From Herpetosiphonaceae bacterium (GTDB lineage Bacteria; Chloroflexota; Chloroflexia; Chloroflexales; Herpetosiphonaceae): 50,198 nt of DNA. A program made the translations under genes and the position numbers. Within the stretch, counting starts at the first letter, position 1. Every line of letters starts with the position of its first letter. Shown piece after piece: positions 1-50,198 of the stretch. Below the pieces are notes generated by a model. That model was not told the DNA's origin. It saw only the letters and a program-made list of their open reading frames with translations, and did no database searches. Location of the stretch: the NCBI GenBank assembly GCA_013538855.1, contig JABXJS010000080.1, positions 1 through 50,198 of the forward strand, in the 5' to 3' direction.

Positions 1-160
1 CTCCCGGCAGGGCAATCCTGCCCCACGATGCTGGATGTGCCGAATCACCTGGTGCTTGGGTCCGCAGCAGAGATCGGCGGCGGTGGGGCGCAGCGCCACG
101 CTTCCGGCAGGGAATTCCACCACTCAGGATGCTGGGTGTGCAATATCAAAACGCTAGAAG
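1..160. repeat. Tandem/dispersed repeat region, no gene
   Basis: No supported gene lies in the first 187 bases. The stretch at 1-41 recurs with few changes at 101-141: both begin with a CCGGCAGGG core and end in ATGCTGG-TGTGC, a period of about 100 bp. The part at 79-112 (GGCGGTGGGGCGC core) also matches, in the same orientation, the complement of elements at 31726-31830 and 45127-45230. The left unit is cut by the window edge. This looks like two tandem units of a small non-coding repeat family. It has no coding capacity, so its function is unknown. Confidence 0.6.
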
Positions 161-187
161 TGTATGCAGCTTTAGGAGATGAAGCTA

Positions 188-859
188 ATGATTGAAGTTG
201 CCGAAGGTGTGTACCAGATTCCTGTTGCCGCCCGCAACAGCATCAACGCCTACCTGATCGATGGGTTTTTGATCGACGCTGGCATTCGCTCGTCTGCGCC
301 ACGCTTGTTTAAAGCGATCGGCAGCCGGAAGCTTGAGGCCCACGTGCTGACCCATGGCCACGGCGACCATCAAGGCGCAAGCGCTGAGATCTGCCAGCGG
401 CTTGGTCTGCCGCTCTGGTGTGGCGCAGGCGACCGCGAGATGGTCGAGACTGGCCAGACCGATATGTACGCGCCCAACCCAAATCACCCCATCCTGCGCT
501 TTCAGCGCCGCTTCTGGGTCGGCCAGGGCCATCCGGTTGCACGCACGCTCAGCGAGGGCGATCACGTTGGTGAGTTTGAGGTTATCGCAACGCCCGGCCA
601 CTCGCCTGGTCATCTGGCCTTCTGGCGCGCGCGTGATCGCGTGCTGATCGCTGGCGATGTGCTCAACAACATGAACTTGCTCACCACCCTGACGCGCCTA
701 GGCGAGCCGCCGAAAATCTTTACCACCGATCCGGTGCTCAACCGCCGCTCGATCAAGAAGATCGCTGCGCTCAATCCAGCGGTCGTCTGCTTTGGCCACG
801 GCCCGGTGCTGCGCGATCCCGAGCAGCTGGCGCTGTTTGCCTATCGCCTACCGGCCTAG
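188..859 (+). CDS. MBL-fold metallo-hydrolase
   Basis: A 223-residue single-domain metallo-beta-lactamase-fold hydrolase. The signature metal motif HGHGDH is at residues 56-61. It is followed by a TPGHSPGH segment with the third His, an AGDVL segment with the bridging Asp, and a late FGHGP His, so a complete binuclear metal site is present. The family includes glyoxalase II-like thioesterases and other hydrolases, and the substrate cannot be told from sequence. An in-frame ATG at 179 directly abuts the AGGAG (174-178). The ATG at 188 sits 9 nt behind it and is the better start. The YdeI-family gene follows after 32 nt on the same strand, so the two are probably co-transcribed. Confidence 0.85.
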   Translation: MIEVAEGVYQIPVAARNSINAYLIDGFLIDAGIRSSAPRLFKAIGSRKLEAHVLTHGHGDHQGASAEICQRLGLPLWCGAGDREMVETGQTDMYAPNPNHPILRFQRRFWVGQGHPVARTLSEGDHVGEFEVIATPGHSPGHLAFWRARDRVLIAGDVLNNMNLLTTLTRLGEPPKIFTTDPVLNRRSIKKIAALNPAVVCFGHGPVLRDPEQLALFAYRLPA

Positions 860-891
860 CTGTAAGCTCGTTGCAAGCAAAGGGCGCTGCC

Positions 892-1476
892 ATGGACAAA
901 ACGCCTGAGAATATGATCCATCCGCTCTCCCCTGCCGAGTGGCGCGCTTGGCTTGAGCAGCACCACGAGCGCGCGCAGGGCATCTGGCCTGTCAGCTATA
1001 AAAAAGCTACGGGCAAGCCGCGCATGGCCTACGCCGAGTCCGTCGAGCAGGCGCTGTGCTTCGGCTGGATCGATAGCGTGGCAAACAAGCTCGATGTCGA
1101 GCGCTCCATGCTGTGGTTCGCGCCACGCAAGCCCGGCTCTGGCTGGTCGCGGGTCAACAAAGAGCGCATCGAGCGCCTGCTCAGCGCCGACCTGATGCAT
1201 CCCGCTGGCCTGGCCAAGATCGCGGCCGCCAAGCAGGATGGCTCCTGGTCAGCGCTCGATGCTGTGGAGAATCTGGAGATTCCCGCCGATCTGGCGGCTG
1301 CGCTGGCGGTGTATCCGGCGGCCCGTGGCCACTTCGATGCCTTCCCGCGCTCGGTGAAGCGCGCCATCTTAGAGTGGATCACCGCCGCCAAGCGCGCCGA
1401 GACCCGCGCCAAGCGCATCGCTGAGACCGCCCGTCTAGCCCAAGCCAATCAGCGCGCCAATCAGTGGCGCAAGTAG
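892..1476 (+). CDS. YdeI/OmpD-associated family protein
   Basis: A protein of 194 residues resembling the YdeI/OmpD-associated (bacteriocin-protection, DUF1801-related) family. Family-like segments are the N-terminal PAEWRAWLEQHH, the central ALCFGWIDS, the FAPRKPGSGWSRVN stretch, and a basic Ala/Arg-rich C-terminus ending in NQWRK. The central FGWID and the PR-x5-WS region are the family hallmarks. No enzymatic role is firmly established, although members have been linked to peptide resistance and small-molecule stress. The ATG at 892 is preferred over an upstream TTG at 871. No good Shine-Dalgarno is visible, so translation may be coupled to the upstream hydrolase gene. A strong hairpin follows at 1496-1531. 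Confidence 0.75.
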   Translation: MDKTPENMIHPLSPAEWRAWLEQHHERAQGIWPVSYKKATGKPRMAYAESVEQALCFGWIDSVANKLDVERSMLWFAPRKPGSGWSRVNKERIERLLSADLMHPAGLAKIAAAKQDGSWSALDAVENLEIPADLAAALAVYPAARGHFDAFPRSVKRAILEWITAAKRAETRAKRIAETARLAQANQRANQWRK

Positions 1477-1495
1477 CGAGGGTGCTTGACACAGC

Positions 1496-1540
1496 ACAAC
1501 GAGCTTGCCGTGCATCAGGCAAGCTCGTTGTTTGATTAAG
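1496..1540. terminator. Bidirectional hairpin terminator
   Basis: A perfect 14-bp inverted repeat (1496-1509 with 1518-1531, 8-nt loop) lies between the convergent genes ending at 1476 and 1555. A short T-rich stretch (TTTGATT) follows on the + strand. It can serve both genes. Confidence 0.8.
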
Positions 1541-1554
1541 CCCCGTGTATGCTG

Positions 1555-2070
1555 CTACTTCTGGCGCTCGACCGTCGGAAGTTGCGCCAGCACCGCCTGC
1601 AGCATATCGAGCGCCTGCGCCAGCGGCTGCGGCCAGTCCACGCCGTCCATCGTGGTGATGGTCTTGCCGGCGGCGTTCAGCGTATAGGTGTAGCGATCGC
1701 AGCAGCCGTTGTCAGGCATATACTGCTCATCAAGCTGCTGGAACTCTGCGCTGTTGACGAGGTCCTGGATCTGCTGCACCTGCGGCTCGGGAATCTGCCC
1801 GCTGGGAATTTCGCCGCCGATGCCCTGATCGGCAAAGACACGGCCATCGCTCCAGATCTCAACTGTGGTGGTCTTGCCTGCGATGCCGCCGCTGCGGGCC
1901 AGCGTGGCAATGACGACTGGCTCGCTGCTGCCGCTGCTTGGCTGCTCGGTAGCCTCCACTGGTGCCGTGGCGGTATCGTTGCTCGGCGCTGTCGTCGGCA
2001 CCGGTGTGACGGTGTTGTCAGCACCGCAGGCGCTTAGCAGCAGGGCGAGCACAATCAACCAACGTTTCAT
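1555..2070 (-). CDS. Small secreted lipoprotein, possible emfourin-like fold
   Basis: A 171-residue predicted lipoprotein. A short hydrophobic signal peptide ends in the lipobox LLSAC, so the Cys at about residue 18 would be lipidated. It is followed by a low-complexity Thr/Pro/Ser linker. The C-terminal 100 residues begin with a segment containing RSGGIAGKTT and VEIWSDGRV, and later have an acidic/Pro turn with PDNGCCDRY (adjacent cysteines). This pattern is reminiscent of the emfourin (protealysin inhibitor-like) domain, but that is recognition from memory only. The ATG at 2070 lies 7 nt behind AAGGAG; a TTG three bases upstream is less likely. It lies 64 nt downstream of the kinase gene on the same strand and may share its transcript. 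Confidence 0.7.
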   Translation of the reverse strand: MKRWLIVLALLLSACGADNTVTPVPTTAPSNDTATAPVEATEQPSSGSSEPVVIATLARSGGIAGKTTTVEIWSDGRVFADQGIGGEIPSGQIPEPQVQQIQDLVNSAEFQQLDEQYMPDNGCCDRYTYTLNAAGKTITTMDGVDWPQPLAQALDMLQAVLAQLPTVERQK

Positions 2071-2134
2071 CAAAAAACTCCTTCAACAAGGTTCTCACGT
2101 GCTGGCTGTTCTATCACAATGTGGGCCAGCGCCA

Positions 2135-4075
2135 CTACTCATCGTCTTTGGTGCCCTCGACCAGAATCTCGTAGTGGTCGATCAGGCTCGACTTAGCGCC
2201 GAGGATCGACGTTTCAAAGCGCGTCGTCTGGCCTGGCTGTAGCTCGGTCGATTTTGGAATAGCGGTCTCGAGATCGATCACTTGGTTTTCGGCATTGAAG
2301 AAGGTGATCTTTGCTTGGACAAGCTTGACCGGGTGCTCCTCGTTGTTGGTGATCTGGCCCTCGATGCTTGGAAAGATGCTGTCGCCCTCTGGGATGAGGG
2401 TAACCTCGCTCACCGTGAAGTTGCGCTTGTAGAAGTCATCGGTGAGAAACCCGCTGCTCTGACCATCAACTTGTATGGTGTAGCTGGTGTACTCCGGCAG
2501 CGCCTCCGAGAAGAGCGCCTGCCATCCGGCGCTTTGGCCCGGCGCAAGGTAGCCCGCCTGTGTGTAGCCATCTTGCTTGGCAACCACTTTGCCGGTGCTG
2601 TCCTTAAGCACAACCGTGATTTTGACCGAGTTGTAGTCGCGCTCGGTTTGGTTTGTCACCAGGCCATAAAACCAGGTGCTCTCGTTGACATCCGTTGGCA
2701 GACGGCGATACAGCCCGCTGATCGCGAACTCGCCCTCGCTGCTGTCATCCTCGGTGGCTGGGATTAGCTCTAGCTCGGGAATGGTGTTTTTGATCGGCTG
2801 CGGCGTGCGTGCTGGTGCAGTTGGCGGTGCCTTGGGCTGGGTGGGGCGCGCCGTTGGCCGCGGCCGGTCATCCGGCTGCGCGACGATTGTTGGCAGGCGC
2901 AGGTTCGGGTCGCCGAGCGGGATCTGCAGCGGCCCTTTGTCGTTGTTGGGCGGCGGCACCTGCACTACGGTGGGCTTGCGCTGATTGAGCAGCAGGAATG
3001 TGCCGCCGATGATCACCAAGATCAGCAGCGTGACGCTGCCGATCACGCCCCAGAGCAGCCGATTGTTGTTGGGCTGACCAACGGCCATCGTCGGTGCCAG
3101 CGGCTGCGACGGTGGCCCAAAGCCGCCGACTGTCGGCCCGGTGTAGGGCGGCTGAAACGGCTGGCTTGGCGTTGCGCTTGGCACGTGGCCGAGCGCCGGG
3201 GCCAGCGGCTGCTGCACTGTCGCGCCAACATAGGCGGGATAGGCTGGCGGAACTGTGGCGTTGGCCTGCACCGCGCGCAGCACGCGCGCGATCTCGCCGG
3301 CTGTCTGCGGGCGGTCGTTGGGGTTTTTGGCTAGCATCACGTTGATCAGGTTGTCCAGCGCTGGTGGCAGCAGTGCGCCGGTCGAGCTAGGCAGTGGCGC
3401 GGGCACATACACATGGCTGTACATCATCTGCGCGGTGTCGCCAGGGAAGGGATGCCGACCGGTGACCATCTGAAACAGGATCACGCCAAAGGCATAGATA
3501 TCGGTGCGGTGATCAAGCTTCGACGCCTGAAGCTGCTCGGGGGCCATATAGCCGATGGTGCCGATGATCATGCCGCTCTGGGTGATCTGATCGCTGTCGC
3601 CCATGGCCATGCGCGCTAGCCCAAAGTCCACCAGCACAAGCTGGCCATTCGGCCGCAGCAGCACGTTGGCAGGCTTAAGGTCGCGGTGCAGCATGCCCGC
3701 ATTGTGCGCATAGTCCAGCGCCTCGGCCAGCTGGATGCTGATCTCCAGCACGCGCTCCAGTGGAATGCGGCCTTGCTGGAGCACCTCGACCAAGCTTGGC
3801 CCTTCGATCAGCTCCATCACAATGTATGGATTGCCCTCATGCTCATCGACATCGAAGACGCGCACAATGTTGGGATGCGACAGTTTGGCCGCCATCTGCG
3901 CCTCGCGCAAAAAGCGCTGGCGCGCCTCGTCGGTGACGCTGCCCTGGATGATCTTGATCGCCACGGGAATGTTCAGCTGTGGGTGCTGTGACCGATAGAC
4001 CGCGCCCATTCCGCCTGCGCCCAAGCGTGACTGAAGCCGATACTTGCCAAGCTGGGTGTTACTCAGATCGCTCAT
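2135..4075 (-). CDS. Transmembrane Ser/Thr protein kinase (PknB type)
   Basis: A 646-residue receptor-like Hanks-type kinase. The N-terminal kinase domain (about 12-268) has the Gly loop GAGGMG (19-24), ATP-anchoring Lys41, the catalytic HRDLKPAN (130-137), DFG (150-152) and APE (178-180), so it should be active. A Pro/Gln-rich linker (about 275-338) leads to one transmembrane helix (about 340-364). The extracytoplasmic part is a Pro/Thr-rich spacer plus two beta-rich domains resembling FxLYD repeats, the first starting near SGLYRRLP and the second near the C-terminus. These are not PASTA repeats, so the ligand is unknown. The gene has its own promoter between the nuo terminator and the start, so its position beside complex I need not mean a functional link. 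Confidence 0.92.
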   Translation of the reverse strand: MSDLSNTQLGKYRLQSRLGAGGMGAVYRSQHPQLNIPVAIKIIQGSVTDEARQRFLREAQMAAKLSHPNIVRVFDVDEHEGNPYIVMELIEGPSLVEVLQQGRIPLERVLEISIQLAEALDYAHNAGMLHRDLKPANVLLRPNGQLVLVDFGLARMAMGDSDQITQSGMIIGTIGYMAPEQLQASKLDHRTDIYAFGVILFQMVTGRHPFPGDTAQMMYSHVYVPAPLPSSTGALLPPALDNLINVMLAKNPNDRPQTAGEIARVLRAVQANATVPPAYPAYVGATVQQPLAPALGHVPSATPSQPFQPPYTGPTVGGFGPPSQPLAPTMAVGQPNNNRLLWGVIGSVTLLILVIIGGTFLLLNQRKPTVVQVPPPNNDKGPLQIPLGDPNLRLPTIVAQPDDRPRPTARPTQPKAPPTAPARTPQPIKNTIPELELIPATEDDSSEGEFAISGLYRRLPTDVNESTWFYGLVTNQTERDYNSVKITVVLKDSTGKVVAKQDGYTQAGYLAPGQSAGWQALFSEALPEYTSYTIQVDGQSSGFLTDDFYKRNFTVSEVTLIPEGDSIFPSIEGQITNNEEHPVKLVQAKITFFNAENQVIDLETAIPKSTELQPGQTTRFETSILGAKSSLIDHYEILVEGTKDDE

Positions 4076-4108
4076 CGCCTATTCCTATGCTTTAGAAGAT
4101 TTGCTGGC

Positions 4109-4137
4109 ATTATACAAAACGCCTTGCTTGTATGGAA
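4109..4137 (-). promoter_or_regulatory. Sigma70-type promoter of the kinase gene
   Basis: On the minus strand a perfect TATAAT (4109-4114) lies 17 bp downstream of TTCCAT (4132-4137). It is 34 bp upstream of the kinase ATG and just past the nuo terminator, so it is well placed for the kinase and lipoprotein genes. Confidence 0.6.
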
Positions 4138-4157
4138 TGTTCCGCTACTATACAACA

Positions 4158-4194
4158 AAGAGCCGACGACCTTGTACAAAGATCGTCGGCTCTT
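4158..4194 (-). terminator. Terminator of the nuo operon
   Basis: A 12-bp perfect stem (4158-4169 with 4183-4194) and 13-nt loop start 17 nt after the nuoN stop. On the minus strand they are followed by TTTGTTGT, a standard intrinsic terminator arrangement. Confidence 0.8.
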
Positions 4195-4211
4195 GCGTCT
4201 ATTGCTCGCGC

Positions 4212-5855
4212 TTAGCGCGCCGCCAGCATTACCGCCGCCTGCTCCAGCGTGCCATAGAGCAGTGACGGCAGCACGCCCAAGAAGAGCACCGCCAGCACGG
4301 TCAGCGTCATCACGAAGCGCGGGCCAAACGGGGCCTTGACGACCTCGCTGTTGGTCGGCTCCTCGATGTAGATCGCCTTGAGGATGCGCAGATAGTAGAA
4401 CAGGCTGATGATGGTGTTGAACACCGCAAAGATCACCAGCCACTTCGCGCCCTCTTGCCATGCCGCAATAAAGACGTAGAACTTGGCAAAGAAGCCCGAC
4501 AGCGGCGGAATACCCGCCAGCGACAGCACAAAAACCGTCAGCATCAGCGCTAGTCCTGGCGCGCGTCGGCCAACGCCGTTGAGGTCGCTCAGATCGGTGC
4601 CGCCGACCTTCTCTTCGATCAGCGCCAGCACGCCAAATGCGCCCAGGTTGGTTACGGTGTAGACCACGAGGTAGTAGATCAGCGCTGTGCCACTGTCGCG
4701 GCTGATGCCAACCAGTCCCAGCAGCAGGAAGCCCGCGTGGGCGATCGACGAGTAGGCCAGCATGCGCTTGGTGTTGGTCTGCGGCAGTGCCGCCAAGTTG
4801 CCCACCAGCATGGTCAGTGCGGCGATCACCGCCAGCACGCTGGTCCAGCCGCCAAAGCTCACCGCCGTGCCGCCTGCCGCCACCAGCGCCGCCGTGCCCG
4901 TGGTTGTCGGGTCGGCAAAGGCCGTGAGCAGCACTCGGTATAGCAGGAAGAAGCCGGCTGTTTTTGAGGCCGTCGAGATGAAGGCGGTGATCGTCGTCGG
5001 CGCGCCCTGGTAGACATCAGGCGACCAGGAGTGGAACGGCACCACCGAGACTTTGTAGGCCATGCCGGCGATCATCATCAGCAGGCCCAGGAAGAGCACC
5101 GCCTGGCCAGGGTTGCCCGCCTCGCTGAACGTCATCTGCACCGACGCGGCGATCTGCTGCAGCGTCGAGGGCACCACCGCCTCCGATGAGGCCATCGGCG
5201 CGGTCTGCATCGCCATGCCCAGCACAAGGCTCATCCCAAACAGCAGGATGGCCGACGAGAGCGCCCCGAACACGTAGTACTTCATCCCGGCCTCGGTGCT
5301 GGTCGCGCTACGGCGATAGTACCCGGCCAGAATGTACAGCGGAATACTGGTCAGCTCGATGCCCAGGTAGATCATGATCAGCTCGCCAGCGGCGGTCATC
5401 AGGATCATGCCCAGCGTCGAGAACAGTATCAGCGCATAGAACTCGCCAGGGCTGTTGTTGGGCTGTGTCGCCGTAGACAGCGCCACCGTAACAAAGGCCG
5501 CGCTAATAAACAGCAGCCGCCCGATATGCGTCAGCGGGTCGATCACGATCGCGCCGCCGAGAATCTGGTTGGTCTGGCCGCCTGTGCGCAGATTGCTAAT
5601 AAACGACCAGCTGGTAATGTCGATCTTGAAATTGAGCAGAAATGCCTGCAGCAGGCCGCTCTGGATGAGCGTCACGATAAATGCGAAGGCTAGACCGACC
5701 ATGGTCATGGTCGATGCTTCGCTGGTGCGCTCCTTGAAGCCCGCCGCACCAGTGCGCCAACGCCCGAACAGATCGCTGATGACCACCATAAAGGCGACGA
5801 GCACCAGCAGCAGCTCGGGGATGAGTCTGGATATATCACTTGTTTGAAAGCTCAC
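4212..5855 (-). CDS. nuoN: NADH-quinone oxidoreductase subunit N
   Basis: A 547-residue polytopic membrane protein of the complex I antiporter-like family and the last gene of the operon. Family features include the ELTSIPLYIL stretch with the conserved TM5 Glu, the following AGYYRRS and AGMKYYVFGAL segments, and the VVPFHSWSPDVYQGAP stretch typical of NuoN. NuoN forms one of the proton-pumping modules in the membrane arm. The start is a GTG at 5855 preceded by GGAGG at 7-nt spacing. The length is somewhat above the E. coli protein (485 aa), largely because of an extended loop between about residues 85 and 110. It is separated by 66 nt from the second nuoM copy and followed by the operon terminator. 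Confidence 0.95.
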   Translation of the reverse strand: MSFQTSDISRLIPELLLVLVAFMVVISDLFGRWRTGAAGFKERTSEASTMTMVGLAFAFIVTLIQSGLLQAFLLNFKIDITSWSFISNLRTGGQTNQILGGAIVIDPLTHIGRLLFISAAFVTVALSTATQPNNSPGEFYALILFSTLGMILMTAAGELIMIYLGIELTSIPLYILAGYYRRSATSTEAGMKYYVFGALSSAILLFGMSLVLGMAMQTAPMASSEAVVPSTLQQIAASVQMTFSEAGNPGQAVLFLGLLMMIAGMAYKVSVVPFHSWSPDVYQGAPTTITAFISTASKTAGFFLLYRVLLTAFADPTTTGTAALVAAGGTAVSFGGWTSVLAVIAALTMLVGNLAALPQTNTKRMLAYSSIAHAGFLLLGLVGISRDSGTALIYYLVVYTVTNLGAFGVLALIEEKVGGTDLSDLNGVGRRAPGLALMLTVFVLSLAGIPPLSGFFAKFYVFIAAWQEGAKWLVIFAVFNTIISLFYYLRILKAIYIEEPTNSEVVKAPFGPRFVMTLTVLAVLFLGVLPSLLYGTLEQAAVMLAAR

Positions 5856-5921
5856 GCTTGTTCCTCCGCAGCAGGGGTAGTGCTAGCGCGATGCAGGGTC
5901 GCTGCACCGCGCTCCGTCTTC

Positions 5922-7445
5922 TTACCGGCCCGCCAGCATTTGCCCAACATCTGCGATGCGCTGGGCGATTGGTTCTACACCAGTGCCGATCAGGTTCATA
6001 ATGATCGATGGGAAGAGGCCAACGCCGATGACCACGCAGGCCAGCACGGTGCCAGCAAACTTCTCCTGCCACGTCAGCGGCGGCAGCTCGTAGTAGTGCG
6101 GGTCTTTGACGTCGCCCATAAAGGCCATGTAGCCAACCCGCAGCACATATGCGGCGGTGATCGGGATCGACAGCGCGGCGATGGTGCCGATGACCGGGTT
6201 GAAGTTCATCACGCCAGTGAAGATCGTGAACTCGGCCATAAAGCCCGCCGTGCCCGGCATACCCATCGATGAAAGGCTCGCGATGATAAAGACCACAAAC
6301 GCAAACGGCATGATCTTCATCAGGCCGCCTAGCTCTGGCAGCTGGCGCGTATGCGTGCGCTCGTAGACCATGCGGCCGACCACGGCAAAGAAGAGCGCGG
6401 TCATCACGCCGTGGGCGAACATCTGCATCACTGCGCCGTTGAGCGCCGTGGTGTTCATCGCCGAGATGCCCAGCATCACCAGGCCCATGTGGCTCACCGA
6501 GGAGTAGCCGATCACGTACTTGAAGTCTTTTTGCACCATCGCGATGGTTGCGCCATAGACGACGTTCAGCAGCGTGATGCCGGCAATTGTCGGCAGCCAG
6601 TAGTGCGCGCCGTTGGGCATCAGCCACAGCGCCGCACGCAGCGCACCATAGGCACCCAGCTTCATCAGCACGCCTGCGTGCAGCATCGACACTGCGGTTG
6701 GCGCAGCCACGTGGCCGGTCGGCGACCACGTGTGGAACGGGAACATGCCCGCCAGCACTGCGAAGCCGACGAAGATCGGCAGGAAGAACACGATTTGGAA
6801 GGTGCGGCTGAACACGGTGTTCGAGAGCGCCACCATATCAAAGGTGCCGCCAACCACGTACACCGCGACCATGCCGACAATCACCATCGCCGAGCCAACC
6901 ATCAGGTACAGCGTCAGCTTCATCGCGCCGTACTCTTTGCGCGTCGAACCCCAGATGCCGATCAGCAGGTACATCGGCAGCACGGCCAGCTCGTAGAACA
7001 CAAAGAACAGGAACAGATCCAGCGAGATAAACACGCCATACACACCAACGACCAGCAGCAGCAGCAGCACAAAGTACTCTTTGGTGCGGTCCTCGATGTT
7101 CCACGAGATAAATGATCCGGTGAAGATCACAATCGCGTTGAGCACGATCAGCGGCAGGCTGATGCCATCTGCGCCGACAAAGTAGCTCATGCCCAACTGT
7201 GGCACCCAGTTGATCTTTTCGACAAACTGGAGCTTGGTTCCTAGGTAGCCAGGCGCGTTCGGATCGTAGGCGAAGAAGATCATCACCGCCAGCACCAGCG
7301 AGAACGCCGAGGTGCCGACTGCGATCCAGCGCATCGCGTTTTTATACTCGCGCGGCAGGAACATAATCAGCAGCATTCCCACCAGCGGTGAGAGCCAGAT
7401 CAGGCTCAGATAGGGAATGTTCGTTGGTAAATCCCACAAATGCAT
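5922..7445 (-). CDS. nuoM: NADH-quinone oxidoreductase subunit M, copy 2 (NuoN-proximal)
   Basis: A 507-residue antiporter-like subunit. It carries the TM5 glutamate (E152 in YELAVLPMY), followed by GIWGSTRKEYGAMK, and the HTWSPTGHVAAPTAVS and LMKLGAYG segments with the pumping Lys. Length and motifs fit NuoM rather than NuoL or NuoN. A second full-length NuoM-type gene lies just upstream (7476-9158), and the two differ enough (for example HTWSPTGH against HTWLPDAY) not to be a recent duplication. The ATG at 7445 has GGAG 8 nt upstream; a TTG at 7469 is in frame but less likely. Transcribed within the nuo operon. Both copies appear intact. Confidence 0.95.
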   Translation of the reverse strand: MHLWDLPTNIPYLSLIWLSPLVGMLLIMFLPREYKNAMRWIAVGTSAFSLVLAVMIFFAYDPNAPGYLGTKLQFVEKINWVPQLGMSYFVGADGISLPLIVLNAIVIFTGSFISWNIEDRTKEYFVLLLLLVVGVYGVFISLDLFLFFVFYELAVLPMYLLIGIWGSTRKEYGAMKLTLYLMVGSAMVIVGMVAVYVVGGTFDMVALSNTVFSRTFQIVFFLPIFVGFAVLAGMFPFHTWSPTGHVAAPTAVSMLHAGVLMKLGAYGALRAALWLMPNGAHYWLPTIAGITLLNVVYGATIAMVQKDFKYVIGYSSVSHMGLVMLGISAMNTTALNGAVMQMFAHGVMTALFFAVVGRMVYERTHTRQLPELGGLMKIMPFAFVVFIIASLSSMGMPGTAGFMAEFTIFTGVMNFNPVIGTIAALSIPITAAYVLRVGYMAFMGDVKDPHYYELPPLTWQEKFAGTVLACVVIGVGLFPSIIMNLIGTGVEPIAQRIADVGQMLAGR

Positions 7446-7475
7446 AGTTTCAACTCCACGGTCGCTCAAGAGCGA

Positions 7476-9158
7476 CTACTGAAAGACCTGCGCCAGCACT
7501 GTTGAGGCGGTGTTCGCTAGGTCCATCAGCGGTTTTGGATAGACCCCGAACACGAGCAGCAGCACCAGCAGCGGTACAGTGACGTTGAACTCCCAGCTGC
7601 CAACGCGCATGTCCGGTAGGTTGCTCCAGCGGGCGGTCGTCGGCCCGTAGAAGATCTTTTGGTACATGCGGATAAGCACCAGCGCGGTCACGATTAGGCC
7701 AAGCACGGCGATCGCCGTGATCAGTGGCTGCGTGCCCCAAGCGCCGCGGAAGATGAAAAACTCGCCGACGAAGCCCGCCAGGCCCGGCAGGCCAAGGTTG
7801 GCGAACATAGCCATACCCATCACGCCAGCAAACACCGGCATGACCTTGCGCAGCCCGCCAAACTGGTCAAGCTGGTAGGTGCCGGTGCGCTCAAAGAGCA
7901 TGCCGCCCAGGAAGAACAGGGCCGCTGTGCTGAAGCCGTGGGCGATCAGCTGCACTTGCACGCCGTTGATCGCCGAGGCGCGCACATCCACGCCGTTGCT
8001 CAGCGTGCCCACCGAGGCGGCGGCGGCGATGCCGAGCATCACATAGCCCATGTGGTTGATCGAGGCGTAGCCGATCAGCCGCTTGAGATGCGTCTGCGCT
8101 AGGCCTGCGTAGGCCCCAAACAGGATGCTGGCCAGCGCCAGCACCGCCAGCACTGCGGCGAAGTGCTGCATTTGCTGCGGGAACAGTGGCAGCAGCAGCC
8201 GCAGCATACCGTAGGCCCCCATCTTGGACATCACGCCCGACACAATCATCGAGCCAGAGGTCGGGGCCTGCGAGTAGGCGTCTGGCAGCCACGTGTGCAG
8301 CGGCCACACGGCCAGCTTCACCGCAAAGGCCACGAAGATACACCAGAAGATGATCGCCGCATAGGTGCCCGAACTGCCGCCAAGCAGGCTGGTCAGTCCG
8401 GTCCCTTGCACTGCGCCGTATACCAGCTCCTGCAGGTTCATGCCTGGCTGATACACCAGCGAGCCAAGCTTCGGCGCAACGAGGCTCGGGTCAACCGGCA
8501 GGCCCTGGCCGAGCCGCGCTAGTACCGCGAGGTCGAAGGTGCCTGTTGCCAGGTACAGGAACTCGAAGATCAGCAGCATGCCCACCGAGCCGGCCATCGT
8601 ATACACAAAGAACTTGAAGGCCGCATAGCGCCGGTCCTCGCCGCCCCAGTTGTTGATAATAAAGAACATCGGCACCAGGCTGAACTCCCAGAACAGGAAG
8701 AACAGCAGGAAGTTGAGCGATACGAAGTAGCCCAACATCGCCGACTCGAGCAGCAGCAGCAGGGCCATGTAGACCCGCGCGCGCTCTTCAACCCGAAACG
8801 CCGCCAGAATCGTCACCGGCGTCAGAATCACCGTCAGCAGCACCAGCGGGAAGTTGATCCCGTCCAGGCCAACGAAGTACTGCGCGTTCAGGAACTCGAT
8901 CCAGTTCAGTCGATCAACGTGCTGGATCAGCATCTGCGTGCCGTCGGTGGAGCGCGCCGCGTAGTCGAAGCCGCCGCTGAACCACAGGTACAGCGTCAGG
9001 CCCAGCGGCACCAAGCTCCAGGCGAACACACCCCACTTGACGGTGCGGTCATCTTTCGACGGCCAGATCAGCGCCAGCACCATGCCGATCAGCGGGCTGA
9101 GCGCGATGAGCGAGGTGATGCTCCAGTCGCTCGCGCTGAGAAAATCAGTTAACTGCAT
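7476..9158 (-). CDS. nuoM: NADH-quinone oxidoreductase subunit M, copy 1 (NuoL-proximal)
   Basis: A 560-residue NuoM-type antiporter-like subunit. The TM5 Glu is E158 in FWEFSLVPMFF, followed by INNWGGEDRRYAAFKF, and the TM7-8 region reads HTWLPDAYSQAPTSGS and MSKMGAYG. The motifs are those of a functional proton-channel module. It lies between nuoL (12-nt gap) and another nuoM. A fourth pumping subunit of this kind defines the so-called 2M complex I. The ATG at 9158 is 9 nt from AGGAG; a GTG at 9164 is only 3 nt from it and less plausible. No frameshift or lost key residue was seen. Confidence 0.94.
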   Translation of the reverse strand: MQLTDFLSASDWSITSLIALSPLIGMVLALIWPSKDDRTVKWGVFAWSLVPLGLTLYLWFSGGFDYAARSTDGTQMLIQHVDRLNWIEFLNAQYFVGLDGINFPLVLLTVILTPVTILAAFRVEERARVYMALLLLLESAMLGYFVSLNFLLFFLFWEFSLVPMFFIINNWGGEDRRYAAFKFFVYTMAGSVGMLLIFEFLYLATGTFDLAVLARLGQGLPVDPSLVAPKLGSLVYQPGMNLQELVYGAVQGTGLTSLLGGSSGTYAAIIFWCIFVAFAVKLAVWPLHTWLPDAYSQAPTSGSMIVSGVMSKMGAYGMLRLLLPLFPQQMQHFAAVLAVLALASILFGAYAGLAQTHLKRLIGYASINHMGYVMLGIAAAASVGTLSNGVDVRASAINGVQVQLIAHGFSTAALFFLGGMLFERTGTYQLDQFGGLRKVMPVFAGVMGMAMFANLGLPGLAGFVGEFFIFRGAWGTQPLITAIAVLGLIVTALVLIRMYQKIFYGPTTARWSNLPDMRVGSWEFNVTVPLLVLLLVFGVYPKPLMDLANTASTVLAQVFQ

Positions 9159-9170
9159 GCTCACTCGCTC

Positions 9171-11438
9171 CTAGAATGCATACAGGTACAGCAGGGCCAG
9201 CACGACCACACCTGCGAAGATGTAGAGGCCGTAGTCCTGAATCTTACCTGTCGCGGACTGCCGGACACCATCGCCGACCACCACTGTGCTCTCGCCCAGC
9301 GAGTCGGTGCCGGTGTTCAGGAAGAAGTCATCCAGAATGAAGTTCATCCGGCCGATGAACAGGGTCGCCTTGCCCACCAGATTGACTACGAAGTCAACCA
9401 GCGAGCGGTCGATCCAGTTCAGCAGCGCGCCTGCGCCATACGTTAGCGCGATAACGGTGCGCTGATATAGCTCGTCGATATAAAATTTGTTTTCCAGCAA
9501 AGTCCAGATCGGCCCCAGTGGCCCGGCCAGCGGGTCGCGGTCCATCGAGGTTTTGAAGGCGTTGCGGTAGACCGCATAGCCTAGCCCGATACCCGCAAGC
9601 GCAATCACTGTGGCGATGGCCGGAGCTGCAATATCAAATTCTGGCGCAGCCTGGAAGAGGAAGTGCGAGAGCCAGTGGATGCCGAACATGCCGGCATTGG
9701 CGAAGCCTGCCAGCAGCGCAAACAGCGCCAGCACCAGCAGCGGGCCGGTCATCGAGCGCGGCGACTCGTGTGGATCGTGCGCCTCGTGCGCGTGATGGTG
9801 GTCGTCGTGATGCTCGTCGTGGTGCGCGTGCGCATCGGTCGCCGGATCAGTCACGGCTACCGGCTCGCTGTGCTGGACATCGACCCGCCGCGGGTCGTAG
9901 CCGCGGAACTTGCCGAAGAACACCACCATAATCTGGCGCGTCATATAGAAGGCCGTCAGGAAGGCCGCGATGGTCAGCACAACGTACACCACCACGTGGC
10001 CCTCTTTGAGCGCGTCGGCCACAATTTCATCCTTCGACCAGAAGCCCGCGAAGGGAAAGATACCCGCTAGCGCCAGGTAGCCTGCCATGTAGGCGATGAA
10101 CGTGGTCGGCATAAACTTGCGGATCGCGCCCATGTTGCGGATGTCCTGCGCCTTGTCTGGGTCGTGCCCAACCGTGGCCTCCATGCCGTGGATGACCGAG
10201 CCGGAGCCAAGGAACAGCAGCGCTTTGAAGAAGGCGTGGGTCAGCAGGTGGAACAGCGCCGCCACCCACGCGCCGATGCCCAGCGAGGCCACCATAAAGC
10301 CCAGCTGCGACAGCGTGGAGAAGGCCAGGATGCGCTTGATGTCGTACTGCGCCACAGCGATCAGCGCCGCGAACAGCGCCGTGAAGGAGCCGATAAAGGC
10401 CACCACCGGCAAGATTTCGCTCACCTGGAAGATCGGGAACGTGCGCACCACTAGGAACACACCGGCCGCGACCATCGTCGCCGCGTGGATCAGCGCCGAC
10501 ACAGGCGTCGGGCCTTCCATGGCGTCCGGCAGCCAGACGTGCAGCGGGAACTGCGCCGACTTGCCCACGGTGCCCATGAACACCAGGATCGCAATCGCCG
10601 AGGCGATCGTCATCCCTGGAATAATGCTGTTGGTGGTCTTGATCGTCTCAAGAAAGGTGGCGTTGAAGATCTGCCCTGGCTCAGTCCCGAAGGTCAGCGA
10701 GCCAGATGCATTGTAGAGGTAGACCATCCCCAGCAGCATGCCCACGTCGCCGATGCGCGTGGTGATGAAGGCTTTCTTGGCCGCCTCGCGTGCCGAGGGC
10801 TTGAAGTACCAGAAGCCGATCAGCAAGAACGAGCACAAACCCATCAGCTCCCAGCAAATAAAGAAGAGGAGCAGATTGTCTGCGAGCGTCATGCCCAGCA
10901 TCGAGGCCGTGAACAGCGCGATGTACGAGAAGAAGCGCGACTGGCGCTGGTGGCCCGCCGGGTACTCGTCGTGGGCCATGTAGCCAACGGAGAAAATATG
11001 GATGCACAGCGCGGCCAGCGTGACCATCGCCAGCATCAGCGCCACTGGCGCGTCGAGGCGATAGCCTAGCTCAAACGTTGATGTGCCCGTTGGTGCCCAG
11101 GCCACCGCTTTGCGGTAGTAGTTACCGAAGTTCGCGATGCTTTCCTCGTGGCCACCTTCTGCTTCAGCGGCCAGCAGCGGCGCGTCGGAGCTGCCTGTCT
11201 GTGCCGAGGCCACCATGCTATGGGCGGCGCTCGCCTCAGTCGCTGGCGCGGTGGGGAAGCCCTCGGTGGCCGCCTGCGCCAGCACGCCCCACGCCAGCAC
11301 CGTGGCAACTGCCAGCATGGCGATGGCAGTTGTATAGGATGCCTGTCGTGAGCGCCCGATCGCTGGAACCAGCGTGATCAACGCAAAAGCTGCCAGCGGC
11401 AGCAGCGGGATCAGCCAGGCAAGATCAAAAAACGGCAT
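9171..11438 (-). CDS. nuoL: NADH-quinone oxidoreductase subunit L, enlarged
   Basis: A 755-residue antiporter-like subunit at the distal end of the membrane arm, far longer than E. coli NuoL (613). The core has LLFFICWELMGLCSF, the FPLHVWLPDAMEGPTPVS stretch and the following SALIHAATMVAAG. Extra length comes from three places: an Ala/Thr/Ser-rich insert after TM2 (about residues 57-105), a His/Asp-rich linker (about 534-560; 9763-9837) before the C-terminal helices, and about 25 extra residues (about 697-731) in the lateral amphipathic helix region before the last TM. The last fits an enzyme with an additional NuoM. The ATG at 11438 has a GGGGG about 9 nt upstream. Confidence 0.95.
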   Translation of the reverse strand: MPFFDLAWLIPLLPLAAFALITLVPAIGRSRQASYTTAIAMLAVATVLAWGVLAQAATEGFPTAPATEASAAHSMVASAQTGSSDAPLLAAEAEGGHEESIANFGNYYRKAVAWAPTGTSTFELGYRLDAPVALMLAMVTLAALCIHIFSVGYMAHDEYPAGHQRQSRFFSYIALFTASMLGMTLADNLLLFFICWELMGLCSFLLIGFWYFKPSAREAAKKAFITTRIGDVGMLLGMVYLYNASGSLTFGTEPGQIFNATFLETIKTTNSIIPGMTIASAIAILVFMGTVGKSAQFPLHVWLPDAMEGPTPVSALIHAATMVAAGVFLVVRTFPIFQVSEILPVVAFIGSFTALFAALIAVAQYDIKRILAFSTLSQLGFMVASLGIGAWVAALFHLLTHAFFKALLFLGSGSVIHGMEATVGHDPDKAQDIRNMGAIRKFMPTTFIAYMAGYLALAGIFPFAGFWSKDEIVADALKEGHVVVYVVLTIAAFLTAFYMTRQIMVVFFGKFRGYDPRRVDVQHSEPVAVTDPATDAHAHHDEHHDDHHHAHEAHDPHESPRSMTGPLLVLALFALLAGFANAGMFGIHWLSHFLFQAAPEFDIAAPAIATVIALAGIGLGYAVYRNAFKTSMDRDPLAGPLGPIWTLLENKFYIDELYQRTVIALTYGAGALLNWIDRSLVDFVVNLVGKATLFIGRMNFILDDFFLNTGTDSLGESTVVVGDGVRQSATGKIQDYGLYIFAGVVVLALLYLYAF

Positions 11439-11459
11439 GGAAGTTAACCCCCATAAAAA

Positions 11460-11537
11460 GTGTGAAGCGCCAGCAGGTTGGTCTATGCGTGGCGCGTGCG
11501 CCGTGCATACCGGTGAGAACCTGCATAAACTTCACAC
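11460..11537 (-). other. Multi-stem intergenic RNA structure between nuoK and nuoL
   Basis: The 107-bp gap between nuoK and nuoL holds four nested perfect stems on one axis: 11460-11467 with 11530-11537 (8 bp), 11473-11479 with 11518-11524 (7 bp), 11484-11488 with 11505-11509 (5 bp) and 11491-11495 with 11498-11502 (5 bp). There is no U-tract after it, so it is not a plain terminator. It may be a processing or stability element, or a small REP-like repeat. It ends 22 nt before the nuoL start codon. Confidence 0.6.
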
Positions 11538-11545
11538 CTTATATC

Positions 11546-11863
11546 TCATCCTTTGAGTGTGTCAGCTTCGTCTGCATTGATGGTCTGGCGGGCGCGATAG
11601 ATCGCGATAACCATGGCCAGACCGACCGCCACCTCAGCGGCGGCAACTGCAATCGTAAAGACGGTGAACGTCAAGCCTGCGGTGCCCATCGGCCGTAGAT
11701 AGCGCCAAAAGGCCACCAAATTGATATTGACAGAGTTGAGCATCAGCTCGATCCCCATCAGAATGCCCACCGTGTTGCGCCGTGATAGTGCCCCAAACAG
11801 GCCGATACAAAACAGCCCTGCGGCTAGCGTCAACACCCAGGCAATTGGGATTGTTCCAACCAT
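11546..11863 (-). CDS. nuoK: NADH-quinone oxidoreductase subunit K
   Basis: A 105-residue three-helix membrane subunit of complex I, at the normal family length. The two glutamates expected in TM2 and TM3 are visible in [18 protein letters not shown] and [10 protein letters not shown]. NuoK (Nqo11) contributes to the proton channel near NuoJ and NuoN. The reading frame extends upstream to 11941, but the ATG at 11863 is right: it begins MVGTIPIAW and has AGGAGG 6 nt upstream, overlapping the nuoJ stop. The gene is followed by a structured spacer before nuoL. Confidence 0.96.
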
Positions 11864-11873
11864 GACATTCCTC

Positions 11874-12557
11874 CTACACGGCCTGTTCCGCATCGACGGG
11901 AACAACCGCGCCTTCTTCGTCGTGCGGCTCGACAATCCCACGTTTGCGCAAGGCCAGCTCCTCCGCCAGTGTCAGCACTCGGCGGCGGCGCGTGCGTTCT
12001 TCAAAGGCGATCAAGATCGCGCCGATCAGCGCGGCGGTCAGCAGCAGCGAAACAACCTCGAACGGCAGCAGGTACTCGCCCATCAGCGCGGCTCCAAGCT
12101 CTTCGGTGCCCGCGACCGGGATGATTTCCGGCCGTGTGCCGCCGTTGGCCTCGGTCGCCTGCTGCACGAGGATGGCCTGCGCGTCGCTGGCCGTTTTATC
12201 CCAGCTGGAGCCTTGTTGCCAAACTGTCGGCACGATAACGCCGCCGAACAGCGCGGCGGCGGTAAGCATCGCTACCCACCAGCGGCTGTGCAGCTGGCGC
12301 GTGCCGGTGCCTGTGATCTGGCGCGTCAGCATGATCGCGAACAGCACCAAAATCGAAACCGCGCCTGCATAGACGAGCACCTGCACAATCGCCAGGAACT
12401 CGGCCTCCATGAGCATATACAGCGCGGCCACACCCACAAATGTCGAGATCAGCCAAAGTGCTGCGTGAATAATATTCTTGACGGTGACGACCATTATACC
12501 TGACCCCAGCGTGAGCGCTGACAGTAGGAAGAAGATCGTCAGAACTACATAATTCAT
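11874..12557 (-). CDS. nuoJ: NADH-quinone oxidoreductase subunit J
   Basis: A 227-residue membrane subunit (Nqo10/ND6 type). The N-terminal helices include the [12 protein letters not shown] and [11 protein letters not shown] segments and the [16 protein letters not shown] stretch, which contains the conserved TM3 glycine/alanine pi-bulge region. After the fourth helix there is a hydrophilic loop rich in Gln/Asp/Thr, then a final helix and a charged Arg-rich cytoplasmic tail (FEERTRRRR). The tail makes it longer than the E. coli protein (184 aa). The ATG at 12557 follows a GGAAGGAACC stretch. nuoK starts 10 nt after the stop. A hairpin (12588-12607) separates it from nuoH. Confidence 0.94.
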
Positions 12558-12587
12558 CCTTGGTTCCTTCCGAGCGTTTCAAGCGTA

Positions 12588-12607
12588 TGGGGCGGTTGGC
12601 CGCCCCA
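12588..12607. other. Hairpin between nuoH and nuoJ
   Basis: A perfect 8-bp GC-only-rich stem with a TTGG loop (12588-12595 with 12600-12607) begins right after the nuoH stop. No T-run follows on either strand, so it may set mRNA stability within the operon rather than end transcription. Confidence 0.5.
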
Positions 12608-12613
12608 CAACGA

Positions 12614-13837
12614 TTAGCCTGCTAGGCCCAGAGCGATTTCTTCTTCGGTCAGGTCGGACGGCTGTCGTCGATTGATGCGCATCACTGCGTAGACGGCCAG
12701 CAAGTTGATGATCAGCGTTACAACAATCGCCACGCCGTAGCGCAGATAGTTGTCGCTGGCTGGCTCACCAAACCAGTCGGTAAAGATTTGTGCCTGCGGC
12801 CCCCAGCGCGTGATCGCCACCCAGATCGCGGTGCTGAATACGTTGACCAGCACGATCGGCAGCAAAAACTTCCAGGCAAAGCCCATCAGCTGGTCCACAC
12901 GCAAACGTGGCACCGTGCCGCGGATAAGCACCATCAGGAAGAATAGCGCCAGCGCCTTGATGAAGAAGTACACCAGCGAGAGCAGCCCGCCAAGCACCGT
13001 GCCTAGCGCTGTGACGCCCGGCCCGTTGCCACCGCCCAAGAACAGCGACGCCATAATGAAGCACAGCGCTAAGTTGGTCATGTAGTTCGACAGGTAGAAC
13101 ACCGCGAACTTCATGCCGCCGTACTCCGTTAGGTAGCCGGCCACGATCTCTGAGTCTGCTTCGGGAATATCGAAGGGCGTGCGCTCACCCTCCGCCAGCG
13201 CGGCGATGAAGAAGGTGATAAACGCCGTTAAGCCAACGGGGCTGAAAACATACCAGCCAAAGCCGTACCAGTCACCTTGGCGCGTCACGATGTCCGTCAG
13301 CGAGAGCGAGCCGGAGAGCAGGATGATCGGCAGCAGCGCCATTAGCAGCGGGATTTCGTAGCTCACCATCTGGGCTACGCCACGCATACCGCCGAGCAGC
13401 GCAAACTTGTTGTTCGATCCCCAGCCGGCCATCAGCATGCCCACGGTGTGTAGGCCGGTTACGGCGAAGATAAACAGCACGCCCACGCGTAGCGACGATG
13501 GGAACAGATTGCCCCACGGGATCACAGCGAAGGCCAGCACGGTTGCGCCAAGCATCACCACCGGCGCGAGGAAGTGCACCACGCGATCAGCATCAAGCGG
13601 CGTGATGTCCTCCTTCGTCATGGTCTTGATCGCCTCCGAAACCGGCTGCAATAGGCCCTGGGGGCCGACGCGGTTAGGGCCGCGGCGGTCTTGCATGTAG
13701 GCGATTGCGCGGCGCTCGTACCAGGTGAGGAACATCATGCCCAGCGAGCCACCGACCAGAATCAGTGTGACTTTGATGATGCTGACAAGAACTAGACCTA
13801 TCCATGCGTCTACTGCGATAACAGGCCAATACGTCAT
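12614..13837 (-). CDS. nuoH: NADH-quinone oxidoreductase subunit H
   Basis: A 407-residue membrane subunit (Nqo8/ND1) that forms the quinone-entry chamber and connects the peripheral and membrane arms. Signature stretches: TWYERRAIAYMQDRRGPNRVG near the N-terminus; the acidic quinone-channel loop with EGERTPFDIPEADSE and GYLTEYGGMKF; and the VLIRGTVPRLRVDQLMGFAWK segment near the C-terminus. All are conserved, so the protein should be functional. The ATG at 13837 lies 3 nt after the nuoI stop. Gene order I then H is inverted relative to the common H-I order. Confidence 0.96.
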   Translation of the reverse strand: MTYWPVIAVDAWIGLVLVSIIKVTLILVGGSLGMMFLTWYERRAIAYMQDRRGPNRVGPQGLLQPVSEAIKTMTKEDITPLDADRVVHFLAPVVMLGATVLAFAVIPWGNLFPSSLRVGVLFIFAVTGLHTVGMLMAGWGSNNKFALLGGMRGVAQMVSYEIPLLMALLPIILLSGSLSLTDIVTRQGDWYGFGWYVFSPVGLTAFITFFIAALAEGERTPFDIPEADSEIVAGYLTEYGGMKFAVFYLSNYMTNLALCFIMASLFLGGGNGPGVTALGTVLGGLLSLVYFFIKALALFFLMVLIRGTVPRLRVDQLMGFAWKFLLPIVLVNVFSTAIWVAITRWGPQAQIFTDWFGEPASDNYLRYGVAIVVTLIINLLAVYAVMRINRRQPSDLTEEEIALGLAG

Positions 13838-13840
13838 TGC

Positions 13841-14860
13841 TTATTCCCCCTGCTTCGCCTTGTTGGCTTCACGAATCGCCATCAAGCGAGCCAGCTTGTC
13901 TTCGGACATATTTTTGCCTGGAGCGGCCACAGGGCCAGTCGCCTTGCTGGCGGCTGAGCCGGAGGTCGCCTGATCGCTCGGGGCCACCTGACCAGCGGCG
14001 TTGGTCGCCACATCGGCCTCGATGGCATGCGCGCCGCTCTCTGGTGGGCCGCCGCGCTTGCCTGTGTTGGCCTCGCGAATCGCCATCAGCCGCGCCAGCT
14101 TGTCCTCGGACATACTGGTGCCAACTTTGGCGATGGGGCCGGTGTACTGCTTGCGGCCTGCGGCTCCAGCTGCTGGTGTAGCTGCCTTTGGCGCAGCGGC
14201 GCTAGACTTGCCGGCGATCTTCTGGCCATGATCGACGCCAATGTTGCCAGGACGGCGCTTGATGTTATTTTGCAGCTTCTTCAGCGCTGCGTCGCGCACC
14301 TCGGCCCACATCGTTGGCGCGATCGCCTCATAGTAGGAGACTGGGCGCAGCAGGTGGGTGTAGTGCACATCGAGCGCTGGATGATCAGCCGTCGATAGCT
14401 CGAAGTCGTGATCCATCTTGATCGCATCGAACGGGCAGACCTCCGCGCAGTAGCCGCACGACATGCAGGTGTCGTATTCAAGCACGAACTCGGCGGCGGC
14501 TGGAACCGGTTTGCCGGTCTCGGGATGCTTGGCCTGGGTGATGTGAATCACCTGTGGCGGACAGACGCGCTCGCACTGGAAGCACGAGGTGCACAGCTCT
14601 TGGCCGGTCGCGTCATCATAGAGCAGGATCGGCATGTTGCGGTAGGCCTCGGCGAGCACCAGGCGCTCCTCAGGGTACTGGACGTTAAATTGCCCTTCGG
14701 TGTCGTCGCGCTCGGTGTTGGCCTTGCCAAACAGCGCCTTGCGAAACTTCCGGAACACAATGTCTAGCCCTTTGAGGGTGCCCTGTCCGGCGTGAATATT
14801 GTTATCGTGGCGATTGACTTCCACGATGTTGACGGTGCCTTTGCGTGTGCTCAAGGTCAT
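13841..14860 (-). CDS. nuoI: NADH-quinone oxidoreductase subunit I with repeated C-terminal tail
   Basis: A 339-residue protein, roughly twice the usual NuoI. The ferredoxin core has two [4Fe-4S] motifs, Cys90/93/96/100 and Cys132/135/138/142, for clusters N6a and N6b that pass electrons to NuoB. The N-terminal 60 residues replace the usual amphipathic helix region. After about residue 205 comes an Ala/Pro/Lys-rich extension that contains the same 16 residues twice, [16 protein letters not shown] at 250-265 and 318-333, joined by a low-complexity linker. The tail is not part of the family and its role is unknown. The start overlaps the nuoD stop as ATGA. Confidence 0.93.
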
Positions 14861-15969
14861 CGATCCACCTCACCCATCACAATGTCGATGCTGCCGAGGA
14901 TAACCACGACATCAGCGATCTTGTACCCTTTACACATATCTGCCAGCGCACTCAGATTAATAAACGAGGGCGCGCGCACTTTGTAGCGATAGGCCGAGCC
15001 GGAGCCGTCGCTGACCAGGTAGAAGCCTAGCTCACCCTTCGGTGACTCGACGCGGGCGTAGGACTCGCCGACCGGCGGCTTCAGGCTCTGCTGCTTGACC
15101 TTCGGGTTGATATGGCCGCCCTCGGCCTCGGGCATCTGCTGTAGCGCCTGCTCCAGAATGCGGTAGGACTGGCGCATCTCTTCAACGCGCACCAGAAAGC
15201 GGTCGTACACATCGCCGACGGTGCCGACAGGAATGTCGAAGTCGAAGCGATCATACACCGCGTATGGCTCGGCTTTGCGCACATCATAGGGCACGCCCGA
15301 GCCACGCAGCAGTGGGCCGGTGACGCTGTAGCTCAGCGCAAGCTCTTTGGGCAGCACGCCCACGCCCTTGGCGCGCACTAGCAGGATTTCATTCTCGACC
15401 AGCAGGCGCTCAAACTCGTCGAAGTAGCGCGGCAGGCCCTGCATCAGCTTTTTAACTTCGCTGATGAAGTAGTCGTCGATATCGCGAGCCACGCCGCCGA
15501 AGCGGCTATAGTTGCACATCATGCGCGCGCCTGAGACATACTCAAACAGGTCGAGGATTTTCTCGCGCTCACGCAGACCCCACAGCAGCGATGTTTGCCA
15601 TGCGCCCATGTCGCCAAGCAAGAAGCCCAGCGCTGACGCATGATTAAGGATGCGCGATAGCTCATCCATAATGACGCGAATATACTGGGCGCGCTCAGGG
15701 ACCTCGATGCCCGCCAGTTGCTCGACTGCGCGGGCATAGGCGTGATTGTTGACCATCGAGTTGAAGTAGTCGAGCCGATCAGTGAACGGCATATTTTGTA
15801 GATAGGAGTTGACCTCACCGAGCTGCTCGTGATTGCGATGCAGATAGCCAAAAACTGGCTTGAGATCAACCAGCGTCTCGCCATCGACCGTCACGAGCAT
15901 GCGGAACACACCGTGCGTCGAGGGGTGTTGCGGGCCAATATTGACCTGGAGTTCTTCTGTCTTCAGCAT
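14857..15969 (-). CDS. nuoD: NADH-quinone oxidoreductase subunit D
   Basis: A 370-residue 49-kDa-type subunit that, with NuoB, forms the quinone-binding site. Family stretches: N-terminal [14 protein letters not shown], then [13 protein letters not shown], the [13 protein letters not shown] segment, the [13 protein letters not shown] stretch, and near the C-terminus [21 protein letters not shown], ending with [12 protein letters not shown]. The quinone-site His and Tyr-region residues appear intact. It is a stand-alone NuoD rather than a NuoCD fusion. Its ATG overlaps the nuoC stop by one base (TAATG), and its own stop overlaps the nuoI start by four. Confidence 0.97.
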
Positions 15970-16502
15970 TATTCTGCTCCCGTGACGTGGGTATATTTAT
16001 CGCCCGTCTTGGGGAAATCTTTGCGCAGCGGGAAGCCGGTGAATTCATCCCACATATAGACGCGCGCTAGGTTGGGATGACCAGGGAAGTCGATGCCGTA
16101 CATATCGTAGGCCTCGCGCTCTTGCAGGTTCGCACCTGGCCACGTTGGCGTCAGCGATGGGATGACACATGCTTCAGGGTTGCGGCCAACGCGCACGCGC
16201 ACGCGCACATCAGCTGGCTCATCAATATGGTAGAACTGGTACACCACCTCGATCATATCGAAATCGAGATAGTCGACGGCGGTGATATTTGACAGGTACT
16301 CGTAGCCAAACGTATCACGCAGGAAGTGGGCTACTGCAGGCAGGTGCTCAGCGTTCACAACTGCGTCGTCCTGCTGCAGGACGGGCTTGTTTTCTTCGCC
16401 GTGGCCTTCTTCCGCTGTGGCGGCGTGCTCCGCCCAGCGCTGGTCAAGTGCTGCGGGCATCTCGGTGCTCAGAATGGAGCGCAATTCACCTTTAGTGAGC
16501 AT
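15969..16502 (-). CDS. nuoC: NADH-quinone oxidoreductase subunit C
   Basis: A 177-residue 30-kDa-type subunit of the peripheral arm. Family stretches: [11 protein letters not shown]-like [58 protein letters not shown] (the ERE-x-D-x-G signature region), and the C-terminal [10 protein letters not shown]-like stretch. About 40 acidic N-terminal residues carry no known motif. The frame stays open upstream to 16757 over nuoB, but the ATG at 16502 is the start because AGGAGG lies 6 nt upstream. It overlaps the nuoB 3' end by 11 nt. Confidence 0.95.
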
Positions 16503-17235
16503 GAGCTTCCTCCTGAACGCTGTACTCGCCACTCTTGAGGACTGGCTTGGGCAGATTACCCTCCAAGACGCGCTCGTCGGCGCTGCGCTCGCCCATGCCG
16601 CCAAGGGCCGGGCTGACAAACGGGGCCATCTTCGGCAGGCCGCCAACAGGATCAGCAGTGCCGGGGAAGCCGGGCACCTCGAGGCCCTCTGCGCCAAACA
16701 CTGGCACAGGGAACTCGTTGGGGCCATGCTCGGTGCCATACCAGCGCACCTTGCCAAACGACTGGACGTCGATTTGGCTCTGCAGCGTCATCAGGGCGTG
16801 CAGCAGTGCCTCTGGCCGTGGTGGGCAGCCGGGAATGTACACATCGACTGGCACGTACAGATCGACGCCACGCACCACGTTGTAGCCATCGCGGAAGGGG
16901 CCGCCCGATGTCGCGCATGCGCCCATGGAGATGACATAGCGTGGCTCTGGCATCTGGTTGAACAGGCGCACCACCTGCGGCACCATCTTCTTGGTCACCG
17001 TGCCTGCTACAATCATGACATCAGCCTGGCGCGGCGAGGCGCGGAATAGCTCCGAGCCAAAGCGCGAGATATCATAGCGCGACGCTGCCGCCGCGATCAT
17101 CTCGATAGCGCAGCATGCCAGCCCAAATTGCATCGGCCAAACCGATGAGCGGCGACCCCAGTTGTACAGTTTGTTAAGCGTACTGAACAGAACACCTTGC
17201 TGTTCAAGATCGATTTGCGTTTGCAGATCGCTCAT
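16492..17235 (-). CDS. nuoB: NADH-quinone oxidoreductase subunit B
   Basis: A 247-residue subunit that holds the terminal [4Fe-4S] cluster N2. The four ligands are visible: the adjacent Cys41-Cys42 in GLACCAIE, Cys107 in SMGACA and Cys137 in IPGCPPRPE. The [15 protein letters not shown] segment is also typical. A C-terminal tail of about 70 residues beyond the usual end is rich in Pro/Gly/Glu and has no recognised domain. GGAGG lies 7 nt before the ATG at 17235. The presence of intact NuoB, C and D shows that the quinone-reducing core is complete. Confidence 0.97.
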
Positions 17236-17284
17236 TGTCTATCCTCCACCCAATCTGGGCTGTGCGACTAGCTGCGGAGCGAGG

Positions 17285-17641
17285 TTAGATCCACTCCAGC
17301 GCGCCTTTCTTCCATGCGTAGACTAGGCCTACGGTCAAGATCATGAGGAAGATCCCCATTTCAATCAAGGCAAAAAGACCTAGCTGCCCATACGCAACCG
17401 CCCAGGGATACAGAAATACAGTTTCAATATCGAAGATCACGAAGGCGAGGGCATATAGGTAGTACTGAACTTTAAATTGCACCCAGATTTCGCCAATTGC
17501 TTCGAGGCCACACTCATAGGTTGAAAGTTTGACTTCTGAAGGGCGGTTGGGGCGAATGATTGCCGAGATAATGAGCGGCAATAGGGGAAAGGTGATCGCT
17601 GCTACTGTGAAGATCCCAATGAATGCATAGGTTGAAAGCAT
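17285..17641 (-). CDS. nuoA: NADH-quinone oxidoreductase subunit A
   Basis: A 118-residue, three-helix membrane subunit (Nqo7/ND3) and the first gene of the operon. It has the family stretches [24 protein letters not shown] and [12 protein letters not shown]; the Cys in YECG is the conserved loop cysteine. The frame extends upstream to 17716, but the ATG at 17641, beginning MLSTYAF, has AGGAGA 7 nt before it and matches the family N-terminus. The promoter candidate at 17763-17791 gives a leader of about 110 nt. Confidence 0.96.
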
Positions 17642-17762
17642 GTGTCTTTCTCCTGCATAAACAGCGCCCTTGCTGCGCTGCATGACACACATAAACAGCG
17701 AGATGGAGTAATCCACCCTCGCTGAATTTAAATAGTGTGACTACCATGTGCGGCTTTTGAGA

Positions 17763-17791
17763 AGTATATCACAGGCGCACAGGGCTGGCAA
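17763..17791 (-). promoter_or_regulatory. Promoter of the nuo operon
   Basis: On the minus strand TTGCCA (17786-17791) and TATACT (17763-17768) are spaced by 17 bp, a good sigma70-type promoter and the best in the 265-bp gap upstream of nuoA. Transcription would start near 17756. Confidence 0.6.
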
Positions 17792-17809
17792 ATAAGCCCA
17801 AGCGTATTC

Positions 17810-17877
17810 CAGACCGCTCTCAGGGCTAGCTAGGGCGTGCTTGACAGGGGGAGGTGATGTCGGCTGAGGGCGGTCTG
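17810..17877. repeat. Imperfect inverted repeat upstream of nuo
   Basis: Arms 17810-17823 and 17864-17877 are complementary at 13 of 14 positions and enclose 40 bp. The structure lies between the FhaB-like stop (17907) and the nuo promoter. It could end transcription of the FHA genes, but it has no T-run and a long loop. Confidence 0.45.
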
Positions 17878-17906
17878 TGGTGTGGCTATGACCACCCTCA
17901 TGGGGT

Positions 17907-18377
17907 TCAGCGCGCGAGCTTAAGCTCTACCCGGCCCACGCGCACGATATCGCCGTAGGTCACTGGGGTTGCATCACGCACTTCAATGTCGTTGATAAAG
18001 GTGCCATTGGTTGAGTGCTGGTCCTCCAGCCACCAGTTATCGCCGCGCCACTCCAGCAGGGCATGCTCTGACGAGAGAAAGCTGTCGTTGAGCGCGATGT
18101 CGGTGTCTGGGCGTCGACCGATCACGTTAATGGGGCCAAGCTCGAAGGCATAGCCAGTCTCAAGGTTGGTGGCACCAGGGCTGATCACAATCAGCTTGCC
18201 ATATTGGTTCGTGCTAACACTGCGTGCACTTATGGTGTTGCTGGTTCCGGCAACCTGTAGCTCGCGGCGTAGCACGCGCACGACCTGATACAGAAAAAAG
18301 TACAAGAAGAAAACGACCCCTATTCGCAACAGGAGAATGACAAAGTCCAACGTAGCGCCAGTGACGGTATCGAACAT
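17907..18377 (-). CDS. FHA-domain membrane protein, FhaB-like
   Basis: A 156-residue protein with one N-terminal transmembrane helix (about residues 10-35, with aromatic-rich FFLYFFLYQ), a short basic linker and a C-terminal forkhead-associated domain. The FHA signature residues are present: a GRR loop, the SSEHA segment and HSTNGTFIND. FHA domains bind phosphothreonine, so this is a likely reader of the products of Hanks-type kinases such as the one at 2135-4075. The ATG at 18377 shares one base with the stop of the upstream FhaA-like gene and has GAGGAGG just upstream. A TTG at 18380 is an in-frame alternative. The pair resembles actinobacterial FhaA-FhaB, without the adjacent kinase, phosphatase or rodA/pbpA genes. 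Confidence 0.88.
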   Translation of the reverse strand: MFDTVTGATLDFVILLLRIGVVFFLYFFLYQVVRVLRRELQVAGTSNTISARSVSTNQYGKLIVISPGATNLETGYAFELGPINVIGRRPDTDIALNDSFLSSEHALLEWRGDNWWLEDQHSTNGTFINDIEVRDATPVTYGDIVRVGRVELKLAR

Positions 18378-19105
18378 CAAGCCTCCTCAAAACGCAGTTC
18401 TAGGCCACCAAGCGAGATAATATCGCCATGGCGCAGATCACGCTCTTGCACAGGGTCGCCGTTGACAAACGTTCCATTCGTTGAGTGCAGGTCGTTCACC
18501 CAGAAGCGCCGTGCGCGATAGCGGATCTGCGCATGCTCGCGCGAGACGCGGCTATCCTCTAGGATGACATCGTTGTTGAGCGCACGTCCAAGATTGAGCA
18601 CCGATGCAGCGAGTGGAATGCGATGCTCGCCTTGGTCGGTGTAGAGGATCAGGGTGGCGCTAGGCTGACTGGGCGCTGGTCGCGGGCCGCTGTCGATGGA
18701 CATCATCTGGGTGTGCCCGCCAAGATGGCTTGAGGTCGCCTCGGTCATCTGTCCGGTGACCATAATCGAGCGCTGCTTGACACTTGGATCGCCAATCAGC
18801 TCAACCTTGGGATAGTTGAGCATGCTGAACCCACGCTCTTTCGCCAGCTCGGCTAGATAGCGCGCCATCTCTTGCTCTAGGTTCTGGCGCACTGGCTCGA
18901 ATGCGGCGAAGTCATCAGGGTGCAGGTGTGCCTGATAGTTATTGGGCACAATGATGCGTCCGAGACTGATCGTCTGCTGACTCTCCATGGCCCGCTCTAG
19001 GCGCTTGCCAATTTCAGCTGGCTGAATTGGGCTGCGAAACAGCCGGGCAACATTGCCCTCGACCATCCCTTCCATAAATGATTCAAAACGCGATAGTGCA
19101 CTCAT
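18377..19105 (-). CDS. DUF3662 plus FHA-domain protein, FhaA-like
   Basis: A 242-residue cytoplasmic protein. Residues 1-115 match the DUF3662 (FhaA N-terminal) type, with FESFMEGMVEGNVARLF, the PAEIGKRLERAME segment and VPNNYQAHLHPDDFAAFEP. A Ser/Pro-rich linker leads to a C-terminal FHA domain with NLGRALNNDVIL, VSREHAQI and HSTNGTFVNG. In actinobacteria FhaA binds phosphorylated partners linked to cell-wall synthesis; the same role here is inferred. The ATG at 19105 has GGAG 7 nt upstream. Translation is coupled to the FhaB-like gene by the overlapping TGATG. Confidence 0.9.
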   Translation of the reverse strand: MSALSRFESFMEGMVEGNVARLFRSPIQPAEIGKRLERAMESQQTISLGRIIVPNNYQAHLHPDDFAAFEPVRQNLEQEMARYLAELAKERGFSMLNYPKVELIGDPSVKQRSIMVTGQMTEATSSHLGGHTQMMSIDSGPRPAPSQPSATLILYTDQGEHRIPLAASVLNLGRALNNDVILEDSRVSREHAQIRYRARRFWVNDLHSTNGTFVNGDPVQERDLRHGDIISLGGLELRFEEA

Positions 19106-19229
19106 GGTCTTTCTCCAGCAAAAAAACGCCGCTGCTACGATGGGTGTTGTTCAAGAATCGCGCCACCTCACGTTGCTGGGCATAGCGTATAGCCTGTAGT
19201 CGGCGTATCAGCTCGCCGCGCTGCTAGCA

Positions 19230-19249
19230 GCTTGCGCATAGGCGCAAGC
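19230..19249 (-). terminator. Hairpin downstream of the tsaE-tsaB genes
   Basis: A perfect 8-bp stem with a 4-nt loop (19230-19237 with 19242-19249) lies 7 nt after the tsaB stop. No T-run follows on the minus strand, so termination may be partial or factor-dependent. Confidence 0.45.
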
Positions 19250-19255
19250 ACAGCC

Positions 19256-19930
19256 TCACTCAGCGGCTTTTTCCCGCACAGGCTGCCCAAGATACTGTGG
19301 CTCTAGGGTTATCGGATCATCGCGCTCGCCTGCCTGTAGGCGTAGCCAGGCTAGCTCAGCTAAATAGCCGCTGCGGCGTGCTCCCAAGGCGGGTGTGGGC
19401 ACGACGACCCCATCGCCGCGAGCTGCGTTGATCTCTGCTGCGAGCCGCACATCGATGTCGCCGCATACAAGTGCCAACTCGGGCAATTGGTCGATAAGCT
19501 CGCGACGGCTGACGTTTCGCTCTGCCCCAACGCGGCTCCACGAGCGGCGCAGACGGTACTCGGCCACCGCATAGCGGTCACGGCCAAGGCGAATCACCGG
19601 CACAACAATGCGCCCTGTGCGCTGATGCGGGTAGGCCAGCACATCAAGGCTGCTGATGCCGAGCAGCGGTAGATTGGCGGCCAGCGCAATCCCCTTCGCG
19701 CTGCTTAGCCCAACCCGCAGCCCGCTCCAGGAGCCTGGGCCAAGCGCCACGGCTACGCCGGTTAGCTCATCCATGTTGCGACCTAGATTCTGGAGAAACT
19801 GATGGGCCTGCTGCAAAACTTGGGCGGAGTGGTTGCGCCCCACGAGCCATGTGGCCTCGGCGAGCAAGCCTTTTTGCGTGTAAAGCGCAACCCCTGCATA
19901 ATCGTTGGTTGTATCAAGCGCCAGTAACAT
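19256..19930 (-). CDS. tsaB: tRNA t6A synthesis protein TsaB
   Basis: A 224-residue member of the TsaB (YeaZ) family of the ASKHA fold, needed to make N6-threonylcarbamoyladenosine at position 37 of ANN-decoding tRNAs; it acts with TsaD and TsaE in the cytoplasm. The N-terminal LALDTTNDYAGVALY, the central ALGPGSWSGLRVGLSSAKG (GPGSFTGLRIG in most homologues) and LLGISSLDVLA mark the family. Like other TsaB proteins it lacks the metal-binding His residues of TsaD. It lies 4 nt downstream of tsaE, a common operon pair. tsaD is not in the window. Confidence 0.93.
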   Translation of the reverse strand: MLLALDTTNDYAGVALYTQKGLLAEATWLVGRNHSAQVLQQAHQFLQNLGRNMDELTGVAVALGPGSWSGLRVGLSSAKGIALAANLPLLGISSLDVLAYPHQRTGRIVVPVIRLGRDRYAVAEYRLRRSWSRVGAERNVSRRELIDQLPELALVCGDIDVRLAAEINAARGDGVVVPTPALGARRSGYLAELAWLRLQAGERDDPITLEPQYLGQPVREKAAE

Positions 19931-19934
19931 ACGG

Positions 19935-20462
19935 CTATTTACCTGCTATGATTGCCCGCAGCTGCTCCACGAGCTGGCGGTAGTGCTCGCCATGGGGCGT
20001 GATGCGTAACAAGCGTTTCGTTTCGGAAAGGTGATCAATCTGTATCGCGAGATAATCGGCGGGCAGCGCTTGATCGAGGCGCTCGGCCCACTCGACAATA
20101 CAGACTGCATCGGTGTCCCACAGCTCCTCTAGGCCTATCGAGTTGAAGTCGGTTGTCTCGCCCTCCAAGCGATACAGATCGATATGGTTAATGCGCTGGC
20201 GATCATGGGCGCGATCGCCGGTGTAGTTATTGACAAGCACAAACGTTGGGCTGGTGACATCGGCCTGATCAACACCAAAGGCTTCGCAGAGGCCCTTGGT
20301 GAAGTGGGTTTTGCCCACACCAAACGTACCAAAGAGCAACACGAGGTCGCCTGGCTGGAGCAGCGAGCCGATCCACCCACCGATGCGAATCGTATGGGTT
20401 GGGCTGTGGCTGATAAGATCAACGCTGGATGGGTCCAGCACGGCAGAAATACGTCCTTTCAT
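19935..20462 (-). CDS. tsaE: tRNA t6A synthesis ATPase TsaE
   Basis: A 175-residue P-loop ATPase of the TsaE (YjeE) family that drives turnover of the TsaBD complex. The Walker A is GTFGVGKTHFTKG; then come SPTFVLVNNY, the NHIDLYRLEG stretch and the late CIVEWAERL, all in the family order. Two ATGs are possible. The one at 20480 gives six extra residues but lies inside a promoter candidate whose -10 (TACAAT, 20469-20474) points to a transcript start at about 20462, so the ATG at 20462 may be read from a leaderless mRNA. No Shine-Dalgarno is visible for either. Confidence 0.93.
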   Translation of the reverse strand: MKGRISAVLDPSSVDLISHSPTHTIRIGGWIGSLLQPGDLVLLFGTFGVGKTHFTKGLCEAFGVDQADVTSPTFVLVNNYTGDRAHDRQRINHIDLYRLEGETTDFNSIGLEELWDTDAVCIVEWAERLDQALPADYLAIQIDHLSETKRLLRITPHGEHYRQLVEQLRAIIAGK

Positions 20463-20468
20463 GGCGTT

Positions 20469-20496
20469 ATTGTAGCACATGCTTGCGTTCCGACAA
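20469..20496 (-). promoter_or_regulatory. Promoter of tsaE-tsaB, possibly leaderless
   Basis: On the minus strand TTGTCG (20491-20496) is followed after 16 bp by TACAAT (20469-20474). The expected start of transcription coincides with the tsaE ATG at 20462. Confidence 0.5.
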
Positions 20497-20516
20497 TGCT
20501 CTACCAGAGGGAATTA

Positions 20517-20525
20517 TGGTATACT
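20517..20525 (+). promoter_or_regulatory. Extended -10 promoter, divergent to tsaE
   Basis: TGG followed by TATACT (20517-20525) is an extended -10 element 56 bp before the phosphoesterase ATG. No clear -35 box was seen. Confidence 0.45.
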
Positions 20526-20581
20526 TGGCCTAGGTGGATTGGCTGCATTGGAGCGGTCAGGTCAGTGTAAAGCGAGGTGCG

Positions 20582-21238
20582 ATGCGGCTCCTAACGGTCA
20601 GTGATGAAGTTATTGAACGATTGCAGTCGCCCAGCTTGCCTGCGCTTGTCGGTGCAGTTGACGCAATTATTGGGTGTGGCGATCTGCCGCCCTCGTACCT
20701 CGAACATCTTGTGACCGTATTGCATGTGCCCTGCTTCTATGTCCACGGCAACCACGACGCACCAGAGCTGCGCGCCGATGGCTCGCGCTTGCTGAAGCCA
20801 CGCGGCTGTGATGAACTGAACCTGCGCGTGGTTAACCTGAACGGCCTGCTGATCGCTGGCATCGATGGGGTGCTGTGGTATCGCGATGGGGATTTTCAAT
20901 ATAGCGAGCGAGCATGGTTCTGGCGCTTGAAGCTGCTGGCGCTGCGGGTGTTCTTGGCACAGCAGCGCTACGGCCGCAAGCTCGATCTGCTGGTCACGCA
21001 CACACCGCCGCAGGGGTTGCACGATGGGCCAGGCGCACACCGTGGCCCGCTGGCGCTGCGCCGCTTTATCGAGCGCGTTCAGCCGCGCTATGTCCTACAC
21101 GGCCATGTCCATCTGAACTATGGCTATGGGGACCAAAGTCCCTTGCAGCATGCAGAAACCTTGATTATCAATACATGTGGCTACAAAATTGTCGAAATCG
21201 AGCCAGTGGAGGCCCTGCACAAAGTGAGTGTTGGATAG
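20582..21238 (+). CDS. Calcineurin-like metallophosphoesterase
   Basis: A 218-residue metallophosphoesterase. Motifs in order: an N-terminal SDEV in place of the usual D-x-H, then GCGDLP, the metal-bridging GNHD at about residue 58, THTPPQG, and the final HGHVH. The first-motif His is replaced by Val, which may affect one metal site, as in some phosphodiesterase subfamilies. Substrate unknown. The longer frame from 20534 lacks family similarity at its front. The ATG at 20582 has a GAGG a few bases upstream and puts the first beta-strand at the N-terminus. The downstream hairpin at 21267-21296 separates it from the YciI gene. Confidence 0.85.
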   Translation: MRLLTVSDEVIERLQSPSLPALVGAVDAIIGCGDLPPSYLEHLVTVLHVPCFYVHGNHDAPELRADGSRLLKPRGCDELNLRVVNLNGLLIAGIDGVLWYRDGDFQYSERAWFWRLKLLALRVFLAQQRYGRKLDLLVTHTPPQGLHDGPGAHRGPLALRRFIERVQPRYVLHGHVHLNYGYGDQSPLQHAETLIINTCGYKIVEIEPVEALHKVSVG

Positions 21239-21266
21239 GTAGCCATCCCATGCCTGTAGTCTACGT

Positions 21267-21296
21267 CGACGCTCTTCATGGGCGTCGTTTTGTTTT
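21267..21296 (+). terminator. Intrinsic terminator after phosphoesterase gene
   Basis: An 8-bp stem with one G-T pair (21267-21274 with 21280-21287), a 5-nt loop and a TTTTGTTTT tract, 28 nt after the stop. This is a textbook intrinsic terminator. Confidence 0.8.
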
Positions 21297-21308
21297 GAGG
21301 AACTGATT

Positions 21309-21602
21309 ATGCTGACGTACTTGGTGACGCTAACGATCATCGTTGATCGTGCGATCTACGAGCCACACCTGCCGGATCACCTCGCCTATCTGGCGCAGCT
21401 CAAGGCCGCTGGTCATCTGCTGCTGTCAGGGCCGGCCACTGATCGGACAGGCGGCTTTGTGCTGCTGCGGGCCGCATCGCTTGAAGCTGCAACCGCTTTG
21501 GCGCAGGCCGATCCGCTGGTGCAGCGGGGCCTAGACCGCTTTGATATTCGCGAGTGGCGCATCACCGACGGGCAGCCTCAGCTCATTACTCCATCTACTT
21601 AG
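21309..21602 (+). CDS. YciI family protein
   Basis: A 97-residue single-domain protein of the YciI/YCII (dimeric alpha+beta barrel) family. Features: N-terminal strand YLVTLTIIV, the DHLAYLAQLKAAGHLLLSGP stretch with the conserved His, and the later ATALAQADPLVQRGL and EWRI segments. Enzyme activity is not established for most members. An extra frame reading at 21541 overlaps the end of this gene and is not its continuation. GAGG lies upstream of the ATG at 21309. The stop TAG overlaps the Shine-Dalgarno of the next gene, so the two genes are translationally linked. Confidence 0.85.
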   Translation: MLTYLVTLTIIVDRAIYEPHLPDHLAYLAQLKAAGHLLLSGPATDRTGGFVLLRAASLEAATALAQADPLVQRGLDRFDIREWRITDGQPQLITPST

Positions 21603-21612
21603 GAGGCCGCCA

Positions 21613-22941
21613 ATGGGCGAACAAACCTGGATCGATCAGCAGGTCAGCAGTGACTTTAGCCGGGCACGCTTGCGCTCGCTGCTCAATGGTGTGGTCGGCT
21701 ATCTGCGCCAGCAGCCGCAGGCACTCTTACCCTTCGAGGAAGTGCGCGCACGCATCAATATTCGCGGTCAGCACGATCGCGGCATTCAAACAGTGCCCTT
21801 AAGCGCAATTATCGGCAGCGAGGGCCGCTATAGCGACTTTGATCGCATGTTCTTGCCGCGGCACGAGGCCACCCGCGATCGCTGGAAGAACGTAGATCGC
21901 GCGCACTACCAGGACGTGATTCTGCCACCTGTCGAGCTGTATAAGCTCGGCGAGGTGTATTTTGTGCGCGATGGCAATCATCGCATCTCCGTGGCCCGCC
22001 AGCAGGATCAGCACTATATCGACGCGCACGTGATCGAGCTAGTCTGCGATGTGCCTGTGCACTCGGCGCTGACCACCAACGACCTAGAGGCGCTTGAGGA
22101 GCGCTCTGACTTCTTGGAGTGGACCAAGCTCAGCGAGCTGCGCCCCGATCAACAGATCGAGGTGACGCAGCCAGGCGGCTACCTGGAGCTTATTCGCCAT
22201 ATCAACGGCCACCGCTACTTCAAAAGCTTGGGTCTGGACCAAGAGCTAAGCTCAGAAGAGGCGGTGCTGAGCTGGTACGATACGATCTATCTGCCGCTCG
22301 TTGATGCGATTCGGCGCACGGGGGTGCTCGACGCCTTTCCTGGCCGCACGCCGACCGATTTGTACCTGTGGATCATGGATCACCGTCACTACCTGACGGA
22401 GGCTGAGGGCTTCGATCCTGGTGCGCAGGAGGCCGCGCTCGACTACACGCGCCACTTCGGCCAGCGCCGTGTTAGCTCGAAGCTGCCGCCGCCGCCATCT
22501 GTGGCAGAGATAGAGTTTTTGGCATGGTCGGGCCTTGGCCAGGCGCGCCCAAGCGTGCGTATTCCGCTAACTAAGGATCGCGACTACGCGCGGCTGCGCC
22601 AGCATATTCTCGATCATCAGTACTTCTTGGGCCAAAATCTGAAGCGCGATGTTGCGTTTGACGAGGCGGCGCTCAGCTGGTACGACACGGTCTACGAGCC
22701 AATTGTGCAGGCCGTGATTCAGCAGCATGTGCAGCATCTGTTTCCCAAGCACGCGCTCGGCGACCTGTACTTGCTGATCACCGAGCATCTGCACTATAAG
22801 CGTGATCAGGGCATCGAGATTGATCCACAAGAGGCGACGCGTGAGTATGCTGAGCTGTTTGGCCATGAGCGGGCCTCGCTGCTAACCGGTGTGCTGCACG
22901 GCGCGCGGCGGCTGATGCGGCTTGCCTTATCTGATGAATAG
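21613..22941 (+). CDS. ParB/sulfiredoxin-fold protein with duplicated C-terminal domain
   Basis: A 442-residue protein. Residues about 55-150 form a ParB/sulfiredoxin-like domain with the key stretch FVRDGNHRISVAR (117-129). The rest is an internal duplication: about 190-282 and 325-418 share the pattern Y-x-x-L-x-x-HI-x-x-H-x-YF, then AxLSWYDTxYxPxV, then DLYLxIxxHxHY. The repeats resemble the DUF4032 region seen in actinobacteria and Chloroflexi, but I cannot confirm it. ParB-fold proteins can bind nucleotides such as CTP or ATP; binding here is an inference from the DGNHR motif. AGGAGG (21601-21606) lies 6 nt before the ATG at 21613; an upstream extension of the frame to 21541 overlaps yciI and is not used. 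Confidence 0.75.
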   Translation: MGEQTWIDQQVSSDFSRARLRSLLNGVVGYLRQQPQALLPFEEVRARINIRGQHDRGIQTVPLSAIIGSEGRYSDFDRMFLPRHEATRDRWKNVDRAHYQDVILPPVELYKLGEVYFVRDGNHRISVARQQDQHYIDAHVIELVCDVPVHSALTTNDLEALEERSDFLEWTKLSELRPDQQIEVTQPGGYLELIRHINGHRYFKSLGLDQELSSEEAVLSWYDTIYLPLVDAIRRTGVLDAFPGRTPTDLYLWIMDHRHYLTEAEGFDPGAQEAALDYTRHFGQRRVSSKLPPPPSVAEIEFLAWSGLGQARPSVRIPLTKDRDYARLRQHILDHQYFLGQNLKRDVAFDEAALSWYDTVYEPIVQAVIQQHVQHLFPKHALGDLYLLITEHLHYKRDQGIEIDPQEATREYAELFGHERASLLTGVLHGARRLMRLALSDE

Positions 22942-22967
22942 ACGTAGGTATCTACGTTGGTCGCGCA

Positions 22968-22996
22968 CAAGGGATGTCACTCTGTGGCATCCCTTG
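22968..22996. terminator. Bidirectional hairpin between convergent genes
   Basis: A 12-bp stem with one G-T pair (22968-22979 with 22985-22996) and a 5-nt loop. It lies between the convergent stops at 22941 and 22977 and overlaps the thioesterase stop codon. GTGTTTGTG follows on the + strand. Confidence 0.65.
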
Positions 22997-23489
22997 GTGT
23001 TTGTGGGCGTGGGTGCACGATGGCGAAGGTGCCCTGGGCCAGCGCAATCAGCCGATCAGCGCTGTCGGTTACGCGGCTGGTGAGCAGGCCGAAGCGGCTG
23101 GTGCGCTCGATAAGCTCAGCGACAGCGAACAGGCGTCCGGCCACCACTGGGCGCAGATAGTTAATCTTCAGCTCGATGGTGGCGCAGCCAAGCGGGCGCT
23201 CAAGTGCGTTGTAGAAGGCTGCGCCCATGGCCGTATCAACCAAGGTGTAGGCAACGCCGCCATGAGCGATACCGGCCGGGTTATGCATGGCGCGGGTCAC
23301 ATCAAGATAGCATGCGGCATAGCCCGGCCGAACATCGGTGTACTGAATGCCGAGCAGCCACATCATTGGCCCGCCGTGGGGGGTGTGCTGCTGATAGCGC
23401 TGGAGCGCCTCAAGGGCTAGCTGCTGCTCGGCTGGACCAAGCTGAGCGAAGATGGCGCTGGCTTGCGCAGTGAGTGTGTCGTTGGTCAT
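22977..23489 (-). CDS. PaaI-family hotdog thioesterase
   Basis: A 170-residue hotdog-fold protein of the PaaI type, which hydrolyses acyl-CoA esters. The family's HGG-x-x-x-x-L-x-D active-site pattern is present as AHGGVAYTLVDTAMG, with the Asn in MHNPAGIAHGG also conserved. The first 40 residues are a helical extension beyond the core. Substrate preference cannot be read from sequence. The stop lies inside the hairpin at 22968-22996. The start at 23489 lies 3 nt after the transglycosylase stop, so the two genes are probably in one operon. Confidence 0.88.
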   Translation of the reverse strand: MTNDTLTAQASAIFAQLGPAEQQLALEALQRYQQHTPHGGPMMWLLGIQYTDVRPGYAACYLDVTRAMHNPAGIAHGGVAYTLVDTAMGAAFYNALERPLGCATIELKINYLRPVVAGRLFAVAELIERTSRFGLLTSRVTDSADRLIALAQGTFAIVHPRPQTPRDATE

Positions 23490-23492
23490 AGT

Positions 23493-25811
23493 TTAGCGTC
23501 GGTATAGGCGACGATAGGCTCCATAGTTGGCATAGACTACTTCGACGTAGTGCTGTGTCTCTGGGTAGTCGATCGTTGCTAAGAATTGATCAGGGTCTTG
23601 AACCACCGTGCCATTGGCCCAGCGCTCGGCATTGCCTGGGCCGCCGTTGTAGGCGGCCAGCCCACCTTGAATGCTGCCGTTCATGCGCTCGATCTGGGCG
23701 GCAATATAAAAGGCTCCAAAGCGAATTGAGATCACCGGCTGATACAGGTCGTCGGGGTGAAAATCTTGCACGCCAAGATTTTGGGCGATGCCCTCACCAG
23801 TGGTGGGCATGACTTGTGCTAAACCACGTGCGCCAACCCACGAGGTCGCATCGGGATTGAAGATGCTCTCCTGGCGCATCAGCGCATAGAGCACCCGTGG
23901 GTCTAGCTCGAAGTTCGCCGACTGATTGATCACAGCGGTTGGGTACGGTGTTGGATAGAGCATCTGGCGCACAGCGATTGGTGGCTCAGGCGCATCGGCT
24001 GGTGCAAGCTCAACTAAGCGTCGTGCTGTTTGTACGGCCGCGTAGGGTGCATTGGCCCGCGCGGCGGCTAGCGCGACGGTGTAGAGGGCATATGGATTAT
24101 CGCCTGCTGCATCACGCGCTGCATTCCACTCGGCCAGCGCCTCGGTGGGCATATCAACGAAGCTTAGCTCGAGGGCGCGCTCGCTGAATGGATCAACCGC
24201 CAGCTGCTGGCTGTCGGTGATGGTTGTGCTGGCCCATGCAGCAATCCATACCTGGCCCTCGGCCTCGGCCTCTGGATCGATGCCTGCGCCAAGTGGCAAG
24301 CTAGCGGTTTCTTCGATCCCCAGCAGGTCAGCCACGCGGGCAGCGTAGTAGCTATTTGGCGCAGCGTGATAGGCGGCCTCCAGCAGCCGCCGCCCCTCTG
24401 CTTGATCACCAAGGTTAATCGCAGTGCGCCCGGCCCAGTAGTAGCCCTGCGCCTGTGGCAGGCCACGGTTGGTGTCGCCAAGGGTGCGCCAGTCGCTGAG
24501 CGCTTGCTCGAACTGCCCCTGTTGGAAGGCATACCACGCAGCCTCGTGGAGCGCCGACTGGCCGGGATTGCTCCAGGGATAGCGCAGTCCTAGCTCGCGC
24601 TGAGCGGCGATGATCGCCGCCGGATCGCCACTCCACGAGGTGATCTCAACAACGCGGCGCAGTGCTTCGGGAGCCAGCGGATCGTCAGGGTATGTGCTGG
24701 CGAAGGCCCGGTACAGATCAAGCGCGCCTTGGCGATCGCCAGCTTGGCCGTAGGTCTGAATAGCATCAAGGCGCGCTTGACGCCCGAGATCTGTGTCGGG
24801 TTGCTCATCGGCGAGCTGTGTCAGCAGCGCCTCGGCGGTAATAAAGTCGCCCTGCTCGCGAATCGCCAGCGCCCGCTTCCGGCGGGCCTCGCCGCGCTGC
24901 TCAGGGCTAAGCTCGCCAGCTAAGGCTTGATCAAAGGCGCTGACGGCATCGGCCCACTGTCCGTGAATAAAGGTAATCTCGCCTTGGCGATAGAAATCAA
25001 CGCTTTGTCCCATGCTCAGCAGGTCGGCGAGCGCCTGTGGGGCCTCGGGCGCATGTGGCCATTGCTCGACAATCTCGCGGAGCCAGGGAATGGCGCGCTC
25101 ATCGAAGCCGAGCGAGCGTGCTTTGGCAGCGGCATCGGCTAGCACAGAGGGGCGGAACTCTGGCGAGCGGATAAACGTCAGCATGGCCTCAATGTCGGCC
25201 AGCGCAGCCGCAGTCTGGTTGTTCGCCAGGTGCTGGTCGATCGCGCTCTGGTAGGCGCTAACCCGCTGCGTAGCAGCGATGGGCGCAGCGCCGCCGGCCT
25301 CGAAGGCTTGCACCGCAGCATCGAGCTGGCCTAGCTCTTTGAGCTGTGCAGCTTGCCGAATAGCGGCGTAGCCAGTGAGCGGGCCAGCTGTGTTGATGTA
25401 GCGGCGGTAGGCCTCGACTGCCCCGGCGTGATCACCTTGCGTCTCGGCCACGCGCGCCAGCAGAAAGAGCGCACGCTGGTACCATAGATCATCGCCGCCA
25501 GCGTTGACAAAGCTTTCTAGCAGCGAGCGGGCAGCGGCCCAATCCTGGCGCAGAAATGCGCTGTGGGCTAGACCAAACTTGGCAATGCGGGCCTCTGGTG
25601 AGCTGGGGTATTGTGCGATCACCTGCTGATACTCGCCAGCCGCTTGATCATACTGGCCAACATTCTGCTGCTGAACGGCACGATCAAGTAGCTGCGCCGG
25701 CGAAAGCGGCTCAGCAGTAATGGTTGGGGCAACACTTGGCTGTGGTTCGCCGGTGGTTTCACAGCCAACCAGCACAAGCAGCAGCATGATTAACGTTAAT
25801 CGCTTCAACAT
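23493..25811 (-). CDS. Soluble lytic murein transglycosylase-like lipoprotein with TPR superhelix
   Basis: A 772-residue exported protein. The N-terminal signal has a lipobox ending LVLVGC (Cys at about 17). Residues about 40-620 are a long array of TPR-like helical repeats, such as AAGEYQQVIAQYPSSPEA. The C-terminal SLT domain (about 640-770) has the catalytic Glu in ALMRQESIFNP, then SWVGARGLAQVMP and LAAYNGGPG, matching the Slt70/lytic transglycosylase family that cleaves peptidoglycan to 1,6-anhydro products. The catalytic motifs are intact. The ATG at 25811 abuts a GAAGAG, so the ribosome site is weak. Confidence 0.93.
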   Translation of the reverse strand: MLKRLTLIMLLLVLVGCETTGEPQPSVAPTITAEPLSPAQLLDRAVQQQNVGQYDQAAGEYQQVIAQYPSSPEARIAKFGLAHSAFLRQDWAAARSLLESFVNAGGDDLWYQRALFLLARVAETQGDHAGAVEAYRRYINTAGPLTGYAAIRQAAQLKELGQLDAAVQAFEAGGAAPIAATQRVSAYQSAIDQHLANNQTAAALADIEAMLTFIRSPEFRPSVLADAAAKARSLGFDERAIPWLREIVEQWPHAPEAPQALADLLSMGQSVDFYRQGEITFIHGQWADAVSAFDQALAGELSPEQRGEARRKRALAIREQGDFITAEALLTQLADEQPDTDLGRQARLDAIQTYGQAGDRQGALDLYRAFASTYPDDPLAPEALRRVVEITSWSGDPAAIIAAQRELGLRYPWSNPGQSALHEAAWYAFQQGQFEQALSDWRTLGDTNRGLPQAQGYYWAGRTAINLGDQAEGRRLLEAAYHAAPNSYYAARVADLLGIEETASLPLGAGIDPEAEAEGQVWIAAWASTTITDSQQLAVDPFSERALELSFVDMPTEALAEWNAARDAAGDNPYALYTVALAAARANAPYAAVQTARRLVELAPADAPEPPIAVRQMLYPTPYPTAVINQSANFELDPRVLYALMRQESIFNPDATSWVGARGLAQVMPTTGEGIAQNLGVQDFHPDDLYQPVISIRFGAFYIAAQIERMNGSIQGGLAAYNGGPGNAERWANGTVVQDPDQFLATIDYPETQHYVEVVYANYGAYRRLYRR

Positions 25812-25938
25812 CTCTTCAACTAAGTTACAAGTTCTTCAGCGGGGCAAACCAGTTTGTCCAAATTGCGCTGTTTGCACAACCAACTTATAGTGGAAAGCCA
25901 GCCATAAACATCGTTTGAGGCATTGCTTGCCCTTATAA

Positions 25939-25985
25939 GCGGGTTTGGGCCGCAGCCTCAAGCCCTGGCAGGGTGTGCCCCTCGA
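25939..25985 (-). repeat. Degenerate copy of dispersed repeat
   Basis: In the 394-bp gap between the transglycosylase and the STAND gene, the stretch at 25939-25985 resembles the repeats at 79-112, 31726-31830 and 45127-45230 (shared GCGGKTTGGG-type start and CCTGGCAGGGT core). No gene or tRNA was seen in the remaining gap, which is AT-rich from about 26030 to the next start. Confidence 0.4.
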
Positions 25986-26095
25986 CTCGCTAGGCCGTAG
26001 AGCGAACGTGCATTGGGCTAACAGTCAAACGTTTTTAATTGTAGCATGCTCCTTGGAACGATAAAAGTGAAGGTTAAATGATAGTCTGTTATGAA

Positions 26096-26156
26096 ATAGG
26101 TCCTATATGACTATTAGTCCAGTCCTATTTGCACAATAGGACAAATGTGGTATGAT
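26096..26156 (+). promoter_or_regulatory. Promoter with palindromic operator-like sites
   Basis: TTGCAC (26129-26134) and TATGAT (26151-26156), spaced 16 bp, form a promoter for the STAND gene. A perfect 8-bp inverted repeat (26122-26129 with 26135-26142; arms GTCCTATT and AATAGGAC) covers the -35 box. The half-site recurs as ATAGG-T-CCTAT at 26096-26106 and partly (AGTCC) at 26116-26120. This looks like a repressor or activator operator, perhaps for autoregulation. Confidence 0.55.
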
Positions 26157-26205
26157 GCGCGCCTAATCTATTGGTAGAAGTAAATAAAGCAAAGAAGAAG
26201 GAGAA

Positions 26206-28956
26206 ATGGACGTTCTATCTGAATGTTTGCTTCAGCGTTCGTGGATTGTTGATCGCCTTCATCTTGGCCGCGCCAGTGCACCACGATTAATCTTGATTGT
26301 TGGTATGCCTGGCTCTGGTAAGACGCTGCTGCTGCACTCTGTCTGTGCTGCAAGCGAGCAGCCTGTGTTTACCTTGAACATGAAGGCGCAGCATCCGGAC
26401 GCTGCCTGGCAGATTTATCACTCTGTGCTACAGCATGAGCTGCGTATCATCAACCTAGCCGAAACGCTGGCTGCAATCACTGAACCAACCCTCCTCGCTA
26501 TTGACGACCTGCACTGTTTCCTTGATTCACAGCATACACCCCTCCCATTTGTCCAAGCCTGGCTCGATGCGGCGCTCTCGAATCCCATGTTGACGATTGT
26601 GTGTACAACGCTGGCTCAGCCTGAGCTGCCGCGGCACACATGGCTGTTTACAGATGGCCTGCTGCGTATTGTTGAAGCGGCTCAGCTGCGCTTTAGCATG
26701 ATCGAGTGCATGCAGCTCTGGGAGGCGTATCAGGGCACACAGCTAGATGTTCCGCAGGCTCAGGAGCTGCTCGAGTACACCGGTGGCTGGGCTGCGTGTG
26801 TGGCGCTGTGCTGCCAGTCCGACTGGCCGCCAGCACCAGCTGAAATCGCCAGCTTAGTCGCTGCGACATGCGCTCAGCTCACTACGGTCGAGCCGTCAAC
26901 ACTGGCCTTAGCGGCGGTTGCTCCCAAACTTGATGCCGCCACGACTGCCTGCATCACTGGCGTCCGCGATGGCCTGCAGGTCTTTAATAGCTGGTGTCGG
27001 CTCGGCCTGATCAGCGAGCACGCCGGACAGTTTCTGCCGGTCTTACGGCTGTATTTCCGTGAACAAATTATGCAGGCGGGCTTGGTTGAAGAGCAGCGGA
27101 TCGCGCAGCTGTGCTGGTGGTATGCGCAGCAGAGTCGCACGCGTGAGGCATGTCAGCTGGCCCACTTTTTAGAACAATGGTCGCTGCTGGCGCGCGTGCT
27201 AGAGGAGTACGGCGCTGATTTGTGCTATCCCGCCGCGTATCCCGAGTTAATTGATCTCATTCACAGCTTACCAGCGTCGCTGTGCTCGCCGCCGCTGTCT
27301 GGGCTGCTGCTGCGGGGCCTGCTGGCAACTGAGGACTTTGCGCAGGCCGCTGAGCTGCTGGCCGGGCTGCGGCATCCCAGCAGTGACCCGGCGGCGCTGC
27401 AGCAAGCTATGCGCTTGCTGCAGGAGCTGCGGCTGCCTTCCTCCATGCTCGAGCAGCTTGGCGTGCTGGATCTGATGCCGCCTATTGTGCAGCAGGATCA
27501 CGTGGGCGAGCGTTGTGTTGCCGAGGCGAGCGGCGCGTGGTCGGCGGCGCAGCCGCGTAGCGCTGCCGATGAGTTAATCCTCCGCGCTCGGTTGGCGCTC
27601 AAGGCGCAGCAGCTTGAGCTGGCTCAGCGGCTCGCAATTCAGGCCTATGTGTGCACGCAGTCGCAGACAGTTGATGAGCATGCAGCGATAGCCGCCGCAT
27701 GGCTGTTGGGCGATACCGCTTTGTGTCAACAGGAGTGGGCGATTGCCGCTGCGCGCTACCGTAAGGCAGCTCAGATGGCGGCGCAACATAGCCAGTGGTC
27801 AGAGCAGAGTCAGCTCTTGGCGCTTGAGGCGCTGGCAGCTTGGCACGGAGCAGTCTACGATTGGTCGGAGCTGCTGACGCTGGTCGATCTTGCCGCGCTG
27901 AAGCTGTCGGCACAGGATGTTTGGCTGGGCATTGCCCGTGCGTTGGTGTGCTGGCGCTTAGGGCTGTTTGACTTTAGCACCAGCGCTAAGCTGCTGATGC
28001 CGCTAGCCAGCGCGGCCGATCCGGCAGCTGGTGCGACAGGCGCGCTGCTGCTAGCCGTCATCGCGCTCCACATTGGAGAAGTGCAATCTGCCGCAGCGGC
28101 ATGGGAGCGCTTTGTTGCGTGCTACAGTATGATGCAGCCACCTGACTGGTTGATAGCGCTGCTGGCTGAACAGCGGTCGTTGTTGGAAGTGGCCGCTACA
28201 CAGTGGCATTCAGCGTTTGCAGCGCGGCTGCTTGGTCGGCCTGTGCTCGAGCCTCTTGGTCGTCCAGCAAGCAATCAGATCCAGCTGCTAGGCAGGCCAT
28301 GTATTCTCATCGGTGGCCAGGAGATGAAGCTGCCTGAAAAAGGCTTTTTGCTGCTGACCCTGCTTGTGCTCGCAGGTGAGCGCGGCCGTGATCGCTATGA
28401 GTTGATCGAGAAGATCTGGAGCCTTGATGACGAGGGCAAGTCTGATGCGTTTCGTAAGCTGCTGCAAAAGGTGCGCAGTGTGCTGCCACCACAGTCGATT
28501 GTGCTGCGCACACGCTGCTACCGCCTTGATCTGAAGCGTCTGGGGATGGGCATTGATCTGGACTTTGTGCTGCAAACAGCGGTGACAAGCAGTGATCTGG
28601 AGCGCGTGCGTCAGGCGGCAGCGCTGGCGCGCGGCGAGCTGCTACCAGGTTTTGATGACTATCCCTGGGTGCTTGGCGAGCGCGATGCTGTTGCGCGGCG
28701 TGGCGCTGAGCTGTGGGTGCGGCTGGGCGATCATGCGCTGGAGCAGGGCGCGCTCGACGATGCCGCCGATGCCTACGCCTGCGCTATCGCGGTGCAGCCG
28801 GTCTTCGAGCCTGCGGTTATCAAGGCCATGCAGCTGGCGCTACGCCAGGGCCGCCGCAGCGAGGCGTATCTGATAGGCAGCCGCTACTGTGCGGCCGCCG
28901 TCGTTGAGCCATCGAGCGAAATAGAGCAGCTGCTGCGGCAGTCGCTTCAAGGCTAA
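26206..28956 (+). CDS. STAND ATPase regulator with BTAD-type C-terminus
   Basis: A 916-residue protein. The N-terminal NTPase domain has Walker A GMPGSGKT (33-40), Walker B LLAIDDLH (96-103) and a winged-helix-like extension as in MalT/LuxR-type STAND proteins, such as the ATG-start-proximal IVDRLHLGRAS segment. About 300 to 680 are helical, TPR-like. The C-terminal third carries a winged-helix (QLLGRPCILIGGQEMKLPEKGFLLL with LIEKIW) followed by a bacterial transcriptional activation domain (LPGFDDYPWV and AYACAIAVQP segments). It is probably a ligand-gated transcription factor; the ligand and targets are unknown. AAGGAG lies 2 nt before the ATG at 26206. The gene is convergent with the histidine kinase gene, 6 nt away. 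Confidence 0.85.
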   Translation: MDVLSECLLQRSWIVDRLHLGRASAPRLILIVGMPGSGKTLLLHSVCAASEQPVFTLNMKAQHPDAAWQIYHSVLQHELRIINLAETLAAITEPTLLAIDDLHCFLDSQHTPLPFVQAWLDAALSNPMLTIVCTTLAQPELPRHTWLFTDGLLRIVEAAQLRFSMIECMQLWEAYQGTQLDVPQAQELLEYTGGWAACVALCCQSDWPPAPAEIASLVAATCAQLTTVEPSTLALAAVAPKLDAATTACITGVRDGLQVFNSWCRLGLISEHAGQFLPVLRLYFREQIMQAGLVEEQRIAQLCWWYAQQSRTREACQLAHFLEQWSLLARVLEEYGADLCYPAAYPELIDLIHSLPASLCSPPLSGLLLRGLLATEDFAQAAELLAGLRHPSSDPAALQQAMRLLQELRLPSSMLEQLGVLDLMPPIVQQDHVGERCVAEASGAWSAAQPRSAADELILRARLALKAQQLELAQRLAIQAYVCTQSQTVDEHAAIAAAWLLGDTALCQQEWAIAAARYRKAAQMAAQHSQWSEQSQLLALEALAAWHGAVYDWSELLTLVDLAALKLSAQDVWLGIARALVCWRLGLFDFSTSAKLLMPLASAADPAAGATGALLLAVIALHIGEVQSAAAAWERFVACYSMMQPPDWLIALLAEQRSLLEVAATQWHSAFAARLLGRPVLEPLGRPASNQIQLLGRPCILIGGQEMKLPEKGFLLLTLLVLAGERGRDRYELIEKIWSLDDEGKSDAFRKLLQKVRSVLPPQSIVLRTRCYRLDLKRLGMGIDLDFVLQTAVTSSDLERVRQAAALARGELLPGFDDYPWVLGERDAVARRGAELWVRLGDHALEQGALDDAADAYACAIAVQPVFEPAVIKAMQLALRQGRRSEAYLIGSRYCAAAVVEPSSEIEQLLRQSLQG

Positions 28957-28962
28957 ATTGAT

Positions 28963-30201
28963 TTAGTGGCGGGCGCGCTGAAGTGTAAATGTGAAGCGCG
29001 CCCCATCGGTGTAGTTCTCGGCCCAGACGCGCCCGCCATGGGCCTCTACAAGTCCGCGCACAATGGCCAGCCCTAGCCCGGCTCCACCATAGTCGCGTGA
29101 GCGCGATTTTTCACCGCGGTAGGTGCGCTCGAAAATGTAGGGCAGATCTTCGCTGGCGATGCCCTCACCCTCGTCAACAACCTCAACCTGCACCTCGTTG
29201 CCCTCGGCTAGGACGCGCAGCCGAATTGTCCCGTCGGCTGGGGTGTGACGCAGGGCGTTGCCGATCAGATTGTAGAGCACGCGCTGCATTTTGGGTGGAT
29301 TCATCAGCACGAGATCGACATCTGGGGCCACCTCGCCAATCAGGCGCACGCCATGGCGCGCAGCATGGGGCTGCAGATTGCTCAGCGTGTCGGAGATGAG
29401 GTCGTGCAGCGAGGCGCGCTCAAGCTCGATCTGCAGCACGCCGGCGTCGAGCTGGGCAATTTCGAAAAGGTCATCGACGAGCGTGCTCAAGTTCTCAAGC
29501 TGGGCGCGCGCCGACTCAAGGTAGCGTGTGCGCGTTGCCTCGTCCTGTACAACATCGTCGGCGAGCGCTTCGATCATGGCCCGCACCGCAGTGAGCGGCG
29601 TGCGTAGATCGTGGGAGACGGCGGCCACAAGGTCGCGGCGGGCGCGCTCAAGGTCACGCTGGCGCTGAGCGGACTGGGCAAGCGCGTCGGCCATGCGGTT
29701 GAAGTCGTTGGCGAGTGCGGTCACTTCGTCGTTGCCCTCCAGCGGCAGACGAATGTTGAGGTTGCCGCCAGCAAGCTGCTCCGCGCCATGGCGCACGGTG
29801 TTGAGCCGCTTGACTACGATGTTGGCCAAGGTGATGCCAAAGCCGATTGCCAGCACAAGCATAAAGTTGAGCAGCAGGAGCAGGAGTGGCAGATCATGCT
29901 CGGTGTTGATAAACATCGCCTGCCCCGCACCCTGCAGTAGCGCTGCGACCAGCAGGCCGCCGAGTGTTACGACAACGATGATCTGTGTGCGCAGGCTGCC
30001 AAGCCGATAGAGGATGGCTGGCTGCACGACAAACAGTGCCACCGCACCAGCTACGCTGCCTAGTGATCCGAATAGCATGGCGATGACGCCGAGGTCTTGG
30101 GCCGGAATACCTAAAATAAAATGCCCAAGCAGCAGCGTCATACACAGCGCAGTCAGCACAAGCAGCCCCATGGTTCCGACGCGACGTCCGACTGCGATCA
30201 T
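28963..30201 (-). CDS. Sensor histidine kinase (HAMP-HisKA-HATPase)
   Basis: A 412-residue membrane sensor kinase. About four N-terminal transmembrane helices (to about residue 130) leave no large extracytoplasmic domain. They are followed by a HAMP domain (about 130-180), a HisKA domain with the phosphoacceptor His197 in AAVSHDLRTPL, and an HATPase_c domain with NALRHTP, DEGEGI and GAGLGLAIV. All catalytic boxes are present. The start overlaps the stop of the response-regulator gene (ATGA), so the two proteins are coupled. The lack of a sensor domain suggests that the input comes through the membrane or from a partner, perhaps the DM13 protein. Confidence 0.93.
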   Translation of the reverse strand: MIAVGRRVGTMGLLVLTALCMTLLLGHFILGIPAQDLGVIAMLFGSLGSVAGAVALFVVQPAILYRLGSLRTQIIVVVTLGGLLVAALLQGAGQAMFINTEHDLPLLLLLLNFMLVLAIGFGITLANIVVKRLNTVRHGAEQLAGGNLNIRLPLEGNDEVTALANDFNRMADALAQSAQRQRDLERARRDLVAAVSHDLRTPLTAVRAMIEALADDVVQDEATRTRYLESARAQLENLSTLVDDLFEIAQLDAGVLQIELERASLHDLISDTLSNLQPHAARHGVRLIGEVAPDVDLVLMNPPKMQRVLYNLIGNALRHTPADGTIRLRVLAEGNEVQVEVVDEGEGIASEDLPYIFERTYRGEKSRSRDYGGAGLGLAIVRGLVEAHGGRVWAENYTDGARFTFTLQRARH

Positions 30202-30896
30202 CGCTCGCCCCCGGTAAACTTATAGCCGACGCCCCACACGGTCTGCAGATAGCGTGGCTGCGACGGATCGGCCTCGATCTTTTCGCGCAGGCGGCGAATG
30301 TGCACCGTCACCGTGCTGGTGTCGGCGGCAAACATATAGCCCCAGACAAGCTCCATCAGCTGATCGCGGGTGAACACACGCTCGCGATTGCGCGCTAGAA
30401 AGGCGAGCAGGTCGAACTCGCGCGCTGTGAGCATGACCGGCGCGGCGTTGACCGTAACCTCACGAGTGCGCGGGTCAATGCGCAGACCATCTAGCTCGAT
30501 TGCGCGCTCGTCAGGCAGCGGCGCATCGGGCTGTGGGGCGACACGGCGCAGCACAGCCTCGACACGGGCGACAAGCTCGCGCGGGCTAAATGGCTTGATG
30601 ACGTAGTCGTCGGCTCCCACGCCTAGGCCAATAATGCGGTCGTTTTCCTCGGTTTTTGCAGTTAGCATAATAATTGGAGTGCGCCGCTCGCTCTGCAAGC
30701 GGCGGCACACCTCAAGGCCAGGAATTTTCGGCAGCATCAGGTCCAGCACGACGAGATCGGGCGTGTTTTGGCGCGCCAGGCGGATCGCCATCTCGCCATC
30801 GCTGGCCTCAATCACGGTGTGGCCTTCACGGCGCAAGTAGAGACCGACCACTTCGCGAATGTTTGGCTCATCGTCAACTATTAAGATCGTCGTCAT
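30198..30896 (-). CDS. OmpR/PhoB-family response regulator
   Basis: A 232-residue regulator. The receiver domain has acidic VDDE near the N-terminus, the phosphoacceptor Asp52 in VLDLMLPKIPG, the Thr in MLTAKTEE and Lys102-region IKPFSPREL. The C-terminal winged helix (about 135-232) has VMLTAREFDLLAFLARN, SRDQLMELVWGY-like TRDQLMELVWGY and VDVHIRRLREKIE-like VTVHIRRLREKIE. The reading frame extends upstream to 30971. The ATG at 30896 begins MTTILIVDDE and has AGGAGG 5 nt before it. It is the middle gene of DM13, regulator, kinase. Confidence 0.95.
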   Translation of the reverse strand: MTTILIVDDEPNIREVVGLYLRREGHTVIEASDGEMAIRLARQNTPDLVVLDLMLPKIPGLEVCRRLQSERRTPIIMLTAKTEENDRIIGLGVGADDYVIKPFSPRELVARVEAVLRRVAPQPDAPLPDERAIELDGLRIDPRTREVTVNAAPVMLTAREFDLLAFLARNRERVFTRDQLMELVWGYMFAADTSTVTVHIRRLREKIEADPSQPRYLQTVWGVGYKFTGGER

Positions 30897-30925
30897 TGCT
30901 GCCTCCTGTAGGTAGTGGATGCCGC

Positions 30926-31567
30926 TTATTGTAAGGGAGCCGTGGCAAAATTGACAGTGAAGCGCTGACACCAGATGCTGATCGCGCGATGAACTGCTGG
31001 ATCGAAGTCGGTAGGCAGCGTGTAGGTTTGATTGCCCTTGTTGCCTTTAAGCTGGCCCACGTTGATGAAGCCGGCGCTCACAATACTGTCGGCATCGTTG
31101 GCGTCGGCGACGGCAGCGGCGTACACATACAGGTCTGGGCCATTTTCCACGTCGAGGTTTTCTAAGCGCAGCACATACGTGCCATCGGGCTGCTGGTAAA
31201 TCAGCGCATCGCCGCTGCCAGCGTGGGCCACGGCATGGAACTGGCCTTGGCTAACGAGCACAGGGCCGCTTGGCGTTGGCACGCTGGTTGGCTCCGGAAC
31301 GCTGGTTGGCGCGGCTGGCTGCTCGGTGCTAGTGGTGTTGCTCGGCGCAGATTGCGCTGTCGCAGGCACAGCGGTCGGTTCTGGCGCGGCGGTCGGCGCG
31401 GCAGCTGGAGCGGCGGCAGCCTGCGCTACCGGGAAATCCTCGTTGACTTCTTTATCGATAAAGAGCGCTTGAATGCCAAAGACACCAAAGGCTAGATACG
31501 CGCCGAGGGCGATAACAACAATACCTGCAATCCAAGCCAGTGGCTGGCGCAAAAGCCGTTTAATCAT
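30926..31567 (-). CDS. DM13-domain membrane-anchored protein
   Basis: A 213-residue protein with one N-terminal transmembrane helix (about 10-30), then a long low-complexity Ala/Pro/Thr/Ser linker (about 48-100) and a C-terminal DM13 domain (about 105-213). Family features: GQFHAVAHAGSGDALIY, LENLDVENGPDLYVYAAA, the NVGQLKGNKGNQTYTLP segment, and IWCQRFTVNFATAPL with its conserved Cys. DM13 is proposed to bind redox or haem-like cofactors, but no activity is established here. GAGGAG lies 6 nt upstream of the ATG at 31567. Its stop is 29 nt before the response regulator, so it may supply the extracytoplasmic input to that system. Confidence 0.88.
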   Translation of the reverse strand: MIKRLLRQPLAWIAGIVVIALGAYLAFGVFGIQALFIDKEVNEDFPVAQAAAAPAAAPTAAPEPTAVPATAQSAPSNTTSTEQPAAPTSVPEPTSVPTPSGPVLVSQGQFHAVAHAGSGDALIYQQPDGTYVLRLENLDVENGPDLYVYAAAVADANDADSIVSAGFINVGQLKGNKGNQTYTLPTDFDPAVHRAISIWCQRFTVNFATAPLQ

Positions 31568-31725
31568 GTATCAGCTCCTCCGTTAATAATTCGTGCCTTT
31601 AGTATGCCCGCCCCTTCTTACAGCTAGCTTGTTGAAATATTACACGTTGCTAAACGCTTTCAGCCTTGTGACTGATATTAATGTATGCATATATCGTTAT
31701 ACTGAAGTAGCCACGCAAACTCCTC

Positions 31726-31830
31726 CCAATGCACTGTTGAGCAGGTGCAGGGTGCAACTCAGCCGGGAGCGTGGGGCTGCGCCCTAAACCGCCTGTCCAT
31801 GCGGTGGATCCACCGCGAACTAATAGCATT
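31726..31830 (+). repeat. Dispersed repeat copy
   Basis: A non-coding copy of the repeat family, about 75 per cent identical by eye to 45127-45230 over about 50 bp of core (GCAGGTGCAGGG through GTGGGGCTGCGCCCTAAACCGCC). The end carries a perfect 16-bp palindrome (31801-31816), and the outer terminal repeats are degenerate. It lies in the 352-bp gap between the divergent DM13 and MFS genes. Confidence 0.6.
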
Positions 31831-31880
31831 GCTATATAATAGCAATCATATTGACATTTATTAGCAGATTGATTTATAGT
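31822..31880 (+). promoter_or_regulatory. MFS promoter with inverted-repeat operator
   Basis: A consensus TTGACA (31851-31856) and TATAGT (31875-31880), spaced 18 bp, precede the MFS gene. Just upstream is a perfect 8-bp inverted repeat ATTGCTAT/ATAGCAAT (31828-31835 with 31839-31846), and the AATAGCA unit recurs at 31822-31828. This is a plausible repressor or activator site for the exporter. Confidence 0.65.
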
Positions 31881-31919
31881 ATTTTTATTGAAGTTGGCAA
31901 TAAATGAAAGGAGCACCGG

Positions 31920-33344
31920 GTGTACACTGTACCTGAATCTGGGGGGCAAGCACCTGGCTCTGGCGAGCAGCGCAACTGGGGCATGCCGGGCTTTACGATC
32001 ATCTGGGTTGGCCAGCTGATCTCGCTGGTAGGCAGCGCAATGACAATGTTTGCGCTGACCTTCTGGGCTTGGCAGCTTACCGGCAAAGCGACGGCGCTGG
32101 CGATGATGGGCTTTTTCGGCTTCGCACCGGCCATTATTGTGAGTCCTTTCGCTGGTGCGCTGGTAGACCGCTGGAATCGCAAGCTGGTGATGATGCTCAG
32201 CGATCTCGCGACAGGCATGTCCACCATCATCATTTTTATCCTCTACTCGATGAGTGTGCTGCAGATTTGGCACCTGTATGTGCTGGGGGCGTTTGCGAGT
32301 GTCTTTCAGGCCTTTCAGTGGCCTGCCTACTCGGCCGCAATCTCGACCATGCTGCCGAAAAAGCATTATGGCCGCGCCAACGGCATGATCTCGATGGCCG
32401 AGGCTGGGTCTGGCATTCTGGCTCCGGTGATCGCCGGTGTGCTGCTAGCGGCGTTCAACGGCCATATTACGCCCATTTTAATCATTGATATTGTGACGTT
32501 TTCGGCAGCGATTGGCTCGCTGCTGGTTGTGCCCATCCCGCAGCCGAAGCGCAGCAGCGCTGGCGCAGCTGGCAGTGGCTCGCTGCTCAGTGAGGCGGGC
32601 TACGGCTTTCGCTATATTCTGGCGCGGCCAAGTCTGCTTGGCCTGCAGCTAGTGTTTTTTGCAGTTAATCTCGCTGGTGCGTTTCAGTTCACGCTGCTCA
32701 ATCCAATGATCCTGGCGCGCACGAACAGCAGCGCCGAGGCGATGGGCACCGTGCAGTCGGCCTTTGGCATCGGTGGCCTGATTGGCGGACTGCTGCTGAG
32801 CGTCTGGGGCGGGCCAAAACGCAAGGTGCACGGCGTGCTGATTGGCATGATGCTGACGAGCTTCTTTGGTGGTGTGGTGATGGGGCTAGGCCAGACCACT
32901 GCGGTGTGGGCGGCGGCGGCGTTTGGCACCATGTTCGTGCTGCCGGTGCTGAACGGCTCGAATCAGGCGATTTGGCAGGCCAAGGTGCCGCCGGATGTGC
33001 AAGGTCGCGTGTTCTCGGTGCGGCGGCTGATTGCGCAGATCTCCAGCCCGCTGGCGATCATTGCTGTCGGGCCGTTAGCCGACTACGTGTTTGAGCCGCG
33101 CCTAGCTGCCGATGGCGCGTGGGCGGGTGTCTTTGGCTCCTGGGTTGGTACGGGGCCGGGGGCTGGCATCGCGCTGATGATGGTGATCTCGGGCGTGGTC
33201 GGCATCGGTGTGGGGCTTGGCGGGTACTTGTTCAAGGCCGTGCGCGACGCCGAGACGCTGATACCAGATCACGATGAGGTTGGCGCGCCAGAGCCGAGCA
33301 CCGAGGCCGAGGTGCTACTCGGCGAGCTACAGCCAGCCGAGTAA
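31920..33344 (+). CDS. MFS transporter (EntS-like exporter family)
   Basis: A 474-residue major facilitator superfamily protein with about 12 transmembrane helices, of the MFS_3/enterobactin-exporter-like group. The A-motif region between TM2 and TM3 is visible as FAGALVDRWNRK, with repeats of GxxxDRxxR type. It probably exports a small molecule or siderophore; the substrate is unknown. The start is a GTG at 31920, 6 nt after AGGAG. The promoter has a palindromic operator, so inducible expression is likely. A terminator follows at 33365. Confidence 0.9.
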   Translation: MYTVPESGGQAPGSGEQRNWGMPGFTIIWVGQLISLVGSAMTMFALTFWAWQLTGKATALAMMGFFGFAPAIIVSPFAGALVDRWNRKLVMMLSDLATGMSTIIIFILYSMSVLQIWHLYVLGAFASVFQAFQWPAYSAAISTMLPKKHYGRANGMISMAEAGSGILAPVIAGVLLAAFNGHITPILIIDIVTFSAAIGSLLVVPIPQPKRSSAGAAGSGSLLSEAGYGFRYILARPSLLGLQLVFFAVNLAGAFQFTLLNPMILARTNSSAEAMGTVQSAFGIGGLIGGLLLSVWGGPKRKVHGVLIGMMLTSFFGGVVMGLGQTTAVWAAAAFGTMFVLPVLNGSNQAIWQAKVPPDVQGRVFSVRRLIAQISSPLAIIAVGPLADYVFEPRLAADGAWAGVFGSWVGTGPGAGIALMMVISGVVGIGVGLGGYLFKAVRDAETLIPDHDEVGAPEPSTEAEVLLGELQPAE

Positions 33345-33364
33345 GCTATTTCGCTGTAAGCATC

Positions 33365-33401
33365 ACAGGCTCCGCCTTCAGTGGTGGAGCCTGTATTTTT
33401 T
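33365..33401 (+). terminator. Terminator after the MFS gene
   Basis: A 12-bp stem with one G-T pair (33365-33376 with 33383-33394), a 6-nt loop and an ATTTTTTG tract. A strong intrinsic terminator, 20 nt after the stop. Confidence 0.85.
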
Positions 33402-33420
33402 GCGTGATCGCGCAGTGACG

Positions 33421-33798
33421 CTAGACTGGCATGAGGCGGGTGAAATCGGCGCGGTAGGGCGCATAGGACGCTAGCTCTCGGAGCTGCTCGTATAGCTCGA
33501 CGCGGCTCAGTGGGTCTTCGTAGACTTTCGTGAGATGCTTGAGTAGCTCGGCCAAATTTTTGGCTGGGCTATATTCGTAGGTTGGTTCGCCGTTACGCTG
33601 TGACACATGCAAGATGCTGTGGGCCACAAGGTCGTCCAAGGCTTCTTGAACGCTCCAGCGATCCCGCGAAAGGCGCATGCCTATCTGCGGAGCGGTGGCT
33701 GACTGCAAGGTACGCTGCGTAAACAGCATTAAACAATGCAGCTTAAGTGGCGTGTCGATGGCATGCTCCAGTAAGGACTGTAGCCGTGGGGTGATCAT
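33421..33798 (-). CDS. Small putative winged-helix protein
   Basis: A 125-residue all-soluble protein. The central part, TAPQIGMRLSRDRWSVQEALDDLVAHSILHVSQ followed by EPTYEYSP, has the shape of a winged helix: a helix-turn-helix with a recognition helix, a beta wing, and then helical C-terminus (ELLKHLTKVYEDPLSRVELYEQL). I do not recognise the family and call it a possible regulator only. AGGAGG lies 5 nt before the ATG at 33798. A possible promoter is TATAAT (33956-33961) with a TGC extension, about 160 bp upstream. Confidence 0.55.
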   Translation of the reverse strand: MITPRLQSLLEHAIDTPLKLHCLMLFTQRTLQSATAPQIGMRLSRDRWSVQEALDDLVAHSILHVSQRNGEPTYEYSPAKNLAELLKHLTKVYEDPLSRVELYEQLRELASYAPYRADFTRLMPV

Positions 33799-34413
33799 GC
33801 TCGCCTCCTAGCAATCGTCATTGACTGCGCGGTGAGAGAGCGCCCGCAAACTTGGGGGGCAGGGCTGCTTGGCCTGTGGCTCTGACTAGCCGCTAATACA
33901 AGAAAGAGTTTTGGGTGGAGAGAAGGGTGCTCGATGTTTCACATTTCCAGCCTAGATTATAGCAAGTAGTAGAGGTTTAGTCTAGGTTAATTTGATGAGA
34001 TTTGGTTAAGATCTTTTCACACTGGTCTTTGTTTTGTCAACATACGGTTGTACCACCCATGGTTAAGTGTAAGCAATTTCTAGGCCATGAGCTACGAGTT
34101 GTGTGCACAACATCGTGCGGCGCGGTGGGGTTGGCGTGCTTGTTTGAACCACTGCGCTGTGGTTAAGCAGGCTGTGTATGGATTGATCCGCAGTCAGCGT
34201 CAAGCGCAGGGTAGCGCGATTAACGCACTGCTCACGCCATCGCACGGCGGTGGTGGGGTGCTGGCACGCAGCCTAGAGTAAATGGGCGAGCGGGCGAGCA
34301 ACGGAGCCGTGTGCGCTGCGCCAGGGTTGGTTAAACCACTGGCGCAGCATTCACAAAACAATTGACACTTGAGCGCATAGTCGCCACCGTGAGCGAAGCT
34401 GTGCCCGGTAGAT
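33799..34413. other. Gene-poor region between the winged-helix gene and pyrG
   Basis: No gene is supported in this 615-bp stretch. It holds an AT-rich section (33940-34080) with an extended -10 element TGC-TATAAT on the minus strand (33956-33964), and a perfect 10-bp inverted repeat (34315-34324 with 34339-34348). Weak frames at 34063-34281 on both strands look non-coding. Confidence 0.5.
34315..34348 (-). terminator. Hairpin downstream of pyrG
   Basis: A perfect 10-bp GC-rich stem with a 14-nt loop lies 66 nt after the pyrG stop. No T-run follows on the minus strand, so its efficiency as a terminator is doubtful. Confidence 0.45.
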
Positions 34414-36069
<1,656 letters not shown>

Positions 36070-36102
36070 CTATGCTCCTTGCGCGGCAGCGCCGCTGTGG
36101 TT

Positions 36103-36137
36103 AAAACAAAAAGCCCGGCCTGGATGACCAAACCGGG
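36103..36137 (-). terminator. Terminator hairpin, possibly a pyrG leader attenuator
   Basis: On the minus strand a 10-bp stem with three G-T-type pairs (36128-36137 with 36114-36123) and a CTTTTTGTTTT tract form an intrinsic terminator between the HlyIII gene and pyrG. A TATAAT preceded by TGG lies immediately upstream (36143-36151), so a transcript started there would begin close to the first base of the hairpin. It could be read-through control of pyrG, or simply the HlyIII terminator. Confidence 0.7.
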
Positions 36138-36142
36138 ATTTT

Positions 36143-36151
36143 ATTATACCA
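36143..36151 (-). promoter_or_regulatory. Extended -10 promoter candidate for pyrG
   Basis: TGG-TATAAT on the minus strand (36143-36151) has no good -35 box. It is the only strong -10 between the HlyIII stop and pyrG, and it precedes the terminator hairpin. Confidence 0.5.
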
Positions 36152-36187
36152 TACCGCTTTGCGCTTGCGGTGATGGCGGCGCACGCG

Positions 36188-36865
36188 TTAGCTTAGGCCG
36201 TAGGGCAGCACCCAGAGCCACACGGTGATCAAGAAGGCCACGTGGGCGGCGATGCCGAGCACATGAAACAGCTCATGGAAGCCAAAGAAGCGCGGCAGCA
36301 GGTTGGGCTTGCGCAGGGCATAGACGATGCCACCGACGGTGTAGAGCACACCGCCAACGATCAGCAGGGTGATGCCGCCGGCAGGCAGGCGGCTAACCAG
36401 CTGCGGCATCGCCAGCAGGCCGATCCAGCCCATGGCGATATAGATGCCCGTTGAGAGCATGCGCGGAATGCCGGGCCAGCTCAGCTTCAGAACCATGCCG
36501 ATAACCGCCAGCGACCACAGCGTGATTAAGATAGCTGGGCCGATACCATCGGCGAGCAGCACAACACAGAACGGCGTGTAGGTGCCAGCGATCATCACAA
36601 AAATATTAGCGTGATCGAATGAGCGCAGCACACGTCGCACCCGCGGACTCCAGCGCCCAATATGGTAGGTGGCGCTGACGGCGTAGAGCAAAACCGTGCT
36701 GAGGCAAAACACGAGCACCGCGATCACGCGGCTGGACTCGGCTGCGGTGGAGCGCAGCAGCAAAATCGTCACCACCACAGCGGCGACAGCGGCGACGGCA
36801 TGGAACCAGCCGCGCAGCACAGGACGTGGAGGAGCGGGAAGCTGAGCGGAGTCTGACTTGGGCAT
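36188..36865 (-). CDS. HlyIII/PAQR family membrane protein
   Basis: A 225-residue protein with seven predicted transmembrane helices, of the hemolysin III-like (PAQR) family. Family signatures: SATYHIGRW, the SFDHANIFVMIAGTYTPF stretch and the C-terminal FHELFHVLGIAAH; their His residues match the family's metal site. Function is not known for bacterial members. A frame extending to 36907 is open upstream. The ATG at 36865 (MPKSDSAQL) has AAGGAGG 4 nt upstream and an extended -10 TGC-TATACT at 36892-36900. Confidence 0.9.
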   Translation of the reverse strand: MPKSDSAQLPAPPRPVLRGWFHAVAAVAAVVVTILLLRSTAAESSRVIAVLVFCLSTVLLYAVSATYHIGRWSPRVRRVLRSFDHANIFVMIAGTYTPFCVVLLADGIGPAILITLWSLAVIGMVLKLSWPGIPRMLSTGIYIAMGWIGLLAMPQLVSRLPAGGITLLIVGGVLYTVGGIVYALRKPNLLPRFFGFHELFHVLGIAAHVAFLITVWLWVLPYGLS

Positions 36866-36891
36866 GGGGCCTCCTTTGACATAACATACAG

Positions 36892-36900
36892 AGTATAGCA
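36892..36900 (-). promoter_or_regulatory. Extended -10 promoter of the HlyIII gene
   Basis: TGC-TATACT on the minus strand (36892-36900), 27 bp before the ATG. No clear -35 box was seen. Confidence 0.45.
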
Positions 36901-36940
36901 CAGACAAAGGCGATCTGTGGCATACGTGAGGAGCGGATTC

Positions 36941-37597
36941 CTAGGGATTATCGGGGTCGATCGCAACGCCGAATATCGGGTCTGCGCCTGATTCACTGCG
37001 GCGATCAGCGCTCATCTCCCAGGTATGATTGCGCACCTCTGGCCGATCAAGCGCAGCAATGCAGGCATCGGCGACCTGCTCGCGGGTGTTGCGCATGCCG
37101 CTGTCGGCATTCTCGACCAGCCCGCCGGGGCGAATAATTGTATAATCGAGGCCAGAGCGACGAACGACGTCCTCGGCCAGCAGCTTGGGATAGAACAGCA
37201 CGCTGAGCGGATGGCGCAGCGTGCGGTGGCGGCGCAGGCCCATGGTCGAGACAAAAACATAGTGATCGACGCCAGCGACCTTGGCAGCGGCGATGAGGCG
37301 CTGCGTGCCCTCGTAGTCGACGCGCCACAGATTGTTGGCGCGAAACGGCGCGCCGCCCATGGTGCTGATCACGATATCAACATCGCGCAGCGCGCTGTCG
37401 GCCCAGCTGGTGGCTGTGTCGCGCACATCGCCAAGCGCCGCCTCGACGCCACGCTGCTCCCACGCTTGGGCCTGATCCTGCATCCGCACCAAGACCCGTA
37501 CCGTGAAGTCGTCGGGGCGCGCCAGCAGCCGATCAACAACGAGACCGCCGGTGCGACCGCTTGCGCCAGTCACGAGGATGCGCTGTTTGTTGCTCAT
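36941..37597 (-). CDS. NAD(P)-binding NmrA/SDR-like protein
   Basis: A 218-residue Rossmann-fold protein. The N-terminal GASGRTG motif (residues 11-17) binds the dinucleotide; ALGDVRD and VSTMG follow at the family positions. The catalytic Tyr-x3-Lys of classical SDRs is replaced by an FYPKLLAEDVVRRS segment, so this is an atypical, NmrA/NAD(P)H-binding-like SDR. It might sense or reduce a redox compound; no substrate is known. Start ATG at 37597; a GAAGGAG stretch lies 5 nt upstream. It shares its promoter region with the divergent M24 gene. Confidence 0.85.
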   Translation of the reverse strand: MSNKQRILVTGASGRTGGLVVDRLLARPDDFTVRVLVRMQDQAQAWEQRGVEAALGDVRDTATSWADSALRDVDIVISTMGGAPFRANNLWRVDYEGTQRLIAAAKVAGVDHYVFVSTMGLRRHRTLRHPLSVLFYPKLLAEDVVRRSGLDYTIIRPGGLVENADSGMRNTREQVADACIAALDRPEVRNHTWEMSADRRSESGADPIFGVAIDPDNP

Positions 37598-37658
37598 GCA
37601 TTACTCCTTCAACACTGGATTCGTACCGCTTGTACTTTAGCACAGCGAGGAATTACTT

Positions 37659-38735
37659 GTGACAGCACTTGATCAAAAGCTCACGTTTATGCGCTCGATT
37701 CTAGCGGCGGAACAGCTTGGCGCGCTGCGCCTGCGCGGCGTTGACTGGTTTAGCTGGGCCACCGACGGTGCTTCGAATGTGGTGCTGCTGGCGGCAGAGA
37801 CCGGCGTGGCCGAGGTGCTGGTAACACCTGATGAGTCTTGGATTCTGACCGACACGATTGAGGCCGAGCGCCTTGAGACCGAGGAACTGCCGACGGCTTT
37901 TCGTGTGCACGCTGTGCCATGGCAGCACCCAGAGCAGCAGGAGCGCTGGCTGCAGGCGCGGGTGCAAGGCCCAATCGCCTCGGATCGACCGAGCGACGCC
38001 GAGGTTGCGCTGCCTGCGGCGCTGGTGGCGGCCAAGCGGCGACTCTACCCAGTGGAGATCGAGCGCTATCGACGAGCTGGTGCAGCGGCGGCGGCAGCGG
38101 TGACCGAGACGCTGGTTGCCGCACGGAGCGCGTGGACCGAGCAGGAGCTAGCTGGTGCGGCGGCGGCGGCGCTGTGGGCGCGGGGCATCGAGCCAGCGCT
38201 GGTGCTTGCTGGCAGCGAGGCGCGCTTGGTGCGCTACGGCCACACGCCGCCAACAACAACAGGTCTAGGTGGGCGCGCGATGCTGGTAGTGTGCGGGCGC
38301 TGGCGCGGGCTGTACGTCAACATGACGCGCTTTGTCCACTTTCGCCCGCTGAGCGCAGACGAGCAGCACATATTCGATACAGTGGCGCAGGTAGAGCAGG
38401 CCGCCTGGGCCGCCTCGCGACCAGGGGCGACGCTGGCGGACGTGCTGGCGGCGATCACGCGGGCCTATGCTGATCATGGGCATGCTGGCGCGGAGCAGCG
38501 CCTGCACCAAGGCGGCAGCACAGGCTATCTCTCGCGCGAGGTGGTGGCGCGCCCAGACGTGCAGGCGCAGATCGCCGCCAATATGGCGCTGGCCTGGAAT
38601 CCGAGCCTGCCTGGTTTCAAACTTGAGGACACGATACTCGTCACCGATCAAGGCGTGGAGATTCTGACCGTCGATCCTGTCTGGCCGACAGTGGCGGTCA
38701 ACGGCTACCTGCGCCCATTATCGCTGGAGCGTTAG
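37659..38735 (+). CDS. M24-fold (pita-bread) protein with degenerate metal site
   Basis: A 358-residue protein with a creatinase-type N-terminal domain and a pita-bread C-terminal fold like Xaa-Pro dipeptidase. By eye alignment to the M24 pattern most of the five metal ligands are missing: the first Asp position reads VVCG, the second VNMTRF instead of a D-x-TR, the His-region reads HQGGSTGYLS and the first Glu is replaced in WNPSLPG. The final Glu in KLEDTILVT is present. The protein may be non-peptidase. Start is GTG at 37659 with GAGG about 8 nt upstream. The next gene starts directly after the stop. Confidence 0.7.
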   Translation: MTALDQKLTFMRSILAAEQLGALRLRGVDWFSWATDGASNVVLLAAETGVAEVLVTPDESWILTDTIEAERLETEELPTAFRVHAVPWQHPEQQERWLQARVQGPIASDRPSDAEVALPAALVAAKRRLYPVEIERYRRAGAAAAAAVTETLVAARSAWTEQELAGAAAAALWARGIEPALVLAGSEARLVRYGHTPPTTTGLGGRAMLVVCGRWRGLYVNMTRFVHFRPLSADEQHIFDTVAQVEQAAWAASRPGATLADVLAAITRAYADHGHAGAEQRLHQGGSTGYLSREVVARPDVQAQIAANMALAWNPSLPGFKLEDTILVTDQGVEILTVDPVWPTVAVNGYLRPLSLER

Positions 38736-39632
38736 ATGCAGCTAGAGCTACTATTTTCAACTGGTAATGTTCAGCTCGATGCCAGTCTGCGGGGGCTGGT
38801 GGAGCTGCTGGAGCTGACTCAGCCTGGCCTCGTGCACTCCTACTACCTAGAGGGCAGCTTCGCTGTTGGCCAGGCAGTGACAGGCAGCGATATCGACCTG
38901 ACGCTGCTGCTGCACAAGCGGCTGAACGAGGCGGAGTATACGCGCTTTGAGCAGATTATCAACGTCTGGTGCCTGGGCTGTCCGTGGGAGCTGGATTTCT
39001 GGCTGCCGAACTGTGATGAGATCGCTCAGCGCCCGGCGGTGAACTGGCTGCTGCGCTCACAGCTGCTCTATGGGCCGGACTACCGCCCGCATGTGCCGAT
39101 GATTGGATTCGAGCTCTATCAAACGCATGTGGTTGACTTTGCAGTGCGGATGATGGCCTATCTGCGTGGGCAAGAGCTGCCGCTGCACTATCCGCTGCTA
39201 CCACCTGATCCACAGGCCGAGTTTTTGGGCTACGAGCGGCGCACAGTGCGCCAGGCTGGCCACGCTGCGGAGCCAAGCACAAAGGATTTGGTTGGCGTGG
39301 CGCTGCGCATCGCTACTGCACGGATCGCCCTCAGTGCGCCGGTGTATGTGCCGGATAAGCACACCTGCCTCGTGCTATATCGCGAGCATATAAACGACGA
39401 GTGGCTGGAGCTGCCAGAGGCGCTGGATCAGCTGTGTCGGCGTGAGTGGTGCTACTTGCTGCCAACCGGTGTGGCGCAACGGCGTGCGCTGCGTAGTCTG
39501 GCCGAGGCGACGCTGGCATTTGAGAACGCCTATCTTGTGCAGCGCCAGCTCAGCTTATTAAGCGCCTGGCGGACAGCAGATGCGGCTGCCCGCCAGGCGC
39601 TAGAGGCGCGAATTGCGCTAGTGACGTTTTAG
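38736..39632 (+). CDS. Nucleotidyltransferase-fold protein
   Basis: A 298-residue protein with a DNA polymerase beta-like nucleotidyltransferase domain. The G-S motif at 40-41 (LEGSFAVGQ) is followed by SDIDLTL with D52 and D54, and a third Asp (D87) in ELDFWL, giving a complete metal triad. The C-terminal half is alpha-helical and unassigned. It may be an aminoglycoside- or toxin/antitoxin-like NTase, but the substrate is unknown. Its ATG follows the stop of the M24 gene without a gap. Its 3' end overlaps the convergent GNAT gene by four bases. Confidence 0.85.
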   Translation: MQLELLFSTGNVQLDASLRGLVELLELTQPGLVHSYYLEGSFAVGQAVTGSDIDLTLLLHKRLNEAEYTRFEQIINVWCLGCPWELDFWLPNCDEIAQRPAVNWLLRSQLLYGPDYRPHVPMIGFELYQTHVVDFAVRMMAYLRGQELPLHYPLLPPDPQAEFLGYERRTVRQAGHAAEPSTKDLVGVALRIATARIALSAPVYVPDKHTCLVLYREHINDEWLELPEALDQLCRREWCYLLPTGVAQRRALRSLAEATLAFENAYLVQRQLSLLSAWRTADAAARQALEARIALVTF

Positions 39633-40639
39633 ATTAAGTCTTTGCGGTAGGTCAAGGTCTCACGCTCGACCACAAAGCCAGCCTGCTGGTAGACGCTCAG
39701 CGCACCGTTGGGGTTTTGGGCATCGACGCCGAGTGCGGCCTCGGTCATGCCTAGCTCCTTGTGCATGCGCATGCTGCGGTGCAGCAACGCCGAGGCGATG
39801 CCTTGCCGTCGCCAGGCGCGCCGCACGCTGATGCCCTCGGTGTAGCCGCGCTGGCGCTTGAACTCCGCGTTCTCGGCGTGATTGATAAAGTTCTGGATCA
39901 TGCCGACGACCTGATCGCCCTGCCATGCGATCTGCCACAGCTCGGGCTGGAAGAGGCCACCGTTGAGCCACTGGGTGTAGTCGGCCTCGTTTGGCTCGTG
40001 GAAGCCCCAGTGGTCGCGGAAAGCCTCGACATCGGCCTCCCAGATTTGGCGGTAGTGCTCGGGCTTGGCCGGGCGCACCTCGATACCTGGCGGCAGCGGC
40101 AGCTCGGCGATAGGCTGGCCAAGGTCGCGCACCATATCGTAACCGTAGCGAATGGGCCGATAGCCCTGTGCTACAAGAAACTGCTGTAGCTCGACTTTGA
40201 CACCATCGCAGATTGTGCTGAGCACCGGCTTGTTTGCGCTGGGTTGCTCGGCGTTGATGGTTTGGGCGCGCTGCTCAAAGAAGCTGAGCGCAGCCAGCTC
40301 GATACCTTGGCCGCGCCACTGTGGCAGCACATGCATAAAGTGAAAGTAGTTGCGCAGGCCATCGCTCTGATCCGACCATTGAATGCGGCCATAGCCAATG
40401 AGCTGCTGGCCGATGGCGGCGACGAGAATATCCTGCTCGACATCGCTATGGCCGAGATGGCTGTACTGCTGATGCAGCTGCTCGGCGGTAATGAACCAGT
40501 TGTTGCCATCGGCGCGGCCGCAGGCGTTGAACACATCAGCCATGGCCGGAATATCGGCGAACGTAAAGTGACGGAAGATTAATCCTGGGATAGCGGGCAG
40601 GCTATCGGCGTGGATTAATGCTGGGGCTGTATCGGTCAT
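39629..40639 (-). CDS. Tandem GNAT acetyltransferase, MshD-like layout
   Basis: A 336-residue protein with two GNAT domains. The N-terminal copy has the acetyl-CoA loop QWRGQGIE; the C-terminal copy has RRAWRRQGIASALL and NPNGALSVYQQAGF. This domain order is like mycothiol synthase MshD, although activity is not established. The presence of an Mca-type PIG-L protein nearby is at least consistent with thiol metabolism. Of several start codons the ATG at 40639 is best: GAGG lies 9 nt upstream. A 9-bp inverted repeat (40638-40646 with 40674-40682) covers the start region. Confidence 0.85.
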   Translation of the reverse strand: MTDTAPALIHADSLPAIPGLIFRHFTFADIPAMADVFNACGRADGNNWFITAEQLHQQYSHLGHSDVEQDILVAAIGQQLIGYGRIQWSDQSDGLRNYFHFMHVLPQWRGQGIELAALSFFEQRAQTINAEQPSANKPVLSTICDGVKVELQQFLVAQGYRPIRYGYDMVRDLGQPIAELPLPPGIEVRPAKPEHYRQIWEADVEAFRDHWGFHEPNEADYTQWLNGGLFQPELWQIAWQGDQVVGMIQNFINHAENAEFKRQRGYTEGISVRRAWRRQGIASALLHRSMRMHKELGMTEAALGVDAQNPNGALSVYQQAGFVVERETLTYRKDLI

Positions 40640-40752
40640 GATCAACATCCTCACATGCAATAAAAAGTGCTGCGTTGATCATCGCCGATCCAGGCTGAGC
40701 TGACATCGGTCTCCGAAGGTGAGCTGATTCAGTCTTGCGATGGAGAGACTGA

Positions 40753-40784
40753 GCGCACGCAGCGGCCAAGCTTGCTGCGTGCGC
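40753..40784 (-). terminator. Hairpin after the flavoprotein gene
   Basis: A perfect 11-bp GC-rich stem (40753-40763 with 40774-40784, 10-nt loop) lies 6 nt after the flavoprotein stop on the minus strand. No long T-run follows. Confidence 0.55.
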
Positions 40785-40790
40785 CACGAC

Positions 40791-42227
40791 CTACTTTGCG
40801 CCAAACAGCCGGAAATAGCCTTTGAGAATCGTTTGCACGAGCGGCTGCTCCAGCGTGCGCACGGCGGCCTGCTGCGCGGCATTGCGCACGCCGAGCGCGC
40901 GGGTGGGATAGACGTGAATCGGCCCGGCGACAGCGCTGATGCCCAAGCCGGCGCCCATCGCCACGACAAGCTCGCTGATCAAATCGCCAGCGCCTGCGCC
41001 GATGATATGCGCGCCGACAATCGTATCGCTGCGGCCAACCGTGAGAATCTTGGTTAGGCCGAGCGTGTCGCTCTCGGTGCGGGCGCGATCATTGCTGCTC
41101 CACGGCAGGCGATACACCTTCAGCGCTGAGCCGTAGCGGGCGCGCGCCTCGTCCTCGTTTAACCCCGCGTGGGCCACCTCGGGGTCGGTGAACGTCGCCC
41201 ACGGCACCAGATCGTAGTTCATCTTGGCCGCGAAGGGAAAGAGCGCGTTGCGGATAACAACGCCCGCCTCTGCGCCGGCCATATGCGTGAACTGGTAGCG
41301 TCCGATCACATCGCCACATGCATAGATGTTGGGATTCGTGGTGCGCAGGTACTCGTCAACCTGAATGCCCTTATGGGGATCGTAGCGCACGCCGGCCACA
41401 TCGAGGCCCAGCGTGCTCACCGTGGGCGTGCGGCCTGCAGCGACGAGGATCTCATCAACAATCACTGTGCTGGTGGTGCCGCTGCTATGGCTCAGCGTCA
41501 CGTGCTTGCCGTCGGCGCGCACTTCGACGTTGCTGGCCTTGGTGTTGAGCTGCACGGTGATGCCCTCGCGCTCAAAGGCCTGTCGCAGCAGCGGCCCCAT
41601 CTCGGGGTCATCTTTCGGCAGCAGGCGTGCGCCAGATTGCACCAGCGTAACCTGTGCGCCAAAGCGCGCCAGCGCCTGACCTAGCTCGCAGCCAATTGGC
41701 CCGCCGCCGATAACCAGCAGGCGCTGTGGCAGCTCGGCGAGGTGGAATACCTCCTCGTTGGTGATGAAGCCAGCCTCGCGCAGTCCTGGTACGTCGGGGA
41801 TGCGCGGTGTGGAGCCAGTGGCGATACAATAGGCCCGGGCACGCACGCGCTGGCCGCTCACATCGAGCGTCTCGGCATCGATAAAACGGGCGCGACCGAG
41901 CAGCACCTCGGCTCCAGCGGCGCGTAGCACCTGTGGCGAGTCATCATGCGCGTAGACATCCTCCTGCACCTGGCGCACATGGGCGGTGACGGCGGCAAAA
42001 TCGATCACTGGCATCTCGACATTGATGCCATACTGCTGCGCGGTGCGGATGGTATGGGCCGCGCGGGCAGCGTGGATCAGCGTCTTGCTTGGCACGCAGC
42101 CAGTCCAGGTGCAGTCGCCGCCGAGACGCTGCGCTTCGATGATCGCAACTTTAGCCCCGAACTTCGGTGCGAATTTCCCAAACGTGATGCCGGCTGAGCC
42201 ACCGCCGATCACTGCCAAGTCGTACAT
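40791..42227 (-). CDS. Pyridine nucleotide-disulfide oxidoreductase, Lpd/MerA-like
   Basis: A 478-residue flavoprotein. It has the FAD-binding GGGSAG start, the redox-active Cys39-Cys44 in GGDCTWTGCVPSK, the NAD(P) GGGPIGCELG motif, and the C-terminal dimerisation domain with GPIHVYPTRALG (the His-x3-Pro motif analogue). It resembles mercuric reductase and dihydrolipoyl dehydrogenase, but has no N-terminal HMA domain and no C-terminal Cys pair for mercury, so mercury reduction is unsupported. The frame is open up to 42272. The ATG at 42227 has AAGGAG 5 nt upstream. Confidence 0.87.
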   Translation of the reverse strand: MYDLAVIGGGSAGITFGKFAPKFGAKVAIIEAQRLGGDCTWTGCVPSKTLIHAARAAHTIRTAQQYGINVEMPVIDFAAVTAHVRQVQEDVYAHDDSPQVLRAAGAEVLLGRARFIDAETLDVSGQRVRARAYCIATGSTPRIPDVPGLREAGFITNEEVFHLAELPQRLLVIGGGPIGCELGQALARFGAQVTLVQSGARLLPKDDPEMGPLLRQAFEREGITVQLNTKASNVEVRADGKHVTLSHSSGTTSTVIVDEILVAAGRTPTVSTLGLDVAGVRYDPHKGIQVDEYLRTTNPNIYACGDVIGRYQFTHMAGAEAGVVIRNALFPFAAKMNYDLVPWATFTDPEVAHAGLNEDEARARYGSALKVYRLPWSSNDRARTESDTLGLTKILTVGRSDTIVGAHIIGAGAGDLISELVVAMGAGLGISAVAGPIHVYPTRALGVRNAAQQAAVRTLEQPLVQTILKGYFRLFGAK

Positions 42228-42286
42228 TGCAACTCCTTCGTTCTGTGTGGCTACGAAAACCACACGTAGCATAGCATGAGGATCTG

Positions 42287-43051
42287 ATGTCTGAAACGAA
42301 ACATTTGCTAAACCTTTGGGCCGCCGAGTACCGCGGCTTTTATCCGCACCTGATTGATGCTGCGGCGCGCCAGGCGCTGCTTATCGAGCCGCCGTGGGCT
42401 AGCGCCGTCGAGCGCACCGTGCTTGGGCGCTGGGTCGGCCTCGTCACTTGGCTGCGCTATATTACCGAGCACGAGCTGCATGTGCCGCTGGAGGACGCGC
42501 CGCGCTTCTGGCGTGGTCTGCGGGCGGTCGCAGAGAATCGCGCCGCACCAATGTCGCCGCTCGGCAGCGCAATTGTTGCTGTGATCGCCGATATTCGCCG
42601 CCTGCCGCTCGTTACAGCAGCGGATCAGATGTTGCTTGGCCTAGCACTAGCCGATGTGCTTGATGGGCTAGCGTCGCAGTATCGCTGGCGCTTGCAGCAG
42701 CAGCCGCCGTCGCCAGCCGAGGCGCTGATCGCCCACTCGCGGGCCACAGGCACGCTGGGCCTCTATGCGAGCTTGGGCGCGGTGCGCCAGTGGGAGCTGG
42801 CGCTGGTGCTGCCCGCCCATCCTGTGCGCCGCATGATCGCCAGTGTAAGCGATGTGCGCGGGCTGCTGCTGCAGCCGGACCCAGACACCGAGCGTCTACG
42901 CACGCTCTTGCGGCAGGTGCAGCACGGGCTAGGCGCGCTGACGCCACAGCAGGCCGAGCTGCGCGAGTGGACGCTCCAGTTGATCGTCGGCACCGAGCAG
43001 TGGGCCAACGATCAACTGCAGTCAGCTCCCACGCCTAGCGCAGACCAGTGA
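42287..43051 (+). CDS. Hypothetical protein, mostly alpha-helical
   Basis: I do not recognise this 254-residue protein. It is Leu/Ala/Arg-rich and helical in character, with no signal peptide and no clear membrane helix; segments include RWVGLVTWLRYITEHELHV and ALIAHSRATGTLGLY. GAGG lies 5 nt before the ATG at 42287. It is divergent from the flavoprotein and its 3' end overlaps the PIG-L gene by 17 nt. Codon use looks coding across the full length. Confidence 0.65.
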   Translation: MSETKHLLNLWAAEYRGFYPHLIDAAARQALLIEPPWASAVERTVLGRWVGLVTWLRYITEHELHVPLEDAPRFWRGLRAVAENRAAPMSPLGSAIVAVIADIRRLPLVTAADQMLLGLALADVLDGLASQYRWRLQQQPPSPAEALIAHSRATGTLGLYASLGAVRQWELALVLPAHPVRRMIASVSDVRGLLLQPDPDTERLRTLLRQVQHGLGALTPQQAELREWTLQLIVGTEQWANDQLQSAPTPSADQ

Positions 43052-43901
43052 GGAGGTCATCTTCGAGACCGTCGCGCTCCGACAGCGGAACACGGCTCTC
43101 GACAAGCACAAAATCTTCGTGGGTTAGCAGCTCTTCGCGCAGATCTTCGGGCAGGTTGAGGAAGCCCCAAGTTGGTGCTATCTGCGTTTTGTGGCACAAT
43201 AGCGCCTCTAGTTTTTGTGGCAGATACGCGGCGATGTTGATCGCCGTGGTGGTGCGCGGGTCGTCGACGTAGCGGCTCAAGTCAAACTCTGGATCATCGA
43301 GCGGCGTTTTCTCGCCGCGGGCGCGCATCGCCTCCCACGCCTTACGCCAGACCGAGCGGCGGAACGCCGTGTAGTAGAGCTTGGCTGGCTCCCATGGCTC
43401 GCCGACGTCTGGATATTGCTCAGGGTCGCCAGCGGCATGAAATGCGCCAACGGTGATTTTATGCGCCATAATGTGGTCGGGATGCCCATAGCCGCCCTCC
43501 TCGTTATAGGAGATCAGCACCTGCGGGCGGTAGTGGCGCACAAGCTCGACCAAGCGCCCAGTGGCCGTGTGTAGGTCGGCCTTGTTAAATGATTCAGGGT
43601 GCTCGTTGGCTGGGGTGTTGATCATCCCCGAGTCGCGGTAGCCGAGCTGATGGAAGTCGTTGATCTTAAGCACCTTGAGCGCCGCTTCCATCTCTTTATC
43701 GCGCATCTCAGCCAGCCGCGCGTGATTTTCGGGCGTGTCCCACTCGGGGACGACGATCTCGCCCTCTTCGCCGCGAGTGCAGGTGACGAGCACGACGCGT
43801 ACGCCTTCGTCAGCGTAGCGCAGCGCCACCCCGCCGGTGCCGATGGCCTCGTCGTCTGGGTGCGCATGAACCAGCATAATGGTCGGTGGATGTTCCGTCA
43901 T
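43035..43901 (-). CDS. PIG-L family deacetylase (Mca/MshB-like)
   Basis: A 288-residue zinc-dependent PIG-L/LmbE deacetylase. The motif AHPDDE (residues 13-18) and a later GYGHPDH supply the metal ligands. The C-terminal region with DDPRTTTAINIAAYLPQKLEALLCHKTQ resembles Mca (mycothiol S-conjugate amidase) or MshB-type enzymes acting on thiol-linked sugars; the exact substrate is uncertain. The ATG at 43901 has AAAGGA 9 nt upstream; an earlier ATG at 43919 has no ribosome site. The stop overlaps the convergent neighbour by 17 nt. Confidence 0.88.
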   Translation of the reverse strand: MTEHPPTIMLVHAHPDDEAIGTGGVALRYADEGVRVVLVTCTRGEEGEIVVPEWDTPENHARLAEMRDKEMEAALKVLKINDFHQLGYRDSGMINTPANEHPESFNKADLHTATGRLVELVRHYRPQVLISYNEEGGYGHPDHIMAHKITVGAFHAAGDPEQYPDVGEPWEPAKLYYTAFRRSVWRKAWEAMRARGEKTPLDDPEFDLSRYVDDPRTTTAINIAAYLPQKLEALLCHKTQIAPTWGFLNLPEDLREELLTHEDFVLVESRVPLSERDGLEDDLLTGLR

Positions 43902-43963
43902 GCCTACAAATCCTTTCATTGCCAAGTTTCGTTGGCATTATACCCCTGCTTTTGGGAGAATTC

Positions 43964-45046
43964 ATGGCTGATACACACGCAGAGGCCTGGTACCTTGACC
44001 GGGGCATATTGCACCAAGTGCTAGATCGACTCCGTGCCGTTGAGTCCCGCGCCGAGCTGCTGCAGCAGACGCAGGCGTTGCGCCAGGCGCTCGCTGATCC
44101 GTCCCAGCCGATCCACCATGTCGCCGCTACGCCTGCCGCAGTGAGCGTGCAAGCGATATTTGTGCTCGATGCCCTGGAGCAGATCGAGGCCGCTCACACA
44201 CTCGAGCGGGCGCTCTACTATGTGCGGCGGCTTCAGCGCGGCCTGCTGACTGTGCGCACCAACACCATCAACGATATCAACCTCAACCGCTGGAAAGAGT
44301 ACACCCATATCATCACCGATAGCCTGTGGATCGAGGAGCGCCGTGATCGCTCTGGCACCCACAGCGCCGACTACTGGGGCAACTTCATCCCGCAGATTCC
44401 CCACCAGATGATGCAGCGCTACACCCGCAGCGGCGACTGGGTGCTCGATACGTTTGCTGGCTCGGGCACGACGCTGATCGAGGCCCGCCGCCTTGGCCGC
44501 AATGCGCTCGGCGTCGAGCTACAGCCAGCCGTGGCGGAGCAGACCAGCGCCCGCGTGCAGTCCGAGCCGAATCACCACGCGGTGCATACATCCATCCACA
44601 CCGGCGATAGCACAACGGTTGACTGGGCGGCGCTGCTGGCACAGCATGGCCAGCAGTCGGCGCAGCTGGTGCTGATGCATCCACCGTACTTCGATATAAT
44701 CCGCTTCAGCAACGATCCGCGTGATCTGTCCAATGCTGCGTCGGTAGAGCATTTTCTGCAGGGGCTGAGCCAGGTGGCGGCGAATGTGGTGCCGTTGCTG
44801 GAGCGCGGGCGCTTTCTGGTGCTGGTGATCGGTGACACCTACACCCGCGGCGAGTGGCTGCCGCTGGGCTTTTGGGCGATGCAGGCCGTGCAGCAGCATG
44901 GCTTGCGCCTGAAGAGCATCGTGGTGAAAAATTTCGAGGATACGGCCGGCAAACGCTCGCAAAAGGAGCTATGGCGCTATCGCGCCTTGGTTGGCGGCTT
45001 CTATGTCTTCAAGCACGAGTATATTTTTATTTTTCAGAAGCTGTGA
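43964..45046 (+). CDS. DNA methyltransferase (N4/N6 type), solitary
   Basis: A 360-residue S-adenosylmethionine-dependent DNA amino-methyltransferase. Motif I is DTFAGSGTT (162-170) and the catalytic motif IV is HPPY (239-242) in place of the usual D/S/N-PPY. The IPHQMMQRYT segment and the KHEYIFIFQK end match this branch of the N4/N6 family. The first 100 residues have no recognised fold. No restriction endonuclease gene is next to it, so it looks like an orphan methyltransferase. The ATG at 43964 has GGGAG 5 nt upstream; a frame extension to 43886 overlaps the PIG-L start. Confidence 0.85.
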   Translation: MADTHAEAWYLDRGILHQVLDRLRAVESRAELLQQTQALRQALADPSQPIHHVAATPAAVSVQAIFVLDALEQIEAAHTLERALYYVRRLQRGLLTVRTNTINDINLNRWKEYTHIITDSLWIEERRDRSGTHSADYWGNFIPQIPHQMMQRYTRSGDWVLDTFAGSGTTLIEARRLGRNALGVELQPAVAEQTSARVQSEPNHHAVHTSIHTGDSTTVDWAALLAQHGQQSAQLVLMHPPYFDIIRFSNDPRDLSNAASVEHFLQGLSQVAANVVPLLERGRFLVLVIGDTYTRGEWLPLGFWAMQAVQQHGLRLKSIVVKNFEDTAGKRSQKELWRYRALVGGFYVFKHEYIFIFQKL

Positions 45047-45126
45047 TGATCCCAACCGTGGTGACGCACGGTGCAAAAACTGGCATTAACCAACATGAAA
45101 ATGCGCCCACAAGCTCCTTTTGGTCA

Positions 45127-45230
45127 ATACCAATTCACCTTGCAGCGGGTGCAGGGTTGAACCCTGCCGAGGGCGTGGGGCGGCGCGCCAAACCGCCATG
45201 GATTGCAGCGTATCCACCGTGAATTGGTAT
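45127..45230 (+). repeat. Miniature repeat with 12-bp terminal inverted repeats
   Basis: A 104-bp non-coding element between two convergent genes. It is bounded by perfect 12-bp inverted repeats (45127-45138 ATACCAATTCAC, and 45219-45230). The interior has a GCAGGGTT-G-AACCCTGC palindrome. Related copies lie at about 1-160, 25939-25985 and 31726-31830. It looks like a MITE- or REP-like element; no target-site duplication was verified and no transposase is near. Confidence 0.72.
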
Positions 45231-45256
45231 AAGATTGCAGGCGCACAATGCTGGCG

Positions 45257-46252
45257 CTAAAGCGTGCTCAGCAGCTGGCTAAACTGCTGTGAGCGGTCGG
45301 CAAACACATAGTGTACCGGCAGCACGCTGATGCCGTTCGAGCCGATTGCCCGCAGATGCGCCACCGCCGCTAGCATCTGCTGCTCCTCGACGATCATTGA
45401 GACGGCGAACCAGCCTGCGCCGCTGCCGTCTTTGCTCCAGACTGGCGCGATGGTTGGCCCCTGCATGCCCGCTAGCAGCGTGTTGGCGGCCACGCGCTGG
45501 CCCACGTCCTCGATGCTGCTGCCAGGCACATTGGCGATCAGCGACACAAAGCTGCGAGCGCGACGGCGCGCCTCAATCAGCTCCATAATCGTCTGCACAA
45601 GCGCCTGCTTCTTGGGATCGGCGGCCAGCGTGTGCCGATTGGCGATCAGGCACGACTGCGCCTTAAGGATTGTGCCGCCGTCGATCATCTTAAGATGATT
45701 GTCGCGCAGCGTGGTGCCCGTGGCCGTCAGATCGGCGATGATGTCGGCGTAGCCCAGGCTTGGCGCGGCCTCGGTGGCCCCCTGTGAGTCAACGAGGGCG
45801 TACACGTTGATGCCATGCTTGATGCACCATGTCCGCACGAGGTTGGGAAACTTGGTCGCAATGCGCAGCTGGCGTCCGCTGCGGGCATACTCCGCCGCCA
45901 GATCGGCCACATCCTGCCATGATGTGACATCGAGCCAGCTATCCGGCACCGCCAGCACAAGCTCGCAGCGGCCATAGCCAAGGTCATCGAACGCGACGAC
46001 GAGATCATCGCTCTCGCTGCCTAGCTCCTCGACCAGATCAAAGCCGCTGACGCCAAGGTCAATCGAGCCAGCGGCGACCTTCTCGACGATGTCTGGGGCG
46101 CGATGGAGCAGCACCTCAACACCAGGCAATGTCTTGATGCTCGCCGTATAGCGGCGCGGGTTAGGCCGTGAAACCTTCAGTCCACAGCTTTCGAGGAAGC
46201 GAAACGTGTCGTCGGCCAGCGATCCTTTGGAGGGAACAGCGAAACGTAGCAT
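45257..46252 (-). CDS. hisG: ATP phosphoribosyltransferase, long form
   Basis: A 331-residue HisG, the first enzyme of histidine synthesis, which joins ATP and PRPP. The length and the C-terminal ACT-like region (about 225-325) indicate the long, HisZ-independent form. Family stretches: the AVPSKGSLAD start, SDIELGVSGFD-like IDLGVSGFD, and the PRPP-binding DLTATGTTLRDN. The ATG at 46252 shares one base with the stop of the upstream CopC-CopD gene (TAATG), and the frame also extends upstream without support. No other his gene is in the window, so it is isolated from its pathway and coupled to a copper operon. Confidence 0.94.
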   Translation of the reverse strand: MLRFAVPSKGSLADDTFRFLESCGLKVSRPNPRRYTASIKTLPGVEVLLHRAPDIVEKVAAGSIDLGVSGFDLVEELGSESDDLVVAFDDLGYGRCELVLAVPDSWLDVTSWQDVADLAAEYARSGRQLRIATKFPNLVRTWCIKHGINVYALVDSQGATEAAPSLGYADIIADLTATGTTLRDNHLKMIDGGTILKAQSCLIANRHTLAADPKKQALVQTIMELIEARRRARSFVSLIANVPGSSIEDVGQRVAANTLLAGMQGPTIAPVWSKDGSGAGWFAVSMIVEEQQMLAAVAHLRAIGSNGISVLPVHYVFADRSQQFSQLLSTL

Positions 46253-47964
46253 TAGCGTATGATCTCCACAGTCCAATCTACAGTTACATCAGGCACGTTG
46301 AGGCGGCGCACCTGTAGCTCGATCTTCCAGCGCCCAATCAGGCTTATTGCGCTAGAGCGGCCCTGATAGCTGCCATCGGGCTGCTGCTCCAAGATGGCGA
46401 TCTGCTGCCCGCTGGTGATATCGAGCGACTCAAAGCGCAGGCGCACCCGCTCTGCCTGCACAGGACCAGTGCTATCGCTCACTGTTGCGCTGAATAGGCG
46501 CTCGCCTGCACGCCGATCATCAAGCTGCAGCGTGATCGTTAGCCCTGCGCTGGTGGCAGTCAGCGTCAGCGGCTCGGCGACAACGGGTGTTGGTGTCGGC
46601 AGGGCCGCTGTGCTGCCGCTGCCTGGCGTGCTTGGGCGAGCACTGGCTGTAACAGGGTGCGGCGTCTGCACCAGCAGCCCGGCCACCAGCATAACACCAA
46701 GCAGACTCAGGCTTTCAACACACACGCTGCGGGCAAAGCGGCGCAGCGCCGGTGCCTGCGGATCGTGCTGCACTGCCGCTAGCTGCTTGCGGCTGCGCTG
46801 CCAGTGCCACGCGCCGAGCGCCAGCGCCACCAGCATCAGCGCCAGCTTGAGCAGCAGAATCAGGCCATAGCGCGTTGTCCATAGGTCGCTCCAGGTGGTT
46901 AGGCGCTCAAAAGCCTGAAAGCTGCCAGTTACAATCAGCAGCGCCACGCTGATTTGGGCGAGCGGACTGAAGCGACTGACCAGTGTTGTCACTACAAAGG
47001 TGCGCTCGTCGCTTGCGCGGGCGACCCAAACTGTTGTCAGCAGGCCAATCACGCCAGCGATCCACACGCCAGCGGTCAAAAAGTGCAGCCAGTCGGTGAA
47101 AATGGGAAACAGCGGCTGTGCCTCTGCCGCCGCATGGCCGCTCGCGCTCCAGCTGAGCAGCATGAGTGCGCTGATGCCTGTCGCCGCTAAACCAGCTCCA
47201 CGTCGCCAGCGGGTCAGAAACACCATCTGCACGAGAATAACGCTGGCAACTATGCGCGTGAGCGCCAGCGCGCCCCACTGGCTGCTTGCCACAATCCAAA
47301 ATGTATCCGGCGTTTCAAAGCGCAGATGACCGCCGCCAAGCTCGGCCATGCGCTGCAGAAACTCCCACAGCGTGCCTGCCATTACGCCGAGCAGCGCCCA
47401 CTGCACGCCCCAGACGCTCTGGCGGGCCAGCCGATTGCCCAGCGTTGGCGACTGCGCCAGCAGCGGCCACACAAGCACAAGCAGCCAGATCATGCCGCCG
47501 AATACAGCGGCTCCAGCAAGCACCTGCACCATGCGCGCGATGATCGAGCCAGTGGCTGGCCCGCTGGCGAGCGGCTGCGGCACCTCAACCGCTATCGGCG
47601 CTGCGCCTGTGCCGACGCTGAACAGCACAGAGCCGGCGGTTCTGTGGCCGTCGGCATTAGACAGCACGCGGTACACCAGCGTATACGAGCCAGGCCGCAA
47701 AATTTCTGGGAGCGCCACATGCATTTGATCGCGGGCTGGAAAGTCGGGGTGGTCAAGGGCAAATGGCACGCTGTTCTCATTGTACAGCTCGATTGCAGCT
47801 GCATCAGGATCGATTGGCTCGCTGAAGCGCAGTGTAACATCAGCTGGTGCGACCTCAAGGACCGCGCCGCTGGCGATGCTGCTTTCAACTAGTACAGCGT
47901 GTGCGCTAGTGTTTAGCGGCCAGAGCAGCGCTAGCACAAGCAGAATCCAGAGCGTTTGTTTCAT
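46252..47964 (-). CDS. CopC-CopD fusion copper protein
   Basis: A 570-residue protein. A signal peptide ends near TSA-H, so His22 is the likely mature N-terminus. It is followed by a CopC domain (about 22-125) with the ligand stretch NADGHR (Asp105, His107), then a CopD membrane domain of about eight helices (about 138-425) and a periplasmic beta domain of FixH/YtkA-like type to the C-terminus. The layout resembles YcnJ-type copper importers. GAGC lies before the ATG at 47964. It is preceded by a CopC-only gene and followed by hisG. Confidence 0.9.
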   Translation of the reverse strand: MKQTLWILLVLALLWPLNTSAHAVLVESSIASGAVLEVAPADVTLRFSEPIDPDAAAIELYNENSVPFALDHPDFPARDQMHVALPEILRPGSYTLVYRVLSNADGHRTAGSVLFSVGTGAAPIAVEVPQPLASGPATGSIIARMVQVLAGAAVFGGMIWLLVLVWPLLAQSPTLGNRLARQSVWGVQWALLGVMAGTLWEFLQRMAELGGGHLRFETPDTFWIVASSQWGALALTRIVASVILVQMVFLTRWRRGAGLAATGISALMLLSWSASGHAAAEAQPLFPIFTDWLHFLTAGVWIAGVIGLLTTVWVARASDERTFVVTTLVSRFSPLAQISVALLIVTGSFQAFERLTTWSDLWTTRYGLILLLKLALMLVALALGAWHWQRSRKQLAAVQHDPQAPALRRFARSVCVESLSLLGVMLVAGLLVQTPHPVTASARPSTPGSGSTAALPTPTPVVAEPLTLTATSAGLTITLQLDDRRAGERLFSATVSDSTGPVQAERVRLRFESLDITSGQQIAILEQQPDGSYQGRSSAISLIGRWKIELQVRRLNVPDVTVDWTVEIIR

Positions 47965-47971
47965 AGTTGCT

Positions 47972-48003
47972 CACAGGGATGGCCGTTTACGACCATCCCT
48001 GTG
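47972..48003. other. Hairpin between the CopC and CopC-CopD genes
   Basis: A perfect 11-bp stem (47972-47982 with 47993-48003) sits between the two genes on the minus strand. Without a T-run it is more likely an mRNA stability or partial-termination element. Confidence 0.55.
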
Positions 48004-48015
48004 CTTCCTTGTATG

Positions 48016-48555
48016 CTAGGCGCTAACGCGGCGGCGAATAAGCAAACCACATCCGAGGATGAGCACAGCGCCGCAGATCAACATCCAGCTGATGCTGCCT
48101 GTTCCGCCTGTTGACGGCAGGTTCGCCGTGGCTGGCGCGGCGCTCTCAGCACTGCTCGGCTGGCTCGCTGGAGCCGAATCGGCTGCGCCCTTGACTTCAA
48201 ACGAGATTGAGCTGCCGACCTCGTGGCCGTCGTCACCAACTACCGACCAGGTAACGGTATAGGTGCCAGGGCCAAGATTGGGCTTGAGATCGACAGTCAT
48301 GGTTTTGTGCTCAGCGTCGCTCAGGTCCACCCCGCCATTGCCGGCATCCGCGCTGCTGCCGTCAGCGGCAGTCACCACCAGCTTTGCGCCTTCCGACGCT
48401 AGCTCGTCATCGAACTTCAGCGTCACACTGCTTGGCGCGACATCAAGCACAGCTCCATCGGCTGGATCGGAGCTGACCAGCTCGGCGTGGGCTGAGGCTA
48501 GCGCTGGAACAATCAAAAGCGCACATATGAGCATGAATGTAAACAAGCGTTGCAT
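48016..48555 (-). CDS. CopC-domain protein with LPXTG-type anchor
   Basis: A 179-residue exported protein. The signal peptide ends at about residue 22, leaving His23 (ASA-HAEL) as the N-terminal copper ligand. The CopC domain (about 23-123) retains Asp109 and His111 in GDDGHEVG. A Ser/Ala/Pro linker is followed by LPSTGG (146-151), one transmembrane helix and a terminal RRR, the layout of a sortase substrate. The ATG at 48555 has AAGGAG 8 nt upstream. No sortase gene is in the window. Confidence 0.87.
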   Translation of the reverse strand: MQRLFTFMLICALLIVPALASAHAELVSSDPADGAVLDVAPSSVTLKFDDELASEGAKLVVTAADGSSADAGNGGVDLSDAEHKTMTVDLKPNLGPGTYTVTWSVVGDDGHEVGSSISFEVKGAADSAPASQPSSAESAAPATANLPSTGGTGSISWMLICGAVLILGCGLLIRRRVSA

Positions 48556-48609
48556 TGGGCAATCTCCTTAAAAAATATACTCTGCATGCTATCAATTAAA
48601 CAAACAAGG

Positions 48610-48966
48610 CTACACTGCATGGAGATTGCGCGGTGGCGGCGATTCGAGGCGTGCGTACCACTGCTGCGGCGCTGCGGCTGTGGGCACACGCCAGCCGTTG
48701 GTTGAATCAAGCTGTATTCTGAGCTGTGCTGGCGCTGGCTGTGCCTGCACAGCTCCGCCTTGGCTTAGTACTGGATCCGGAAAGTGCAGCCCGTGCTCGT
48801 CGGCCACGCCGCTGACGATATGCATATGTTGGTGCTCCAACAGCGCATGGCGCGGGTGGAGCAGCAGACAATACAGCAGGCATGCTAAAGCTAGCCCATG
48901 CGTGAGCATCAGGCCAACAAGACTCGTCCAGACAGTCAGCCACAGGCGCGGCGCGGTGCGCGGCAC
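48610..48966 (-). CDS. Small His-rich membrane protein
   Basis: An approximately 118-residue protein with one N-terminal transmembrane helix (LTVWTSLVGLMLTHGLALACLLYCLLL region) followed by a His-rich stretch, HPRHALLEHQHMHIVSG with DEHGLHFPDP, that could bind metal. The start is taken as GTG at 48966, whose first base is the last base of the cytochrome c stop (TAGTG); there is no Shine-Dalgarno, so the start is uncertain. The family is unknown to me. Its place among cytochrome c and CopC genes suggests copper handling. Confidence 0.55.
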   Translation of the reverse strand: MPRTAPRLWLTVWTSLVGLMLTHGLALACLLYCLLLHPRHALLEHQHMHIVSGVADEHGLHFPDPVLSQGGAVQAQPAPAQLRIQLDSTNGWRVPTAAAPQQWYARLESPPPRNLHAV

Positions 48967-49406
48967 TAGGGGGCTGGCGTAGGCGCTGGTGTTTCGAGGG
49001 TGAGTTTCTCTTGTTCTGCAAGCTGATCGGCGGTCCACCAGGCTTTTACTCGTGCAATAAGTGTTGTGATCTGTGCCGGGCTAAGCTTTGCGCCAAAGGC
49101 GGGCATACTGTTCTGGCCGTTGGTGACGATGCTCTGTAGCTCCCAGTCTGGATGCATATTTGCGTGCTGTGAGCTGTTCAGCGCCGGGAACGGCCCGCGC
49201 CCACCGCCATCTTCGCCATGGCAGACGGCGCAGTACTGATTGAATAGCTCTGTTCCTTCGTCCAGTGTCGCGCCACTGGCTGGCGCAATAACCGCAATTT
49301 CTTGCGTTGGCGGTGGCTGCATTGAGTCACGTGTGCATCCAGCCAGCGCCGTGCTGATCAGCACGACAAGCACCAGCAGTCGATAGCGCAGCGTTTGATA
49401 AGGCAT
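48966..49406 (-). CDS. Cytochrome c lipoprotein
   Basis: A 146-residue single-haem c-type cytochrome. The signal peptide has a lipobox ending TALAGC (Cys24), so it is membrane-anchored by lipid. The haem motif C59-x2-C62-H63 is in YCAVCHGEDGGG, with Met101 in NSMPAFG as the likely axial ligand. A Thr/Pro-rich C-terminus follows. It fits a soluble-type electron carrier on the outer face of the membrane. The ATG at 49406 overlaps the stop of the upstream gene (TAATG), with GAGGAG upstream. Confidence 0.92.
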   Translation of the reverse strand: MPYQTLRYRLLVLVVLISTALAGCTRDSMQPPPTQEIAVIAPASGATLDEGTELFNQYCAVCHGEDGGGRGPFPALNSSQHANMHPDWELQSIVTNGQNSMPAFGAKLSPAQITTLIARVKAWWTADQLAEQEKLTLETPAPTPAP

Positions 49407-49936
49407 TAGGCTGGCTCCTCACTTGGGGCCTCGGCTTTATCGACGAGACGATTGCGGAGCGCCGCGATGCCGATTAGCCCGCCAAGCACCAGCAGCGGAA
49501 TGAAGTAGATCGCGGTGTTCAGCCAGCGCATGCCCTGTCCCGCAACATTGACTTGGGCCTGAAAAGGCAATACGCTGCCATTGTCATGCAAATCGACGCG
49601 CACCTGCCAGTTGCCGGTGCTTGAAAAGTCGAGGGTGTGGCCGTTGTAGACGGCCTCGCCCTCTGCAAGCATGGTGTAGGCTGTCTCTTTGCCTGCTGGG
49701 TCGGTGAGCGTTACCGTGACCTCATCAACAGGCTTTGGCTGATAGCTGGCCGGATCGACAACCGCGATGCTAATATCGCCTTTGCCGACGCTCAGTGGTG
49801 CTGGGGCGAGCGAGGCGATAACCTGATAGCCCTCACGAATATCGTTGAGGATATAGTTGCCACCGTGTGCATCCGCTGCCAGCGGCCACAGCCACAGCAG
49901 CAGGCCTAGTCCGACTAAGAGTGCAAATTTTTTCAT
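49406..49936 (-). CDS. YtkA/FixH-like exported protein
   Basis: A 176-residue protein with a signal peptide ending ADA-HGGNY, a beta-sandwich core of FixH/YtkA type (DEVTVTLTDPAGKE and FSSTGNWQVRVDL segments) and a C-terminal transmembrane helix (about 140-162). Proteins of this type occur in copper and cytochrome oxidase maturation operons, which fits the downstream cytochrome c and CopC genes. No enzymatic activity can be assigned. It starts at 49936 with ATG and overlaps the cytochrome gene at 49406. It is the first gene of the copper/cytochrome cluster. Confidence 0.75.
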   Translation of the reverse strand: MKKFALLVGLGLLLWLWPLAADAHGGNYILNDIREGYQVIASLAPAPLSVGKGDISIAVVDPASYQPKPVDEVTVTLTDPAGKETAYTMLAEGEAVYNGHTLDFSSTGNWQVRVDLHDNGSVLPFQAQVNVAGQGMRWLNTAIYFIPLLVLGGLIGIAALRNRLVDKAEAPSEEPA

Positions 49937-49948
49937 GGTAGTAGTGTA

Positions 49949-50191
49949 TCAAAGATTGGTGCTAATGTATGTGACTCCCCCGGCCTCGGTCTCCACTAGA
50001 TCGTCGATGCGCAGCGATAGGATTTTTGAAGCACCATCGGGCATCATTGTGACGCCGTAGAGCGTCGATGAGACCTCGACGGTGCCACGGTTGTGCGTAA
50101 CCATAATCAGTAGATCACAGGATTGGCTCGGGTGGCGTGTAGGGTCGGTACGGTGCGAGCGGGATAGCCCGAACCATGCCGTAGATGGCCG
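49949..50191 (-). pseudogene. SMC C-terminus-like fragment with upstream in-frame stop
   Basis: In the minus frame that ends with TGA at 49949-49951, the last ~57 codons read like the end of chromosome segregation ATPase SMC: LLIMVTHNRGTVE, then STLYGVTM and SKILSLRIDDL. These match the switch region after the Walker B/D-loop. An in-frame TAA at 50192-50194 blocks the frame upstream, and the 35 codons before the match do not look like the expected ATPase sequence. It is either a decayed smc remnant or a frameshifted gene cut by the window edge. Confidence 0.45.
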
Positions 50192-50198
50192 TTACGGC

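What the first reader, a model, noticed from the sequence alone, without database searches (positions are those of the whole stretch)
5922..9158. Two full-length NuoM genes in one complex I operon
Two adjacent nuoM genes (507 and 560 aa) keep the TM5 Glu and the Lys-containing TM7-8 region and differ from each other enough not to be a recent duplicate. With NuoL and NuoN they give four antiporter-like subunits. Such 2M complex I cassettes have been described in several phyla and were proposed to pump a fifth proton per cycle. The operon here suggests the same.
Basis: partly seen in the sequence, partly recalled or inferred. Interest (0 to 1): 0.7.

Follow-up and report, generated by a model that had tools for sequence, protein, structure and literature searches.

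The report
Four-module complex I with lysine-less NuoM
This Chloroflexota respiratory complex I has two NuoM proton-pump modules, which is already known for the group, but one of them uniformly lacks the lysine described as absolutely conserved and essential for pumping, so the idea that the extra module pumps a fifth proton cannot be read from the genes and needs a direct test.

Summary
Two full-length nuoM genes (5922-7445 and 7476-9164, minus strand) lie between nuoL and nuoN in a 12-gene complex I operon without nuoEFG. They are 36% identical, and neither is Mrp- or FHL-type. NuoL carries the 26-residue lateral-helix insert expected of a four-module arm. This "2M complex I" is already described for Chloroflexi (Chadwick 2018, as cited in PMC7117926 and PMC8004040), so the operon itself is ordinary. 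M1 (507 aa) has Leu231 where E. coli NuoM has the TM7 lysine K234. In 26 Chloroflexota 2M cassettes M1 has Leu (25) or Thr (1), while every M2, NuoL, NuoN and conventional single NuoM aligned keeps Lys. The two nuoM genes are not a tandem duplicate (AU p=0.0001). M1 belongs to an old "Leu-type" NuoM subfamily that is also the only NuoM in some ordinary complexes of other phyla, usually with a TM8 histidine. M1 is under strong purifying selection, so it is used. Best reading: a real four-module complex I whose fourth module has a rewired TM5-TM7 gate. A fifth proton is not supported by the residues, though not excluded. I found no report of this, but the key paper was not readable here.

The parts
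17285..17716 (-). nuoA
   Evidence: ORF; Pfam PF00507, 132.7 bits
16492..17235 (-). nuoB
   Evidence: NCBIfam NuoB family models, e.g. NF011394, 436 bits
15969..16508 (-). nuoC (approximate 5' end)
   Evidence: Pfam PF00329, 135.5 bits
14857..15969 (-). nuoD
   Evidence: NCBIfam NuoD models
13841..14860 (-). nuoI with a long C-terminal tail holding two copies of [16 protein letters not shown]
   Evidence: NCBIfam/Pfam 4Fe-4S, NuoI; tail compared
12614..13837 (-). nuoH
   Evidence: NCBIfam NuoH
11874..12557 (-). nuoJ
   Evidence: NCBIfam NuoJ
11546..11941 (-). nuoK
   Evidence: NCBIfam NuoK
9171..11438 (-). nuoL, 755 aa, long lateral helix
   Evidence: NCBIfam NuoL 596 bits; lateral-helix segment 82 residues against 57 in the genome's own canonical NuoL
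9270..9347 (-). 26-residue insert in the NuoL lateral helix (about residues 698-723, MNFILDDFFLNTGTDSLGESTVVVGD)
   Evidence: alignment with E. coli and own canonical NuoL; lengthened segment in all 2M loci
7476..9164 (-). nuoM2: Lys-type NuoM with the full residue set (E160, K283, K314, E468)
5922..7445 (-). nuoM1: Leu-type NuoM without the TM7 lysine
6753..6755 (-). codon of M1 Leu231, aligned with E. coli NuoM Lys234 (TM7)
   Evidence: Leu (25) or Thr (1) in 26 2M M1
6678..6680 (-). codon of M1 His256 (TM8), aligned with E. coli NuoM Leu259 and with the NuoL TM8 histidine
4212..5855 (-). nuoN (keeps its TM7 Lys)
   Evidence: NCBIfam NuoN 379 bits; residues

Best explanation
The operon encodes a four-module (2M) complex I of the Chloroflexota kind: A-B-C-D-I-H-J-K-L-M2-M1-N, without its own NADH-input subunits EFG. 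The lateral helix of NuoL is lengthened by about one antiporter-like module so that it can span L, M2, M1 and N (shown by sequence; assembly inferred). M2 is a conventional proton-pump module. M1 comes from a separate, old NuoM subfamily that has leucine in place of the TM7 lysine and usually has a histidine in TM8. It keeps the TM5 Glu, the TM8 Lys, the conserved histidines of the central axis and the TM12 Glu. M1 therefore most likely still sits in the arm and carries protons or charge along the central axis, but with a rewired Glu(TM5)-Lys(TM7) gate. It should not be assumed to add a fifth pumped proton by the canonical mechanism.
For: Gene order L-M2-M1-N is conserved in every order-level relative whose flanks were fetched. 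The lateral-helix segment is 81-88 residues in all 74 measurable 2M NuoL, 56-57 in all 21 Leu-type single-NuoM complexes, 53-57 in 11 of 15 Lys-type single-NuoM complexes, and 57 in the same genome's canonical NuoL. AF2 predicts one helix 652-726 there. TM7 residue: M1 Leu 25/26, Thr 1/26; M2 Lys 26/26; NuoL and NuoN Lys wherever aligned. All 80 M1-type genes found in a one-genome-per-species collection lack it (79 Leu, 1 Ile). Tree: M1 falls in a Leu-type clade of 41 (98*), of which 17 are the only NuoM of their complex; M2 falls in a clade of 24 (99*) inside Lys-type NuoM. M1 and M2 as sisters: p-AU 0.0001. M1 has omega 0.016-0.063 among close relatives, as low as or lower than L, M2 and N in most pairs. 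M1 is predicted to fold as NuoM (pLDDT 89, TM-score about 0.9 to complex I NuoM). Mutating K234 in E. coli NuoM gives loss of function (PMC3046159); the lysine is called absolutely conserved and essential in PMC7419157.
Against: I could read no biochemistry on any 2M complex. That M1 sits between M2 and N is inferred from gene order. Leu-type NuoM serves as the only NuoM in other complexes, so the subfamily may pump well with another residue doing the job. In some pumping models (exit through NuoL only) module count does not set stoichiometry at all (PMC7419157).
Confidence: 0.6

Rival explanations
1. As proposed by the first reader and by Chadwick et al. (as cited): M1 is a fully working fourth pump and the complex moves five protons per cycle; the TM7 lysine is simply not needed in Leu-type NuoM because the TM8 histidine or the TM12 residue of the neighbour replaces it.
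For: The rest of the M1 proton path is invariant or nearly so (K262, H238, H245, H319, H345, E405). A TM8 His accompanies the Leu in 24/26 2M M1 and in all 17 single-NuoM Leu types in the tree, at the position where NuoL has its own histidine. Strong purifying selection.
Against: Loss of the TM7 Lys abolishes function in E. coli NuoM (PMC3046159). The TM8 His is not universal (Leu in 9 of 24 2M M1 in the tree). In a Thermoflexus-related pair of M1 (L053, L128) the TM8 lysine is lost as well.
Confidence: 0.25
2. M1 is a non-pumping spacer that lengthens the arm and has only a structural function.
For: Uniform loss of the TM7 lysine; further loss of the TM8 Lys in L053 and L128; HycC of E. coli formate hydrogenlyase has Leu at the same site, and mutating its other path residues had no effect on activity (PMC5061711).
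Against: The other proton-path residues stay conserved across phyla, which a spacer would not need; very low omega.
Confidence: 0.12
3. M1 and M2 are alternative isoforms that exchange in an ordinary three-module complex.
For: Single-M complexes of either type exist elsewhere; four loci keep a long lateral helix with only one NuoM.
Against: The lateral-helix insert accompanies the L-M2-M1-N order in 74/74 loci; the two genes are neighbours in a fixed order across Chloroflexota and in MAGs of other phyla.
Confidence: 0.03

Closest known systems
2M complex I of Chloroflexi (Chadwick et al. 2018, as reported in PMC7117926 and PMC8004040; Chloroflexus aggregans Cagg_1620-1631; Cfl. aurantiacus Caur_1976-1987 in PMC3150298)
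   Same: 12-gene operon without nuoEFG, two nuoM between nuoL and nuoN, a second canonical complex I in the same genome.
   Different: Same system, here in another genus. What I add is that one NuoM belongs to a separate subfamily lacking the TM7 lysine; none of the readable papers mentions it.
Nitrospira 2M complex I and Manganitrophaceae Complex_I_3 (PMC9040806, PMC6606698)
   Same: Extra NuoM and about 26-residue lateral-helix insert in the distal subunit.
   Different: Reported as convergent origins; I could not reach their NuoM sequences, so whether they use a Leu-type module is untested.
HycC of E. coli formate hydrogenlyase (PMC5061711)
   Same: Leu at the position of NuoM Lys234.
   Different: M1 is a true NuoM by profile and tree and sits in a complex I operon.

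Membership tests
2M complex I | Two NuoM genes between nuoL and nuoN in one complex I operon | tested here: met
2M complex I | About 26-residue insert in the NuoL lateral helix | tested here: met
   82 residues against 57 (own canonical) and 53 (E. coli)
2M complex I | Both copies are NuoM and not Mrp or hydrogenase antiporters | tested here: met
   NCBIfam scores, trees, fold
2M complex I | Both NuoM carry the full set of pumping residues (a condition of the fifth-proton inference, not of the gene arrangement) | tested here: not met
   M1 lacks the TM7 Lys: Leu231 here, non-Lys in 26/26 2M M1
2M complex I | Both NuoM are in one assembled complex | not testable with these tools
   needs proteomics or structure
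2M complex I | Five protons per reaction cycle | not testable with these tools
   needs reconstituted pumping measurement
Formate hydrogenlyase / Mrp antiporter subunit | Groups with HycC, HyfB or MrpA/D rather than NuoM | tested here: not met
   M1 465 bits to NDH_I_M against 169 bits to the best Mrp subunit D and 148 bits to hydrogenase 4 subunit B

The most novel reading that the evidence does not exclude
Bacteria have two ancient NuoM subfamilies, one with the TM7 lysine and one with Leu plus usually a TM8 histidine. Leu-type NuoM drives working complexes by a different gate, and the Chloroflexota-type 2M complex arose by joining one module of each type rather than by duplication. This would show that the 'absolutely conserved' lysine is dispensable in nature.
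Probability: 0.5. Interest if true: 0.75.

Novelty: new variant of a known kind. Interest (0 to 1): 0.6.

Why it matters
How complex I couples electron transfer to four protons, and which residues gate each module, is still argued. The TM5 Glu-TM7 Lys pair is central to the leading models. A natural NuoM subfamily without the lysine, both as the only NuoM and as the fourth module of 2M complexes, is a ready experiment on that question. It also means the repeated 'fifth proton' of 2M complexes should not be used in energy budgets of Chloroflexota until measured.

Tried and rejected
Tandem duplication of one nuoM: rejected (AU p=0.0001). The AU test on the full 89-row set did not finish, so a 32-row set was used. 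Mrp or FHL origin of one copy: rejected. Decayed gene: rejected (omega 0.016-0.063). Isoform exchange: unlikely because of the lateral-helix insert. Reading Chadwick 2018: not held under DOI or PMC id. Nitrospira 2M NuoM sequences: not among the 80 loci of the single genome-contig scan. Search for earlier notice of the lysine loss: nothing. A distant E. coli DNA search for nuoD gave no match; the K-12 operon was fetched by accession instead.

Full report
What is there. The minus strand from 17716 to 4212 holds nuoA-B-C-D-I-H-J-K-L-M2-M1-N, twelve genes without nuoE, F or G. M2 (7476-9164) and M1 (5922-7445) both match the NuoM profile NDH_I_M far above its cut-off (461 and 465 bits against 263.8) and are 36% identical. 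The same genome has a second, canonical complex I in two pieces: B, C, D and H are found on contig C30, with the genome's only NuoF, and I-J-K-L-M-N on C20.

Known system. A 12-gene nuo cluster with an additional nuoM is reported for Chloroflexus aggregans (PMC8004040) and, as 'duplicated nuoM', for Cfl. aurantiacus (PMC3150298). PMC7117926 describes the Chloroflexi 2M cassettes and cites Chadwick et al. 2018 for an extra proton per cycle; the original was not readable. The order-level relatives whose flanks were fetched keep L-M2-M1-N, and the upstream genes where the contig allows, in this order. M2 relatives (55-76% identity) are present in all but one of the order-level genomes sampled (G125). 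So the arrangement is ordinary for this lineage.

Lateral helix. The mark of a four-module arm is a longer NuoL lateral helix. Between the FYxDxxY motif and the last TM the window has 82 residues, the genome's own canonical NuoL 57, and E. coli 53. All 74 measurable 2M loci have 81-88. All 21 single-NuoM Leu-type loci have 56-57. Of 15 Lys-type loci, 11 have 53-57, and four (L043, L055, L060, L061) have 82-87 with a single NuoM. In G079 and G009, which hold two of these four, no further NuoM lies next to it. Their single NuoM branches beside the M2 clade, as if M1 was lost or not yet gained. AlphaFold2 draws residues 652-726 as one helix, at low confidence towards its end.

The residue that is missing. 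Aligned to E. coli, M2 keeps E160 (E144), K283 (K234), K314 (K265) and E468 (E407). M1 keeps E152, K262 and E405 but has Leu231 at K234. Over 26 cassettes M1 has Leu in 25 and Thr in 1, while M2 has Lys in 26/26, and NuoL, NuoN and every Lys-type single NuoM have Lys. The loss goes with other M1-only changes near the gate: W143 to Tyr, A230 to Gly, A247 to Gly, and L259 to His in TM8 in 24/26. In NuoL the homologous column is also His, and PMC13324432 names NuoL H254 in a proton input path; that these are the same residue is my alignment. In two related M1 (L053; L128, Thermoflexus) the TM8 lysine is gone too.

Where M1 comes from. A scan of one genome per species with the M1 profile gave 80 loci, all without Lys at this site: 79 Leu, 1 Ile. 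They fall in two contexts. One is the L-M2-M1-N cassette with the long lateral helix, in Chloroflexota and in a few MAGs named Verrucomicrobia and Deltaproteobacteria. The other is L-M-N with a normal helix and the Leu-type as the only NuoM, in MAGs named Syntrophobacterales, Deltaproteobacteria, Bdellovibrio, Rokuibacteriota, Myxococcales, Firmicutes, Hydrogenedentes and some Chloroflexi. The ten such genomes checked hold more antiporter-like genes than one cassette needs, so most have other complexes as well. With the two trait columns masked, the tree puts all Leu-type NuoM in one clade (41 rows, 98*), M2 in another (24 rows, 99*) inside the Lys-type, and M1 of 2M as one group with weak support (67; 91/85 in the smaller tree). 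M1 and M2 as sisters are rejected: log-likelihood 215 lower, p-AU 0.00012. So the 2M arm joins two old kinds of NuoM; it was not made by doubling one gene in place.

Is M1 used? Among close relatives M1 has omega 0.016-0.063, as low as or lower than its neighbours in most comparisons. It is predicted to fold as NuoM (mean pLDDT 89; TM-score about 0.9 to complex I NuoM/ND4, about 30% identity). The solved NuoM chains it matched were all only about 30% identical.

Mechanism. In E. coli, mutation of K234 in NuoM gives loss of function (PMC3046159), and the Lys of TM7 is described as absolutely conserved, essential, and part of the coupling point with TM5 Glu and the TM12 residue of the neighbour (PMC7419157). 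The Leu-type breaks that rule in nature. The other path residues of M1 are conserved across phyla, so a dead spacer is unlikely. A canonical independent pump is not supported either. I commit to a fourth module that still conducts protons or charge along the axis, with its gate changed, perhaps with the TM8 histidine taking part. Shown: genes, order, lateral-helix insert, residue loss, two subfamilies, purifying selection. Inferred: assembly of four modules, their order, the rewired gate. Unknown: stoichiometry.

Limits. The 80 loci were found by M1-type peptides, so 80/80 describes the subfamily and is not an unbiased rate; the 26 cassettes were chosen by their M2, which is free of that bias. 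A few contigs occur in both sets. Organism names are those in record titles. That the window is a Herpetosiphonaceae genome is my inference from genome sizes of its relatives and was not shown by a tool. That no earlier paper reports the lysine loss rests on a partial library.

Noticed in passing
13841-14860: NuoI of the 2M operon has a long C-terminal tail with two copies of [16 protein letters not shown] in an Ala/Pro/Gly linker. NuoI of the other Chloroflexales 2M operons examined carries about one to five copies of a related motif (form DKAARLAAIRAANAAK); the canonical NuoI of the same genome lacks it. Possibly a docking tail for an electron donor, since the operon has no EFG.
   Followed up: partly
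9786-9878: NuoL has a His/Asp-rich loop (AHAHHDEHHDDHHHAHEAHDPHE) before its last membrane helices; AF2 leaves it unstructured.
   Followed up: no
L043, L055, L060, L061: Four loci of the phylum have the long 2M-type lateral helix but only one (Lys-type) NuoM next to it; candidates for loss of M1 or for the state before it was gained.
   Followed up: partly
L010:980-6149 (own genome, contig C126): A NuoD-like protein and a NuoM-like protein lacking both the TM5 Glu and the TM7 Lys, with two further ORFs between them without Pfam match: looks like an energy-converting-hydrogenase-related complex.
   Followed up: partly
L053 and L128: In these 2M cassettes M1 has lost the TM8 lysine as well as the TM7 lysine, suggesting further decay of pumping residues in that branch.
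   Followed up: partly

Follow-up and report, generated by a model that had tools for sequence, protein, structure and literature searches.

A nuo operon with two nuoM genes in a Herpetosiphonaceae bacterium encodes a NuoL with about 25 extra lateral-helix residues and a second NuoM without the TM7 lysine

The analyzed window is a 50,198-nucleotide stretch of contig JABXJS010000080.1 (contig C7 of our set) from the 6.3-Mb genome of a Herpetosiphonaceae bacterium. A nuo operon occupies positions 4212 to 17716 of its minus strand, with genes in the order A, B, C, D, I, H, J, K, L, M, M, N (Table 1). Identities of the L, M, and N products rest on family matches and sequence comparison, and the names of genes A to K are those that we presume from sequence and gene order. 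No nuoE, nuoF, or nuoG was seen in window positions 1 to 20000; across the genome, the single NuoF to exceed the cut-off is on contig C30. Contig C20 encodes another complex I, which has one nuoM. The presence of two nuoM genes between nuoL and nuoN within one operon is the arrangement of 2M complex I, a kind of complex I that is already known and of which the window adds another example.

Table 1. Features of the nuo operon in the window
Feature	Coordinates	Strand	Remarks
nuoN	4212..5855	-	canonical charged residues kept
nuoM2 (N-proximal)	5922..7469	-	515 aa; Leu at the TM7 Lys position (residue 239; codon 6753-6755); TIGR01972 match over cut-off
nuoM1 (L-proximal)	7476..9164	-	562 aa; TM7 Lys present at residue 283 (codon 8316-8318)
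nuoL	9171..11438	-	755 aa; lengthened C-terminal lateral helix (HL); TIGR01974 match over cut-off
HL span, as measured	9252..9485	-	78 aa, from FYIDELY up to but excluding TGKIQDY (NuoL residues 652-729)
HL unit 1	9336..9413	-	NuoL residues 676-701
HL unit 2 (extra 26 residues)	9258..9335	-	NuoL residues 702-727
nuoK	11546..11941	-	name presumed from sequence and gene order
nuoJ	11874..12557	-	name presumed from sequence and gene order
nuoH	12614..13837	-	name presumed from sequence and gene order
nuoI	13841..14860	-	long C-terminal extension; name presumed from sequence and gene order
nuoD	14857..15969	-	name presumed from sequence and gene order
nuoC	15969..16757	-	name presumed; listed ORF overlaps nuoB, true start probably later
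nuoB	16492..17235	-	name presumed
nuoA	17285..17716	-	name presumed

The window NuoL keeps each of the ten charged residues that were compared with E. coli NuoL, and canonical residues are likewise kept in NuoM1 and NuoN. The NuoL fold matches NuoL/NdhF chains. Canonical NuoL proteins (E. coli, cyanobacterial NdhF) share this fold and these charged residues, but their HL span is 49 to 52 residues, one unit fewer than in the window. Elsewhere in the operon, the C-terminal extension of NuoI carries two copies of a 12-residue motif, a repeat found among the compared loci only in the window genome, and NuoM1 has an insert of ~44 residues (218 to 261) ahead of TM7 relative to E. coli NuoM.

A sequence-only reading of the window had claimed about 25 extra residues in the lateral-helix region of NuoL, at nucleotides 9246 to 9350, which are exactly residues 697 to 731. 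This excess was borne out. Measured from F652 (FYIDELY) to T730 (TGKIQDY), HL spans 78 residues, compared with 53 in the same-genome paralog on C20, an insertion of +25 as in 2M complexes, and 49 in E. coli. Alignment of NuoL C-termini from 163 loci (162 from Chloroflexota plus E. coli) gave a bimodal distribution, with spans of 49 to 54 or 77 to 83 residues. These loci comprised two from the window genome, 40 2M operons (L041 to L080) and 20 1M operons (L081 to L100) picked from the window's order, 20 loci chosen mostly by match to the long query (L101 to L120), 80 hand-picked from a phylum survey at about one per genus and type, as a subset of its rows (L122 to L201), and E. coli. The only values outside both modes were 65 (L076) and 37 (L163, in which the motif was unaligned). 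Since nothing intact lies between 54 and 77, the excess is discrete as well as close to 25. L076 (G238:C139) is an LMMN operon in which the NuoL frame breaks within the helix, a possible frameshift or assembly error.

The sequence-only reading had further argued that the longer helix supports assembly of both NuoM copies in one complex. Helix length was indeed associated with a second nuoM, but long helices also occurred in one-M operons. Among complete loci of the Chloroflexota set, those cut by contig ends being counted separately, 46 of 47 LMMN operons had spans of 77 to 82 residues, the remaining one being the broken frame noted above, whereas 84 of 98 LMN operons had spans of 49 to 54. 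The other 14 LMN operons were long (78 to 83); 11 of them came from the loci that had mostly been selected for resembling the long query, and three from the survey. The remaining 18 of the 163 loci were cut or odd. In the survey alone (80 loci), all five LMMN operons were long, and 63 LMN operons were short and three long, with nine other loci. Within the window's order, spans were 77 to 78 residues in LMMN operons and 53 to 54 in LMN operons.

A second set of 80 named loci from many phyla gave a similar picture for LMMN operons, all 27 of which were long (78 to 82 residues). These belonged to Chloroflexota, Acidobacteriota, and Verrucomicrobiota, plus one probably mislabeled MAG, and the named 2M relatives include Herpetosiphon, Thermoflexus, Leptolinea, and Acidobacteriaceae. 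The MAG in question (L249) groups by its nuo genes with Acidobacteriota/Verrucomicrobiota and is titled Klebsiella pneumoniae, probably in error. Nine of the 16 complete LMN loci in this set were long and seven short, the other 37 loci being cut, without an adjacent nuoN, or beside another operon. The refutation named in the sequence-only reading, a lack of extra length relative to NuoL of one-M operons, thus applies in part, to 14 of 98 and 9 of 16 LMN loci.

Outside Chloroflexota, one-M long operons occurred in Armatimonadota, Zixibacteria, Calditrichota, Ignavibacteriota, and Bacillota. A Caldithrix sp. and one Bacillota MAG had a single NuoM in the genome, although such MAGs may be incomplete, and each of three one-contig genomes that we read as Dehalococcoides-like (G020, G106, and G186) had one NuoM over the family cut-off. 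Operons with one nuoM and a long NuoL helix included L204, L207, L210, L219, L235, L243, L246, L276, and L279, as well as L105 to L109, L111, L112, L117, and L119. In two Actinomycetota loci (L239 and L277), M and N genes, probably of another nuo operon, lie a few kilobases upstream of a long-helix L-M-N. A strict rule equating a long helix with two NuoM was ruled out by the long one-M operons, which carry the full extra length; helix length is no proof of joint assembly of two NuoM. The step from length to joint assembly is therefore partly supported: the association favors it, but the mark is not exclusive. Insertions of 6 to 7 residues in E. coli HL between L and M are reported to cost most of the pumping (PMC3274701), and HL length is thus not free to drift. 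A test for independent pairs on the tree gave only two pairs, with the same helix length in both, and so lent no support to a causal link between the helix and the number of nuoM genes.

The extra residues had also been described as a second copy of a neighboring segment. A duplicated unit was found, but its best position is residues 702 to 727 rather than 697 to 731. A 28-column unit profile was built from 92 short-helix rows and scanned over 22 long helices and one short helix. Its consensus, FDxxVIDGxVNGVGxLVxxxGxGLRRLQ, matched the window NuoL twice, at residues 676 and 702 (26 apart), with modest individual fits (12 and 15 of 500 shuffles scored as well). Two fits 26 to 27 residues apart were also found in most of the long relatives scanned, and both beat all 500 shuffles in L041 and in the deep one-M relatives L108, L109, L111, L112, and L117. 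Self-comparison of the window helix at lag 26 was not significant, 274 of 2000 shuffles reaching its score, so that the window sequence alone would not prove a repeat and the duplication rests on the family. In five one-M relatives of the long group, the strongest self-match fell at lag 26 or 27, and between 0 and 27 of 2000 shuffles scored as high. Averaged over 48 long 2M helices, self-similarity peaked at lag 26 (-0.23, versus -0.70 to -1.29 at other lags from 18 to 35), and no such peak was present in the 92 short helices. PDB chain 6tjv_F aligned to the window NuoL in two pieces whose offsets differ by 26. We read the extra stretch as a probable in-register tandem duplication of one HL unit, giving residues 676 to 701 and 702 to 727.

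AF2 predictions were made for single subunits. For the isolated window NuoL, a helix was predicted at residues 651 to 707 and another at 712 to 729, with pLDDT below 50 over most of 707 to 734; the short-helix control L271 gave one helix (570 to 621). Five one-M second operons of family f13 genomes (L102, L103, L185, L197, and L199) had spans of 83 residues. The two that were scanned, L102 and L199, matched only one HL unit, and the extra length in f13 is thus probably a different insertion.

Trees were built from hand-chosen subsets of NuoL (121, 102, and 44 rows, with the helix removed) and NuoM (123 and 143 rows). In the NuoL trees, one-M long rows lay inside and beside the 2M rows, and an AU test rejected a single 2M clade (p 0.00047). 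The NuoM trees placed M1 of all sampled 2M operons in one group and M2 in another, far from M1, each with SH-aLRT of 99 to 100. The M1 group adjoins M of the one-M long operons. Chloroflexota, Acidobacteriota, and Verrucomicrobiota, the phyla sampled for both copies, make up the M2 group, and its sister consists of the sole NuoM proteins from four one-M operons, three of Bacillota and one of Verrucomicrobiota; Nitrospira (clade 3 in the scheme of Chadwick et al. 2018) lies outside this sample. The trees disagree on a single origin of 2M operons, for which the NuoM1 tree speaks and against which the NuoL AU test speaks, and give no firm result. A long helix in the absence of a second NuoM is compatible with both the NuoL and the NuoM trees.

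The most interesting result concerns a neighbor of NuoL, NuoM2. This protein is 33% identical to NuoM1 and, given also their separate tree groups, was ruled out as a recent tandem copy. We compared 78 M1/M2 pairs from LMM(N) operons, which include at least two duplicate contigs (L202 with L061 and L203 with L071) and exclude L073 with its broken M2 frame. NuoM1 retained the TM5 Glu (Glu144) and the TM7 Lys in 78 of 78 cases, forming the pair of a canonical pump. In NuoM2, the TM7 Lys (E. coli K234) was absent from all 78 (76 Leu, 2 Thr), leaving the TM5 Glu, present in 78 of 78, without its ion-pair partner. The other residues were kept almost throughout: K265 (TM8 Lys) in 74 of 78, H322 in 78, H348 in 77, and E407 (TM12 Glu) in 77, with one gap; the window NuoM2 has all four. 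At the TM7 position, the one-M long group (n = 30, some loci cut by a contig end) had 27 Lys and three unscored, and one-M short NuoM had Lys in 114 of 119 and Leu in five. A Lys-less sole NuoM was seen in the short-helix operons L245, L254, L265, L268, and L274 (Bacillota and one Verrucomicrobiota). All but L265, which was absent from that tree, make up the sister of M2, and loss of the TM7 Lys maps to one branch. The nearest relatives of M2 in our data come from some Clostridia-type one-M complexes, whose only NuoM likewise lacks the Lys.

These residues bear on whether the added NuoM is a canonical fourth proton pump, giving five H+ per cycle, as has been proposed for 2M complexes; PMC7419157, citing Chadwick et al. 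2018, extends the pumping mechanism to four subunits. The near-complete retention of the TM5 Glu, TM8 Lys, and TM12 Glu in M2 agrees with that proposal. However, mutation of N_K217, M_K234, or L_K229 in E. coli is reported to cause loss of function (PMC3046159), and the same account in PMC7419157 calls LysTMH7 absolutely conserved and essential. A NuoM2 lacking this residue makes the fourth-pump reading doubtful, and a relay of the lateral signal or an altered pump is somewhat more likely than a copy of a canonical pump. No mention of TM7 Lys loss in 2M NuoM2 was found in the literature searched, in which Chadwick et al. 2018 was represented by the papers citing it.

We interpret the window operon, with a probability of roughly 0.8, as a 2M complex I (nuoABCDIHJKLMMN without nuoEFG) in which HL was lengthened by one tandem 26-residue unit to pass four modules and in which M2 belongs to a distinct NuoM lineage. 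Direct results are the helix length, the gene order, the family-level repeat, and the finding that LMMN operons almost without exception carry the extension. By the proposed mechanism, one helix unit would have been tandemly duplicated in the NuoL lateral helix. The lengthened HL, anchored again by the last TM near NuoN, would then run past L, M1, M2, and N instead of three modules, and both NuoM would sit in one complex. One unit of 26 residues at 1.5 Å per residue (~39 Å) would match one module. Neither a structure nor a proton count for a 2M complex was found in the literature searched or among the PDB matches listed.

The long helix might instead be a lineage trait of one NuoL family, neutral to the number of NuoM, with the second NuoM added later or lost in places and length uninformative about assembly. 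One-M long NuoL both within and outside the long group would fit such a trait, as would the closeness of M from one-M long operons to M1 in the NuoM trees. However, a short helix was found in 0 of 46 intact-frame and 0 of 27 named LMMN operons, and the added length is close to one helix unit. We consider this reading unlikely. Still less probable is a helix-first history, in which one-nuoM long-helix complexes already hold a fourth module, for example the same NuoM twice, and 2M operons later exchanged one copy for the Lys-less NuoM. It is favored by the wide distribution of one-M long operons and by the NuoM1 tree, where they adjoin the 2M group, but the NuoL trees would also allow losses of M2. 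That the extra length is an artefact of a frameshift, wrong C-terminus, or assembly error was ruled out, since no supporting point was found, the NuoL frame is intact through the last TM, and the same 78 residues occur in eight relatives (L045, L047, L051, L054, L061, L062, L079, and L080) of the window's family, which includes Herpetosiphon.

The reading as a 2M complex agrees with what is described of such complexes elsewhere. Chadwick et al. (2018, ISME J 12:2668), as cited by later authors, report a second nuoM between nuoL and nuoN and a NuoL lateral-helix insertion of ~26 aa, with Chloroflexota among the named carriers. Those citations treat the fourth subunit as a pump, whereas the TM7 Lys is absent from every M2 examined here, and the title of that paper calls the types convergent, whereas M1 and M2 of the phyla sampled here each form one group. 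Chloroflexus aggregans likewise has a cluster of 12 nuo genes with two nuoM (Cagg_1620-1631) and encodes another complex I at a separate genomic site (PMC8004040); it belongs to a different family, and the one NuoF over cut-off of the window genome lies on a separate contig. In Ca. Manganitrophaceae (PMC9040806), HL insertions of 26 aa occur also in Complex_I_1 and Complex_I_2, and the authors suggest that these complexes can already accommodate extra subunits or are in transition. They differ from the window in belonging to Nitrospirota and in having MrpD-like distal subunits in Complex_I_3.

A bolder extension of the 2M reading, which we offer tentatively and at less than even odds, is that the added NuoM, rather than being a fourth canonical pump, is a separate lineage that lost its Lys before entering 2M operons and now works as a relay, a spacer, or a module with different gating. 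HL would then act as a modular ruler in which each module corresponds to one 26-residue unit, and a fourth module may be hidden in many one-nuoM complexes whose helix has two units.

Arguments for a higher proton stoichiometry, such as one that could drive reverse electron flow to ferredoxin, draw on 2M complexes. If NuoM2 is a relay or spacer, they would gain no full extra proton per cycle. An added subunit lacking a Lys whose mutation abolishes activity in E. coli would show, as a natural experiment, what residues an antiporter-like module needs for pumping and whether the coupling signal can be passed on without the TM7 Lys. The one-unit HL extension brings to light a set of one-nuoM complexes with a long helix, and in sequence data it offers an easy indicator of four-module complexes that falls short of proof.
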